In this document: positions 1 through 64,000 of the stretch, in pieces
Numbering within the stretch: position 1 is the first letter of the stretch
Layout of the letters: each line of letters opens with the position of its first letter
NCBI RefSeq assembly: GCF_040712315.1
Contig: NC_134017.1
Span: 52,449,636 to 52,513,635, forward strand
Source of the DNA: Castanea sativa
Taxonomy: Eukaryota; Streptophyta; Magnoliopsida; Fagales; Fagaceae
Reading direction: 5' to 3'
Length of the DNA stretch: 64,000 nt
Position numbers and translations under genes: made by a program
Notes under the pieces: generated by a model
Told to the model about the DNA's origin: nothing
What the model saw: only the letters and a program-made list of their open reading frames with translations
Databases searched by the model: none

Positions 1-2150
1 GTAGTTCAAAAAAGTTCAACCAACTACTTCTAATAAACCTCCAAAGGCTAACATAATCCACTCACCTTTTTCGTGCACCAACCATCACAAACATTCTCAT
101 ATGTTGCCTCAATAACCCTTCTCCATAATGTATCTATCTCTAAACCATACCTCCATAACCACTTGCCCAACAAGGCAAAGTTAAAACTCCTCAATCATCT
201 AATACCTAGCCCTCTAACCTACATTGGCTTACGAACCTTAGCCCATTTCACCAGGTGTAACATAGAATCACCACTAATACTACTCCAAAGAAAAAACTCT
301 CTGTAATTTCTCCATACGATTGACAACCTTCCCAGGTATAGGAAGAATCGAAAGGAAATAAGTAGGTATAGAGGAGAAAGTACTTTTAATAAGAGTAACC
401 TTACCCCTCTTAGATAAATAAAACATCTTCCAACCTTCTAGTCTTCATTCCATCTTCTCTAATATAGGATTCCAGATTGACACCTCATTGAATTTAGCAC
501 CCAAAGGAAGTCCCAAATATTTCATAGGAAGGGAAGATTGCCTACAACCCAATAGCCCCACCAACACATCCAAATTATGTACCTCTCCAACTGGTACCAA
601 CTCTAATTTGCCTAAATTAATCCTTAAACCTGAAACCTTCTCAAATCTAGTCAGAATCTCCCTCAAAGTAATTAACTAATTAGGGTTAGCATCACAAAAA
701 ATAAGAGTGTCATTTGCAAATAAAAGATGAGACACAATCATCGAAGTACTAGATGTAGAACCTACATAGAAGCCCGAAAATTGTCCAGCAGCTACAACCA
801 CATCCAACCTACGGCTCAAAGCCTCTATAACCATATCAAAGAGCAATGGAGATAGAGGATCCCCTTGCCTAATCCCCCTAGAGCTTCCAAAATTTTTTGA
901 AGGATTCCCATTAATCAAAATGGAAAATTAACAGTAAAAATGCAACACATAATCCATTTTCTCCATTTTTTTGAAAACCCATAATGCTACAACATATACA
1001 TTAGAAAACCCCAATTCACATGATCATACGCCTTCTCCACATCCAACTTACACAACACCCTTGTAATCCCTGTTTTCAAACTACTATCAATGCATTCAGA
1101 AACAATTAACACGGAATTTAAAATTTGTCTACCTTTCACAAATGCATTCTGTGAATCTAAAATAGGCCCATGTGCCACCCTTTAGAATCGATTAGCCTAC
1201 ACCGTTGAAATAATCTTGTAAATCACACTAACTAAACTGATTGGTCCAAAATCCTTGATCTCCACAACATCTACCATTTTAGGAATAAAGGCAAAAAATG
1301 CAGTATTAAGACTCTTCTCAAACACAGCTTGAGTATGAAAGTTCTAAAAAAAACTTCCATAATCTCTTTCTTCGAAACACTCCAACAGGACTGGAAAAAA
1401 GCCATGAAAAAACCATCCAGGCCAAGAGCCTAATCACCATTAAAACCATTAATCACCCTATACACCTCTTCCTTGTTAAACGGCCTATCTAACCAAAGAG
1501 CATCTTCCTTAGAAATTCTAGAGAATTTCACGTCATCAAGGACAAGTCTATCAATCACAATTTTAGAATAAAGCTGCCTATAGAATCAAGAAATACACTT
1601 TGCTATGTCCTCTGGATCTGAAGAAAGCTACATCCACCATAAGCCTATCTATGGAGTTAAATCTCCCGTGAGAATTGGCTATATGATGGAAAATTTTAGT
1701 ATTCCTATCTCATTCTCTAATACAAAGAACTCTAGATTTTTGCATCCAACAAATTTCTTTCAGAAGAGAAGCTTTTTCTAGCTCACCTCGGATTCTTTCC
1801 AAATCCAACTTATCCTCATTGTTAGACCACGACTTTCCTCAATAGTCTCTAATTCGCTAAGGTATTTCCACAACTATTTTCCTCGTTCTTCTACATTTCC
1901 AAAAACCTCCGCATTCCATTTTTTCAAATCATTTTTCAAAAATTTCAATTTATTTACCAGCACAAAACTCGGAGCACCTTGAAAATGATAAGATTCCCAC
2001 CAAGATCTCACCATTTCCATAAAGCCCTCATCCTTAAACCACATGTTCTCAAACCTAAATGGCCTCCTACCCTTATGATGAAAGGATTCGCCCTCTAATA
2101 CAATTGGAAAGTAATCTGATAAAATCATTTTAATTTTTCTTCCTTATAAT
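1..2150 (-). pseudogene. L1-type LINE ORF2 remnant (left copy)
   Basis: Read on the minus strand, fragments follow LINE ORF2 order: the end of the endonuclease region with SDYFPIVLE and RRPFRFENMW (2128-1874), RT with [13 protein letters not shown] (1178-987), [13 protein letters not shown] and a degenerate HLLFANDT box (918-676; the catalytic FADD is mutated), then the LRINLGK and MKYLGLPLG blocks (666-445) and the start of the zinc-finger RT-associated region towards position 1. Stops and frameshifts break it throughout, so it is inactive. The 5' truncation near 2150 falls in what looks like the first intron of a PUP gene. The same element, extended at its 3' side, is at 57780-60230. Confidence 0.9.
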
Positions 2151-2295
2151 TTGGAGGGGAACAAAAACAGAAGCGAAAAAAGAAAGAATATACAGATGGA
2201 CTGGAATTTTTTGCAAAAAGAACAAAAAAGAAAAGAAGAATATACAGGCTAGCTGCTTTTCCTCTCTAATCTTTGGATACAGAAATTTGACTTAC

Positions 2296-2332
2296 CTGTG
2301 ACTTGGAGTTGCAGATTTTGAGCTTGCCCCAT
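2296..2332 (-). pseudogene. Purine permease (PUP) first coding exon
   Basis: The minus strand gives an ATG followed by GQAQNLQLQVT and a split codon at a GTAAGTC donor. PUP transporters typically begin with a short exon of the type MGEAQELQLQI, so the match in length (37 nt), sequence and splice phase is good. A (GA)n tract lies just upstream, as is common in 5' UTRs. Downstream on the minus strand the presumed intron runs into a LINE and no second exon appears in the window, so this is a truncated gene start. A second 37-nt exon of the same kind is at 6233-6269 and a duplicate at 60376-60412. Confidence 0.65.

Positions 2333-2335
<3 letters not shown>

Positions 2336-2364
<29 letters not shown>
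2336..2364. repeat. (GA)n microsatellite
   Basis: Dinucleotide run immediately upstream (minus-strand sense) of the PUP start codon. The right copy (60415-60440) is shorter. A further imperfect GA run is at about 2902-2932. Confidence 0.95.
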
Positions 2365-2366
<2 letters not shown>

Positions 2367-3462
2367 TTTTTGCACAAATAAATTGAAACATGCACTTGAA
2401 CAGCATGCAATTTATGGCTGTAATGGTTGTCCAACTCCAGTGATGTTAGGTCTTATTCCATCATTAACACGTTATTGCATCATTTTAAACATTTATAGCT
2501 TCTCAACAATTGCAAAATAATATGGGCTCAATCACAATCATGATCCAATATCATGATAGATGCGGTTTAATTTGATGATTTATATTTCTTGATATGAGTT
2601 TTTAAGTTGTATGGATTTCATTTTATTTTACTTTTTTAAGGTAGTACGATGAATATCATTAAACTATGTTGGGATTTTGGCAAAATTATACCATTTTGCA
2701 GTAACTTTTTCTAAGTAAATCATCAATGCAATTGCCAATTTCACTTAAAAATTCATAGTTTGCTTGATTTGCTTCAATTGAATATATGCTTCAATTACAG
2801 GACTATATGAGAATTAATTTACCCTAGAACTCCCATGATCTGTTTAGATAGGCATGTCTTGTTGAAGATCTTATGCTTTTTAAATGTGGGAAACGAAATT
2901 TGAGAGAGAGAGAGAGAGAAAGAGAGAGGGAGATCTTAGACACTTGAAAACTTAGCAGGTACATGGATTGCATGCAACATGCATGGTGGGTGATACTGAT
3001 GGGTTTCCAGTACCTATAATAGTATAATGTGCAGTCTTATTCCATAACTAACACATTATTGCATATTTAAAACATTTTATTTTTAATAATATTTGAAATG
3101 GTTATATCATATGAATGGTGTCACCATATCATTTGAATCATGTTAGCCTTTATTTTATTTTTTTTAATAATAGTTATAATAAGTGGGTAGGGGAATTTGT
3201 ATCCTAATTCTCCTTATTAATAAATCAGATTAGGGAATACCACTAAACTACAAAGTGAATAATTACACAATAAATTAGGAAGAAGAATGAGAGATATGGT
3301 AGAGATAAGTCTTACTAGAGTATCTGCTTGACTAATACTACTTAAGCCATTCCATACGAGCAGAAAGATTCGAAAGTCTTCTTTTGTAGAAAATTAGCCT
3401 TACATTGATCTTAAGCCTATCTTATGCATTAATAATTGTAGTCAAAATAAAGCAAACCTTAT
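2365..3462. other. No gene seen
   Basis: AT-rich DNA without a supportable gene. 2365-2935 is duplicated in the right copy; the deletion/insertion breakpoint relative to that copy is at 2935, just after an imperfect GA run. Confidence 0.7.
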
Positions 3463-3728
3463 TCATGATCCATTAACCTCTTGTAGTGAGGAGGCATTGG
3501 AAGCTTCATTTTTATTTCTATCTTCAAGCTTGGACTTAAGATCATCAAGGTACTGCTGATAGACATACGAAACAAAACCCCAAATAGCTAAAACCATGGA
3601 GATCACCTTTATTCCACCCATTTTTTCATGGAAAAAGATCACAGCTAGAACCGGAACAATAGGCAAACCCAAAACACTTATGGCATTGGAGAATAAGGAA
3701 GACACCTCAAAAATCAAACCTACACAAC
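3463..3728 (-). pseudogene. Purine permease (PUP) last exon
   Basis: The minus-strand reading frame carries GLIFEVSSLFSNAIS, PVVPV-type VPVLAVIFFHEKM and MVLAIWGFVSYVYQ, the conserved C-terminal transmembrane part of plant purine permeases (drug/metabolite transporter superfamily, plasma membrane purine/cytokinin uptake). It starts after a tgtag acceptor and ends at a normal stop with a hydrophilic tail. The large middle PUP exon is not found between here and the first-exon-like piece at 6233-6269; that interval is TA-rich repeats and a MITE. So the gene is incomplete even though this exon is open. The right segmental copy lacks it. Confidence 0.85.
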
Positions 3729-4062
3729 CTACAGCAAAAACATAATTGATCCACATTTAAAAAAAAATTGATCCCCTCTTTTAAAAGATAGCATATGGAA
3801 CTATAGGTATACATAATACCCCTCTCACATAAAGGTTAGATCCACCTACCATTATGTGAAATGGAAATTACATGACATCTTTCGTTTTCTAAAGTACTAC
3901 AACAAATAAATAATCTCCAAAACAATCCCAACGCACAAATTAATTGGCATAATATCAGCATGTTTTTATATTTTTAAATGAATTTTGTGCAAAGTAAAAT
4001 TTATATACAATATCTTAAGTGTAGTATACTAGGTTCTCTAATTGAATTAAAACACTTGGTTT

Positions 4063-4102
<40 letters not shown>

Positions 4103-4241
4103 TTAATACTCCTCAAAAAATATAACACTATTTATGTCTTATTGGTCAAAACAACTAAATGTATGAATTTAATTGGAGAATCTAATATAGTGTGTATAAT
4201 TTTACAATTATGAAAAAGGTCTTTCATCCAAGCTTTAATAA
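3729..4241. other. No gene seen; AT-rich
   Basis: Intergenic or intronic AT-rich DNA with a (TA)n tract at 4067-4098. Confidence 0.7.
4067..4098. repeat. (TA)n microsatellite
   Basis: Uninterrupted alternating TA, about 16 units. Confidence 0.97.
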
Positions 4242-4416
4242 CCAAGGTTTAAAAAACAGGATCGAACTGGCCAGTCCGACCAGTTCAATCAAGAACCGGC
4301 CATTGATCTAGTCCAGTAAAATTGCCCATAATCAGCCAACGATCGGCCAAAATTGGTCAAAAATCGGGAACTGGATGCCAACCGACTCATTTAATGGTTC
4401 ATTTTTTAAAACCATG
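4242..4416. mobile_element. MITE with 7-bp target duplication
   Basis: A 175-bp element with imperfect terminal inverted repeats (CCAAGGTTTAAAAAA at the left, and the right end read in reverse is CATGGTTTTAAAAAA). Exact TTAATAA copies flank it at 4235-4241 and 4417-4423. The inside holds repeated CCGGTT/GGCCAA-type words. Size and target duplication suit a non-autonomous hAT- or Mutator-like element; the superfamily is not certain. Confidence 0.6.
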
Positions 4417-4633
4417 TTAATAACGCACTTTATTTTTTCTAACCAGAAATGACATACAGTTCTTGATTTCCCTTTCTATTTTTTTTTAATCCTTTTTCTT
4501 AATAATGGTTAGAGAGTACAATCATTTTTTTTCAACGTTTAATAATGAAAGTTATACAAATAATATTACGTTGTCATATCCTATATGGCACTTAATTTCA
4601 AATCTAAAAAACATAAAATGTTAGGGAAAAATG

Positions 4634-4634
<1 letters not shown>

Positions 4635-4681
<47 letters not shown>
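4635..4681. repeat. (TA)n microsatellite
   Basis: Uninterrupted alternating TA, about 23 units. Confidence 0.97.
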
Positions 4682-5270
4682 CTTTGAGAATGAAAAAATG
4701 ATAAATTGATGACTATGACAAGAGAAAAATCTTATTTCTTTGAGAAAATGCAAAAACCAATCATTTTGATACAAAAATAGTGCATTCAATTAGGCTTTAT
4801 GGAAAATACTTAATATTATATTTTACTCACTAGATAATTTTCAAATTATAATTTTTTATCTGCTCTCTTTATAATATCAAGATCCAAATATACAAACATA
4901 TATAATTATAATTTTAATTCTTATAACTAAATTTAGTAATACAACTAGGAAAAATATAAATAAAACAGAAAACCATATATGTACTTTCAAACCCAAAGTT
5001 TTAGCATTTTGTAGTCAAGAAAACAAAATTATTCATAAGAGTGATCCAAATAAAATTTTCTTTTGAAAATTAATTTTAGAGAAAAAGAGTGAAGACATAG
5101 GGGTGAGACTTGAGAGCTCTTGTCTCAATCAGTATCGCAGGTAGATTGAAGACCTAAAGGAACTAGTAGTTTATTAACAAGTTAACAACACTTTAATTAA
5201 GTTAATTGAAGGCTTCAAAATTGTAGCACCACATATATTTAGGTATCTATTATCTAAAAAGGTCTTTTAA

Positions 5271-5272
<2 letters not shown>

Positions 5273-5316
<44 letters not shown>
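5273..5316. repeat. (TA)n microsatellite
   Basis: Alternating TA, about 22 units, directly next to the tandem duplication at 5316-5538. Confidence 0.97.
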
Positions 5317-5321
<5 letters not shown>

Positions 5322-5538
5322 AAAATGTTTTTTTTTATGATTGGGCCATGAGTGTAAGATATTTGGTAATTTGCATTTTTGGTTCTCTATGGGCCAACTT
5401 AATTATTAAGAGAGAATTAACTAAAAATGTTATTTTATTTTTTATTTTTTTTTATGATTGGGCCATGAGTGTAAGATATTTGGTAATATGCATTTTTTGG
5501 TTCTCTATGGGCCAACTTAATTTTTAAGAGAGAATTAG
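5316..5538. repeat. Two-unit tandem duplication, about 103-120 bp
   Basis: Both units contain ATGATTGGGCCATGAGTG, a GTAAGATATTTGGTAAT word and TCTATGGGCCAACTTAA. The second unit (from 5419) differs mainly by a longer T-rich run. It looks like a recent local duplication. Confidence 0.9.
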
Positions 5539-6232
5539 ATATCATTTTTGGAAGGCTAAACTTCAAGTTTTAATTAAATATACTATAAAATAATTTAACT
5601 ATATAAATTGTTCAAAAAAAATCCTTGTGGCCAGGGCCATGATCCACTTGGCCTCAATATACTTCCTTCCCTGCCTAGGATGCTTCTTCACTTAGCATAG
5701 GTGGCATCTTCATCGCTATGAATATAGATAATAGGCATGCATAATATATATATAATTACATCCTGGAGATATTCTATTACAGAAATGCGATTTTTCCTGA
5801 AAGAATTCCGTCAATATAAGAGAAAATAACCATATATTGTTCTTTAAGACAAGGATTTCTTCAAAGGTGATGTATCATGTTCAAGTTCAACTATTTTACT
5901 GCTGGACAGTTCTTAAAATATCTATCAGTTACTATCATAGCAGCAGTAAGCTCAGAATTACAGAAACAAACTTCTTTACCAAAATCAAATTAAATATCTC
6001 TCTATCCCTTATAACTTTGACTACTGCAAGGCCAAAATTTTTATAGTTTAATTGACACTCCCTATACAAAAAACACTTCGTGGTCTAGAGGGAAAAGAGT
6101 TGAAATGGTGGGATTAACAGCATTTTGTGACTATCTTTAAAAAATAAAAATTAAAAAACTTCTTAAAAACTACAAACTACAAACAATAAACTTCTTGCTC
6201 TTTGGTAATAAATTTATGAAAATATGACTTAC
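5539..6232. other. No gene seen
   Basis: AT-rich sequence leading to the PUP first-exon-like piece. I see no coding signal I can support. Confidence 0.6.
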
Positions 6233-6269
6233 TCATGATATGGAGCTGAAGTTCTTGAGCTTCTTTCAT
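6233..6269 (-). pseudogene. Second purine permease first exon
   Basis: The minus strand gives an ATG followed by KEAQELQLHIM and a GTAAGTC donor, 37 nt long as in the exon at 2296-2332 and in the same phase. It lies 2.5 kb upstream (minus sense) of the PUP last exon at 3463-3728, so the two may belong to one gene that lost its large central exon. Inference rests on a short match. Confidence 0.55.
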
Positions 6270-6483
6270 GTCAAATTTGAATGAGTTCAAAGATGTTCCA
6301 GAGAGATAGAGTTGGGGAGAGAGAGTGTGTGTACACAATAAGTGAATCATGTACATTTATAACTTGTATTCTGGCAGTAATAAATGGGTGTCGCGGTGGT
6401 CATCGTTTCTTCTTATCATTTGAGAGATATTCAAGGGAGAGCCAAGTGCATCCAAGTCATTGGAGCAAAGCGGTGGAGATATA

Positions 6484-6814
6484 GGCTTGGTTTGGATACA
6501 GCGTTTGCTGCGTCTGCGTCTGAGTTTTCTGTTTTTTTTTTTTTTTTTTCTTCTTCTTCTGCTGCAGCAGCAGCATGGGTCAGGGGGGACAAGGCTACTA
6601 TTCATGTTACTGTGCATGAACAGTAGTCGCATTTTGCTGACTTTCAGCACATTTGTGGGTCCCGTGTACTGTTCATGGGACCTACAAACTTCACTTTACA
6701 GAATTTTTTTTATTAAAAATGGGTCCCACGGTACTATTTACACATTTAAAAATTATTTTGCTACAGTGTTTTCAGTTTTCAGTTTTCAGCAATAAGTTCT
6801 ATCCAAACGGACCC
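6484..6814. mobile_element. MITE with GGGTCCGTTTGGAT-type ends
   Basis: The left end carries the word TTTGGATACAGCG and the right end, read in reverse, begins GGGTCCGTTTGGATAG. It shares the distal block AAAAATTATTTTGCTACAGTG with the elements at 8734-9005 and 61122-61354, so this is a multi-copy family. Internal T-run, a GCAGCAGCAG run and paired ATGAACAGTA / TACTGTTCAT words give internal fold-back potential. Reading frames inside it are not genes. Confidence 0.7.
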
Positions 6815-7508
6815 ATATTCGAAATATTAAAATCTTTTTTTGTTGATGTCAAATTTTGCCATAACCCCACTAAATGTTTGTATGGCTATCAATTTCCTAT
6901 AAAAATCACTATTAAGTTGTCCTATTAAGACTATAATGATTTTTTTTTTTTGTTGCTTCTAGTTGTCTGTCCGATTATGGGAATGACTTGTTAATTATCA
7001 CCTTGCGGGAAGTGATTAAAAGAGAGAGGAAAAAGAAGAGATTTAATTTAAACTAATTAATAACCTTCACTTCTTCATGTTCATGACAGAGTAAGTGTTA
7101 GTGGTTCCAAATATTTAGTAATTTGGCATCCTAAAAAGTTATTTTATCTTTTTTACCACCTCATTTTACAAAACACTCAACATTAGTGATTTTATTTTAG
7201 CATTCAATACAATAAAATAATATAAACAACACAATAAAATAATATATCTATAACAATAAACAACTACCACCACTAATACAATAAAATAATATATCTTTTA
7301 ATAAAATGTTAGGTTTGCTCCACTTATGCAGCCCACTTATACTATATTTTGATGGTAAATTTATCATTTTAGCAAAATGCTTACACCAATACAAAATATG
7401 CTCTGAGTTGTTATTTAGCTAGATTTCATAAGGGTCACATTGGTCAATTATTTGCAATGGCTAGCTCAACCAATTTCTAAAGAGTAGGTGAGAATATTCA
7501 AAGCAAAA

Positions 7509-7551
<43 letters not shown>

Positions 7552-8733
7552 AACTTTATGGGATAGCAATACCTGCTTTATCTCTAGTACGAAGCAATAG
7601 TGCCATATCATATATATTTTATATATAGGCGTTGTCTGGTGGGTTCCACGTGTCAAGGTGACTGTATGGATTTTTTTTTTGAAACTGACTCTATGGATTT
7701 TCAGAGTATATTGGCTAGAGGGATATCATCTGTTGTTCTTTCTTGTGCCTGTTTCTCTTAATCGAGGAGGAGAATTCAGTTCTTAATTTCATAAATGTGC
7801 ATGGTTTGTAAGTGGATTTATGTGCCCAATGTGATCTCAAAGTACAAATATATCCATGCGGACCATGCCTACATACAGTACTTCTAACAAAACAAAACCT
7901 ATGATAGCTTTTTGGTTCCCTAAATGTCACGCACAAAATTCCTACATGCTTTTCTTCTTCTTTTTTTTTTTTTTTTTTTCTTTTTCTTTTATTATTATTA
8001 TTATTATTATTTTTTTAGGTTAGCGTATTGATAACCTCAAAGCTCTAATAACAAGGCACGCAAAAGTATAATTTAACCATGTGATGAAAAGAAAGTTTAG
8101 AAACATAAAATATATATATATATATATCTCACAACATTTTTACAATTTTTATTTTCAATTGCAGTAGAATTGTCACCTAAAAAGTTACGAAAATATTGTA
8201 AAAGTTTGTTCTATCTATAGAATAAATCTGTGATGAATTAAAGAAATCAAAAAATAAAGGAAAATAAGAGTGGAAAGTATCATGATTCAAAACTCTATTA
8301 ACCCAAGACACTTCCTCAGGAATAAAATTTCAGTGGTGAAATCGATAGTAAAAATGACTCTAATTGAACCAAAGAGAAGCCCTCAGTGATATACTAATAT
8401 GTCCTCCCAATAGTTGAGTAAAAAAATGCCATAAAAAAGACAAGTAGAAGAAGCAGCATTGCTTGGAAACAAAACGAAACGAGAAAGGCCAAAGAAGATT
8501 TGAGTCGAAGACAAAGTTCAGAATCTAGGCTCAAGCGACCAAGTTTGAGACTTTGAGGTTAGCTTGGCCTCATCATCAAAGCCCTTTCCTCAAGGACAAA
8601 CTGGATGATGTGTGCAAGTTTTACAACATGTGTTTTAGCAATTATATGCCTTCTTCCAACAATAGCCAACAAGATGAAGACAACTAATTTCCTTTCAAAG
8701 TTTTATTTTTAACCCCTTGATTTAAGTTTCATT
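6815..8733. other. Repeat-rich DNA, no gene seen
   Basis: AT-rich. Contains (TA)n at 7511-7547 and 8108-8127, a long T run near 7960-8000 followed by (ATT)n, and AT-rich arrays around 7200-7310 with repeated AATAAAATAATAT words. The breakpoint relative to the right segmental copy is near 8614. Confidence 0.7.
7511..7547. repeat. (TA)n microsatellite
   Basis: Alternating AT, about 18 units. Confidence 0.97.
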
Positions 8734-9005
8734 GCCCGTTTGGATCCAGCGTTTTGCTGGTTGCGTTTTCCCTTCTTTTTTTTTTTCTTCGTTTTCGCTG
8801 TGGGGGACAAATGGGTCAGTGCGCGCACTGTGTGCGTACTGTGTGCGCACCGTTTACGCACTATTCGCGCACTGTTCACGTACTTTTTCAACAATTTTTT
8901 TTATTAAAAATAGGTTTCGCAACACTATTCACATATTTAAAAATTATTTTGCTACAGTGTTTTCAGTTTTCAATTTTCAGCAATAAATTCTATCTAAACG
9001 GACCC
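8734..9005. mobile_element. MITE, same family as 6484-6814 (left copy)
   Basis: Left end GCCCGTTTGGATCCAGCG, right end in reverse GGGTCCGTTTAGATAG. The middle carries a short GC-rich array of GCGCACTGTGTGCGTAC-like units that is longer here than in the duplicate at 61122-61354 (which has a single unit). Two young copies of the same insertion therefore differ by array contraction or expansion. Confidence 0.75.
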
Positions 9006-10893
9006 TCAGTCGACACTTCAACAGTTCAACGTTCAACACTCATTTTATGAAATTTATGGTCACATCACTACTCACTCACTAGTGTTAATAATGGACAAGA
9101 TTAACCACAAATTAAGAAAACTGAGTTGTCAATTTCAATATGATGTGTTTCACACTACCCATAGTCATGATTTTAGTATCACAAGGATATAAGCATTTGA
9201 TATTTAAAAAATATCATATTTTACTATTTCAAAATCTACTTTATCTAGAGCGATTATTAAGAGCGGACGCCACAGGTTGAGATTTTTTTTTAAAAACTAC
9301 TTTTTTCTATTATATTATACCATTTTACAATATATTTAATATTTCAAATTTTATTTTACCATAAAATATATTATAATAATATATCTACACAATAAAATAA
9401 TACAACCTAATACTCAAATAAAACCTAATACTCAAATAAAAATCCAAAACCCAAATAAAATATTATTTATAAAAAATACCATCTTGCTACAGTACCATCA
9501 TAAAAGTAGGATGCTATTGTAGCTCAATGGTAAAATTTTTTAGAATTGAAAGTGTGGATAATGCAAGATTTATGGGGTTTGATGCTAAATTTTAACATAT
9601 TTGAAATTTTAACATACTAGATACTGATGCTAAGTGTGGCTTAGGACTTATTTAGTGGCAATTTTGTAAGAGATTTATAATAACGTTGTTATTGTCTTGT
9701 AAAAATATGTGTAGGTAAAAAATTAGGAAAATACGTGTACTATTATTTAAGTACTTAAATTGCTATTTAAACAACAGTAACAAATACCACTTTAAAGTTT
9801 TGAACCACTAGAGGGAGTGCTGCCTTTGGATCTTCACTTGGATGGGTCCCACAACTTCAGTAGGTATAAAAAATCTCTCTGAGTCAATCACATGCCAAAG
9901 ACTAGATGAGGTTTCCAAGCTGGTGGCTCCTTTTAGTCATTTTCATTTATAAAAGACAAAAATATTGCCGCATTTTGACTACTTTGCTACAACTTTTGGC
10001 AACCTATACCTATTTAGGGTTTGATAATATGCTCACGGTGCTAAAAAGTAAACCAAAACCAAAAATGCTCACAAGTGGCATTAAAAGTGTGAAGCATCAA
10101 ACTGCCACACTTTTGGTCCCCAAGGAAAACAAACTTCCCAGCTTTCTTTAATTTCCTACTGGACTAACAATCAAAAATATGAAACTAACGTCACAAACTA
10201 GAAATTAATAAAAGGATTGTGTTGCACGAATATACGAAAGAATCGCTCACAATTAAATTTTCCAATTGAATACATACACCAAGTTCGTGAATCCTCCACT
10301 CATGTAATGAGACAAATTGACAATGTCGCACTACTAATGAATATTAAATTTCATTGAAGCCAGACAATGAATCTATATCATAGGAACCTATATTTTCTTT
10401 TTAATGACTGAACAAAATGGAGAAATTTTGATATGTGACAATCTGCAATACTACAAAAAAATTTCTTTGGTATCATGTGCTGCCCTCTGCCACATTCTCA
10501 ATGCATGCCCACCTCCAATTTTCTACTGTGATGCAGCAATGAGGGCGACTTTCCTTGGCACTATTGGAACATTTGCTTTAAAAGCTAAATTTGCAAGCAA
10601 CATCTTCCAAATTCCCCTTATTTTACTCCCGCCTATATGTTTTGTGCATCCAACAAGAAATATCTATGAAACTTTTTTCAAGTCATAATTCGTCAGGCCT
10701 GTAATAGTAAATTGTATTGCTAATCATCATATATAGGTAAGTAAAAAAGATAAAAAAGGGCTCAGAGATCCCCTTTTTTTATGCTCTCTTACACGTGTGC
10801 ATATATAATATATTAGAATCAAAGCTCTTCATGAATCCAAATTATGAAAGTTCACTCTCAATAACAATTAAGTGGCAGAAAGGCCCATACCGG
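9006..10893. other. Anonymous DNA shared with right copy
   Basis: No supportable gene. AT-rich repeat-like sequence at about 9180-9560 (with a CATCTTGCTACAGTACCAT word) is probably another MITE-like insertion. Open frames at 10404-10688 and 9906-10151 are kept in both segmental copies, but both copies are nearly identical overall so this is not evidence of coding. The right copy lacks about 68 bp at 10400-10470, flanked by short TTTCTTT repeats. Confidence 0.6.
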
Positions 10894-11796
10894 TTAATGA
10901 GGGATCTGAACGAGAATGAATGCGATGAAATACACACACACACAAATGGCTGCCCCAGCAACAAAATTAGAAAACAATCGTCTGTTGTCTTTTGTGGGTA
11001 TAAAAACTGTCTTCAGTGTATTGGTTAATTCAAAAAGGCGATGAGATATCTGCACAAGCAAATTCAGAGAGCAACATGTTAGTATTGAGTGGCTTTCACA
11101 AAATCAGAGGGTAAAGAAGAAATATACTTACTATGACATAAATGGCAGAAGTGAGCATGAAGTTAAGCATCGGATATTCTGGAATAAGAGAAAGGAGCCA
11201 CTTAGGCTGTCCATTAGGCACATTTGATCTGCGGAAACATATATGGAAATTAGAAATGCACTTGAGTTAATCGTCAGCATAGTCTTCTCTTTTTGGGTGC
11301 TGTTTTTCTTATAGTCTCATACTTTCTTCTTATTTTTATCAATTTCTCTCTATACATTTGCATTTTATTAAACCTTTCAATATTATCCTTTTATAAAATG
11401 TAGGAGGAAGAGAAGGGACTACCTTTACTTTAACATTATCTTAGAAGATGGAAAAAAAATTTCAACGCTCTTTTAGAAATCTTATGAAAGCTTAAATACC
11501 TCATCCACCAAGAATAAAGATGGACATGCTTTTCACATCATGGTATCAATTCAATTCTAGGAAGGGTTACACAAGATTAGAACTCATATAAAGCAATAGA
11601 AGAGAAATAAAAATGAAAGCCACTATGCTTATGCATAAAGATGTGCTCAAACTAAACAAACATATTTTATAATGGCTATATAAAACATCACTAGGAAAAT
11701 TAGGGAAAAATAAATGAAAATATGAATTAGATTACACACCTCAACCAGATATGGAATTGTGAAATATAGGTCTCCAAAGTTATCTTGCCAAGCCAC
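10894..11796 (-). pseudogene. RWA: RWA (reduced wall acetylation) 3' exons, left copy
   Basis: Three consecutive exons on the minus strand: 11796-11740 (WLGKITLETYISQFHIWLR), 11228-11132 ([19 protein letters not shown] and LTSAIYVI) and 11049-10894 ([23 protein letters not shown], stop). All have proper AG acceptors and GT donors in matching phases. This is the C-terminal membrane part of the Cas1p/RWA O-acetylation proteins, Golgi multi-pass proteins needed for acetyl supply to cell-wall polysaccharides. The remaining upstream exons are not found next to it: the next minus-strand coding pieces are STP fragments. So it is a detached 3' part, or one end of a very disrupted gene whose early exon may be 47298-47354. 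Confidence 0.85.
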
Positions 11797-12480
11797 CTAA
11801 TACTACCAAGTAGACAATTAAGAAATATCAAAATATGGTAGCAGAATACACAGAGGTTGAGGGGGTGGTTAAAGGGCAGAATGGTTTCATGATACAGATA
11901 GAAAATGTACAAAAGAAGAGCTAAAGAGAAACTCCGAAACTAGGTTTAGGCTAAACAAGTTACTTCATTGTTTATTAGTTGCAACAACTTATAATTTTTA
12001 GTTGCAATAGAGGCTTCAATACTAAATTGCATTAAGAAATTTTTTTTGCAATAATTTAAATTGAAGAAATCATTGTAATAACTTAATTCCAATTATTTTG
12101 CAATCTATTATAATAGAAATTTCAAAGTGTTAGTTTATTGCAACAAATATATCATTGCAATAACTAAGTATCAATTATTTTACTACCTATTGCAATGACA
12201 AATATGAAGTTACAATGAATATATTATTACAATTATTTAATACAATTATTTTGTAATCTGTTAAGCCACATGTACAGTTTGTTAGACTGTTAAATTTTCT
12301 TTTCGCACATCTTTGGTTCTCATAAATAAAGAACAGAGCAATGTATTTCCTTCTCTAAGTTTATACAATCAATTGCAAATAGCTAAAGTTTTCTATCATA
12401 CCGATTAGTATTTTCCTATTGCGTGGTTAATTTCTAATAAAATACCTTTATGTTTAATATTCTTGAATGAGAATTTTTAC

Positions 12481-12800
12481 CTGAGACATAAATCCAATCC
12501 CTATGCCAGTGATAATTCTGCCAATAAAGAGAATCTAGAGAACTTTCGTTGAAGAGCCTAGTGAAGATCCCAAGAGTAGCAAACTGAAACCCAACAGCAG
12601 AGGCCATTTTCTTCCTAGCTTTTTACAGAGGAAGACAGATGCTAAGGCTGCAACAGCAGCTGACCCGAAGAGTAATGAGAGGTAAGCTTCTATAATATTG
12701 TCATAATAGACACAGAAGTTATCCTCCCTGGTCTTCATCTTTTTATAGTTGAGCTTATGGAAGAACAATTTAAAGAAGCTATCCATATTCACGACACCAC
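12481..12800 (-). pseudogene. STP-type hexose transporter exon, copy a
   Basis: Minus-strand exon of 320 nt between a TTTCAG acceptor and a CAG/GTAAAA donor. It reads GGVVNMDSFFKLFF, a Cys-containing extracellular loop, then transmembrane residues with CKKLGRKWPLLLG (the MFS loop 2-3 R-K-x-G-R motif form) and GRIITGIGIGFMSQ. This is the second exon of plant sugar/H+ symporters of the STP family. A TAG at 12535-12537 replaces the Trp codon found in copy b. No other STP exon follows in order, so it is a gene fragment. Confidence 0.85.
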
Positions 12801-13668
12801 CTGAAACCAAAATAACATAGTTTAAAACCATGGTAAAATTTCAAATTTAGGTTTCTTTTCCTTAATATAAAACACATTTTGCAGTAGAAAAAACAAATCT
12901 ACATTTTGCTATATTTGGTTTTTAAAAAAATGCAAGTGAGAAAATTCTATGCAACAAACAACCCACATATGAAAGTTTCATGAAATGGTTATCACACTTA
13001 CCCGTCTTATCAAGACAAAAGCATAAAGTAGTAGTCCATTAAGACAAGTTACTTAGCAGATAGTCCCAAATTCAACAACTGTTACGACATTACTCTTCAA
13101 CGCGACACCTTAAAGTATAGGTTGGCTAAACAAGTTACTTCATTGTTAATTAGTTGCAACAACTTATAATTTTTAGTTGCAATAGAGGCTTCGATACTAA
13201 ATTGCATTAAGAAATTTTTTTTGCAATAACTTAAATTGAAGAAATCATTGTAATAACTTAATTCCAATTATTTTGCAATCTATTATAATAGAAATTTCAA
13301 AGTGTTAGTTTATTGCAACAAATATATCATTGCAATAACTAAGTATCAATTATTTTACTACCTATTGCAATGACAAATATGAAGTTACAATGAATATATT
13401 ATTACAATTATTTAATACAATTATTTAATACAATTATTTTGCAATCTGTTAAGCCACATGTACAGTTTGTTAGACTGTTAAATTTTCTTTTCGCACATCT
13501 TTGGTTCTCATAAATAAAGAACAGAGCAATGTATTTCCTTCTCTAAGTTTATACAATCAATTGCAAATAGCTAAAGTTTTCTATCATACCGATTAGTATT
13601 TTCCTATTGTGTGGTTAATTTCTAATAAAATACCTTTATGTTTAATATTCTTGAATGAGAATTTTTAC

Positions 13669-13988
13669 ATGAGACATAAATCCAATCCCTATGCCAGTGA
13701 TAATTCTGCCAATAAAGAGAATCCAGAGAACTTTCGTTGAAGAGCCTAGTGAAGATCCCAAGAGTAGCAAACTGAACCCCAACAGCAGATGCCATTTTCT
13801 TCCTAGCTTTTTACAGAGGAAGACAGATGCTAACGCTGCAACAGCAGCTGACCCGAAGAGTAATGAGAGGTAAGCTTCTATAATATTGTCATAATAGACA
13901 CAGAAGTTATCCTCCCTGGTCTTCATCTTTTTATAGTTGAGCTTATGGAAGAACAATTTAAAGAAGCTATCCATATTCACGACACCAC
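13669..13988 (-). pseudogene. STP-type hexose transporter exon, copy b
   Basis: Tandem duplicate of 12481-12800, open throughout, with GGVVNMDSFF, GRKWHLLLG and GRIITGIGIGFM. Compared with copy a, the last codon before the donor is CAT instead of CAG, a weaker splice site, and one Pro in the loop motif is His. No first exon with the usual ATG lies within reach upstream (minus sense), so it is probably not expressed as a transporter. Confidence 0.85.
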
Positions 13989-14640
13989 CTGAAACCAAAA
14001 TAACATAGTTTAAAACCATGGTAAAATTTCAAATTTAGGTTTCTTTTCCTTAATATAAAACACATTTTGTAGTAGAAAAAACAAATCTACATTTTGCTAT
14101 ATTTGGTTTTTAAAAAAATGCAAGTGAGAAAATTCTTTGCAACAAACAACCCACATATGAAAGTTTCATGAAATTGTTATCACACTTACCCGTCTTATCA
14201 AGACAAAAGCATAAAGTAGTAGTCCATTAAGACAAGTTACTAAGCAGGTAGTCCCAAATTCAACAACCATTACGACATTGCTCTTCAACATGACACCTTA
14301 AAGTATAGGTTGGCTAAACAAGTTACTTCATTGTTACTTAGTTGCAACAACTTATAATTTTTAGTTGCAATAGAGGCTTCGATACTAAATTGCATTAAGA
14401 AATGTTTTTTGCAATAACTTAAATTGAAGAAATCATTGTAATAACTTAATTCCAATTATTTTGCAATCTATTATAATAGAAATTTCAAAGTGTTAGTTTA
14501 TTGCAACAAATATATCATTGCAATAACTGAATATCAATTATTTTACTATCTATTGCAATGACAAATATGAAGTTACAACGAATATATTATTACAATTATT
14601 TAATACAATTATTTTGCAATCTATTATAATGAAAAATATG

Positions 14641-16016
14641 AAGAAAAAAAAATTATCTATTACAATGAATATATCATTGCAATAACCTGACCAGATTTTT
14701 TTTGTTAATTATTTGCAATCTATTGCAATTAAATTCGTAAAATAATAATCTACTGTTACAAAATATTCAAACTAGTAAATTGTGTACTGTAATAGCAAAC
14801 ATATTATTACATCAAAATTGTCTAGTGTTCTAATGTTGTGAACTAGGAGAAAGAGAAAATAGAGCTAGTTGTGAACCAGGAAAGTGATAAGACAGTTCGA
14901 GGGAGTGGTGAATCGGCCATTTCCACAAGGAAGAAAGTCAAGGAAGTAAGTAGCTCACCCTAGGCCGGTTTCGGTCCCTTGCATGCTCAATTCGAGTTAA
15001 TTCTCCTCAATTCGAGTCCCTTGCATGCTCTCATTTGACTATTATATTGTGAGCTCCAAATGTGTAAACCGGTCTATTCTTTTTTTTTTTTTTTTTTTTT
15101 CGGGTGATGTTTGGGTTATGGACCATTTGTAAACAATTTATTGTAACTTTTTGCTGAAATTGTGTTAAAGTATACTTATACTTTTAAAAGTAAAAAAAAA
15201 TTAAAAAAAAAAAGAGAAGAAGAAGAAAAAAAAAAAGATTTTAAAAAGCTACCCATAAAAGCTAAAAATAAAAACCCTAGCTTATAATCCAATGTCATAC
15301 AGACAAGTCTAGTACCTTTTGAAATTTGTTAAGACTAGGCAATATCGAAGGAGATATTTTTTAAAAAAAATCTCCAATTTTTCTTTTATTTCTTTTTTTT
15401 AAAAAAATCTTATAATTAAATGCATAACTTGTTCTCTTTTATTAAAAGAACAAAAATTTGAATCTTCCTTCCCCCCATTGTTGTAATTATAGAATTATAA
15501 AATAATAATAAAAAGTTTATAATCCTTTTTAAAGATTTCTATTTTTTTTATTATGAGCAAGAGGTAAGTACATAAATAATAATTCTTTTAAAAAATTTCT
15601 ATTATTTTCGGTTATGAATTCGAACAAAAAGTACATAAATAATTTATTTTTTGAATTAGAATGGTAAAAAGAAAATGGACCATATAAAATTGCTAAATTG
15701 TTAAGTAGTACATTTTTTTTTTTTTTGAAAAAGTAGAAAATTAATGCTAAGATGTTACAAATCGGTCCAACCAAAATAATTTTCACAAGCCAAAAGCATA
15801 TCAAAAAGTGGTTTTCAAAAAATCCATTTGAAATCCCTATCTAGGGATTCAAAACTATGATTAGCTTTTAATGCATCTTTCACATTCACCAATGTAGCAA
15901 TTTCAGACCATGTGGAACTTCCCCTTAAATTTTTTGCATAAGAGTGAAAGGCTTTAAATATCGTATACAACTTCTTCACTATATATAAACTCATACTTGG
16001 AAAAATAAATCAATCA
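14641..16016. other. No gene seen
   Basis: AT-rich DNA with poly-T runs (for example 15079-15100). A possible TATA-like word and downstream stretch at about 15978-16016 is also found at 50682-50724. Confidence 0.6.
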
Positions 16017-16880
16017 TTGATATCCCAAGCAAGATTTTTTGAATTAACATGACAATAAAGAATATCTCCATATATATAAGTTAACTTCATATGATGTTTG
16101 ATGGTGCAATAATTACAACCTTTTTATGATATTTTCATAAGAGAAGAACAAAATTATAAAAGCTTTTAAGATCTAACCATCTTGAATCTTGATGGTTACT
16201 TTATTTTATTGGTGGAATCATTTTCTTTGTGATGAAAAACTATAAGGTCATTTTAACCGAAATTTCAAATGGATAAAATTGATCAATATTGTAAAACCAA
16301 TATTGGCAACTACATGACTAGTTTCCTTTAAATAAATTGTTAAATTTTGTTAGAACATCTTGAATTGGATACTTAAAGATGGAGTGTGATGACAAATGCC
16401 TTTCATGAAACGCATTAGGTCATAGGTTTGAGTTCAATGATCAGCCTCGCTAAAAAATTTGGATATAAGGTTACCTACCATGACATTTCATAGACCCTAC
16501 AAAGAGTGAGAGTTTTGAACACTAAATACGACCAATTCTGAGGTTAAATTAGGAAGAGAAATACCTAAATCACATAACCAATGTAATCATCTATGTATAC
16601 AAGTACTAGTCTTTGACATGATTCTAGCATTAACAGAACTTGAAATACTAATTTTAAACGTGGATTTCAAAATTGATTTTTAAATCCCAAATAATAAAAC
16701 ATCTTCATTAGTTTTAATTTCTTTAAAAAAAATATTGTTGTCAATCATAATGTTTCAACTATCAAATTCATTACATAAAATTCATAATAATAATCAACAT
16801 TTTTTGCTTGAATAATAAATAATAATTTATAATTTATAATATTCAAATGAGTACTAACAAGATTCTTTAATTTTTTTTCC
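16017..16880. repeat. Diverged duplicate of 56041-56890
   Basis: Starts with ATCCCAAGCAAGATTTTTTG and stays alignable with 56041-56890 for about 850 bp with many substitutions and small indels, clearly older than the terminal duplication. Upstream flank 15978-16016 matches 50682-50724, so at the second locus about 5.3 kb is inserted between these two parts. Confidence 0.85.
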
Positions 16881-18009
16881 TTTTTATCGATATCATTCAA
16901 TGTTTCTACACGTAAGCACAAATTATAATATATTAGATATTTAAAGCTAAAATCATGGACTTGATGGTTATAGAACTAAATAAATAAATTTACATACATA
17001 CATATGTATTTCTATATATATATATATATATATAAAGAACTGTAAATAACAATGTACGTTTCAGCAAATGGTAGTAGCATGAGCAACAAATGGGGTACTT
17101 ATGTCATTTCCCACTTGCACATCTCTTCTCACTTGTTTTCTCTCAGATTTGGGAGGAATTGTTTTTTGTGGGCTTTGGGAAATACCCATGCCCTACCAAA
17201 ATCAACTCCCATTTTCTCTCTACCAAACAACCAAAAATTATCTTTTCTCTTCCGGATTTTCCATTCTCGTAAAAATCACTCAATCCAAATGCACTCTTAG
17301 TTTTAAATGATATTATATAGTTCATGGCTTGGAGCCAACTTGGAAATGGATATACAAAAGAAGATTTTGAATCTTTCTATGCATTTACACCATAACTATC
17401 ATTCTATCAATTGCAGAACTTTCCAATGGAGAGTTACAATCCATCCATACAATGGGCTTCTGTCCTCAAAACCATGATCCATGTCTTGTGTTGCCAGGGT
17501 CAGTTACAACTTGGGTCATCCAATATCTCAAGTACAGCAGCAAACTGCATAGTTAAACAATGAGCAAGGATGAGACTAACATAGAGGTCATGGTTTGATT
17601 TTTTTTTTTTATGAAGATATAGAGAGACATTATGAATTGTACTTTTCAGCATAGTTTGTAAAATGCTGCAAAGTAGTTTATTATTATGTGAAAGGTAGCT
17701 GAAGCTTTTGGGATTAATCACTCAGGAAAATTCTTGTTTAGGACATAAAATAGTAGTGGCTTTGAGCCATAGTAATCTGGTTCTAACTTTAAAGAGTCAA
17801 GATTAATTGCAACCTATGTTGTACAATTTAGTAATTGTAAATAATGCAAATAAGACACAGACAAACTGTACTCAATCAAATGTAGAACACTTTAATTTGT
17901 TTCTCAACATAACAGTGATTATGTTTAGTTTTATGAATAAAGAAAAACACAGACATATTTGTTTTCCACAGATTTATAAATGTTATCTGCATTTATGTCA
18001 GTGAAAGTA
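16881..18009. other. No gene seen
   Basis: AT-rich, with short TA runs (17018-17033). Small open frames at 17052-17325 overlap in several frames and look like chance. Confidence 0.6.
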
Positions 18010-18137
18010 GTTAAAGAAACTAATATTCAAGAGATCTAATTTGCAGAATGGGAAATCCATAATCTTTTGCAAAGTTAAAGAAACTAATATTCAAGAGATC
18101 TAATTTGCATAATGGGAAATCCATAATCTTTTGCAAA
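18010..18137. repeat. 64-bp perfect-length tandem duplication
   Basis: Two adjacent 64-bp units starting GTTAAAGAAACTAATATTC at 18010 and 18074, differing at one base (TTTGCAGAATG versus TTTGCATAATG). Confidence 0.97.
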
Positions 18138-18356
18138 ACATACCTGATTGTTAATGCTTAAAAGGAAAGCTACCATTTTTTTTATTGACAGAAAGATAAA
18201 GAGATGATTCCATAATTTGGCTATTGGGTTTGGTTCCTAGGTAAGCAGAGATGCAGAAGGCCACTATCACAGGTAGTGTGGGTTCCGCTGTTTTGATCAA
18301 TAAGCTGGTTAGAACTGGTAAACACGCAGAGATTTGGTCTCCAAGTTACAAGTGTT

Positions 18357-18431
18357 GGCATGATTGAATAATTTGGCTTGTTTCTTGTTGTAAGTTACAA
18401 CAAGAAACAAGCCGAATTATTCAATCATGCC
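18357..18431. repeat. 75-bp near-perfect palindrome
   Basis: Arms 18357-18393 and 18395-18431 (37 nt each) are reverse complements with one mismatch and a one-base centre at 18394. A palindrome this tight is what replication template switching or fold-back repair produces. The next open frame (18427-18828) begins inside the right arm. Confidence 0.95.
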
Positions 18432-18828
18432 AAGAACCAGATCATGTTTCCCACCTTTGGCAGAGAAGATGATGATTGGAGATCTGAAGGTGTTTAATCA
18501 GAGTAGAGGGGCCAAGACTGTGACAGCTGAATTCAATCACAATTTGATGGCAAAAATGCAAAATCTAGATTTGGGTGGGGATGGACTCATAATTGGCGAT
18601 CATGAAAGATTTCAAAACAAAATGATACCAATGCATGACCATGCAAATTCTCTTGGCAATGATGCTGGTTTTGTTCCCTTAGGAAACCATGAACTAGGTG
18701 CATATGGATACATTTCAGAAGGTTTTCCAATTTATGAGCATGATCATTCATTATTTAATAAGATGACCAACAAGCGGGTGTCCCACTACACCTATCCAAC
18801 TACAGAAATGATGAGCATCTACATGTGA
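18427..18828 (+). CDS. Hypothetical protein, 133 aa
   Basis: ATG-initiated frame beginning in the right arm of the palindrome. The product is hydrophilic, rich in Met, His and Asn, with no signal peptide, membrane segment or motif I recognise. It is longer than most chance frames in this AT-rich DNA and its base composition is higher in G+C than the flanks, so it may be a leftover of a coding region. It may also be chance. No neighbour suggests a role. Confidence 0.3.
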   Translation: MPRTRSCFPPLAEKMMIGDLKVFNQSRGAKTVTAEFNHNLMAKMQNLDLGGDGLIIGDHERFQNKMIPMHDHANSLGNDAGFVPLGNHELGAYGYISEGFPIYEHDHSLFNKMTNKRVSHYTYPTTEMMSIYM

Positions 18829-19158
18829 GAAAGAACACCACAAACAACTTTCCATCGATAAGAGCTAACGAAAGATAGTTCCAGAGGTCAACTTGGCAGA
18901 TATGGAAATCTTAGGGAGTTATAAGAAAGAATTGAAACTCCAGAAGGTATTTTGGCAACTGACCCAAACCCCAGGGGGTGTTTTTACATTTAAGCCAAGA
19001 ATGAAAGAGCATACATAAAAAAGAGTAAGCAATGTTGTCTACGCATTGAAGAAATCTCAGGTGCATGGATTATATGAAGAACTAGATGCTAACCTATGCG
19101 ATGCACAGGAAAGCTATTGTGTATGATAATGTAAATAGACTAAAAGAATATATGTTCA
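18829..19158. other. Left flank of viral block
   Basis: No gene seen. Host-type sequence up to the junction near 19159, where viral coding sequence starts abruptly in the middle of the movement-protein region. Confidence 0.6.
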
Positions 19159-22100
19159 GCAACTAGCCGACGGCATGGTTAGGTTAAGTTTTGACAGATC
19201 TAGGCTCAGCACCCCTCTAGACTATGAGTGTAGACCAACTCTGGACTTACCCCGGTTTAGATCTCCAATAGATCTACAGCAGCCCAGTAAGCAGTCACCT
19301 ATCTTCTTAGAGATAGATCTGCATCCCAGTGTAGCTCAACCAGACCTTTAGGATCACCTTTCCCAAGGTCTAGAAGAGATATAGGTGTACAGCTTCAAGG
19401 AGTTAGAACCAATTCCCAACTCACCACACCTTGCTACACAGCCAAACAAGATTCGATTGTCAATGAGGAAGATGATCGTGAGCAATCCCCCCCATTCCCA
19501 TCTGGAACCGATATGGAACAGCCTCCAGATCAGCAAGAGGATTCTCTGAACATTTTGGTCCTTAACAGAGAATTCGTTCCTGACCTAGAAGAATTAGGTA
19601 AGGAATTTAGTTCTAAGGAAAACAGGACTAAAAGAGAAGCCTACAAAGCCAATTATACCAAGGATCAAAAGGAAAAAGTATTTGAATCATGGACGGCATT
19701 CATGAGGGAAATATCCCGTAATGTCCCCTTTTTCATATACTTTGAAAGGTATTTTGGCCAGCACAAGCAGTTTTGTGTCCTCACCAAAACTTGGACCCTA
19801 GATGAACCTAACCCAACCAAGGAAATGGTTAGCCATCCTAATCTTAAGTAGCTTCCTGTCAAGCCACCCATAGGCAGACAGTCCAGCCTCAGTTATCCTA
19901 AGGACAAAACAGCCTTAGAAATAGTTGCCCAGAAACTAGAAGAACTAGCAAAGAAGAAACCAGCCATTCCTCCACCAAGTTTAACTAGTCGGCTTAAGGT
20001 CTTAAACATCCGTACAGCCTCTAGTAGCTCCTCCTCTGATTCAGAGAAAGAACCTCTAGAAGCCAAGTGGAAACATTTAAGAATGAAAAGACATGAAAAT
20101 CGTGCTAGCAAAGTCCATAGGCCAATTTCCAAAGCTTATAAAAAAGCCAAGAAGCTTAGGAAAAACATCCCACAGAAGCCAGAGAAATGTTTCAGGTGTG
20201 GCAAGTGTGACCATTTCAAGAAACATTGTAATGCCAAACCTTCTCTTGCAAATGGCCCTGTATTCATGTCCCAAAAGCCTACCCAACCCCTTTAACCCTT
20301 AGTACAGGAAACCAATAAACCTGAACTAAGAAACCAGCCATCCAAGGTAGAGCAAGTCTACAAAAGGTTTACTCGGTTTAAGGAGGAAGTCACGACCAAT
20401 GACCTTCGTAGAGAAGCCAATGAAACCAGGTGTAAGATCATAGCCTTGAAGCAAGGACTAAAAGCCCAACAGTTTAAAAATACTTCTCATCAAAGCAATG
20501 AGGAAAGTCCCTCAGATGATGAAGTAGATCAAATAGTTAACCCTATGAATGATCTCATCCAAGAACCCAACGAACAATTGTTCTTAGATGCTATCACTAG
20601 GATTAACTTCCATAAGTGGCATTCCAAAGTCAGGATTGTCATTAGCAAAGATTTTGAATTCAAGGTCATAGCCTTAATTGATTCAGGTGCTGATCTTAAC
20701 TGAATCCAAGAAGGAATTATTCCCTTCAGATACTTCAAGAAGTCCAAAGAGAGATTAACTTCTGCAAGTGGAGGCAAAATGCAGATTGAATTCAAACTTC
20801 CCAAAGCTTATGTTTGTCAAGATAACATGTGTTTTAAAACCACATTTGTTCTTGTCAAAAACATGACAGACAAAGTCATCTTAGGAAATCCTTTCCTTTG
20901 CATCCTGTATCCTTTCACAGTGGATAGTAAAGGGATTACTACCCATCCCTTTGGCCAAACCATCAAGTTTAAGTTTCTTAGTGAACCAGTGTCTAGAAAC
21001 ATTAGCACCATCCAAGCTGACACTGTCTCCAAAACCTTAAACTTGATTAGTGCCAAGTCCATACATCTTAAGTACCTTCAGGAGGAAATTAGATACAAGA
21101 AAATTGAGGACCAATTAGCTTGTAAAACCCTCTAAGAAGAGATCAGAAAGTTTGAGGAAAAACTTAAGCAGGAAGTCTGCTCTGATCTACCCACAGCCTT
21201 TTGGCATAGAAAGAGACACGAGGTAGCTCTCCCATATGTCAAAGATTTCAATGAAAAGGATATCCCTATCAAAGCTCGACCTATCCAAATGAACTAAGAG
21301 CTCATGGATACTTGTAGAGCAGAGATAGAGGACCTCCTTAAGAAAGGGATCATCAGGAAATCTAGATCACCATGGTCTTGTCCAGCCTTTTACGTCCAAA
21401 AGAATGCTGAGATAGAAAAAGGTGTCCCTAGATTAGTCGTCAATTACAAGCCCCTCAACAAAGTCTTAGAATGGGTAAGGTACCCAATTCCCAAAAAAAA
21501 AAAGACTTAGTCAACAGGCTTAGCAAAGCAGTTGTTTTCAGCAAGTTTGATATGAAAAGTGAATTTTGGCAGATACAAATCAGAGAGTCTGATAGGTACA
21601 AGATAGCCTTCACCACACCCTTTGGACATTACGAATGGAACGTAATGCCCTTCGGTCTCAAAAATGCACCATTTGAATTCCAAAATATCATGAATGAGAT
21701 TTTTAATCCATTCTCCAGCCATGCCATTGTATACATCGATGATGTACTCATCTTCTCAGATTCTTTAGAACAACATAAGAAACACCTAAGAGCATTCCTC
21801 AACACCATCAAGCTCAATGGTCTTGTTGTTTCCGCCCCTAAGATCAAACTTTTCCAAACTAGAGTTCGTTTCTTAGGATTTGATATTCATCATGGTGCTA
21901 TCAAACCCATAGACAGAGCAATCCAGTTTGCGGATAAGTTTCCAGATGAAATCCTAGAAAAAACGCAGCTTCAGAGATTTCTAGGTTCTCTCAACGACAT
22001 CTCAGATTTCTATCAAAATCTCAGACAGCAATGCAAGCTCCTTTTTGATAGACTTCGAACCAATCCATCTCCCTGGACCCCAGCCCATACCACAGTTATC

Positions 22101-22613
22101 CAGCATATCAAATAGTATGTCAAAACCCTTCCTTGTTTAGGAATTCCCTCAGCAAATTCCTTCAAGATTGTCCAGACCGATGCCTCAAACATAGGTTATA
22201 GTGGCATCCTCCTCCAGCGTGCCAGTCCAAATTCTCCTAAACAGATAGTCTGTTTCCATTCAAGAATATGGACTCCCACTCAGATCAATTATAGTACTAT
22301 CAAAAAAGAAACACTATCCATAGTACTATGCATCTCAAAGTTTTAAAGTGATCTTTTAAACCAAAAGTTTTTAATCAGGATTGATTGCAAAACTGCAAAA
22401 CATGTTTTAGAAAAAGATGTTCAAAACATTGCATCAAAACAGATTTTTGCACGATGGCAAGCCATCCTTTCAGTTTTTGACTTTGATATAGAATTCATTG
22501 AAGGAAGCCAGAACAGCATCCCTGATTTCCTAACCCGTGAATTTTTGCAGAGTCATAGCCAAGATGTCTGGGAAGAAACCCGTACAACAACCCCAACCCC
22601 CAAAATGTACTAA
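19159..22613 (+). pseudogene. EPRV-A ORF1: MP end, CP, protease, RT, RNase H
   Basis: Visible domains: end of movement protein (19159-19480, broken by a 1-bp deletion near 19310), capsid-like region from 19513, CCHC knuckle of form CX2CX4HX4C at 20188-20229, aspartic protease site DSGADLN at 20680, RT with FDMKS (motif A) and YIDD at 21732-21743, RNase H with TDASNIGY near 22178, end at 22611-22613. Breaks relative to sister copies: stops near 19849, 20293, 20701, 21133, 21297, 22113 and 22344, and a +2 shift in an A run at 21493. Most stops are CAA/CAG to TAA/TAG. Clearly non-functional. Confidence 0.93.
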
Positions 22614-23919
22614 ACAACAAAACCCTATTGGTACTAGCCAAGCACAGAACCCTGGAAAGCTTGTACCAATCACCCCTAGCCAAATTGTCCCAATATCCCA
22701 AGCAAGAAGCCCTAAACAGGATAACCCTGCTTCACCATCAAACATTGCCAATCGTTATTTGGTCTCAGCAATTCCTAAACCAAATTATGAAAGACCACCA
22801 TAGGGTCAACCCAGCTACAGCTCAGCCCTAGCCTCCCCAGTACCAAAAGCAGTCAACCCTTACTAGATAGAAGAACCTTTCAGCCCCATCTGAACCCAAA
22901 GGCCTTCTTCCTATCATCTCACCCAAAGAGGAATGTCCTCTTATATCAAGAAATCTTTCACCCAACATATCTCTTATATTGAACCTCACCTAGTTCATAT
23001 AACAGATCCCCTAGCCTTAGCCATGAAAGCTCTGCCACTAAACTGGCATTTCTTTCCCAAACATCCAGAAAAAAATATCCAATTCTATAAGAGCATCCTC
23101 TCCCAGGAAAAGTATGCTCAAATAGAAAATATCTTCAGCAAAGGGGACCCCCCAGTAGTCCTCTATCACAAGTTCATCATCACAGGTTTTGTCAGCTGCA
23201 AAGAGTGGGGACCACATCCTTCTTTGTTAAGGATCCTCAAAAATTACAGATCTCCATCAGGCTCAGTACTCCATTACAGTTATTATGACTATATGGACGC
23301 CTTTGAAAAAGTACTCTTTTTTCAGAATCAAAGATTTAATCATTCATGGTTCTTGATATTCAGTAAAGATTTCGAGAGCCAAACCCCCTCCTGGTTCCTT
23401 AAGTGGTGGGAAATGTTTGGATCCATCCCTCAGATCTTCCCAGAACCATTACAAGATGCTGTAAGGTACTTTAATTCTAGATGCAGCTCTTCCAGACATA
23501 GATCCCAGTTTCCAGTAATCTTGGTCTTCTTCCAAAGGTACAGTATCCATTGGATCAGTATGTGGAAATACATGATTAACAGCAACCTCTTAGATCGAGA
23601 ATTCTTAGTAAAATGGTGGGACAGCCTTAGGATCAATCCAATCATCAATCAGGTTTATAAGGATTATCCTCCCCCAATTCAGAAACCCATTGCCCACAGG
23701 ACAAGATCTCAGTCTAGCCTAGACTATGTCCAGTTGGCCGAAAAATCTAGCAAAGAGCTAAAAGAATTAGCCTAGCAGCTAATTGCTCACTCGCAGCAAC
23801 TAAAATCAGAAGAACAGGTCTCCCCTACTGCTTCAGAGGGATCAATCAATCACAGTCCAATTGATCCGTTTCAGGATTCCCAAGATCCTTACAGTGGGTA
23901 CAACTTGGACAGCGATTAG
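22564..23919 (+). pseudogene. EPRV-A ORF2, unknown function
   Basis: Starts at an ATG (MSGKKP) inside the last 50 nt of ORF1 in a different frame and would encode about 451 aa ending in YNLDSD. The N-terminal third is Pro/Gln/Ser rich; the rest is Trp/Tyr/Phe rich with WFLKWWEMFGSIPQIFPEP and KWWDSLRINPI, suggesting a folded domain. The tail is basic then acidic. In-frame stops at about 22801, 22864, 22891 and 23773 break this copy. ORF2 of florendoviruses has no assigned function. The same frame is in copy C. Confidence 0.85.
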
Positions 23920-24506
23920 AAAGCATCCTGACCTAGCAAATCAGGATAAGATCACAATCCGGTTACTATTTAAAATTAGCACCAGCCACTGATATGAACA
24001 GTATCCGCATCATGAACAGTACCAGCACCCAGCAGATTCCCTGACAGGTTACTATTTCAACAGTGACCAAATCCGGAAAAGCAAGGGGACAAGTCACTAT
24101 TCATAGAACAGTAAAAGTTACTGTTCACCGACACAATCATTCAGAGTTACTGTTGCTTTCGGTGGAAAAGGTTTTCACCTCAGTAAAAGCAATTCACTCT
24201 CCGTAATTCCAGCAGCATCCAAGGCTCCCACCAGTCTATATAAGGCAGCCTCATCTCCATTCTTCAGCAGGTTCAATTCAAGGAAGAGTTCCAGAATACC
24301 TCAGAGGTCCAGTTTAGGAAAAGCTCTTAAACACAGTCCCCCTCACCCAGTTTTATCAGTATAATCAAATGGCTCAGTTAAATACCTCAGTCGGTATTAG
24401 TCATTGTAATCATATGGCCTCAGTCGGCCTTTATTTGTATTTTCTTCCGCACATGGCCTCAGCCGGCCTTAGGCTGTAACTTACCCCCCCTTTTGTCCTC
24501 AATTTT
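23920..24506 (+). promoter_or_regulatory. EPRV-A promoter / 3' region
   Basis: Non-coding region between ORF2 and the primer site. Upstream part (24000-24150) has many ACAGTA/TACTGT words in both directions. TATA box TCTATATAAGG at 24236-24246. Downstream leader/3' part contains three GGCCTCAGYCGGCC-like words (24383-24475). This is where caulimovirids place the pregenomic RNA promoter and poly(A) site. The terminal CCCCCCCTTTTG precedes the site where TGGTATCAGAGC would follow, but that is lost at the joint. Confidence 0.75.
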
Positions 24507-27241
24507 CTTGTATCTAATTTCCTCCTAAAGGTACTTAAGATGTATGGACTTGGCACTAATCAGGTTTGAGGTTTTGGAGACAGTGTCAGCTTGGATGGTG
24601 CTAATGTTTCTAGACACTGGTTCACTAAGAAACTTAAACTTGATGGTTTAGCCAAAGGGATGGGTAGTAATCCCTTTACTATCCACTGTGAAAGGATACA
24701 GGATGCAAAGGAAATGATTTCCTAAGATGACTCTGTCTGTCATGTTTTTGACAAGAACAAATGTGGTTTTAAAACACATGTTATCTTGACAAACATGAGC
24801 TTTGGGAAGTTTGAATTCAATCTGCATTTTGCCTCCACTTGCAGAAGTCAATCTCTCTTTGGACTTCTTAAAGTATCTGGAGGGAATAATTCCTTCTTGG
24901 ATGCAGTTAAGATCAACACCTGAATCAATTAAGGCTATGACCTCGAATTCAAAATCTTTGCTAATGACAATCTTGACTTTGGAATGCCACTTATGGAAGT
25001 TAATCCTAGTGATAGCATCTAAGAAAAATTGTTCGCTGGGTTCTTAGATGAGATCATTCATAGGGTTAACTATTTGATCTACTTCATCATCTGAGAGACT
25101 TTCCTCATTGCTTTGATGAGAAGTGTTTTTAAACTGTTGGGCTTTCAGCCCTTGCTTCAAGGCTATGATCTTACACCTGGTTTCATTGGCTTCTCTACGA
25201 AGGTCATCGGTCGTGACTTCCTCCTTAAACCGGGTAAACCTTTTGTAGACTTGCTCTACCTTGGATGGCTGGTTTCTTAGTTCAGGTTTATTGGTTTCCT
25301 GTACTAAGGGTTGAAGGGGTTGGGTAGGCTTTTGGGACATGAATACAGGGCCATTTGCAAGAGAAGGTCTGGCATTACAATGTTTCTTGAAATGGTCACG
25401 CTTGCCACACCTGAAACATTTCTCTGGCTTCTGTGGGATGTTTTTCCTAAGCTTCTTGGCTTTTTTATAAGTTTTGGAAATTGGCCTATGGACTTTGGTA
25501 GCACAGTTTTCATGTCTTTTCATTCTTAAATGTTTCCACTTGGCTTCTAGTGGTTCTTTCTCTAAATCAGAGGAGGAGCTACTAGAGGCTGTACGGATGT
25601 TTAAGACCTTAAGCCGACTAGTTGAACTTGGTGGAGGAATGGCTGGTTTCTTCTTTGCTAGTTCTTCTAGTTTCTAGGCAACTATTTCTAAGGCTGTTTT
25701 GTCCTTAGGATAACTGAGGCTAGTCGCGGGAGACTTGACTAGAGGCTGCTGAAGAGTTGAACGGCTAACCATTTCCTTAGTTGGGTTGGGTTCTTCTATG
25801 GTCCAGGCTTTGGTAAGGACACAAAACTGCTTGTGCTAGCCAAAATACCGTTCGAAGTATATGAAAAAGGGGACATTACGGGATATTTCCCTCATGAATG
25901 CCGTCCATGATTCAAATACTTTTTCCTTTTGTTCTCTGGTATAATTGGCTTTGTAGGCTTCTCTTTTAGTCCTGTTTTCCTCAGAACTAAACTCCTTACC
26001 TAATTCTTCTAGGTCAGGAACGAATTCTCTTTTAGTCCTATTCCATATCAGTTCCAGATGGGGATGGGGGGGGATTGCTCACGATCGTCTTCCTTATTGA
26101 CAATTGAATCCTGTTTGGCTGTGTAGCAAGGCGTGGTGAGTTGGAAATTGGTTCTAACTCCCTGAAGCTGTACACCTATATCTCTTCTAGACCTTGGGAA
26201 AAATGATCCTAAAGGTCTGGTTGAGCTACACCGGGATGCAGATCTATCTCTAAGGTAGATAGGTGACTGCTTGCTAGGCTGTTGTAGATCTATTGGAGAT
26301 CTAAACCGGGGTATATCCAGAGTTGGTCTACACTCGTAGTCTAGAGGAGTGCTAAGCCTAGATCTGTCAAAGCTAAACCTAACCATGCCGTCAGCTAGTT
26401 GCTGGACAAATTCTAGATCTGGATTCTGGGCTGGGTTTTGGATCCGTAGAGTATGGTTCTCATTCTCTAAAGTCCAATTGGCTGGGAATGTGACTTCTGA
26501 CCACTTGAGGGTTCTTGGGACCTCAATCTTGGCTCTAGGGTCAGTGGTTTGGATGAGGGTCGTCTCACATTTCTTTCTCCTATCAAGTGCTCCAACATTC
26601 ATGTTGGTTCTCATGCACTTATAGTATACTCTGTATATCAAGGCTATTTGGCTAGTTCTCTGCGTCATGAGGGTTCCATGGGTCTTGATATTGAGTGTGA
26701 GGGCTTTGATGACTGTGCTATCATGGAGATAGATACTGAAGTCTGGGAAACAGTTAAAATGGATGGGTCTGTTGCTAAGACTGGTTTCTATGGTTCCTAG
26801 GAGACTGTCATCGAATCTGATGTGACGAGCATCTCTAAGGGCCATGAGGATTGAGCTGTTCAAACCTCTTCTGGTGAGTGGTTTCACTCCAATTTGGACA
26901 AGTCCTATGTGTAGGAAGTTGTGTCCTTTTTCTTTATGCTTCTGGATGGCTGATGGGGATAACAAGTAGCACGTTTCATACTCCTTGTTTATACCATAAA
27001 CTTGCTCTATGGTCTTAACATGGTAGTCTATCTTGAACGCTCTGCTCAAGGACCATGAAGACTTATAGAATTGGCTGGTGGCTACTTTTGGGATATTCCA
27101 ATCTCCTATGTCTAGATCTAGATCGGACAACTCATAAGACTCCGAATTAATTACTCCTAGGTCTGCTGGGATATCTGGAATGGATGTTGGGTTAGAACAC
27201 CTACTGCTGGTAGAAGAGGAACTTCTAAACAACCTATTCAT
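24507..27241 (-). pseudogene. EPRV-B ORF1: MP, CP, protease
   Basis: Starts at the ATG of MNRLFRSS (27241). The 30K-type movement protein runs to 26048 almost intact, with SIYLHDSTVIKALTLN in its core. It then shifts frame in a C run and has about 50 bp missing or replaced near 26030, upstream of the capsid-like region. The CCHC knuckle is in the open part 25523-25044; protease site DSGVDLN-like codons near 24920; the pre-RT region is open at 24851-24648. RT is absent because the copy is cut at 24507. Confidence 0.9.
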
Positions 27242-27888
27242 GATTCTGGGGTTACAAGCACAAACCAACGATCACAACCTAGTCACCTTTATCCTCAAAC
27301 TTCTGGATCTAACCTTTAGATCTGAAACAAAAATATACAACTATGGGAGAGACACCTGATCTGTGAACTCCTGCCTACCATACTCTCCTTTCAAACTGGG
27401 GACCACCCTTCAACGCCTTCCCTCGGCTAACACGGGCTGACCAAACCAAAACCAGGAAGAATTTTCGGTCATCTTAGGGCTTGGAGACCTACACAGACTT
27501 TGGTAACAAATCTCACAGGCATATAAATCTGCAACAAACTTTAGGGCTAAACACAAAAATAGGAAGAATCGGGATAACAGGGGAGCAAAGGTTAATCTGA
27601 ACAAATAATCACAAAATAACAAATAGAATGGTTAGAAGGAGGCTCAGCCTACCATTTGCAGATGTAATAGAAGATGATGAAATAATAGCAGACGAAGAAA
27701 TAAATAAATAGGAATGGAAAAGTTATCATGAAACAGATGTAAAACAAAATATGGGGTATGAGAGATATATCCATAAAATAATTCAAAATAATTATCATGC
27801 CAAAATAACTTGGATAACTATGGCGGCAGTGCCGACCAACTTGATTGAATGATAAATAGTAACTTACAATTCTGACCGGGCCAAACTT
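27242..27888 (-). promoter_or_regulatory. EPRV-B leader
   Basis: About 650-nt leader between primer site and ORF1. Contains a conserved open stretch (27622-27410) ending QPVLAEGRR with only a late in-frame ATG (MTENSSW), so it is at best a short leader ORF of the kind caulimovirid leaders carry. Repeated nearly unchanged in C, D and E. Confidence 0.7.
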
Positions 27889-27901
27889 AGCTCTGATACC
27901 A
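27889..27901 (-). promoter_or_regulatory. Primer-binding site, copy B
   Basis: Minus strand reads TGGTATCAGAGCT, complementary to the 3' end of plant initiator tRNA-Met apart from the last base. Sits directly after the AACTTACCCCCC unit end. Confidence 0.85.
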
Positions 27902-27908
27902 AAAGGGG

Positions 27909-28484
27909 GGTAAGTTACAGCCTAAGGCCGGCTGAGGCCATGTGCGGAAGAAAATACAAATAAAGGCCGACTGAGGCCATATGGTTACAATGACTAATAC
28001 CGACTGAGGTATTTAACTGAGCCATCTGATTACAATGATAAAACTGGGTGAGGGAGACTGTGTTTAAGAGCTTTTCCTAAACTGGACCTCTGAGGTATTC
28101 TGGAACTCTTCCTAGAATTGAACCTGCTGAAGAATGGAGATGAGGCTGCCTTAAATAGACTGGAGGGAGCCTTGGATGCTGTCTGAAGACTGCTGAAATT
28201 ACGGAGAGTAAATTGCTTTTACTGAGGTGAAAACCTTTTCCACCGAAAGCAATAGTAACTCTAAATGATTGTGTCGGTGAACAGTAACTTTTACTGTTCC
28301 AATGAATAGTGACTTGTCCCCTTGCTTTTCTGGATTTGGTCACTGTTAAAATAGTAACCTGTCGGGGAATCTGCTGGGTGCTGGTACTGTTCATGATGCG
28401 GGTACTGTTCATATCAATGGCTGGTGCTGATTTTGAATAGTAATCAGACTGTGATCTTATTCTGAGTTGCTGGGTTAGGATTTT
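27909..28484 (-). promoter_or_regulatory. EPRV-C promoter / 3' region
   Basis: Same layout as in A: ACAGTA/TACTGT cluster (about 28250-28420), TATA-like CTATTTAAGG (about 28150-28160, weaker than in A and F), then GGCCTCAGYCGGCC repeats near 27920-28010. Confidence 0.7.
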
Positions 28485-29837
28485 TTAATCGCTATCCAAG
28501 TTATACCCGCTGTAAGGATCTTGGGAATCCTGAAACGAGTCAATTGGACTGTGATTTACTGATCCCTCTAAATCAGTAGGGGAGGCCTGTTCTTTTGATT
28601 CTAGTTGCTGTGAGTGAGCTATTAGCTGCTAGGCCAATTATTTGAACTCTTTGCTAGATTTTCCGGCAAATTGGACATAGTCTAGGGTAGACTGAGACCT
28701 TGTCCTGTGGGCGATGGGTTTCTGGATTGCGGGAGGGTAATCCTTATAAACCTGATCGATGATCGGATCAATCCTAAGGCTGTCCCACCATTTTACTGAG
28801 AATTCTCGATCTAAGAGGTTGCTGTTAATCGTGTATTTCCACATACTGATCCAATGGATCCTGTACCTCTGGGTGAAGATCAAGATCATCGGGAACTGGG
28901 ATCTGTGTCTGGAAGAGCTGCACCTTGAATCAAAGTACCTTAAAGCATCTTGTAATGGTTCTGGGAAGATTTGAGGGATAGATCCAAACATTTCCCACCA
29001 CTTAAGGAACCAGGAGGGGGTTTGGCTCTCAAAAACTTTACTGAACATTAAGAACCATGAATGATTGAATTTCTGGTTTTGGAAAAAGAGTACTTTCTCA
29101 AAGGCGTCCATGTAGTCATAATAACTGTAATGGAGTACTGAGCCTGATGGAGATCTGTAATTTTTGAGGATCCTTAACAAAGAAGGATGCTGTCCCCACT
29201 CTTTGCAACTGACAAAACTTGTGATGATGAACTTGTGATAGAGGACTATTGGGGGGTCCCCTTTGCTGAAGATATTTTCTATTTGAGTAGAACTTTCCTA
29301 GGAGAGGATGCTCTTATAGAATTGGATATTTTTCTCTGGATGTTTGGGTAAAAAATGCTAGTTTGGCGGCAGGACTTCCATAGCTAGGGCCAGGGGATCT
29401 GTTATATGAACTAGGTGAGGTTCAATATAAGAGATATGCTGAGTGAAGGATTTTTTGAGATAAGAGGACTTTCCTCTTTGAGTCAGATAGGAAGAAGGCC
29501 TTTGGGTTCGTATGGGGCTAAAAGGTTCTTCTACCTGATAAGGGTTGAGTGCTTTTGGTGCTGGAGAGGCTAAGGCTGAGCTGTAGCTGGGCTGACCATA
29601 TGAGGGCCTTTCATAATTTGGTTTTGGAATTATTGAAACCAAATAACGATTGGCAATATTTGAAGGAGAAGCAGGGTTATCCTGTCTAGGACTTTTGGCT
29701 TGGGATAATGGGACGATTTGGCTAGGGGTGATCGGAACAAGCTTTCCTGGGTTCTGTGCTTGGCTAGTACCAACAGGGTTTTGCTGTTTAGTCAATTTTG
29801 GGGGTTAGGGTTGTTGTATGGGTTTCTTCCCAGACAT
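28485..29837 (-). pseudogene. EPRV-C ORF2, unknown function
   Basis: ATG (MSGKKP) at 29837, 50 nt inside the end of ORF1; stop TAA at 28485-28487, about 450 codons. Stops interrupt it early (a CAA to TAA close to the start), near 29358 and at 28638. Same Trp-rich domain as in copy A with WFLKWWEMFGSIPQIFPEP. The TAG after KEL/FKxLA is shared with A, so it may predate integration or mark a natural end. Function unknown. Confidence 0.85.
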
Positions 29838-32800
29838 CTTGGCTATGATTCTGCATAAATTCACGGGTTAGGAAATCAGGGATGCTGTTCTGGCTTCCTT
29901 CAATGAATTCTATATCAAAGTCAAAAACTGAAAGGATGGCTTGCCATCGTGCAAAAATTTGTTTTGATGCAATGTTTTGAACATCTTTTTCTAAAACATG
30001 TTTTGCAGTTTTGCAATCAAGCCTGATTAAAAACTTTTGATTTAAAAGATCACTTTGAAACTTTGATATGCATAGTACTATGGATAATATTTCTTTTTTA
30101 ATAGTACTATAATTAATCTGAGTGGGAGTCCATATTCCTGAATGGAAACAGACTATCTGTTCAGGAGAATTTGGACTAGCACGTTGGAGGAGGATGCCAC
30201 CATAACCTATGTTCGAGGCATCAGTCTGGACAATCTTAAAGGAATTTGTTGAGGGAATTCCTAAACAAGGAAGGGTTTTGACATACTGTTTGATATGCTG
30301 GACAACTGTGGTATGGGCTGGAGTCCAGGGAGATGGATTGGTTCGAAGTCTATCAAAAAGGAGCTTGCATTGCTGTTTGAGATTTTGATAGAAATCTGAG
30401 ATGTAGTTGAGAGAACCTAGAAATCTCTGAAGCTGGGTTTTGTCTAGGATTTCATCTGGAAACTTATCTGCAAGCTGGATAGCTCTGTCTATGGGTTTGA
30501 TAACACCATGATGAATATCAAATCCTAAGAAACGAACTCTAGTTTGGACAAGTTTGATCTTGGGGGCTGAAACAACAAGACCATTGAGCTTGATAGTATT
30601 GAGGAATGCTCTTAGGTGTTTCTGGTGTTGTTCCAAAGAGTTTGAGAATATGAGTACATCATCGATGTACAGAATGGCATGACTGGAGAATGGATTAAAA
30701 ATCTCATTCATGATATTTTGGAATTCAGATGGTGCATTTTTGAGACCGAAGGATATTACGTTCCATTCGTAGTGTCCAAAGGGTGTGGTGAAGGCTGTTT
30801 TATACCTATTAGGTTCTCTGATTTGTATCTGCCAAAAACCACTCTTCATATCAAGCTTGCTAAAAACAACTGCTTTGCTAAGCCTGTTGACTAAGTCTTT
30901 TTTGTTGGGAATTGGGTACCTTACCCATTCTAAGACTTTGTTGAGGGGCTTGTAGTTGATGACTAATCTAGGGACACCTCTTTCTATCTCAGCATTCTTC
31001 TGGACATAAAAGGCTAGACAAGACCATGGTGATCTAGATTTCCTGATGATTCCTTTCTTAAGGAGGTCCTCAATCTCTGCTCTGCAAGTATCCATAAGTT
31101 CTTGGTTCATTTGGATAGGTCGAGCTTTGGTAGGGATATCCTTTTCATTGAAATCTTTGACATATGGGAGAGCTACCTCGTGTCTCTTTCTATGCCAAAA
31201 AGCTGTGGGTAGGTCAGAGCAGACTTCCTCCTTAAATTTTTCCTCAAACTTTCTGATCTCTTCTTGGAGGGTTTTATAAGTTAGTTGGTCCTCAACTTTC
31301 TTGTACCTAATTTCCTCCTGAAGGTACTTAAGATGTATGGTCTTGGCACTAATCAGGTTTAAGGTTTTGGAGATAGTGTCAGCTTGGATGGTGCTAATGG
31401 TTCTAGACACTGGTTCGTTAAGAAACTTAAACTTAATGGTTTGGCCAAAGGGATGGGTAGTAATTCCTTTATTATCCACTGTGAAAGGATACAGGATGCA
31501 TAGGAAAGGGTTTCCTAAGATGACTCTGTCTGTTATGTTCTTGACAAGAACAAATGTTGTTTTAAAACACATGTTGTCTTGACAAACATGGGCTTTAGGT
31601 AGTTTGAATTCTATCTGCATTTTGCCTCCACTTGCAGAAGTCAATCTCTTTTTGGACTTCTTGAAGTATTTGGAGGGAATGATTCCTTCTTGAATGTAGT
31701 TAAGATCAGTACTTGAATCAATCAAGGCTACGACTTCTAATTCAAAATCTTTGTTAATGACAATCCTGACTTTGGAGTGCCACTTGTGGAAGTTAATCCT
31801 AGTGATAGCATCTAAGAACAATTCTTGGTTGGGTTCTTGGATGAGATCATCTATAGGGTTAACAATATGATCTACTTCATCATCTGAGGGACCTTCCTCA
31901 CTGCTCTGATGAGAAGTATTTTTCAACTGTTGAGCTTTTTGGAGAGCATTGAGCTTTTGCTTTAAGGTTATGATCTTACACTTGGTTTCCTTGGCTTATC
32001 TTTGAAGGTCGTCGATCTTAACTTCCTTCTTGGGCTAGGTAAACCTATTGTAGATCTGTTCTACCTTTGGTTGCTGGGTCCTTAGCTCAGGTTTACTGGT
32101 TTCCTGTCCTAAAGATTGGAAGGTTTGGCTAGGTTTCTAGGTTTTGGCCACTGGGTTATCATCTCGGGATGGTTTGGTCTGACAATGTCTTTTGAAATGG
32201 TCACGCTTGCCACACTTGAAACATTTTCCTGGTTTCTGTGGAGTGTTCTTCTTGGCTTTTTTATAGGCTTTGGAGATTGGCTGATGGATTCTGCTAGCAT
32301 GGTTTTCAAGCCTTCTCATTCTAAGTCGTTTCCATTTGGCTTCTAGAGGTTCTTTCTCTTTTTTCGAGTCAGAGGAGGAACTGCTAGAGGCTGATTGGAT
32401 GTTTGAGACCTTAAGCCGACTAGTTGACTTAGGCGAAGGAACGGCTGGTTTCTTCTTTGCTAGTTCTCCTAGTTTCTGGGCAACTACTTTTAAGGCTGTT
32501 TTGTCCTTAGGATAACTGAGGCTAGTTGTAGGAGACTTGACTAGAGGCTGCTGAAGAGTTGAACGGCTAACCATTTCCTTAGTTGGGTTGGGTTCTTCTA
32601 TGGTCCAGGCTTTGGTGAGGACACAAAACTACTTGTGCTGGCCAAAATACCGTTTGAAGTATATGAAAAAGGGGACATTACGGGATATTTCCCTCATGAA
32701 TGCCGTCCATGATTCAAATACTTTTTCCTTTTGTTCTCTGGTATAATTGGCTTTGTAGGCTTCTATTTTAGTCCTGTTTTCCTCAGAACTAAATTCCTTA

Positions 32801-34081
32801 CCTAATTCTTCTAGGTCAGGAACGAATTCTCTGTTAAGGACCAAAATGTTCAGAGAATCCTTTTGCTGCTCTGGAGGCTGTTCCATATCAGTTCCAGATG
32901 GGGGATGGGGGGGATTACTCACGATCGTCTTCCTTATTGACAATCGAATCTTGTTTGGCTGTGTAGCAAGGTGTGGTGAGTTGGGAATTGGTTCTAACTC
33001 CCTAAAGCTGTACACCTATATCTCTTCTAGACCTTGGGAACTGTGATCCTAAAGGTCTGGTTGAGCTACACTGTGATGAAGATCTATCTTTAAGGTAGAT
33101 AGGCGACTGCTTACTGGGCTGCTGTCGATCTACTGAGGATCTAAACCGGGATAAATCCAGAGGTGGTCTACACTCATAGTCTAGAAGAGTGCTGAGCCTA
33201 GATCTGTCAAAACTTAACCTAACCGTGCCGTCGGCTAGTTGCTGGACAAATTCTAGATCTGGATTCTGGGCTGGGTTTTGGATCTGTAGAGTATGGTTCT
33301 CATTCTCTAACGTCCAATTGGTTGGGAATGTGAATTTTGACAACTTGAGGGTTCTTGGAACCTCAATCTTGGCTCTAGGGTCAGTGGTCTGGATGAGGGT
33401 TGTCTCACCTTTTTTTCTTCTATCAAGTGCTCCAACATTCATCTCCGTTCTCATGCATTTGTAGTATACTCTGTATATCAAGGCTATTTGGCTAGTTCTC
33501 TGCGTCATGAGCGTTCCATGGGTCTTGATATTGAGTGTGAGGGCTTTGATGACTGTGCTATCATGGAGATAGATACTGAAGTCTAGGAAACAGTTAAAAT
33601 GGATGGGTCCGTTGTTAAGACCGGTTTCTATAGTTCCTAGGAGGCTGTCATCAAATCTGATGTGACGAGCATCTCTAAGGGCCATGAGGATTGAGCTGTT
33701 CAAACCTCTTCTGGTGAGTGGTTTCACTCCAACTTGGACAAGTCCTATGTGTAGGAAGTTGTGTCCTTTGTCTTTATACTTTTGAATGGCTGATGGGGAT
33801 AATAAGTAGCACGTTTCATACTCCTTGTTTATACCATAAACTTGTTCTATGGTCTTAACATGGTAGTCTGTCTTGAACGCTCTGCTCAAGGACCATGAAG
33901 ACTTATAGAATTGGTTGGTGGCTACTTTTGGGATATTCTAATCTCCTATGTCTAGATCTAGATCGGACAACTCATAAGACTCCGAATTAAATACTCCTAG
34001 GTCTGCTGGGATATTTGGAAGGGATGTTGGGTTAGAACACCTACTGCTAGTAGAAGAGGAACTTCTAAACAACCTATTCAT
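29788..34081 (-). pseudogene. EPRV-C ORF1: MP, CP, protease, RT, RNase H
   Basis: ATG (MNRLFRSS) at 34081. Movement protein has a TGG to TAG stop just before 33889 and a CAG to TAG at 33002. A frameshift lies in the C run near 32910, after which one frame holds capsid-like region (stop at 32629), CCHC knuckle KCFKCGKRDHFKRHC, and a 712-codon open stretch 31926-29788 with protease, RT (LDMKSGFWQI, YIDD at 30669-30658) and RNase H (TDASNIGYGG). The protease site reads DSSTD where sisters have DSGAD, so the catalytic-loop Gly is lost. Confidence 0.94.
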
Positions 34082-34710
34082 GATTCTAGGGTTACAAGCA
34101 AAAACCAACGATCACAACCTAGTCACCTTTATCCTCAAACTTCTAGATCTAACCTTTAGATCTGAAACAAAAATATATAACTATGGGATAGACACCTGAT
34201 CTGTGAACTCCTACCTACTGTACTCTCCTTCCAAAATGGGGACCACCCTTCAACGCCTTCCCTCGGCTAACACAGGCTGACCAAACCAAAACCAGGAAGA
34301 ATTTTCGGTCATCTTAGGGCTTGGAGACCTACACAGACTTTGGTAACAAATCTCACAGGCATATAAATCTGAAACAAACTTTAGGGCTAAACATAAAAAT
34401 AAGAAGAATCGGGATAACAGAGAAGCAAAGGTTAATCTGAACAAATAATCACAAAATAACAAATAGAATGGTTAGAAGGAGGCTTAGCCTACCATTTGCA
34501 GATGTAATAGAAGATGATGAAATAATAGCAGACGAAGAAATAAATAAATGGGAATGGAAAAGTTATCATGAAATAGATGTAAAACAAAATATGGGGTATG
34601 AGAGATATATCCATAAAATAATTCAAAATAATTATCATGCCAAAATAACTTGGATAACTATGGTGGCAGTGCTGACCAACTTGATTGAATGATAAATAGT
34701 AACTTACAAC
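34082..34710 (-). promoter_or_regulatory. EPRV-C leader
   Basis: Leader as in B, with the conserved open stretch at 34462-34250. Ends at GTTGTAAGTTAC, where it meets the mirrored leader of copy D across a 46-bp spacer. Confidence 0.7.
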
Positions 34711-34724
34711 TTACCCCCCCCTTT

Positions 34725-34737
34725 TGGTATCAAAGCC
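34725..34737 (+). promoter_or_regulatory. Primer-binding site, copy D
   Basis: TGGTATCAAAGCC, one mismatch (G to A) from the tRNA-Met complement. Lies in the spacer of the C/D inverted repeat. Confidence 0.8.
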
Positions 34738-35384
34738 AAGTTTGGCCCGGTTGGAGTTGTAAGTTACTATTTATCATTCAATCAAGTTGGTCGGCACTGC
34801 CGCCATAGTTATCCAAGTTGTTTTGGCATGATAATTATTTTGAATTATTTTATGGATATATCTCCCATACCCCATATTTTGTTTTACATCTATTTCATGA
34901 TAACTCTTCCATTCTCATTTATTTATTTCTTCATCTGCTTTTATTTCATCATCTTTTATTACATTTGCAAATGGTAGGCTGAGCCTCCTTCTAACCATTC
35001 TATTTGTTATTTTGTGATTATTTGTTCAGATTAACCTTTGCTTCCCTGTTATCCCGATTCTTCTTATTTTTGTGTTTAGCCCTAAAGTTTGTTGCAGATT
35101 TATATGCCTGTGAGATTTGTTACCAAAGTCTGTGTAGGTCTCCAAGCCCTAAGATGACCGAAAATTCTTCCTGGTTTTGGTTTGGTCAGCCTGTGTTAGC
35201 CGAGGGAAGGCGTTGAAGGGTGGTCCCCATTTTGGAAGGAGAGTACGGTAGGCAAGAGTTCACAGATCAGGTGTCTATCCCATAGTTGTATATTTTTGTT
35301 TCAGATCTAAAGGTTAGATCCAGAAGTTTGAGGATAAAGGTGACTAGGTTGTGATCGTTGGTTTGTGCTTGTAACCCCAGAATC
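34738..35384 (+). promoter_or_regulatory. EPRV-D leader
   Basis: Leader with the conserved open stretch 35004-35216, whose first codon is TTG; the first in-frame ATG is near 35153. No convincing protein gene. Confidence 0.7.
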
Positions 35385-38300
35385 ATGAATAGGTTGTTTA
35401 GAAGTTCCTCTTCTACCAATAGTAGGTGTTCTAACCCAACATCCATTCCAGATATCCCAGCAGATATAGGAGTACTTAATTCGGAGTCTTATGAGTTGTC
35501 CGATCTAGATCTAGACATTGGAGATTGGAATATCCCAAAAGTAGCCACCAGCCAATTCTATAAGTCTTTATGGTCCTTGAGCAGAGCGTTCAAGACAGAC
35601 TACCATGTTAAGATCATAGAGCAAGTTTATGGTATAAACAAGGAGTACGAAACGTGCTACTTGTTATCCCCATCAGCCATCCAGAAGCATAAAGACAAAG
35701 GACACAACTTCCTACACATAGGACTTGTCCAAGTTGGAGTGAAACCACTCACCAGAAGAGGTTTGAACAGCTCAATCCTCATGGCCCTTAGAGATGCTCG
35801 TCACATCAGATTCGATGACAGCCTCCTAGGAACCATAGAAACCAGTCTTAGCAACGGACCCATCCATTTTAACTGTTTCCTAGACTTCAGTATCTATCTC
35901 CATGATAGCACAGTCATCAAAGCTCTCACACTCAATATCATGACCCATTGAACCCTCATGACGTAGGGAACTAGCCAAATAGCCTTGATATACAGAGTAT
36001 ACTACAAGTGCATGAGAACGAACATGAATGTTGGAGCACTTGATAGGAGAAAGAAAGGTGAGACAACCCTCATCCAGACCACTGACCCTAGAGCCAAGAT
36101 TGAGGTTCCAAGAACCCTCAAGTGGTCAGAAGTCGCATTCCCAGCCAATTGGATGTTAGAGAATGAGAACCATACTCTATAGATCCAAAACCCGGCCCAG
36201 AATCCAGATCTAGAATTTGTCCAGCAACTAGCCGACAACATGGTTAGGTTAAGCTTTGACAGATCTAGGCTTAGCACTCCTCTAGACTACGAGTGTAGAC
36301 CAACTCTGGATATACCCCGGTTTAGATCTCCAATAGATCTACAATAGCCCAACAAGTAGTCACCTATCTACCTTAGAGATAGATCTGCATCCCGGTGTAG
36401 CTCAACCAAACCTTTAAGATCACCTTTCCCAAGGTCTAGAAGGGATATAGGTGTACAGCTTCAGGGAGTTAGAACCAATTCCCAACTCACCACACCTTGC
36501 TACATAGCCAAACAGGATTCGATTGTCAATGAGGAAGACGATCGTGAGCAATCCCCCCCATCCCCATCTGGAACTGATATGGAACAGCCTCCAGAGCAGC
36601 AAGAGGATTCTCTGAACATTTTGGTCCTTAACAGAGAATTCGTTCCTGACCTAGAAGAATTAGGTAAGGAATTTAGTTCTGAGGAAAACAGGACTAAAAG
36701 AGAAGCCTACAAAGCCAACTATACCAGAGAACAAAAGGAAAAAGTATTTGAATCATGGACGGCATTCATGAGGGAAATATCCCGTAATGTCCCCTTTTTC
36801 ATATACTTCGAACGGTATTTTGGCCAGCACAAGCAGTTTTGTGTCCTCACCAAAGCCTGGACCATAGAAGAACCCAACCCAACTAAGGAAATGGTTAGCC
36901 GTTCAACTCTTCAGCAGCCTCTAGTCAAGTCTCCCGCAACTAGCCTCAGTTATCCTAAGGACAAAACAGCCTTAGAAATAGTTGCCCAGAAACTAGGAGA
37001 ACTAGCAAAGAAGAAACCAGCCGTTCCTTCGCCTAAGTCAACTAGTCGGCTTAAGGTCTCAAACATCCAATCAGCCTCTAGCAGTTCCTCCTCTAACTCG
37101 AAAAAAGAGAAAGAACCTCTAGAAGCCAAATGGAAACGACTTAGAATGAGAAGGCTTGAAAACCGTGCTAGCAGAATCCATCGGCCAATCTCCAAAGCCT
37201 ATAAAAAAGCCAAGAAGAACACTCCACAGAAACCAGGAAAATGTTTCAAGTGTGGCAAGCATGACCATTTCAAAAGACATTGTCAGACCAACCATCCCGA
37301 GATGATAACCTAGTGGCCAAAACCCAGAAGCCTAGCCAAACCTTCCAATCTTTAGGACAGGAAACTAGTAAACCTGATAAGGACCTAGCAACCAAAGGTA
37401 GAACAGATCTACAATAGGTTTACCCAGTCCAAGAAGGAAGTTAAGATCGACGACCTTCAAAGAGAAGCCAAGGAAACCAAGTGTAAGATCATAACCTTAA
37501 AGCAAGAGCTCAATGCTCTCCAAAAAGCTCAACAGTTGAAAAATACTTCTCATCAGAGCAGTGAGGAAGGTCCCTCAGATAATGAAGTAGATCATATTGT
37601 TAACCCTATAGATGATCTCATCCAAGAACCCAGCCAAGAATTGTTCTTAGATGCTATCACTAGGATTAACTTCCACAAGTGGCACTCCAAAGTCAGGATT
37701 GTCATTAACAAAGATTTTGAATTAGAAGTCGTAGCCTTGATTGATTCAGGTGCTGATCTTAACTACATTCAAGAAGGAATCATTCCCTCCAAATACTTCA
37801 AGAAGTCCAAAGAGAGATTGACTTCTGCAAGTGGAGGCAAAATGCAGATAGAATTCAAACTACCGAAAGCCCATGTTTGTCAAGACAACATGTGTTTTAA
37901 AACAACATTTGTTCTTGTCAAGAACATAACAGACAGAGTCATCTTAGGAAACCCTTTCCTATGCATCTTGTATCCTTTCACAGTGGATAGTAAAGGAATT
38001 ACTACCCATCCCTTTGGCTACTACCCATCCCTTTGGCCAAACCATTAAGTTTAAGTTTCTTAACAAACCAGTGTCTAGAACCATTAGCACCATCCAAGCT
38101 GACACTATCTCCAAAACCTTAAACCTGATTAGTGCCAAGACCATACATCTTAAGTACCTTCAAGAGGAAATTAGGTACAAGAAAGTTGAGGACCAACTAA
38201 CTTGTAAAACCCTCCAATAAGAGATTAGAAAGTTTGAGGAAAAACTTAAGCAGGAAGTCTGCTCTGACATACCCACAGCTTTTTGGCATAGAAAGAGACA

Positions 38301-39633
38301 TGAGGTAGCTCTCCCATATGTCAAAGATTTCAATGAAAATGATATCCCTACCAAAGCTCGACCTATCCAAATGAACCAAGAACTTATGGATACTTGCAGA
38401 GCAGAGATTGAGGACCTCCTTAAGAAATGAATCATTAGGAAATCTAGATCACCATGGTCTTGTCTAGCCTTTTATGTCCAGAAGAATACTGAGATAGAAA
38501 GAGGTGTCCCTAGATTAGTCATCAACTACAAGCCCCTCAACAAAGTCTTAGAATGGGTAAGGTACCCAATTCCCAACAAAAAAGACTTAGTCAACAGGCT
38601 TAGCAAAGCAGTTGTTTTCAGCAAGTTTAATATGAAGAGTGGTTTTTGGCAGATACAAATCAGAGAGCCTGATAGGTATAAAACAGCCTTCACCACACCC
38701 TTTGGACACTACGAATGGAACGTAATGCCCTTCGGTCTCAAAAATGCACCATCTAAATTCCAAAATATCATGAATGAGATTTTTAATCCATTCTCCAGTC
38801 ATGCCATTGTGTACATCGATGATGTACTCATATTCTCAAACTCTTTGGAACAACATCAGAAACACCTAAGAGCATTCCTCAATACTATCAAGCTCAATGG
38901 TCTTGGTTTTTCAGCCCCCAAGATCAAACTTTTCCAAACTAGAGTTCGTTTCTTAGGATTTGATATTCATCATGGAGTTATCAAACCCATAGACAGAACT
39001 ATCCAGTTTGCAGATAAGTTTCCAGATGAAATCCTAGACAAAACCCAGCTTCAGAGATTTCTAGGTTCTCTAAACTACATCTCAGATTTCTATCAAAATC
39101 TCAGACAGCAATGCAAGTTCCTTTTTGATAGACTTCGAACCAATCCATCTCCCTGGACTCCATCCCATACCACAGTTGTCCAGCATATCAAACAGTATGT
39201 CAAAACCCTTCCTTGTTTAAATATTCCCTCAGCAAATTCCTTCAAGATTGTCCAGTCCGATGCCTCGAACATAGGTTATGGTGGCATCCTCCTCCAGCGT
39301 GCTAGTCCAAATTCTCCTGAACAGATAGTCTATTTCCATTCAGGAATATGGACTCCCACTCAGATTAATTATAGTACTATTAAAAAAGAAATATTATCCA
39401 TAGTACTATGCATATCAAAGTTTCAAAGTGATCTTTTAAATCAAAATTTTTTAATCAGGATTGATTGCAAAACTGCAAAACATGTTTTAGAAAAAGATGT
39501 TCAAAACATTGCATCAAAACAAATTTTTGCACGATGGCAAGCCATCCTTTCAGTTTTTGACTTTGATATAGAATTCATTGAAGGAAGCCAGAACAGCATC
39601 CCTGATTTCCTAACCCGTGAATTTTTGCAGAAG
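35385..39633 (+). pseudogene. EPRV-D ORF1: MP, CP, protease, RT, RNase H
   Basis: ATG at 35385. Movement protein broken at 35949 (TGA), near 35967 and at 36180 (TAG), with more TAGs near 36345. Capsid-like region open 36579-37313 with a knuckle KCFKCGKHDHFKRHC; a 1-bp deletion near 37288 and a 2-bp loss near 37375 together restore frame. Protease DSGADLN is intact. A 19-bp tandem duplication (38001-38038) shifts frame before RT, and a TGA lies near 38428. RT motif A reads FNMKSG: the catalytic Asp is Asn (38629-38631). YIDD is at 38812-38823, RNase H follows. Reading continues a few codons into copy E. Confidence 0.94.
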
Positions 39634-40219
39634 CCAAAAGGGGGGTAAGTTACAGCCTAAGGCCGGCTGAGGCCATGTGCGGAAGAAAATACAAATAAAG
39701 GCTGACTGAGGCCATATGGTTACAATGACTAATACCGACTGAGGTATTTAACTGAGCCATCTAATTACAATGATAAAACTGGGTGAAGGGGACTGTGTTT
39801 AAGAGCTTTTCCTAAACTAGACCTCTGAGGTATTCTGGAACTCTTCCTAGAATTGAACCTGCTAAAGAATGGAGAAGAGGCTGCCTTAAATAGATTGGAG
39901 GGAGCCTTGGATGCTGTCTGGAAACTGCTGAAATTACGGAGAGTGAATTGCTTTTACTGAGGTGAAAACCTTTTCCACCGAAAGCAACAGTAACTCTGAA
40001 TGATTGTGTCGGTGAACAGTAACTTTTACTGTTCCAATGAATAGTAACTTGTCCCCTTGCTTTTCCGGATTTGGTCACTGTTGAAATAGTAACCTGTCGG
40101 GGAATCTGCTGGGTGCTAGTACTGTTTCGAATGCGGGTACTGTTCATTTTAGTGGCTGGTGCTGATTTTGAATAGTAACCGGATTGTTATCTTATCCTGA
40201 GTTGCTGGGTCAGGATGCT
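39634..40219 (-). promoter_or_regulatory. Copy E promoter / 3' region
   Basis: Closely matches the promoter region of C, with TATA-like CTATTTAAGG (about 39886-39895), the ACAGTA/TACTGT cluster (39985-40145) and the GGCCTCAGYCGGCC repeats. Shared control regions with an unrelated coding part are what is expected of two components of one virus. Confidence 0.7.
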
Positions 40220-41587
40220 TTAGTCAGTATCAGGAGCATTTGATGGATATCCATCATAAGGATCCCATGGGGAATCGTCATCACAATTGTGCTCGTGATA
40301 TCTGGCATAGTGATTGCATAATCCGCAGTAGAGGAGGGGTTCATGGAAAGGCTTCTTCCCTGTAAGGAACTCTCTAGGATTATCTGGACCAACTTTCTTA
40401 AGATTTTTGATGGCAGATTCATATGGGCGTCTTCCAAAGACATAGATCCTATCTGTAGAACCTATAAAATGGTAGTCCTTCCATAGATCTTGGTTGATAT
40501 CCAGGATTTGGTTGTTGAAGTGATTTCTGTAGCGCTCTACTAGAGCATTAGGGTATTTGTATGAAATATATGTATCTCCTTCATACCATGGGCCCTGATA
40601 AGTGAAGCCATTAATGAGGACAAGATGCTTTGAGGGATGAACTTCCATCCAATTGTCTTTGTCCCATTTTGGTAAAATACTCCAACATCTGATAGAAACA
40701 AAGGGGCTGTTGACTTGCTTAACGGCATTTTGGATGATCTGGGGGAGCTGGCTGATTTGGTCATGACTTGTGAGCTTAATAAGTCTGATAAAACTAGATT
40801 CAAACATCTGTGAGAGCCAAGCAGGATCTCTCTCTTCTTCGTCTGATCCGTCTTCATAATTGACCAAAAGTCCCGGGAAGGGATGCTTATTTTCATATAC
40901 CCTGGAGCTGGTTCCAAAGTATTCTTCCCATTTGGCTTGCATGATATAGTTATCAATATCATCTGAATCGTCTGGATTAGGGATAGTGAATGTAACCAAC
41001 ATCTTGAAATGTTTGAACCAGAGATTCAGAGACTTGTTCATAGCCTTGCTTCTCAGAATACGAGTTTGTAAATCTGAGGGCAAGTTGGCAGTGGCAATTC
41101 TTAGGGTTGCTCTAGTCTTAAGACTGAGTTTAGCATAATCAATGCTCATGATAGTCATTTTATCCATTGAATAGATATCCTCTTTGCCAGAGAGTTGACT
41201 AGTTAAGACTTCGTTCCTGGCCTCAAGGTTAACTAGGTGGATTTCTAGTGCTCTGAGGGTTTTTTGGAATAGGTCTTGGTTTTTTCTGGTGTAGGCAAAG
41301 TGAAGGTTATCAAGGAGGCATTTAATGGAGTAGGGTAGGTCTGTATATGCTCCATCATTGAATTGCAAGGTCCTGGATAAAACTTCCTTTAAAACAATAG
41401 CCATATCACCATTGGAATATGTCACCGTTGTAGGGACAAATTCCTGAAGGGATGTTGCTCCTCTATGGCTGGTAGAGGATGCGCCTTCATGCATTACAAA
41501 AGACTGTCCCGCTGGTAGTTTTTTGTCTTGAGGATAGTCTCTTGCAGGTGCTTGCCCCTTGCCTTTCTTCTTTACTGAAGAAGTCAT
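40220..41587 (-). CDS. Intact 455-aa ORF of unknown function (ORFX)
   Basis: Uninterrupted from the ATG of MTSSVKKKGKG (41587) to a stop at 40220, the only undamaged long viral frame in the block. N-terminus is basic and low-complexity; the centre (KCLLDNLHFAYTRKNQ to about residue 150) looks alpha-helical with a likely coiled coil; an acidic stretch with EDGSDEEERD follows; the C-terminus carries CGLCNHYARYHEHNC (CX2CX6HX3C or a related Cys/His arrangement) and an acidic tail ending APDTD. I do not recognise the family. It sits exactly where ORF2 sits in A and C, is nearly the same length (455 versus about 450), and has a similar tail. Could be a diverged ORF2, or a component-specific protein. 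Being intact it may be young or selected. Confidence 0.8.
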   Translation of the reverse strand: MTSSVKKKGKGQAPARDYPQDKKLPAGQSFVMHEGASSTSHRGATSLQEFVPTTVTYSNGDMAIVLKEVLSRTLQFNDGAYTDLPYSIKCLLDNLHFAYTRKNQDLFQKTLRALEIHLVNLEARNEVLTSQLSGKEDIYSMDKMTIMSIDYAKLSLKTRATLRIATANLPSDLQTRILRSKAMNKSLNLWFKHFKMLVTFTIPNPDDSDDIDNYIMQAKWEEYFGTSSRVYENKHPFPGLLVNYEDGSDEEERDPAWLSQMFESSFIRLIKLTSHDQISQLPQIIQNAVKQVNSPFVSIRCWSILPKWDKDNWMEVHPSKHLVLINGFTYQGPWYEGDTYISYKYPNALVERYRNHFNNQILDINQDLWKDYHFIGSTDRIYVFGRRPYESAIKNLKKVGPDNPREFLTGKKPFHEPLLYCGLCNHYARYHEHNCDDDSPWDPYDGYPSNAPDTD

Positions 41588-41853
41588 TGTCCACTTACTA
41601 GTGGTATTAAATATTGCTCTCTCTCTCTCTCCTGCCAAGAAATGTTTGGATCATTTGAGATTTTCAAATAATTGTTGAAAGACCTTTTATTTTTAAAACC
41701 GATGGATGCAGAGATGCAAATATTTTCATGATGAATGCATGATGATAACTGGGACCGATTGTGGTCAACTGTTTTGGCTGAATCAAGATGTTGGGCTTGA
41801 TTATGGGATGGAAGGACGGTGATGGTACTGAGAGTTTTTGATATGGAAGCTTT
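41588..41853 (-). other. Spacer between protease fragment and ORFX
   Basis: 266 nt without a long frame; includes a short CT run just upstream of the ORFX ATG. Could hold a promoter or translation signal for ORFX, but nothing specific is visible. Confidence 0.5.
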
Positions 41854-42540
41854 CTAGAGGGAGCTGACTTCCCAAGGTTCTGGGCTTCTCATAAACTCAA
41901 ATTTGACAGACTGGCCAAAGGGATGGGCTGTGATGCCTTCATTGTCTGTGATGAAAGGGTATAATAAACACAAGAAAGGATTTCCTAGGATGACTCTATC
42001 TGTCATGTTTTTGACAAGAACAAATTTTGTCATAAAGGTTATGCCGCCTTGGCAAACCTCTGCTTGTGGGAGATTGAATTCAATTTGCATTCTTCCGCCA
42101 CTTGCGGATGTCAACCGCTACTTAGACTTCTTGAAGTGTTTGGAGGGAATGATTCCTTCTTGAATGCAATTGAGATCAGCACTTGAATCTATTAAGGCTA
42201 TGACCTCAAACTCAAATTCTCTACTGATGACAATCCTGACTTTGGAATGCCATTTATGGAAGTTAATCCTATTGATGGTATCTAAGAACAATTCTTTGTT
42301 GGGTTCTTGGATAAGATCGGCTGTAGGGTTAACTGTTTGATCGACTTCATCATCTGAGGGACCTTCCTCATTGCTTTGATGAGAAGTATTCTCCAAAAGT
42401 TGGATTCTTCGATTAAGGAGATCATAATCGACCCTGAGAATGGTTAATTCTTGCTTTAGGGTTCTGATACCCCTATCCGTGGTGGTTTTGAATGGAGAGG
42501 CTATTATCTCTTTCTTGCGATGACTAAAGGTTATGGCTTC
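41854..42540 (-). pseudogene. Copy E coiled-coil and protease region
   Basis: From 42540 the minus strand encodes a heptad-like Leu-rich stretch, then the NTSHQSNEEGPSDDEVDQ linker, the protease core ending in DSSADLNCIQEG (Gly of DSG lost), a TAG near 42115, and the rest of the protease to a natural-looking stop at 41854. It is clearly more diverged from A-D than those are from one another (for example AEVCQGGITFMTKFV against AHVCQDNMCFKTTFV). It stops where the RT linker would begin. It appears to be a stand-alone protease domain of a related virus component. Confidence 0.75.
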
Positions 42541-43247
42541 TAGGGGTCAGTGGTCTGGATGAGGGTTGTCTCACCTTTCTTTCTCCTATCAAGTGCTCCA
42601 ACATTCATGTTCGTTCTCATGCACTTGTAGTATACTCTGTATATCAAGGCTATTTGGCTAGTTCCCTGCGTCATGAGGGTTCCATGGGTCTTGATATTGA
42701 GCGTGAGGGCTTTAATGACTGTGCTATCATGGAGATAGATACTGAAGTCTGGGAAACAGTTAAAATGGATGGGTCCGTTGCTAAGACTGGTTTCTATGGT
42801 TCCTAGGAGACTGTCATCGAATCTGATGTGACGAGCATCTCTAAGGGCCATGAGGATTGAGCTGTTCAAACCTCTTCTGGTGAGTGGTTTCACTCCAATT
42901 TGGACAAGTCCTATGTGTAGGAAGTTGTGTCCTTTTTCTTTATGCTTCTGGATGGCTGATGGGGATAACAAGTAGCACGTTTCGTACTCCTTGTTTATAC
43001 CATAAACTTGCTCTATGGTCTTAACATGATAGTCTATCTTGAACGCTCTGCTCAAGGACCATGAAGACTTATAGAATTGGCTGGTGGCTACTTTTGGGAT
43101 ATTCCAATCTCCTATGTCTAGATCTAGATCGGACAACTCATAAGACTCCGAATTAATTACTCCTAGGTCTGCTGGGATATCTGGAATGGATGTTGGGTTA
43201 GAACACCTACTGCTGGTAGAAGAGGAACTTCTAAACAACCTATTCAT
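42541..43247 (-). pseudogene. Copy E movement-protein N-terminal part
   Basis: ATG at 43247 (MNRLFRSS). Open and nearly identical to copy B for about 235 codons (SIYLHDSTVIKALTLN included) up to TTLIQTTDP, where the sequence changes to the diverged protease segment. The sharp change from near-identity to divergence suggests recombination at 42541, before or after integration. Confidence 0.88.
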
Positions 43248-43894
43248 GATTCTGGGGTTACAAGCACAAACCAATGATCACAACCTAGTCACCTTTATCC
43301 TCAAACTTCTGGATCTAACCTTTAGATCTGAAACAAAAATATACAACTATGGGAGAGACACCTGATCTGTGAACTCCTGCCTACCGTACTCTCCTTTCAA
43401 ACTGGGGACCACCCTTCAACGCCTTCCCTCGGCTAACACGGGCTGACCAAACCAAAACCAGGAAGAATTTTCGGTCATCTTAGGGCTTGGAGACCTACAC
43501 AGACTTTGGTAACAAATCTCACAGGCATATAAATCTGCAACAAACTTTAGGGCTAAACACAAAAATAGGAAGAATCGGGATAACAGGGGAGCAAAGGTTA
43601 ATCTGAACAAATAATCACAAAATAACAAATAGAATGGTTAGAAGGAGGCTCAGCCTACCATTTGCAGATGTAATAGAAGATGATGAAATAATAGCAGACG
43701 AAGAAATAAATAAATAGGAATGGAAGAGTTATCATGAAATAGATGTAAAACAAAATATGGGGTATGGGAGATATATCCATAAAATAATTCAAAATAATTA
43801 TCATGCCAAAATAACTTGGATAACTATGGCGGCAGTGCCGACCAACTTGATTGAATGATAAATAGTAACTTACAATTCTGACCGGGCCAAACTT
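43248..43894 (-). promoter_or_regulatory. Copy E leader
   Basis: Same leader as B, C and D, with the open stretch 43628-43416. Confidence 0.7.
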
Positions 43895-43907
43895 GGCTCT
43901 GATACCA
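43895..43907 (-). promoter_or_regulatory. Primer-binding site, copy E
   Basis: Minus strand reads TGGTATCAGAGCC, a full 13-nt complement to the 3' end of initiator tRNA-Met as used by most plant pararetroviruses. Confidence 0.9.
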
Positions 43908-43916
43908 AAAGAAGGG

Positions 43917-44707
43917 GGTAAGTTACAGCCTAAGGCCGGCTGAGGCCATGTGCGGAAGAAAATACAAATAAAGGCCGACTGAGGCCATATGGTTACAATG
44001 ACTAATACCAACTGAGGTATTTAATTGAGCCATCTGATTACAATGATAAAACTGGGTGAGGGGGACTATGTTTAAGAGCTTTTCCTAAACTGGACCTCTG
44101 AGGTATTCTGGAACTCTTCCTAGAATTGAACCTGCTGAAGAATAGAGATGAGGCTGCCTTATATAGACTAAAGGGAGCCTTGGATGCTGCTGGAATTACG
44201 GAGAGTGAATTGCTTTTACTGAGGTGAAAACCTTTTCCACCGAAATCAACAGTAACTTTGAATGATTGTGTTGATGAACAGTAGCTTTTACTGTTCTGTG
44301 AATAGTGACTTGTCCCCTTGCTTTTCCGGATTTGGTCACTGTTGAAATAGTAACCTGTCGGGGAATCTGCTGGGTGCTAGTACTGTTTCTGATGCGGGTA
44401 CTGTTCATATCAATAGCTGGTGCTGATTTTGAATAGTAACCAAATTGTGATTTTATCCTGAGTTGCTGGGTCAGGATGCTTTAGACAGTATCAAGAGCAT
44501 TTGATAGATATCCATCATAAGGATCCCATGGGGAATCGTCATCACAATTGTGCTCATGATAACTGGCATAATGGTTGCATAATCCACAATATATTAATGG
44601 CTCATAATCTGGTTCTTTTGTGATGAACTGGTTGAGATTAACATAACCAACCCTGTGGAGATCTGGAATGGCAGTGGAGTAAGGTTGTTGGTGAAAACAG
44701 AGATTCG
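43917..44707 (-). mobile_element. Pararetrovirus copy F (ORFX tail and promoter)
   Basis: Minus strand, in tandem ahead of E through an intact unit junction. Carries a complete promoter region with TATA TCTATATAAGG (about 44150-44160) and the C-terminal 75 codons of an ORFX-type protein. Cut at 44707 and joined head to head with copy G. Confidence 0.85.
44481..44707 (-). pseudogene. ORFX-type C-terminal fragment
   Basis: Minus-strand frame ending at TAA 44481-44483. The upstream part (HQQPYSTAIPDLHRVGYVN) is only about half identical to ORFX of copy E, but the Cys/His segment CGLCNHYASYHEHNC and the following DDDSPWDPYDGY are almost unchanged. So a second ORFX lineage exists, and the Cys/His tail is its conserved core. 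Confidence 0.75.
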
Positions 44708-44962
44708 GTGTCTATCCCATAGTTGTGTATTTTTGTTTCAGATCTAAAGGTTAGATCCAGAAGTTTGAGGATAAAGGTGACTAGGTTGTGATTGTTGGTT
44801 TGTGCTTGTAACCCCAGAATCATGAATAGGTTGTTTAGAAGTTCCTCTTCTACTAGCAGCAGGTGTTCTAACCCAACATCCATTCCAGATATCCCAGCAG
44901 ACCTAGGAGTAATTAATTCGGAGTCTTATGAGTTGTCCGATCTAGATCTAGACATAGGAGAT
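44708..44962 (+). mobile_element. Pararetrovirus copy G (leader and MP start)
   Basis: Plus-strand fragment: end of leader, MP ATG at 44822 and about 46 codons (MNRLFRSS to SDLDLDIGD). Breaks off at GGAGAT, merging into a TA repeat. Confidence 0.9.
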
Positions 44963-44979
44963 ATATATATATATATATA
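44961..44979. repeat. (TA)n tract at viral/host junction
   Basis: Alternating AT starting at the last viral bases of copy G; the sequence beyond is AT-rich host DNA. Confidence 0.9.
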
Positions 44980-47297
44980 ATCCTCTTAAAGATTCAAGAT
45001 ATGATTAAAGGAAAAACTATTATCAAATTTGATGGAAAAGAAAAGAATATCATATCTTCCTTGGGTAAAACTAAAAAATACAGTATTTTTGGTGGAAATT
45101 TCATGGTGTGATCCTAAGAAGGGACAATCATGCATAATCTTTACATGATAAGCTACAACCTGAATATGAAGAAAATAGTCCTCTTGCTAATGCTAATTAG
45201 CCAAAAAAGTCATATCATCATGTTTTAAAGAACTCCTCCTAAGTCCTAATAAATCCAATTCTTAAGGCCTTTGTTCATGAGGAAGCAATTTTAGGTCGTA
45301 GCTTCACTTCAAGTGAGAACTTGAGTTCAATATTGATCTTCAATATTCTTTTAGTAATTTATTACAACTTCAATCTCCAAAACTTCTTTTAGAATAAGCT
45401 ACAAACAGATTTTCCTTCAACTCCTTAAATTGATCTTTCAACCCTATACGAATCCAATCACAGTTGAACGTAGTTTACTTTTTGTATTTTTCCTAAAGGA
45501 AGAAACTACACAAAAAAAATTTAATCACAGTAAAGTGCACATAAATGAGAGAATGATTAATGTTAATTATTAGTCAAAGGATTTCAAATTATTAAAGAAA
45601 TAGATAATTAAATGGAACCCTAGAACTCACCTTTTGAAACATGTGTTAATATATATACATATATAAACAAACCAAATCTATGTAATGAGCTATAACTCAT
45701 GTATTCTATATTCCTGGAAATGTTTCCATTAGATTCAAAAGCATGGAAATACCATGGAATATAATCCACAATGTATGCTATAGATAAATGTAATCACTAA
45801 TCTATTAACAAATGTGCCACCAAACAATTAGAAAAGAAATGAATGAAAAAAAAAAAAACCAAAACATAAAAGAGGGCAAACAACAAAAACTATATTATGT
45901 GAAAAAAAATGCCAATCCAATTTTGAGGACCATCAACTCCAAAACCGGTTTACTCAAGCAAATACTGAAGAAATTAAAAGTCACAATACACAAACCAAAA
46001 TAATGCAGAATTAAAACCTTTTATATAGACAGCAATGCTTCAGCCACATACTGATAACTCTGAAAAAATATTACACAATCAACTTTTCAAATATACATTA
46101 CTAATTAAATTCACACACATGCTCAATGTTTCAGTCTCATATTTCACTAAACAATCAATGAGTAGTAAGAAACATAAAAATATGATACAAACCGACATTG
46201 ATGTAATACACACAAAACAAAATAGGACTAACAGAGTGTTGGCAATGCAAGAATACACAAAAGGTTCATTTCACTTATAATAGCCATAAATGGCCTCGCT
46301 GAAAAGACAAAAACTGAAGAGATATGACTAAGACAGCATAGGATTAAAGCTATAAAAAATTGCAGCCAATTGTGTTTATCAACATGTGAATTTAAACATG
46401 ACTCTAACATCATCACCTGTTAGCTAGAAATAGACTGTTGGGAAAACAAGGTCATAAAAAAAATGCATCACATTGAGTAGCATGGTTATTATCTATTCTC
46501 TTGTACTAATAACTTAATAGAATATTACATTTTGGCTACAAATAAATTGTAGCAAAAAATTTGAATTTCTAGCCCAGCTAAATAATAAATAAACAAATAA
46601 ATAAAAGCAAAGAGTTTTAGGCTATCTTCTTATGAGGCTTTTCACCAAGTATTGAATAGAGAGAGGTCTTTATTATTGCCAATGACCTTATCTTCACCTT
46701 TTCTTATGAAAGAGGGCGTTGTTTGTGCTAAAGCTCATTGGCATGTTGAAAAAGGGGGGAACAAGGAAGGAAGAAAGAAAATTTCTATTTTCCTAACCTG
46801 AAAGAAGTTCATAGAATACAACTTAATCCCGTATCTTTATATAAATGAAGCTGGTTAGGCCCAATGGAAGGTACTCAAATCCACATAAATAATAATAATA
46901 ACAAAAATGATTTTATTTTATTTTTCTTTTTGGGGCAGGCACATGAACAAATATAAGGCAACACTATAATGAGGAAGAAAAGAACAAGAGTCCAGAATTA
47001 AATAGAAAACAAGTGCCTCACTGCCTTGTGTGATAAGTATGCAACTATGCAACACAACATCTTAGGGAAGCATCTGAGTGCAAAGGCGTCAATTAACTAT
47101 ATATATGGGATTAAAGAAATATGTTCTATGAGCAGGAGAAATGCACCTTTGTAGATTCTCCCAGTAATTTTGTTTGATCACTTATGTAGAAATAGATCAG
47201 AATTGCCCCCAACTCAAACCTACATCATGCAGTTATGATATGAAGATAGAAAGGATGCAAATTTTGTATATCAACAAAGAAAAAGATAATGACTTAC
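44980..47297. other. No gene seen
   Basis: AT-rich host DNA without supportable genes. I looked for the central RWA exons on the minus strand and did not find them. Confidence 0.6.
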
Positions 47298-47354
47298 ATT
47301 GCTCTCAAAGTTGCTCTATTTTCTAGCAAGAAAGAGTCATCCATTGTCAAAAAC
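47298..47354 (-). pseudogene. RWA: RWA internal exon
   Basis: 57-nt minus-strand exon with a TTTCTAG acceptor and GTAAGTC donor encoding FLTMDDSFLLENRATLRA plus split codons at both ends. RWA proteins contain a FLTMxDSFLLENRATLRAMSEFG segment in their N-terminal third, so the match covers the whole exon in the expected phase. The next RWA exons are not seen downstream until the C-terminal ones at 11796-10894, beyond the viral block. Either one gene was split, or these are two separate fragments. Confidence 0.75.
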
Positions 47355-47476
47355 CTAGAAACATGAGAAGCAGAAGGTAAGAACACCCAAAGATAATCAA
47401 AGCAGAACTCCAAAAGTATACATAATAGCAAGTTACCTAATTAGAATTTCAAATTTTGCATGACAAAAAAGTCTAA

Positions 47477-47640
47477 ATTGCTGAATTTATAAAAAGAATA
47501 TGGGGTTTCTGTTCCCTCCATTGCCTTACAGAGTAAAGCTACCATTTAAAAAGCCAGAAAAAAATAATGCTGCGTTTATAAAAAGAATATGGGTTTCTAT
47601 TCTATCCATTGCCTAACAGATTGAAGCTGCCATTTTACTA
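47477..47640. repeat. Imperfect tandem duplication, about 99-bp unit
   Basis: Both halves share TTTATAAAAAGAATATGGG, TCCATTGCCT and AAGCTRCCATTT with several differences. Confidence 0.8.
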
Positions 47641-47734
47641 GCAGAAAGAAAACGGCAAGGACATATTGCCTAACAAAGTACAATAACTTCAAAATGGGAA
47701 ATTAAGGCAAAGAGAAACCTATTTTTTAATTGGT

Positions 47735-47866
47735 AAGTTACACATGCACCCATGGGGTTCAAGGGACCTAGGGGTACCATCACCTCTTAGGATGCCTGGG
47801 GATTGGGGTTTGAAACCCCCTCCCCAATTTTCCTAGTGGAAAAAAGAAGAAGAAGTTACACATGCA
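47735..47866 (+). mobile_element. Small SINE-like retroposon with exact target duplication
   Basis: A 104-bp body (47749-47852) lies between exact 14-bp copies of AAGTTACACATGCA (47735-47748 and 47853-47866). The body contains GGTTTGAAACC (47807-47817), one base from the pol III box B consensus GGTTCGANNCC, and ends in an A-rich AAAAAAGAAGAAG tail. This is typical of a tRNA-derived SINE inserted by LINE machinery. Box A is not clear. Confidence 0.65.
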
Positions 47867-48117
47867 TCAGTATTTGTGCTTAATATCATATATTTTGTTC
47901 ACAACTGGTTCTAAGCTCAGAAAAATGAGGGTTGTAATAGGTTGACAGCTAGTTGGCTAGCATATAATCCAGTAATTTTATTATGAATGGACCCATTATA
48001 GATACATGTTGTGGCATCCCCTACTAATGAAGCGCTGCATCAGACCCTAGATGCAATGAAAATTGAGCAAGGATTAGTTAGGGTGTTCCCTTGAAGCAGC
48101 AACGTGATACATCAACG

Positions 48118-48200
48118 CTCGGGTGTAGTGGTTAGTCTATTGAGGATCCATAGCCGACCCCAAGGTTTTGAGATTAAGTCTTGGTGGTTGTTGTAGATTA
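48118..48200 (+). mobile_element. Possible SINE remnant
   Basis: Contains GTGTAGTGGTTAGT (box A-like), ATAGCCGACCCCAAGG and ends with a GTTGTTGT-type tail, features of TS-type plant SINEs. No clear target duplication was found. Confidence 0.4.
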
Positions 48201-49508
48201 AGGCAAATAGAAACTAATTAGTTAATTTATGGGCAGGGAGTTAAACATACATTAAGAAACACTATACTAGACCTAGGTCATTAACCCTTGACAGTAAATA
48301 AACCCATGACAATAAGTTAGAGCTTATAAGAATACAAAGAGTTTTAACACTTCAAATTATGAAATGGAAGTACCAACTTGAGCGGTAATATAGTAAATAT
48401 CAGGTTTAAAATTCATAGAAGAAGAATAGCATTTAAAGTTAGCATGTGATCATGATACCAGTCACCCTAATTAACCCACTGATTTCCAGATTAGCCATTA
48501 AGTAAAATCAAGCATCTAATAATGTAAATGATACATAATTCATGCTGAACATGCAATTATCTTTCCTTGTTTTAGATGATAATGATACTTAAATACTGAC
48601 ATCTAAATGCTTCAGCACACTTCAGGTTACATTCAAAGCAAAACAATATTGGAGGGGGAAAAAAGGAGCAGTTCTAATGTTCTAAACCAAAAAACATAAC
48701 GATTCGCATGATGAAAGTGAAGCACTTGATAAATATAACTTGCCTCTTCCTGTTACACTCTGTAAACAAACAAATAAATTCAGAACAAGGATAAAAGCAC
48801 AGTTGCTGAACAAAAAAGGGAATGGAATAATATGAGAAATTCTTGCGACATGACTTCTTTCACAACTAGTTAAGGTGGCAAGTTGTGATTGGAGCAACTT
48901 CGCTTTCACATGCCCCCCACAACTCACATCACTTTTATGATGCAGCAAAAAAACTCACATCACTTTTATGATGGAGAAACTGAATTTACAAAATTCATCA
49001 TCCAACCTTAGAAACAAAAACAAGAATAACACATTGATTACAAGAAATTAACTTTTTCAATTCAAAAATATGATTATATCACTAATAAACCTCTGAGAAT
49101 TAAACCTACCTAAATCTAACCGAAAAATATTAATTCAATGCAAAAAAAAAAACTATTAAAAAGAGAGATAGAGAAGGGACATACCTGAAACAGAGTGCAA
49201 TGTGATCACTCTGTATTTCCATGGCTAACACCTTCAGATGCAACAAACTCTCCAACACCACACTTAATTCTCCCACCTCCCATACCAGATTTAGCACCAA
49301 ATGGCTTTACGCTATCTCCACCATTTGTCCCAACTTTTTCTACACCACTATTACCACCACAAGACCCATTGTTTTCATTTTCACCACCAATCATTTCAAC
49401 CCCACTTGCACCAGACACTGATATAAATCAGCCATTACCACCAGAGCTAATTCTTCCACCTCTCAGACCTGGTGGCTAATACTGCAAATTTAACAACTGG
49501 AGTCATTC
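48201..49508. other. No gene supported
   Basis: Includes a Gly-rich minus-strand frame (49418-49206) with a possible GTATGT donor at about 49187, which I could not assign, and a short tandem repeat of AACTCACATCACTTTTATGAT at 48919-48972. Confidence 0.5.
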
Positions 49509-49860
49509 TCAACTGGTGGATAATCTCTCCTCGGGTGCCATATAACTCTGCCAAAACCAGTGTTTTCTCCAAACTTTTTCATTCATCTCTTCTTCTGGAA
49601 TATCTGAACTCTCTGGAACTAGGAGATAAATGAAGACCAGCATGCAGATAACAATTACTGTAAAAAGAACAAATAATCCTCCTTTCATGCTGCAAATCAT
49701 TGGCAGTAGTGCATAGGTCATCACGAACATAATCGAAAAACTTATACTCATCATCATAGGGCCAACAGCCGAACTAGCTCTCCTTGGGAAATCAACTTTA
49801 ATCCATTTTGACAAAGTTACTCCATATCCAAGTGAGTAAGCAAGTAGGAATCCAAAAAAT
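49509..49860 (-). pseudogene. STP-type hexose transporter last exon
   Basis: Minus-strand frame after an ATACAG acceptor: transmembrane segments, then KGGLFVLFTVIVICMLVFIY, LVPESSDIPEEEM and WRKHWFWQSYM, matching the end of STP sugar carriers (PETKGIPIEEM and W-x-x-HWYW in the family). It ends at a normal stop. The PETKG box is altered to PESSD. No preceding STP exons are found upstream, and the exon-2 copies lie 36 kb downstream, so the order is wrong for one gene. It is a fragment. Confidence 0.8.
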
Positions 49861-50726
49861 CTGTATGCCTCACTACGTGTAGGATACAGCACAGAATAAT
49901 GCCCCTTCAGTAGCAAAAAATCAATATCATATTCAATTATAAATGAAATATAACCTCTAGGCTTCCAAATTGTCTATACACTGAGTAGCTGACTGGGCTT
50001 TTGTATCAAAATTTTGGGTTTTCTGTAGGGAAAATATTTTGCCTCTCTTGTAGACTAGTGATGAATATTTATATTAAGCGTTAGGGGATACTTGTGACCA
50101 TTTTTTAGTTTGGAGGAAGGCCTTAGACCTTTCAGATGCTATTAGTCTCACTTGCAACTAAATTCTCATCTATTAATTCTATAATAATTTAACAAAAATG
50201 AAAAATAAATATTAACATCATATTTTAATATATTTAAAAATTAAATTTAGAACAAAAAAAAAATATATACCTTATTTATAATTTCTTGATAACTATGTTC
50301 TTGTAGGCATTTGATCATTCCTTAAACTCTTCTTTCTTTTTTTCTTTTTTTTTTTCTTTTTTTCTGAACATTGAACTCTCTTTTTAGTTTTTTTTTCATG
50401 ATATTAGTAAAGTGAGGGAGAAATATTTGTAAATTACGCATTGGTGGGAGATAAAATAGAAGATGGAGAGTAATTACAAAAGAACATTTTTGTCTCATTA
50501 TAAAAAATTAAGTACAACTGGTTATTTTGATGGCTTAAATCCGGCCATGTCAAAAGATGACTGGCAGTCACTTACCAGACCAAAAAAGAAGCTCCTTTCA
50601 GCCTCATTCCAAGTTTCCATGCACAATGGCCCACCACTAAGAACCCATAAACTATGCCCTAGGGAACACGGTACAAATGCCTGTATATATAACTCGTACT
50701 TGGGCAAATAAATCAATCATTGATAC
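49861..50726. other. No gene seen
   Basis: AT-rich with poly-T stretches. 50682-50724 matches 15978-16016 and contains TATATATAA, possibly a duplicated promoter remnant. Confidence 0.6.
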
Positions 50727-51090
50727 ACTACAAAAAACGCGCTTTTGGGCCGCGTTTTTTAGCCGCGTTTTTCTAAAACGCAGCCACAGACCCTGTTTTG
50801 AACCGCGTTTATGTAAAACGCAGCTCCAGGAAACACGTATAGCCGCGTTTAGTAAACGCGGCTATAGACCCGCACTGAAGCTGCGTTCTTCGGTGTTGAG
50901 GCTGCGTTTGGCTGGTAGGATTTCAGCCGCGTTTTTAGAAACGCGGCTATAGGGAATTTTTTTCCTTCTTTTTCATTATTTCTGGAGCGGCGTTTAAGAA
51001 ACGCAGCTCCAGACATGTTGAAGCTGCGTTTTATTAAACGCAGCTCCTAAATGCTGAAGCTGCGTTTCATTAAACGCAGCTTAAAAATTT
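50727..51090. mobile_element. CACTA-type (EnSpm) transposon terminus
   Basis: Begins CACTACAAAAAACGCGC and continues with at least ten short subterminal repeats of GCCGCGTTT / AAACGCGGC / AAACGCAGC in both orientations over 350 bp, each pair able to fold into a small hairpin. This is the hallmark of CACTA ends. The opposite terminus (TTTTTGTAGTG) was not found before 56040, so the element is incomplete or rearranged. Confidence 0.8.
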
Positions 51091-53099
51091 AGTATAAATA
51101 AAAAAAAAAATTAATAGGAATCCCTAAATCAGACCGCAAAAAACCCTAACTCTCCACCCGCTCTCTCTCACTCACCTGCCCAAACCCAAATTCTATTCGA
51201 AGCTCTTCTCAAGGCCTCACCGACTCCTCCTCTTCCAAACCTTATGTCCGCATCTACCATGGCATTAAGTCACATTCGAGTCAAATCCACCGAAACCGCG
51301 TTCATAAGTCCCAAGTTCTTCGTACAAAAAAAGTTCCAAAAATGAAATAACCCACGAAACCGAATCTTCAACATACGAATTGACGAAATCGTGGTCAATC
51401 AAAGTCAACATTCTCTGTCTCGTCTTCCTTAAAGACCTTATTTCTCCCCCTCTCTACTAGACTCTATTATTCCCCAAATCCACTCTCACTCTCACTCTCG
51501 GTTGAGAAGCGCACGTGACCCACACACTCTCACTCGACGCCGTTTCACTTCAAAAGGGGTACGTCTCTCACTCTTTCTCTCATTGCATTTCAAACAATGA
51601 AGTTGATGGGTGTAATTTGTTGTAAATTTCGGGGCGGTTTTTTTGTTTGATTCTTAAAACCGTAACCCTAAAATTTTTTCCACAAAGCTTTATTAGGTTC
51701 TGCCTCGTCTTTCAATCTCCGCCGTCGATTGGCCTCGCTTTCAAGTTCGCCGAGTTGGAATGCGTCTCCAAGGTTGCTTCCTTCTATCCTTCTATTCTTC
51801 TTGCTTGGATTGTGATTATAATGTATTTAATCTGATGGTATGCCAAATCGTGAGAAGCGTAGATGGAGTTCTAGAATTATATAAATTTTATATTATTGTT
51901 GTTTAAGTGTGTGTCTTTGTCTCTTTGGTTTCATTTCTGTAGTGATGTTTGTCTCTCCAATTCTTATTGTTTGTATACTACAGGTTTATTTTTGGTTTTA
52001 TTTTTTTGGGTGTCTAATAAAAAACCAGAAAAACTCACTGATTCAAATGTTTGACATGAAAACAAACAAAGTATAAACGGATTAGAAGCCCCGATTTTGT
52101 CTTTAAATGCTTCTTTAGCAACTTGAGAAAAAGGGTTGTGTATATGGCTTAGTGGAATAGAGGATGAAAACCAACGTGAAGATCATCATAAAAATGTAAT
52201 TATTTATTCCATTTCTCAATTGTTAGCTTTGTTGAGTTTTATGCAAGTATTAGGATTTTTGTCTATTGATGCATTCTTTGGGCTACTAGCCGGCACAATT
52301 CTGAAAATTCAAACTTCGGTAGGCATGACCTTATATGCTTATGCCATCCTTAATTTCATAGAGCAGGAGGTTTTGAAATGGATTTGACTTTGCCAATAGT
52401 CGTAGTTTCAAGGTCCTTTGAACACACCATTACATTTTAAATGCTTTTCTTTTTAAAATTGTTGTTGACAGTGTATATTGTCTCAAATTTTATAATCTTG
52501 TCAAAATGCTGGGATATATATTTGGATTTCTGATATTAGCTTGTTTGTTATCGATGATTTCCTCCTCCACTATGGTTGTTATTGATGTTACCTTCTAGGT
52601 TGATCCATTATTGGATTTAGCACTTCTAAAATGAATTAGGGAGGTCTTTAATCTAGTGGCAATTACAATTTATATTGTTAAGACTTTTTCGTTATAACGT
52701 TTTGGGTGACGCTCCTTGGTTTTTTCTCCTCACTTGGGCATGCTATTTTATAGCTTTAACTATGAATAGACAGTGTCTTTGTTATTGATAGTTGGACTCT
52801 GAAGTGATGATTGAAAAACTGAATGTGTAGAACCAAGCTAAGTTCTTTGTGAATCCTACTAACAAGGTTTCGTTCTTTCACATCAAGTTGTTCTTCGGCC
52901 TATGTAATAGTGGAATATTTTCTACCTTGCAAAGGCATACCGATATTTTTTCCCATAAATTAATGCAACTCATTATGTTATCAAATTCAATTGGATTTGC
53001 TTGGTGTCTTTGGAAGTGGATTTAATCGTTTTCTTTATTAAAGTTCATAGCATTTCATAAAAATTGATATGGTTATGTTTCAATCGTGCCTTACTGGGT
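51091..53099 (+). other. Gene-like but unassigned DNA inside insertion
   Basis: 51121-51560 is C-rich with CT runs like a plant 5' UTR/first exon, followed by intron-like AT-rich DNA; an 83-codon hydrophobic frame is at 52136-52387. I cannot assign either. Composition differs from the flanks, as would be expected of captured gene pieces. Confidence 0.35.
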
Positions 53100-54240
53100 A
53101 AATAGTTATGGAGATATGGTTTGGAACCAGAGTCTCTTTGGAGGAAAGTCATTGATAGCAAATATGGTTATGATATTTGTCAGTGGACTCCAAAGAGGTG
53201 CAAGGGACTTATGCGGTGGGGCTTTGGAATTATATTAGAAAGGGATGGGATCAGTTTGCTTCACACATCCAATATGAGGTAGGGGATGGCTCCCAAGAGT
53301 TGTTTTGGAAGAATCATTGAGATGGTAATAGTTCCTTTCAAGATAGACATCCGGAGCTGTTTAGATTTACTAGAGACAAAGATGCTCGAGTCTTTGACTG
53401 TATGGAATGGGTACATGGCAAGGCACACTGGAGACCTAATTTTATTTGAGATATTCAAGATTGGGAGTTGGAGTCTATGACTCAATTTTTAGATGATTTG
53501 TATGCTGCACAGGTTGATTCATCTGGTGGTGATAAGCTGGTTTGGCTCCCTTCCACCAAAAAAGGGTTTCAAATCAAGAGTTATTACACAGTGATCAGTA
53601 CTAGAGCAGCTCATACTCTTAATTTTCGTTGGAAGTGTGTTTGGAGAGGTATTTCCGCACCTAGTATCCTTATTTGTCTAGGAGGCAACACTAGGATAAA
53701 TTCTAATGGCAAATAACCTCTGTAAAAGGGGTATTGTAATCATGGATTGGTGTTGCACATGTAAATTATCTGGTGAAACATTAAGTAATCTGTTGTCCTA
53801 TTGTTCAATTGCCTATGATTTGTGGGGCTTTTTTTTCTCCTGCACCATCAGGATTGCTTGGGTCATGCCAAATTCAATCAAGTCTATGGAGTCTTGAAGG
53901 GGAATGATGGGGTGCCGTAGGTATGGAACTATATGGCGGGCAGGGCCAGCCTGTATTCTATGGTGCATTTAGAGAGAGAAATCTGTGGAAATTTGTGGAG
54001 AAGAAGCTTTATATACCGAATCTCATGTTTCTTTTCTTGAAAACTCTCTTTGAATGGGTGACACTATCTCAGCCTTTTTTCTTATGGATTTTTTCGACTC
54101 CTTGTACTTGTATCCCTAATCTTATAGCTTCCTTTTCTATCTTTGGTTTCTTTCTATCTTTTAAATCTCTGAATACTTCCAGTATACACTTCTCCAAATT
54201 TAATAATTTACAATTACTTATCAAAAAAAAAAAAAAAAAA
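53100..54240 (+). mobile_element. 5'-truncated LINE with poly(A) tail
   Basis: Plus-strand fragments of the LINE C-terminal region: SLWRKVIDSKYG near 53125, the LVWLPSTKKGFQIKSYY block (53500-53590) and the zinc-finger region with RGIVIMDWCCTCK (53717-53770), several frames and stops. Ends in ACTTATC plus an 18-base A run at 54223-54240, a typical plant L1 3' end. Confidence 0.85.
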
Positions 54241-54711
54241 CCTCCTTTTTCATCTTGATAAGCTATTTGATTTTAGTTGTGCAAGAAGATCAACCTAACT
54301 TCATGGCCTATTCAGTTTTGCTGTTGGTTTGGTTTTTACATGTACGAGTGAGTAATTGGTCTATAAATTAATTGTTTAATTTAAGATATCTTTTTGTACC
54401 CTACTCACATTTCACTTTATAAGATTGGAAGACTTGGTTTGCATAGAATCCTTATGAGATAGGTTATACTCATTCAGTGCTGTTTTATTGTTGTTCTATT
54501 CCATATGGAATACCCTAAAATGAGTTTCTTTTGGGAAGTCAATTAGCAAAAAAAATTTGTAATTAATCAAACTTCTTTTGGTTATCTTTTTTTTTGCTGA
54601 TTCAAGTTACTCTCTCTATGAATTAATCATAATTGGAAAACTATGTAATATATTCTATGATTTTTTTTTAAGTAATAATGATAATAATAATCTCTAAGCA
54701 TATCAACAATA

Positions 54712-54862
54712 TCAATCGTAAGGTTCTTTATGTTGTGAGGCTTCTTCAAGAAGAATTTGATTCAATGGTGTTTGTGAAGGTTGAGAAGGCTCCACTTAAG
54801 CTGACATAGGTGGTTTAGATGCCCTGATACAGGATATTGTAGAGGCAGTTGAACTCCCTGGA
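54712..54862 (+). pseudogene. RPT2: 26S proteasome ATPase RPT2 fragment
   Basis: The plus strand reads KVLYVVRLLQEEFDSMVFV, KVEKAPL and, after a frameshift and stops, nucleotide-level remnants of the GADIGGLDAQIQEIKEAVELP region (GACATAGGTGGTTTAGATGC and GAGGCAGTTGAACTCCCT). RPT2 (regulatory particle subunit 4) has this exact order just before its Walker A motif. No introns and no other RPT2 sequence nearby: a broken, possibly captured or retroposed piece. Confidence 0.75.
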
Positions 54863-56040
54863 CTATAGTATATTGTTGGTCAGAGTGCATATTTTCTATA
54901 ATTACTATGAAGATTGCATGAACTTGAATGATCCTTGTCAAGTTTTAAAACTTAATGCTGTTGATATTGTATTTATTATGCAAAATATGATGGTGTGACA
55001 CAAATATCCAGTGAAATAAATTTCTTAGACATAACCTGAACTGGACCTAAAACTCAATGACAGAAATTAAACATGTTTCTTTGGTTTTATTTGACAACAT
55101 AGTGAGGCTTAAGGAGTAAACCCAATTCCATGTACATGACGTTCCGAAAAGTAAACCCTTTTTTTAGGAAAAGATAGAAAAACTATATTACTTAAAGGCA
55201 AATAGTAGAAAGATGTAATAGGAATACTAGGTACTATTACGTAAAAAAAAACAAAAGTAATGCTAGGTACTAAGCATTATACGAATTTGGTTCTATGCAC
55301 TGAAAGGTGAAGCTGGCATCTTAGCAAAAAGGAAAGGTCAGGCTGATAGAGCATATTAAATGGTACATTTTTCATATGCCTTTTGCAAAGGTAGTTATAT
55401 TTTATGGAATGCTTAAATGTATACTTCATTGTTTTTAGGTGGTAGATCAAAATGCCCATGTCAAATCTGTTAAGTACGCATCAGTATTTCAAGGCGAAAA
55501 GAGTAATTCTAGTTTAAATTGTGTTTTTGCTTATACTTGAGCTTTTTTTTTTTTTTTTTTTTTTTTTGTTTTTGAGCTAATTGGCCTTGTGGTACTGTGG
55601 ATATATTTATATTATATGTACCTTAAAATTTTCTTTTTGTGAGTTTTGGCTTCAAATATTGCTGTAGTTTATATCTTGGTAATCTATATAGGGTGTGAGA
55701 TTGATTCTATTATTGTTAAATGGGTCATGGGTGTTTTCTTTTTCTCACCTCTAAGTCAAGTTATTTGATTTTTGTTTACTCTTGGAGTGTTACATGTTCA
55801 TTCTCCTGAATCTCATCTGCTTTATTTGATTTCAAGAGAAACTCTATATACTCACTGATTTAACTATTGCATGACATTTGGCTTGGTTGTTTTGAGAGGA
55901 ATAAATTTAGCCGAAACTAGTTGGAATTAGATAACTATGTGATTCTAATTGTAAATTTTACACCAAAATCTTCAAAACGTTGCCCTTGAAGTAAAAAGAG
56001 CTAGTAATAGGGGACTACTTTTGTAAAATATTTCAGAATA
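54863..56040. other. No gene seen
   Basis: AT-rich DNA to the right edge of the 5.3-kb insertion, with a long T run at about 55545-55567. No CACTA 3' end at the boundary (56030-56041). Confidence 0.6.
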
Positions 56041-56890
56041 TATATCCCAAGCAAGATTTTTTGAATGGACATGACAATAAAGAATATCTTCATATGAGTT
56101 AACTTCATATGATGTTTGATGGTACAATAATTATATCCTTTTGATGATATTTTCAAAAGATAAAAAGAAAATAAAAAAAGCTTTTAAATTCTAACTTTCT
56201 TGAATCTTGTTGGTATTTTATTTTATTTTATTTTTTTGAGAAGGATTATTTTATTTTATTGGTAGAATCATTTTCTTTGTGATGAAAAAATATAAGGTCA
56301 TTTTAACTGACATTTCAAATAGATAACATTGATGAATATTGTAAAACAAATATTGTCAATTACATGACTAGTTTCTTTAAAAAAAATTGTTAGAACATCT
56401 TGAATTTGATCATTGGAGATGAATTATTGGTGTGATGACAAATGCCTTTTACTAAAGGCATTAAGTCGTAGGTTTGAGTCCAAAAATTAGTCTTGCCAAA
56501 AAATTTGGAGATAAGATTACCTATTGTAACATTTCTAAGACCCTACAAAAAGTGGGAGTTTTGTACACTTAGTACAACCAATTCTGAGGTTAAATTAGGA
56601 AAAGAAATACTTAAATCACATAACCAAAGTAATCATCTAAGCATACAAGTACTAGCATTGACATGATTCTAACATTAACAAAACTTGAGATACTAATTTT
56701 AAATGTAGATTTCAAAATAATTTTTAAAATCCCAATTAATAAAACAACAACTTCATTACTTTAATTTCTTTAAAAAAGATTGTTGTCAACCATAATGTTT
56801 CAACTATCAAATTTCTTATATAACATTGATAATAATAATCAACATTTTTTGCTTGAATAATAAATAATAATTTAGAATTTATAAAATTCA
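56041..56890. repeat. Diverged duplicate of 16017-16880
   Basis: Resumes the match to the 16-kb locus at ATCCCAAGCAAGATTTTTTG after the insertion. Roughly 850 bp with many differences. Confidence 0.85.
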
Positions 56891-56940
56891 AAAGATTACA
56901 AATAAGATTAATGATAATAGTTGTCTTTAAATATGGCCTT

Positions 56941-57057
56941 CACGTAGTCATCTCGAACTATAGCGTCCACGGCCTCCAGCACGTAGTCATCCCGGACTAC
57001 GGCCTCCACAACCTCCAACATGTAGTTATCTTGAACTACAACCTCAAAGCACTATGG
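56941..57057. repeat. 39-bp minisatellite, about 2.6-3 units
   Basis: Units starting CACGTAGTCATC at 56941 and 56980, and a more diverged CATGTAGTTATC at 57019, G+C-rich against an AT-rich background. Confidence 0.85.
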
Positions 57058-57111
57058 CCTCCATGGCCTCTAGGACCTGATCGTCCCGACCTATGGCCTC
57101 CATGAGCTACA

Positions 57112-57779
<668 letters not shown>

Positions 57780-60230
57780 ATTAGTCACATGGAGGGTAAC
57801 GTCTAAAAATATCTACTTCTTACCAACCCCTTGCACTTTTGAAGAGTAAACAATGACCATAAAACAATCAAAAGAGTCTTCCTCCCAATCCTATGGTGAG
57901 CGATGAAACTGAAAATTCCAATGGATCCTCCCACCAGACCAACACATAACTTCTACCATTAAAGAGTCTCTTGCCCTACTCAGATAGTAAAGTTCTAGAA
58001 AAGTCTCTTTGAGGGTACAATCCCCACACCACACATACTTCCAAAACTTCACTCTGGTACCATCACTCACTTCATATTGTAGTAGTTCAAAAAAGTTCAA
58101 CCAACCACTTCTAATAAACCTCCAAAGGCTAACATAATGCGCTCACCTTTTTCGTGCACCAACCATCACAAACATTCTCATATGTTGCCTCAATAACCCT
58201 TCTCCATAATGTATCTATCTCTAAACCATACCTCCATAACCACTTGCCCAACAAGGCAAAGTCAAAACTCCTCAATCATCTAATACCTAGCCCTCTAACC
58301 TACATTGGCTTACGAACCTTAGTCCATTTCATCAGGTGTAACATAGAATCACCACTAATACTACTCCAAAGAAAAAAGTCTCTGTAATTTCTCCATACGA
58401 TTGACAACCTTCCCAGGTGTAGGAAGAATCGAAAGGAAATAAGTAGGTATAGAGGAGAAAGTACTTTTAATAAGAGTAACCTTACCCCCCTTAGATAAAT
58501 AAAACATCTTCCAACCTTCTAGTCTTCATTCCATCTTCTCTAATATAGGATTCCAGATTGACACCTCACTGAATTTAGTGCCCAAAGGAAGTCCCAAATA
58601 TTTCATAGGAAGGGAAGATTGCCTACAACCCAATAGCCCCACCAACACATCCAGATTATGTACCTCTCCAACTGGTACCAACTCTAATTTCCCTAAATTA
58701 ATCCTTAAACCTGAAACCTTCTCAAATCTAGTCAGAATCTCCCTCAAAGTAATTAACTAATTAGGGTTAGCAGCACAAAAAATAAGAGTGTCGTCTGCAA
58801 ATAAAAGATGAGACACAATCATCGAAGTACTAGATGTAGAACCTACAGAGATGCCCAAAAATTGTCCAGCAGCTATAGCCACATCCAACCTATAGCTCAA
58901 AGCCTCTATAACCATATCAAAGAGCAATGGAGATAGAGGATCCCCTTGCCTAATCCCCCTAGAGCTTCCAAAAATTTTTGAAGGATTCCCATTAATCAAA
59001 ATGGAAAATTAACAGTAAAAATGCAACACATAATCCATGTTCTCCATCTTTTTGAAAACCCACAACGCTACAACATATACATTAGAAAACCCTAATTCAC
59101 ATGATCATACGCCTTCTCCACATCCAACTTACACAACACCCCTGTAATCCCTGTTTTCAAACTACTATCAATACATTCAGAAACAATTAACACGGAATTT
59201 AAAATTTGTCTACCTTTCACAAATGCATTCTGTGAATCTAAAATAGGCCCATGTGCCACCCTTCGAAATCGATTAGCCTACACCTTTGAAATAATCTTGT
59301 AAATCACACTAACTAAACTGATTGGTCCAAAATCCTTGATCTCCACAACATCTACCATTTTAGGAATAAAGGCAAAAAATGCAGTATTAAGACTCTTCTC
59401 AAACACAGCTTGAGTATGAAAGTTCTAAAAAAACTTCCATAATCTCTTTTTTCGAAACACTCCAACAGGACTGGAAAAAAGCCATGAAAAAACCATCCAG
59501 GCCAAGAGCCTAATCACCATTAAAACCATTAATCACCCTATACACCTCTTCCTTGTTAAACGGCCTATCTAACCAAAGAGCATCTTCCTTAGAAATTCTA
59601 GAGAATTTCACGTCATCAAGGACAAGTCTATCAATCACAATTTTAGAATAAAGCTACCTATAGAATCAAGAAATACACTTTACTATGTCCTCTAGATCTG
59701 AAGAAAGCTCCATCCACCATAAGCCTATCTATGGAGTTAAATCTCCTGTGAGAATTGGCTATATGATGGAAAATTTTAGTATTCCTATCTCATTCTCTAA
59801 TACAAAGAACTCTAGATTTTTGCTTCCAACAAATTTCTTTCAGAAGAGAAGCTTTTTCTAGCTCACCTCGGATTCTTTCCAAATCCAACTTATCCTCATT
59901 TGTTAGACCACGACTTTCCTCAATAGTCTCTAATTCGCTAAGGTATTTCCACAACTATTTTCCTCGTTCTTCTACATTTCCAAAAACCTCCGCATTCCAT
60001 TTTTCAAATCATTTTTCAAAAATTTCAATTTATTTTCCAGCACAAAACTCGGAGCATCTTGAAAATGATAAGATTCCCACCAAGATCTCACCATTTCCAT
60101 AAAGCCCTCATCCTTAAGCCACATGTTCTCAAACCTAAACGGCCTCCTACCCTTATGATGAAAGGATTCACCCTCTAATACAATTGGAAAGTAATCTGAT
60201 AAAATCATTTTAATTTTTCTTCCTTATAAT
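57780..60230 (-). pseudogene. L1-type LINE ORF2 remnant (right copy)
   Basis: Duplicate of the LINE at 1-2150 and extended at its 3' side: the zinc-finger RT region with VSDGTRVKFWKYVWCGDC and GRIHWNFQF (58100-57891), then KVQGVG near 57830. RT part has [13 protein letters not shown] and here an intact HLLFADDT (58999-58757), whereas the left copy has ANDT. Stops and shifts elsewhere still inactivate it. Confidence 0.9.
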
Positions 60231-60375
60231 TTGGAGGGGAACAAAAACAGAAGCGAAAAAAGAAAGAATATACAGATGGACTGGAATTTTTTGCAAAAAG
60301 AACAAAAAAGAAAAGAAGAATATACAGGCTAGCTGCTTTTCCTCTCTAATCTTTGGATACAGAAATTTGACTTAC

Positions 60376-60412
60376 ATGTGACTTGGAGTTGTAGATTTTG
60401 AGCTTGCCCCAT
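60376..60412 (-). pseudogene. Purine permease first exon, right copy
   Basis: Same 37-nt exon as 2296-2332 (GQAQNLQLQVT after the ATG) with two substitutions; the last base before the donor is T here, giving ACAT/GTAAGT. Upstream GA tract is shorter. LINE follows downstream as in the left copy. Confidence 0.6.
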
Positions 60413-61121
60413 GTTGAGAGAGAGAGAGAGAGAGAGAGAGCCTTTTTGCACAAATAAATTGAAACATGCACTTGAACAGTATGCAATTTATGGCTGTAAT
60501 GGTTGTCCAACTCCAACGATGTTAGGTCTTATTCCATCATTAACACGTTATTGCATCATTTTAAACATTTATAGCTTCTCAACAATTGCAAAATAATATG
60601 GGCTCAATCACAATCATGATCCAATATCATGATAGATGCGGTTTAATTTGATGATTTATATTTCTTGATATGAGTTTTTAAGTTGTATGGATTTCATTTT
60701 ATTTTACTTTTTTAAGGTAGTACGATGAATATCATTAAACTATGTTGGGATTTTGGCAAAATTATACCATTTTGCAGTAACTTTTTCTAAGTAAATCATC
60801 AATGCAATTGCCAATTTCACTTAAAAGTTTGCTTGATTTGCTTCAATTGAATATATGCTTCAATTACAGGACTATATGAGAATTAATTTACCCTAGAACT
60901 CCCATGATCTGTTTAGATAGGCATGTCTTGTTGAAGATCTTACGCTTTTTAAATGTGGGAAACGAAATTTGAGAGAGAGAGAGAGAGAAAGAGAGAGGGA
61001 GATCGAGTTTACAAGATGTGTTTTAGCAATTATATGCCTTCTTCCAACAATAGCCAACAAGATGAAGACAACTAATTTCCTTTCAAAGTTTTATTTTTAA
61101 CCCCTTGATTTAAGTTTCATT

Positions 61122-61354
61122 GCCCGTTTGGATCCAGCGTTTTGCTGGCTGCATTTTCCCTTTTTTTTTTCTTTGTTTCCGCTGTGGGGGACAAATGGGT
61201 CAGTGCGCGCACTGTTCACGTACTTTTTCAACAATTTTTTTTTTATTAAAAATAGGTCTCGCAACACTATTCACATATTTAAAAATTATTTTGCTACAGT
61301 GTTTTTAGTTTTCAGTTTTCAATTTTCGGCAATAAATTCTATCTAAACGGACCC
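61122..61354. mobile_element. MITE, right copy of 8734-9005
   Basis: Same insertion with the same ends; shorter because the internal GCGCACTGT array has a single unit. Confidence 0.75.
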
Positions 61355-63187
61355 TCAGTCAACACTTCAACAATTCAACGTTCAACGCTCATTTTATGAA
61401 ATTTATGGTCACATCACTACTCACTCACTAGTGTTAATAATGGACCAGATTAACCACAAATTAAGAAAACTGAGTTGTCAGTTTCAATATGATGTGTTTC
61501 ACACTACCCATAGTCATGATTTTAGTATCACGAGGATATAAGCATTTGATATTTAAAAAATATAATATTTTACTATTTCAAAATCTACTTTATCTAGAGC
61601 GATTATTAAGAGCGGATGCCACAGGTTGAAATTTTTTTTTTTTTAAAAACTACTTTTTCTATTAAACTATACCATTTTACAATATATTTAATATTTCAAA
61701 TTTTATTTTACCATAAAATATATTAAAATAATATATCTACACAATAAAATAATATAACCTAATACTCAAATAAAACCTAATACTCAAATAAAAATCCAAA
61801 ACCCAAATAAAATATTATTTATAAAAAATACCATCTTGCTACAGTACCATCATAAAAGTAGGATGCTATTGTAGCTCAATGGTAAAATTTTTTAGAATTG
61901 AAAGTGTGGATAATGCAAGATTTATGGGGTTTGATGCTAAATTTTAACATATTTGAAATTTTAGCATACTAGATACTGATGCTAAGTGTGGCTTAGGACT
62001 TATTTAGTGGCAATTTTGTAAGAGATTTATAATAACGTTGTTGTTGTCTTATGAAAATATGTGTAGGTAAAAAATTATGAAAATACGTATAATATTATTT
62101 AAGTACTTAAATTATTATTTAAATAATAGTAACAAATACCACTTTAAAGTTTTGAACCACTAGAGGGAGTGCTGCCTTTGGATCTTCACTTGGATGGGTC
62201 CCACAACTTCAGTAGGTATAAAAAATCTCTCTGAGTCAATCACATGCCAAAGACTAGATGAGGTTTCCAAGCTGGTGGCTCCTTTTAGTCATTTTCATTT
62301 ATAAAAGACAAATATATTGCCGTGTTTTGACTGCTTTGCTACAACTTTTGGCAACCTATACCTATTTAGGGTTTGATAATATGCTCACAGTGCTAAAAAG
62401 TAAACCAAAACCAAAAATGCTCACAAGTGGCATTAAAAGTGTGAAGCATCAAACTGCCACGCTTTTGGTCCCCAAGGAAAACAAACTTCCCAGCTTTCTT
62501 TAATTTCCTACTGGACTAACAATCAAAAATATGAAACTAACGTCACAAACTCGAAATTAATAAAAGGATTGTGTTGCACGAATATACCAAAGAATCGCTC
62601 ACAATTAAATTTTCCAATTGAATACATACACCAAGTTCGTGAATCCTCCACTCATGTAATGAGACAAATTGACAATGTCGCACTACTAATGAATATTAAA
62701 TTTCATTGATGCCAGACAATGAATCTATATCACAGGAACCTATATTTTCTTTGGTATCATGTGCTGCCCTCTGCCACATTCTCAATGCATGCCCACCTCC
62801 GATTTTCTACTGTGATGCAGCAATGAGGGCGACTTTCCTTGGCACTATTGGAACATTTGCTTTAAAAGCTAAATTTGCAAGCAACATCTTCCAAATTCCC
62901 CTTATTTTACTCCCGCCTATTTGTTTTGTGCACCCGACAAGAGATATCAATGCAACTCTTTTCAAGTCATGATTCGTCAGGCCTGTAATAGTAAATTGTA
63001 TTGCTAATCATCACATACAGGTAAGTAAAAAAGAAGGGGAAAAAAAAAGGGCTAAAAGATCCCCTTTTTTTATTCTCTCTTAACACGTGTGTGCATATAT
63101 AATATATTAGAATCAAAGCTCTTCATGAATCCAAACTATGAAAGTTCACTCTCAATAACAATTAAGTGGCAGAAAGGCACAGACCGG
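61355..63187. other. Anonymous DNA shared with left copy
   Basis: Matches 9006-10893. No supportable gene. Confidence 0.65.
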
Positions 63188-63522
63188 TTAATGAGGGATC
63201 TAAACGAGAATGAATGCGATGAAATACACACACACACAAATGGCTGCCCCAGCAACAAAATTAGAAAACAACCGTCGGTTGTCTTTTGTGGGTATAAAAA
63301 CTGTCTTCAGTGTATTGGTTAATTCAAAAAGGCGATGAGATATCTGCACAAGCAAATTCAGAGGGCAACATGTTAGTACTGAGTGGCTTTCACAAAATCA
63401 AAGGGTAAAGAAGAAATATGCTTACTATGACATAAATGGCAGAAGTGAGCATGAAGTTAAGCATCGGATATTCTGGAATAAGAGAAAGGAGCCACTTAGG
63501 CTGTCCATTAGGCACATTTGAT
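63188..63522 (-). pseudogene. RWA: RWA last two exons, right copy
   Basis: Exons 63522-63426 ([19 protein letters not shown]) and 63343-63188 ([13 protein letters not shown]) duplicate those at 11228-11132 and 11049-10894. The donor of the first is GTAAGC instead of GTAAGT. In the last exon a CAG has become TAG four codons before the original stop, shortening the C-terminus slightly. The exon before these would lie just outside the window, near 64033. Confidence 0.85.
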
Positions 63523-64000
63523 CTGCGGAAACATATATGGAAATTAGAAATGCACTTGAGTTAATCGTCAGCATAGTCTTCTCTTTTTGGGTGCTGTTTT
63601 TCTTATAGTCTCATACTTTCTTCTTATTTTTATCAATTTCTCTCTATACATTTGCATTTTATTAAACCTTTCAATATTATCCTTTTATAAACGGTAGGAG
63701 GAAGAGAAGGGACTACCTTTACTATAACATTATCTTAGAAGATGGAAAAAAATTTCAACGCTCTTTTAGAAATCTTATGAAAGCTTAAATACCTCATCCA
63801 CCAAGAATAAAGATGGACATGCTTTTCACATCATGGTATCAATTCAATTCTAGGAAGGGTTACACAAGATTATGAACTCATATAAAGCAACAGAAGAGAA
63901 ATAAAAATGAAAGCCACAATGCTTATGCATAAAGATGTGCTCAAACTAAACAAACATATTTTATAATGGCTATATAAAACATCACTAGGAAAATTAGGGA

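What the first reader, a model, noticed from the sequence alone, without database searches (positions are those of the whole stretch)
39634..43916. RT-less pararetrovirus unit with its own intact ORF: candidate second genome component
Copy E has the same primer site, leader and promoter region as the full virus, yet between them carries only a movement-protein start, a diverged protease domain and an intact 455-aa ORF with no similarity I recognise. RT, RNase H, capsid-like region and ORF2 are absent, not merely mutated. Such a unit could replicate only with enzymes supplied by a partner such as C. Bipartite genomes have been proposed for some florendoviruses, but this gene content (protease plus ORFX) may be a new arrangement.
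Basis: partly seen in the sequence, partly recalled or inferred. Interest (0 to 1): 0.88.

Follow-up and report, generated by a model that had tools for sequence, protein, structure and literature searches.

The report
Deleted copy of two-part plant pararetrovirus
The unit is a broken, one-off copy of the second half of what looks like an ancient two-part DNA virus scattered through this tree's genome; one half carried the polymerase, the other the coat protein, and the two halves seem to have kept sharing their ends.

Summary
E is real as described: primer site, leader, MP, diverged protease, intact 455-aa ORFX and the same promoter region; no RT, RNase H, coat protein or ORF2. ORFX is not unique: 39 other near-full-length copies were scored in the 716-Mb host genome. 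In the 20 loci fetched, ORFX ends a larger RT-less unit: MP - DUF7588 - DUF7746 - coat protein - zinc knuckle - protease - ORFX - promoter, with coat protein in 18 of 20. A (RT) and B (ORFX) units complement each other as in the bipartite florendoviruses of grape, rice and sorghum (PMC4241990). The protease separates A from B completely; MP and promoter trees mix them. ORFX is under purifying selection (median dN/dS 0.16) and shows no detectable similarity to ORF2. Verdict: E is a defective one-off of a real, recurrent component B; a new member of a known kind.

The parts
43896..43907 (-). tRNA-Met-type primer site, start of unit E
   Evidence: exact TGGTATCAGAGC, one of two exact copies in the window
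43275..43907 (-). leader of E
   Evidence: 97-99% identical to three A-type copies
42544..43274 (-). movement protein (MP) domain
   Evidence: Pfam MP 2.2e-17; 95.5-98.5% identical to A-type copies; dS 0.05-0.12
42472..42544 (-). deletion junction 1 (after MP) and a 68-nt remnant that in fuller B units follows the DUF7588 block
   Evidence: junction found once in the genome
42404..42471 (-). deletion junction 2 with about 6 nt filler, then a remnant of the linker before the protease
   Evidence: junction found once in the genome
41857..42403 (-). aspartic protease block, B lineage (stop inside)
   Evidence: 80-81% to A copies, 85-94% to B copies; dN/dS 0.12-0.16 against A
41640..41856 (-). spacer between protease and ORFX, no match to A copies of the window
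40220..41587 (-). ORFX, 455 aa, intact; C-terminal CxxC-x6-HxHxC motif and acidic tail
39634..40219 (-). intergenic (promoter) region of E
   Evidence: 94-95% to the two A-type intergenic regions in the window, gaps left out; 92.5 and 94.9% with gaps counted
43905..44697 (-). E': 3' end of a second ORFX unit (ORFX tail plus intergenic region) joined head-to-tail to E
   Evidence: last 111 nt of ORFX and intergenic region 92% to E; the 35 codons before that 16 of 36 aligned residues
27899..34709 (-). copy C, component A type: MP, DUF7588, zinc-knuckle region, protease, RT, RNase H, ORF2, intergenic region; no coat-protein domain found
34712..39632 (+). A-type copy, ends at the ORF1/ORF2 border where it meets E
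24492..27912 (-). A-type partial copy (leader to protease)
19150..24496 (+). A-type copy truncated at its 5' end

Best explanation
E is an endogenous, internally deleted copy of component B of a bipartite florendovirus-type pararetrovirus of a chestnut-like tree. Shown: fuller B units run primer site - leader - MP - DUF7588 - DUF7746 - coat protein - zinc knuckle - protease - ORFX - promoter and have no RT; the A units examined have MP, DUF7588, a zinc-knuckle region, protease, RT, RNase H and ORF2 but no coat-protein domains; leader, MP, DUF7588 block and promoter are shared, and MP, DUF7588 block and promoter are intermixed between A and B on trees, while the protease separates them. Inferred: A supplied RT and RNase H, B supplied the coat protein in trans, so each needed the other; the common ends let B RNA be transcribed, primed and reverse-transcribed by A's enzyme, and template switching between the two RNAs during reverse transcription kept the ends alike. 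E then lost the DUF7588 block and the DUF7746-CP-zinc-knuckle block by two deletions (4-nt microhomology at one, about 6 nt filler at the other; no GT-AG borders, so not splicing) and was captured together with A copies and a second B fragment as one compound insertion.
For: 39 other ORFX copies near full length, 88-93% identity, on 11 of 13 contigs (40 of 570 candidates scored). B order with CP in 18 of 20 loci; DUF7588, DUF7746, coat domain (2.6e-10), zf-CCHC and RVP in one B locus read in pieces. CP absent from 8 of 8 A copies (typed by protease) that span the place: four in the window, L012, L014, L015, L025. Protease tree: A (8) and B (22) on two sides of a fully supported branch, 0 of 500 shuffles as clean. 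MP tree (6 A, 14 B): 5 label changes, shuffled mean 5.3; promoter tree (5 A, 17 B): 4 against 4.7; DUF7588-block tree (6 A, 13 B): 4 against 5.3. Three promoter lineages each hold A and B members. ORFX dN/dS median 0.16 over 231 pairs; 12 of 21 other copies open over 455 codons. RT or ORF2 pieces within the same 10 kb in 11 of 20 B loci. Both E junctions found once at up to 3 mismatches.
Against: No exogenous virus or virion is known here; dependence in trans is inferred. Whether a unit with both CP and RT exists elsewhere in the genome was not searched. Only 5 A-type promoter regions entered the tree; six B promoter regions (L010, L011, L013, L015, L018, L021) fall outside the three A/B lineages as I drew them, and the L025 pair inside the third is only 83% like its A member; the host-genome search for more A copies did not complete. 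One A/B chimera (L025) and one B-to-RT hybrid (L028) exist. ORFX is not detectably related to ORF2, unlike the published grape components. No RT phylogeny was made.
Confidence: 0.82

Rival explanations
1. B units are helper-dependent satellites or defective genomes of a complete (monopartite) florendovirus, not half of a bipartite genome.
For: RT-less units must use a helper's RT; most florendoviruses are monopartite (PMC4241990, passages). The genome was not searched for CP+RT units.
Against: 8 of 8 A copies examined lack CP, so the RT-bearing partner seen here is itself incomplete; ORFX and the B protease evolved under purifying selection; A and B share lineage-specific promoters.
Confidence: 0.12
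2. E as laid out (MP - protease - ORFX, no CP) is itself a replicating component.
For: ORFX is intact in E; leader and promoter are kept; a second unit end, E', lies in tandem with it.
Against: Each deletion junction occurs once in 716 Mb at up to 3 mismatches, reversed-pattern controls 0; a 231-bp junction query matches in full only at E (40 of 682 candidates scored); the protease frame is broken.
Confidence: 0.04
3. The ORFX units are a recombinant or transposon that multiplied inside the genome, with ends made alike by gene conversion after integration.
For: RT or ORF2 pieces lie within 10 kb in 11 of 20 B loci, so conversion between neighbours is possible; an A/B chimera was seen in L025.
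Against: dN/dS around 0.15-0.3 over all ranges of dS points to selection on ORFX through many generations, not neutral copying; CP - protease - ORFX fusions also occur in Lithocarpus gene models.
Confidence: 0.08
4. ORFX is a very diverged ORF2, as described for rice and sorghum component B, rather than a different gene.
For: Same position at the 3' end before the promoter, similar length, both end in an acidic DPY-GY tail (read by eye); PMC4241990 reports homology of the grape extension to ORF2 and more divergent homologues in the grasses.
Against: hhalign score 19.6 for families of 131 and 119 sequences, inside 30 column-shuffled controls (maximum 22.9); probability 1.3% with the smaller alignments.
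Confidence: 0.5

Closest known systems
Vitis vinifera B virus and D virus, components A and B (PMC4241990, passages read)
   Same: A with RT and ORF2 but CP partly or wholly deleted; B with MP, CP and protease in one polyprotein plus a C-terminal extension and no RT; near-identical promoter and MP; compound insertions.
   Different: Host family (Fagaceae, inferred); the B extension (ORFX) shows no detectable similarity to ORF2; no match to A's RT/RNase H between protease and ORFX in E, where grape B keeps a part of RH1.
Oryza sativa B virus and Sorghum bicolor virus (PMC4241990, passages read)
   Same: Same two-component layout; ORF2 homologues more divergent.
   Different: Monocot hosts; no sequence comparison was made here.
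Sugar beet endogenous florendovirus (cited in PMC10377300, passages read; the paper I took to be the original was not held)
   Same: Reported as further evidence for bipartite florendoviruses.
   Different: Details not seen.
Castanea dentata Florendovirus-01 RT cluster (PMC9794742, passages read)
   Same: 12 identical florendovirus RT domains in chestnut, perhaps the A side of this system (inferred).
   Different: A survey of RT domains; RT-less units lie outside its method.

Membership tests
Florendovirus (Caulimoviridae) | Polyprotein with MP, protease, RT and RNase H1 followed by a florendovirus-specific ORF2 | tested here: met
   A copies: MP, RVT_1, RT_RNaseH, DUF7588 and RVP, zinc knuckle only below Pfam's cut-off; ORF2 81-82% to a Castanea dentata protein. 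That this ORF2 is the published one is inferred from position and length
Florendovirus (Caulimoviridae) | tRNA-Met consensus primer site at the genome start | tested here: met
   TGGTATCAGAGC at 43907-43896 and 27901-27890; that this is the tRNA-Met consensus is recalled
Florendovirus (Caulimoviridae) | RT-RNase H phylogeny inside the florendovirus clade | not tested
   No reference caulimovirid sequences were fetched
Bipartite florendovirus (component A) | RT and ORF2 present, CP domain deleted | tested here: met
   CP missing in 8 of 8 A-type copies that span the place; some of these are truncated before RT
Bipartite florendovirus (component B) | MP, CP, protease and a C-terminal extension; no RT | tested here: met
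   CP in 18 of 20 ORFX loci; no RT or ORF2 between protease and ORFX except in the A/B chimera L025; MP through ORFX one open frame in two of three loci checked
Bipartite florendovirus (component B), unit E itself | Coat protein present | tested here: not met
   E lost it by two deletions found nowhere else; E is a defective derivative
Bipartite florendovirus | Over 90% identity of the intergenic region and over 87% of MP between A and B | tested here: met
   E against window A copies: 94-95% and 95.5-98.5%; A/B pairs in one locus, L017, L019, L028: 94.3, 96.4, 95.3%
Bipartite florendovirus | C-terminal extension of B homologous to ORF2 | tested here: inconclusive
   No similarity beyond shuffled controls; profiles are shallow and the ORFX model is unusable (mean pLDDT 38)
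Bipartite florendovirus | Compound A+B insertions | tested here: met
   RT or ORF2 pieces within the fetched 10 kb in 11 of 20 B loci, and the window itself
Florendovirus endogenous loci | Insertion at TA repeats | tested here: inconclusive
   TA repeat 44962-44979 at the right border of the array; none at the left border
Bipartite florendovirus | Two components replicate and are packaged together | not testable with these tools
   Only endogenous copies are at hand

The most novel reading that the evidence does not exclude
ORFX is not an altered ORF2 but a separate gene, private to the RT-less segment and kept under selection in virus lineages of chestnut-like and Lithocarpus hosts. The pararetrovirus would then have had a lasting two-segment genome with segment-specific genes and continually exchanged common ends, comparable to the common regions of segmented DNA viruses (recalled) and, to my knowledge, not described for reverse-transcribing viruses.
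Probability: 0.35. Interest if true: 0.75.

Novelty: new member of a known kind. Interest (0 to 1): 0.55.

Why it matters
In the passages I read, a split genome is claimed for reverse-transcribing viruses only in a few endogenous florendoviruses, from reconstructed sequences of three hosts (PMC4241990; a fourth cited in PMC10377300). Here real genomic copies in another plant family give an independent, quantitative test: the protease splits cleanly by component while MP and promoter mix, and three promoter lineages hold both components. This makes the question whether retroelement genomes can be multipartite directly testable in Fagaceae assemblies, and shows why surveys by RT domain miss half of the system.

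Tried and rejected
Rejected: ORFX as host gene (relatives are fused to caulimovirid coat-type domains and protease). E as a recent deletion of C (protease dS 0.81-0.92 against MP dS 0.05-0.12). E as retrocopy of a spliced RNA (no GT-AG at the junctions). E's layout as a component (junctions found once).

Rows left out before counting: MP tree: MP stretches that were short, inverted or of unknown component (in L009, L015, L016, L017, L025). Promoter tree: promoter stretches that were partial (B: L012, L014, L020, L022, L026, L027; A: L020, L023). Protease tree: partial or second stretches in L015, L021, L025. DUF7588 tree: L012, L013, L017, L023, L028 and one window copy, partial or rearranged. 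A-copy count: L028, a B-to-RT hybrid without protease.

Literature on Fagaceae: the searches listed no paper on bipartite florendoviruses of Fagaceae in this library (only the top of the long lists was shown); that is no proof of absence. No paper holds the word DUF7746.
Full report
Observation. Unit E lies on the minus strand from the primer site at 43907 to the end of the promoter region at 39634. Piecewise comparison inside the window shows leader and MP 95-99% identical to three other copies, the protease block 80-81% identical to four copies, and the promoter region 92-95% identical to three. The rest (42539-42404, 41856-41640, ORFX) is private to E in this window, except the last 111 nt of ORFX, which recur at 44591-44481 as the end of a second unit, E', joined head-to-tail to E. 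ORFX is an intact 455-codon frame.

Is it unique? ORFX has 92 database relatives at E up to 10; the 22 with a source name are all Lithocarpus litseifolius, and a profile search gave 299, of which the best 120 were listed. Several Lithocarpus gene models fuse ORFX to caulimovirid parts: P0077 reads DUF7746 - weak coat domain - retropepsin - ORFX, P0071 and P0076 DUF7746 - weak coat domain - ORFX, P0024 DUF7746 - ORFX, P0002 a weak zinc knuckle - ORFX ('weak' means below Pfam's cut-off). The host genome has 716 Mb in 13 contigs; it is probably a chestnut, since the closest named ORF2 relatives are Castanea dentata (inference). It scored 40 near-full-length ORFX copies including E (570 candidates in the first look), the other 39 at 88-93% identity, together on 11 contigs.

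What the fuller unit looks like. In these loci the ORFX unit reads: primer site and leader, MP, a block about 90% identical to A copies that holds DUF7588, a B-only region, the protease (85-94% to E), a short spacer, ORFX, then the promoter region. MP through ORFX stand in order on one strand in 12 of 20; the others are truncated or rearranged. In the one locus scanned, the B-only region holds DUF7746, the caulimovirus coat domain (E 2.6e-10) and a zinc knuckle. A coat-protein piece from it hits 18 of 20 ORFX loci; the two misses are a 5'-truncated copy (L024) and an A/B chimera (L025). In two of three B loci checked, MP through ORFX is one open frame; in the third it is split in two. [quoted passage not shown]

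What the partner looks like. In a window A copy, DUF7588 is followed by the zinc-knuckle region with no DUF7746 or coat domain between, and the coat-protein piece finds nothing in the whole window. MP end to protease start is about 1.4-1.5 kb in A copies and about 2.6-2.8 kb in B copies. All 8 A-type copies (typed by protease) that span the place lack CP: four in the window, and L012, L014, L015, L025. A and B are complementary: A brings RT and RNase H, B brings the coat protein.

What E is. The 136 nt between MP and protease in E consist of two pieces that lie about 1.9 kb apart in fuller B units, and the DUF7588 block that should precede the first piece is missing as well. E therefore lost two internal stretches. 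Junction 1 falls in a 4-nt microhomology; junction 2 carries about 6 nt of filler (which, with the next 3 nt, happens to read like the primer site); neither shows GT-AG borders. Each junction pattern, allowing 3 mismatches, occurs once in the genome, in E, with reversed-pattern controls at 0; a 231-bp junction query matched in full only at E (40 of 682 candidates scored). E's CP-less layout is a one-off defect.

Evidence that A and B were partners. The protease of E differs from A proteases at dS 0.81-0.92 with dN/dS 0.12-0.16, while its MP differs from A copies at dS 0.05-0.12. Over many loci, protease sequences split into A (8) and B (22) across one fully supported branch (0 of 500 shuffles as clean). 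MP sequences (6 A, 14 B) need 5 label changes, like shuffled labels (mean 5.3; about 250 of 500 as low), and promoter regions (5 A, 17 B) need 4 (mean 4.7; 146-161 of 500). The DUF7588 block (6 A, 13 B) needs 4 against a mean of 5.3 (56-73 of 500 as low). Promoter regions fall into lineages that contain A and B members: first, E, E', L009 and the two window A copies (91-95% alike); second, L016, L017, L019, L024 and the A copies of L017 and L019 (93-98%); third, L028, L023 and the A copy of L028 (91-95%), with the two L025 promoters as a longer branch (83% to the A copy). The first is 72-78% like the second and 78-82% like the third; second and third are closer, 78-91%. Six B promoters (L010, L011, L013, L015, L018, L021) lie outside these lineages and had no A member in my small A sample. 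So the cores have long been separate while the ends are shared by lineage. Template switching between co-replicating RNAs with the same primer site and terminal sequences would do this (inference from the known replication of pararetroviruses). Gene conversion after integration is possible for part of it.

ORFX. Among 22 copies, dN/dS has a median of 0.16 over 231 pairs. Twelve of the 21 copies other than E remain open over 455 codons. The C-terminus keeps CxxC-x6-HxHxC in 20 of 22 copies, a possible metal-binding site, followed by an acidic tail. No Pfam domain, no significant solved-structure match, and no usable AlphaFold2 model (pLDDT 38). Profile comparison with ORF2 is at the level of shuffled controls. 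My working guess for its role is a nucleic-acid-binding accessory protein standing in the place that ORF2 has in A; this is inference and weak.

Comparison with the known. The system works like, and by most tested features is, a bipartite florendovirus. It differs from grape in host family, in the lack of detectable ORFX-ORF2 similarity, and in showing no match to A's RT/RNase H between protease and ORFX of E. A survey of RT domains had already noted 12 identical florendovirus RTs in Castanea dentata (PMC9794742, passages read); its method looks for RT and so passes over RT-less units. An RT phylogeny was not done, and no infectious form is known to me.

Noticed in passing
1-11706 and 58082-64000: Direct duplication at about 97% identity (1-2935 to 58082-61004, 8866-11706 to 61206-64000); the first copy has about 5.7 kb more between the two parts, with several TA repeats. 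The virus array lies between the copies.
   Followed up: partly
11941-14614: Head-to-tail repeat with a spacing of about 1.18 kb, three copies of its 300-nt core at 97-99% identity.
   Followed up: no
32901-36565: Two A-type copies head to head, inverted arms of 1.8 kb only 43 nt apart.
   Followed up: no
44592-44697: Before its last 111 nt, the ORFX end of E' matches E at only 16 of 36 residues, so a second, diverged ORFX lineage seems to share the same 3' end; the stretch is short.
   Followed up: partly
L025:3502-8499 and L028:113-2241: A/B chimeras: A-type MP to RT joined to a B protease end and ORFX in L025; B-type linker joined to RT in L028.
   Followed up: no
39625-39650: The inverted junction between an A copy and E may fall in a short shared CCAA, suggesting microhomology joining.
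   Followed up: partly
44962-44979: TA repeat at the right border of the viral array, as reported for florendovirus insertions (PMC4241990, passages).
   Followed up: no
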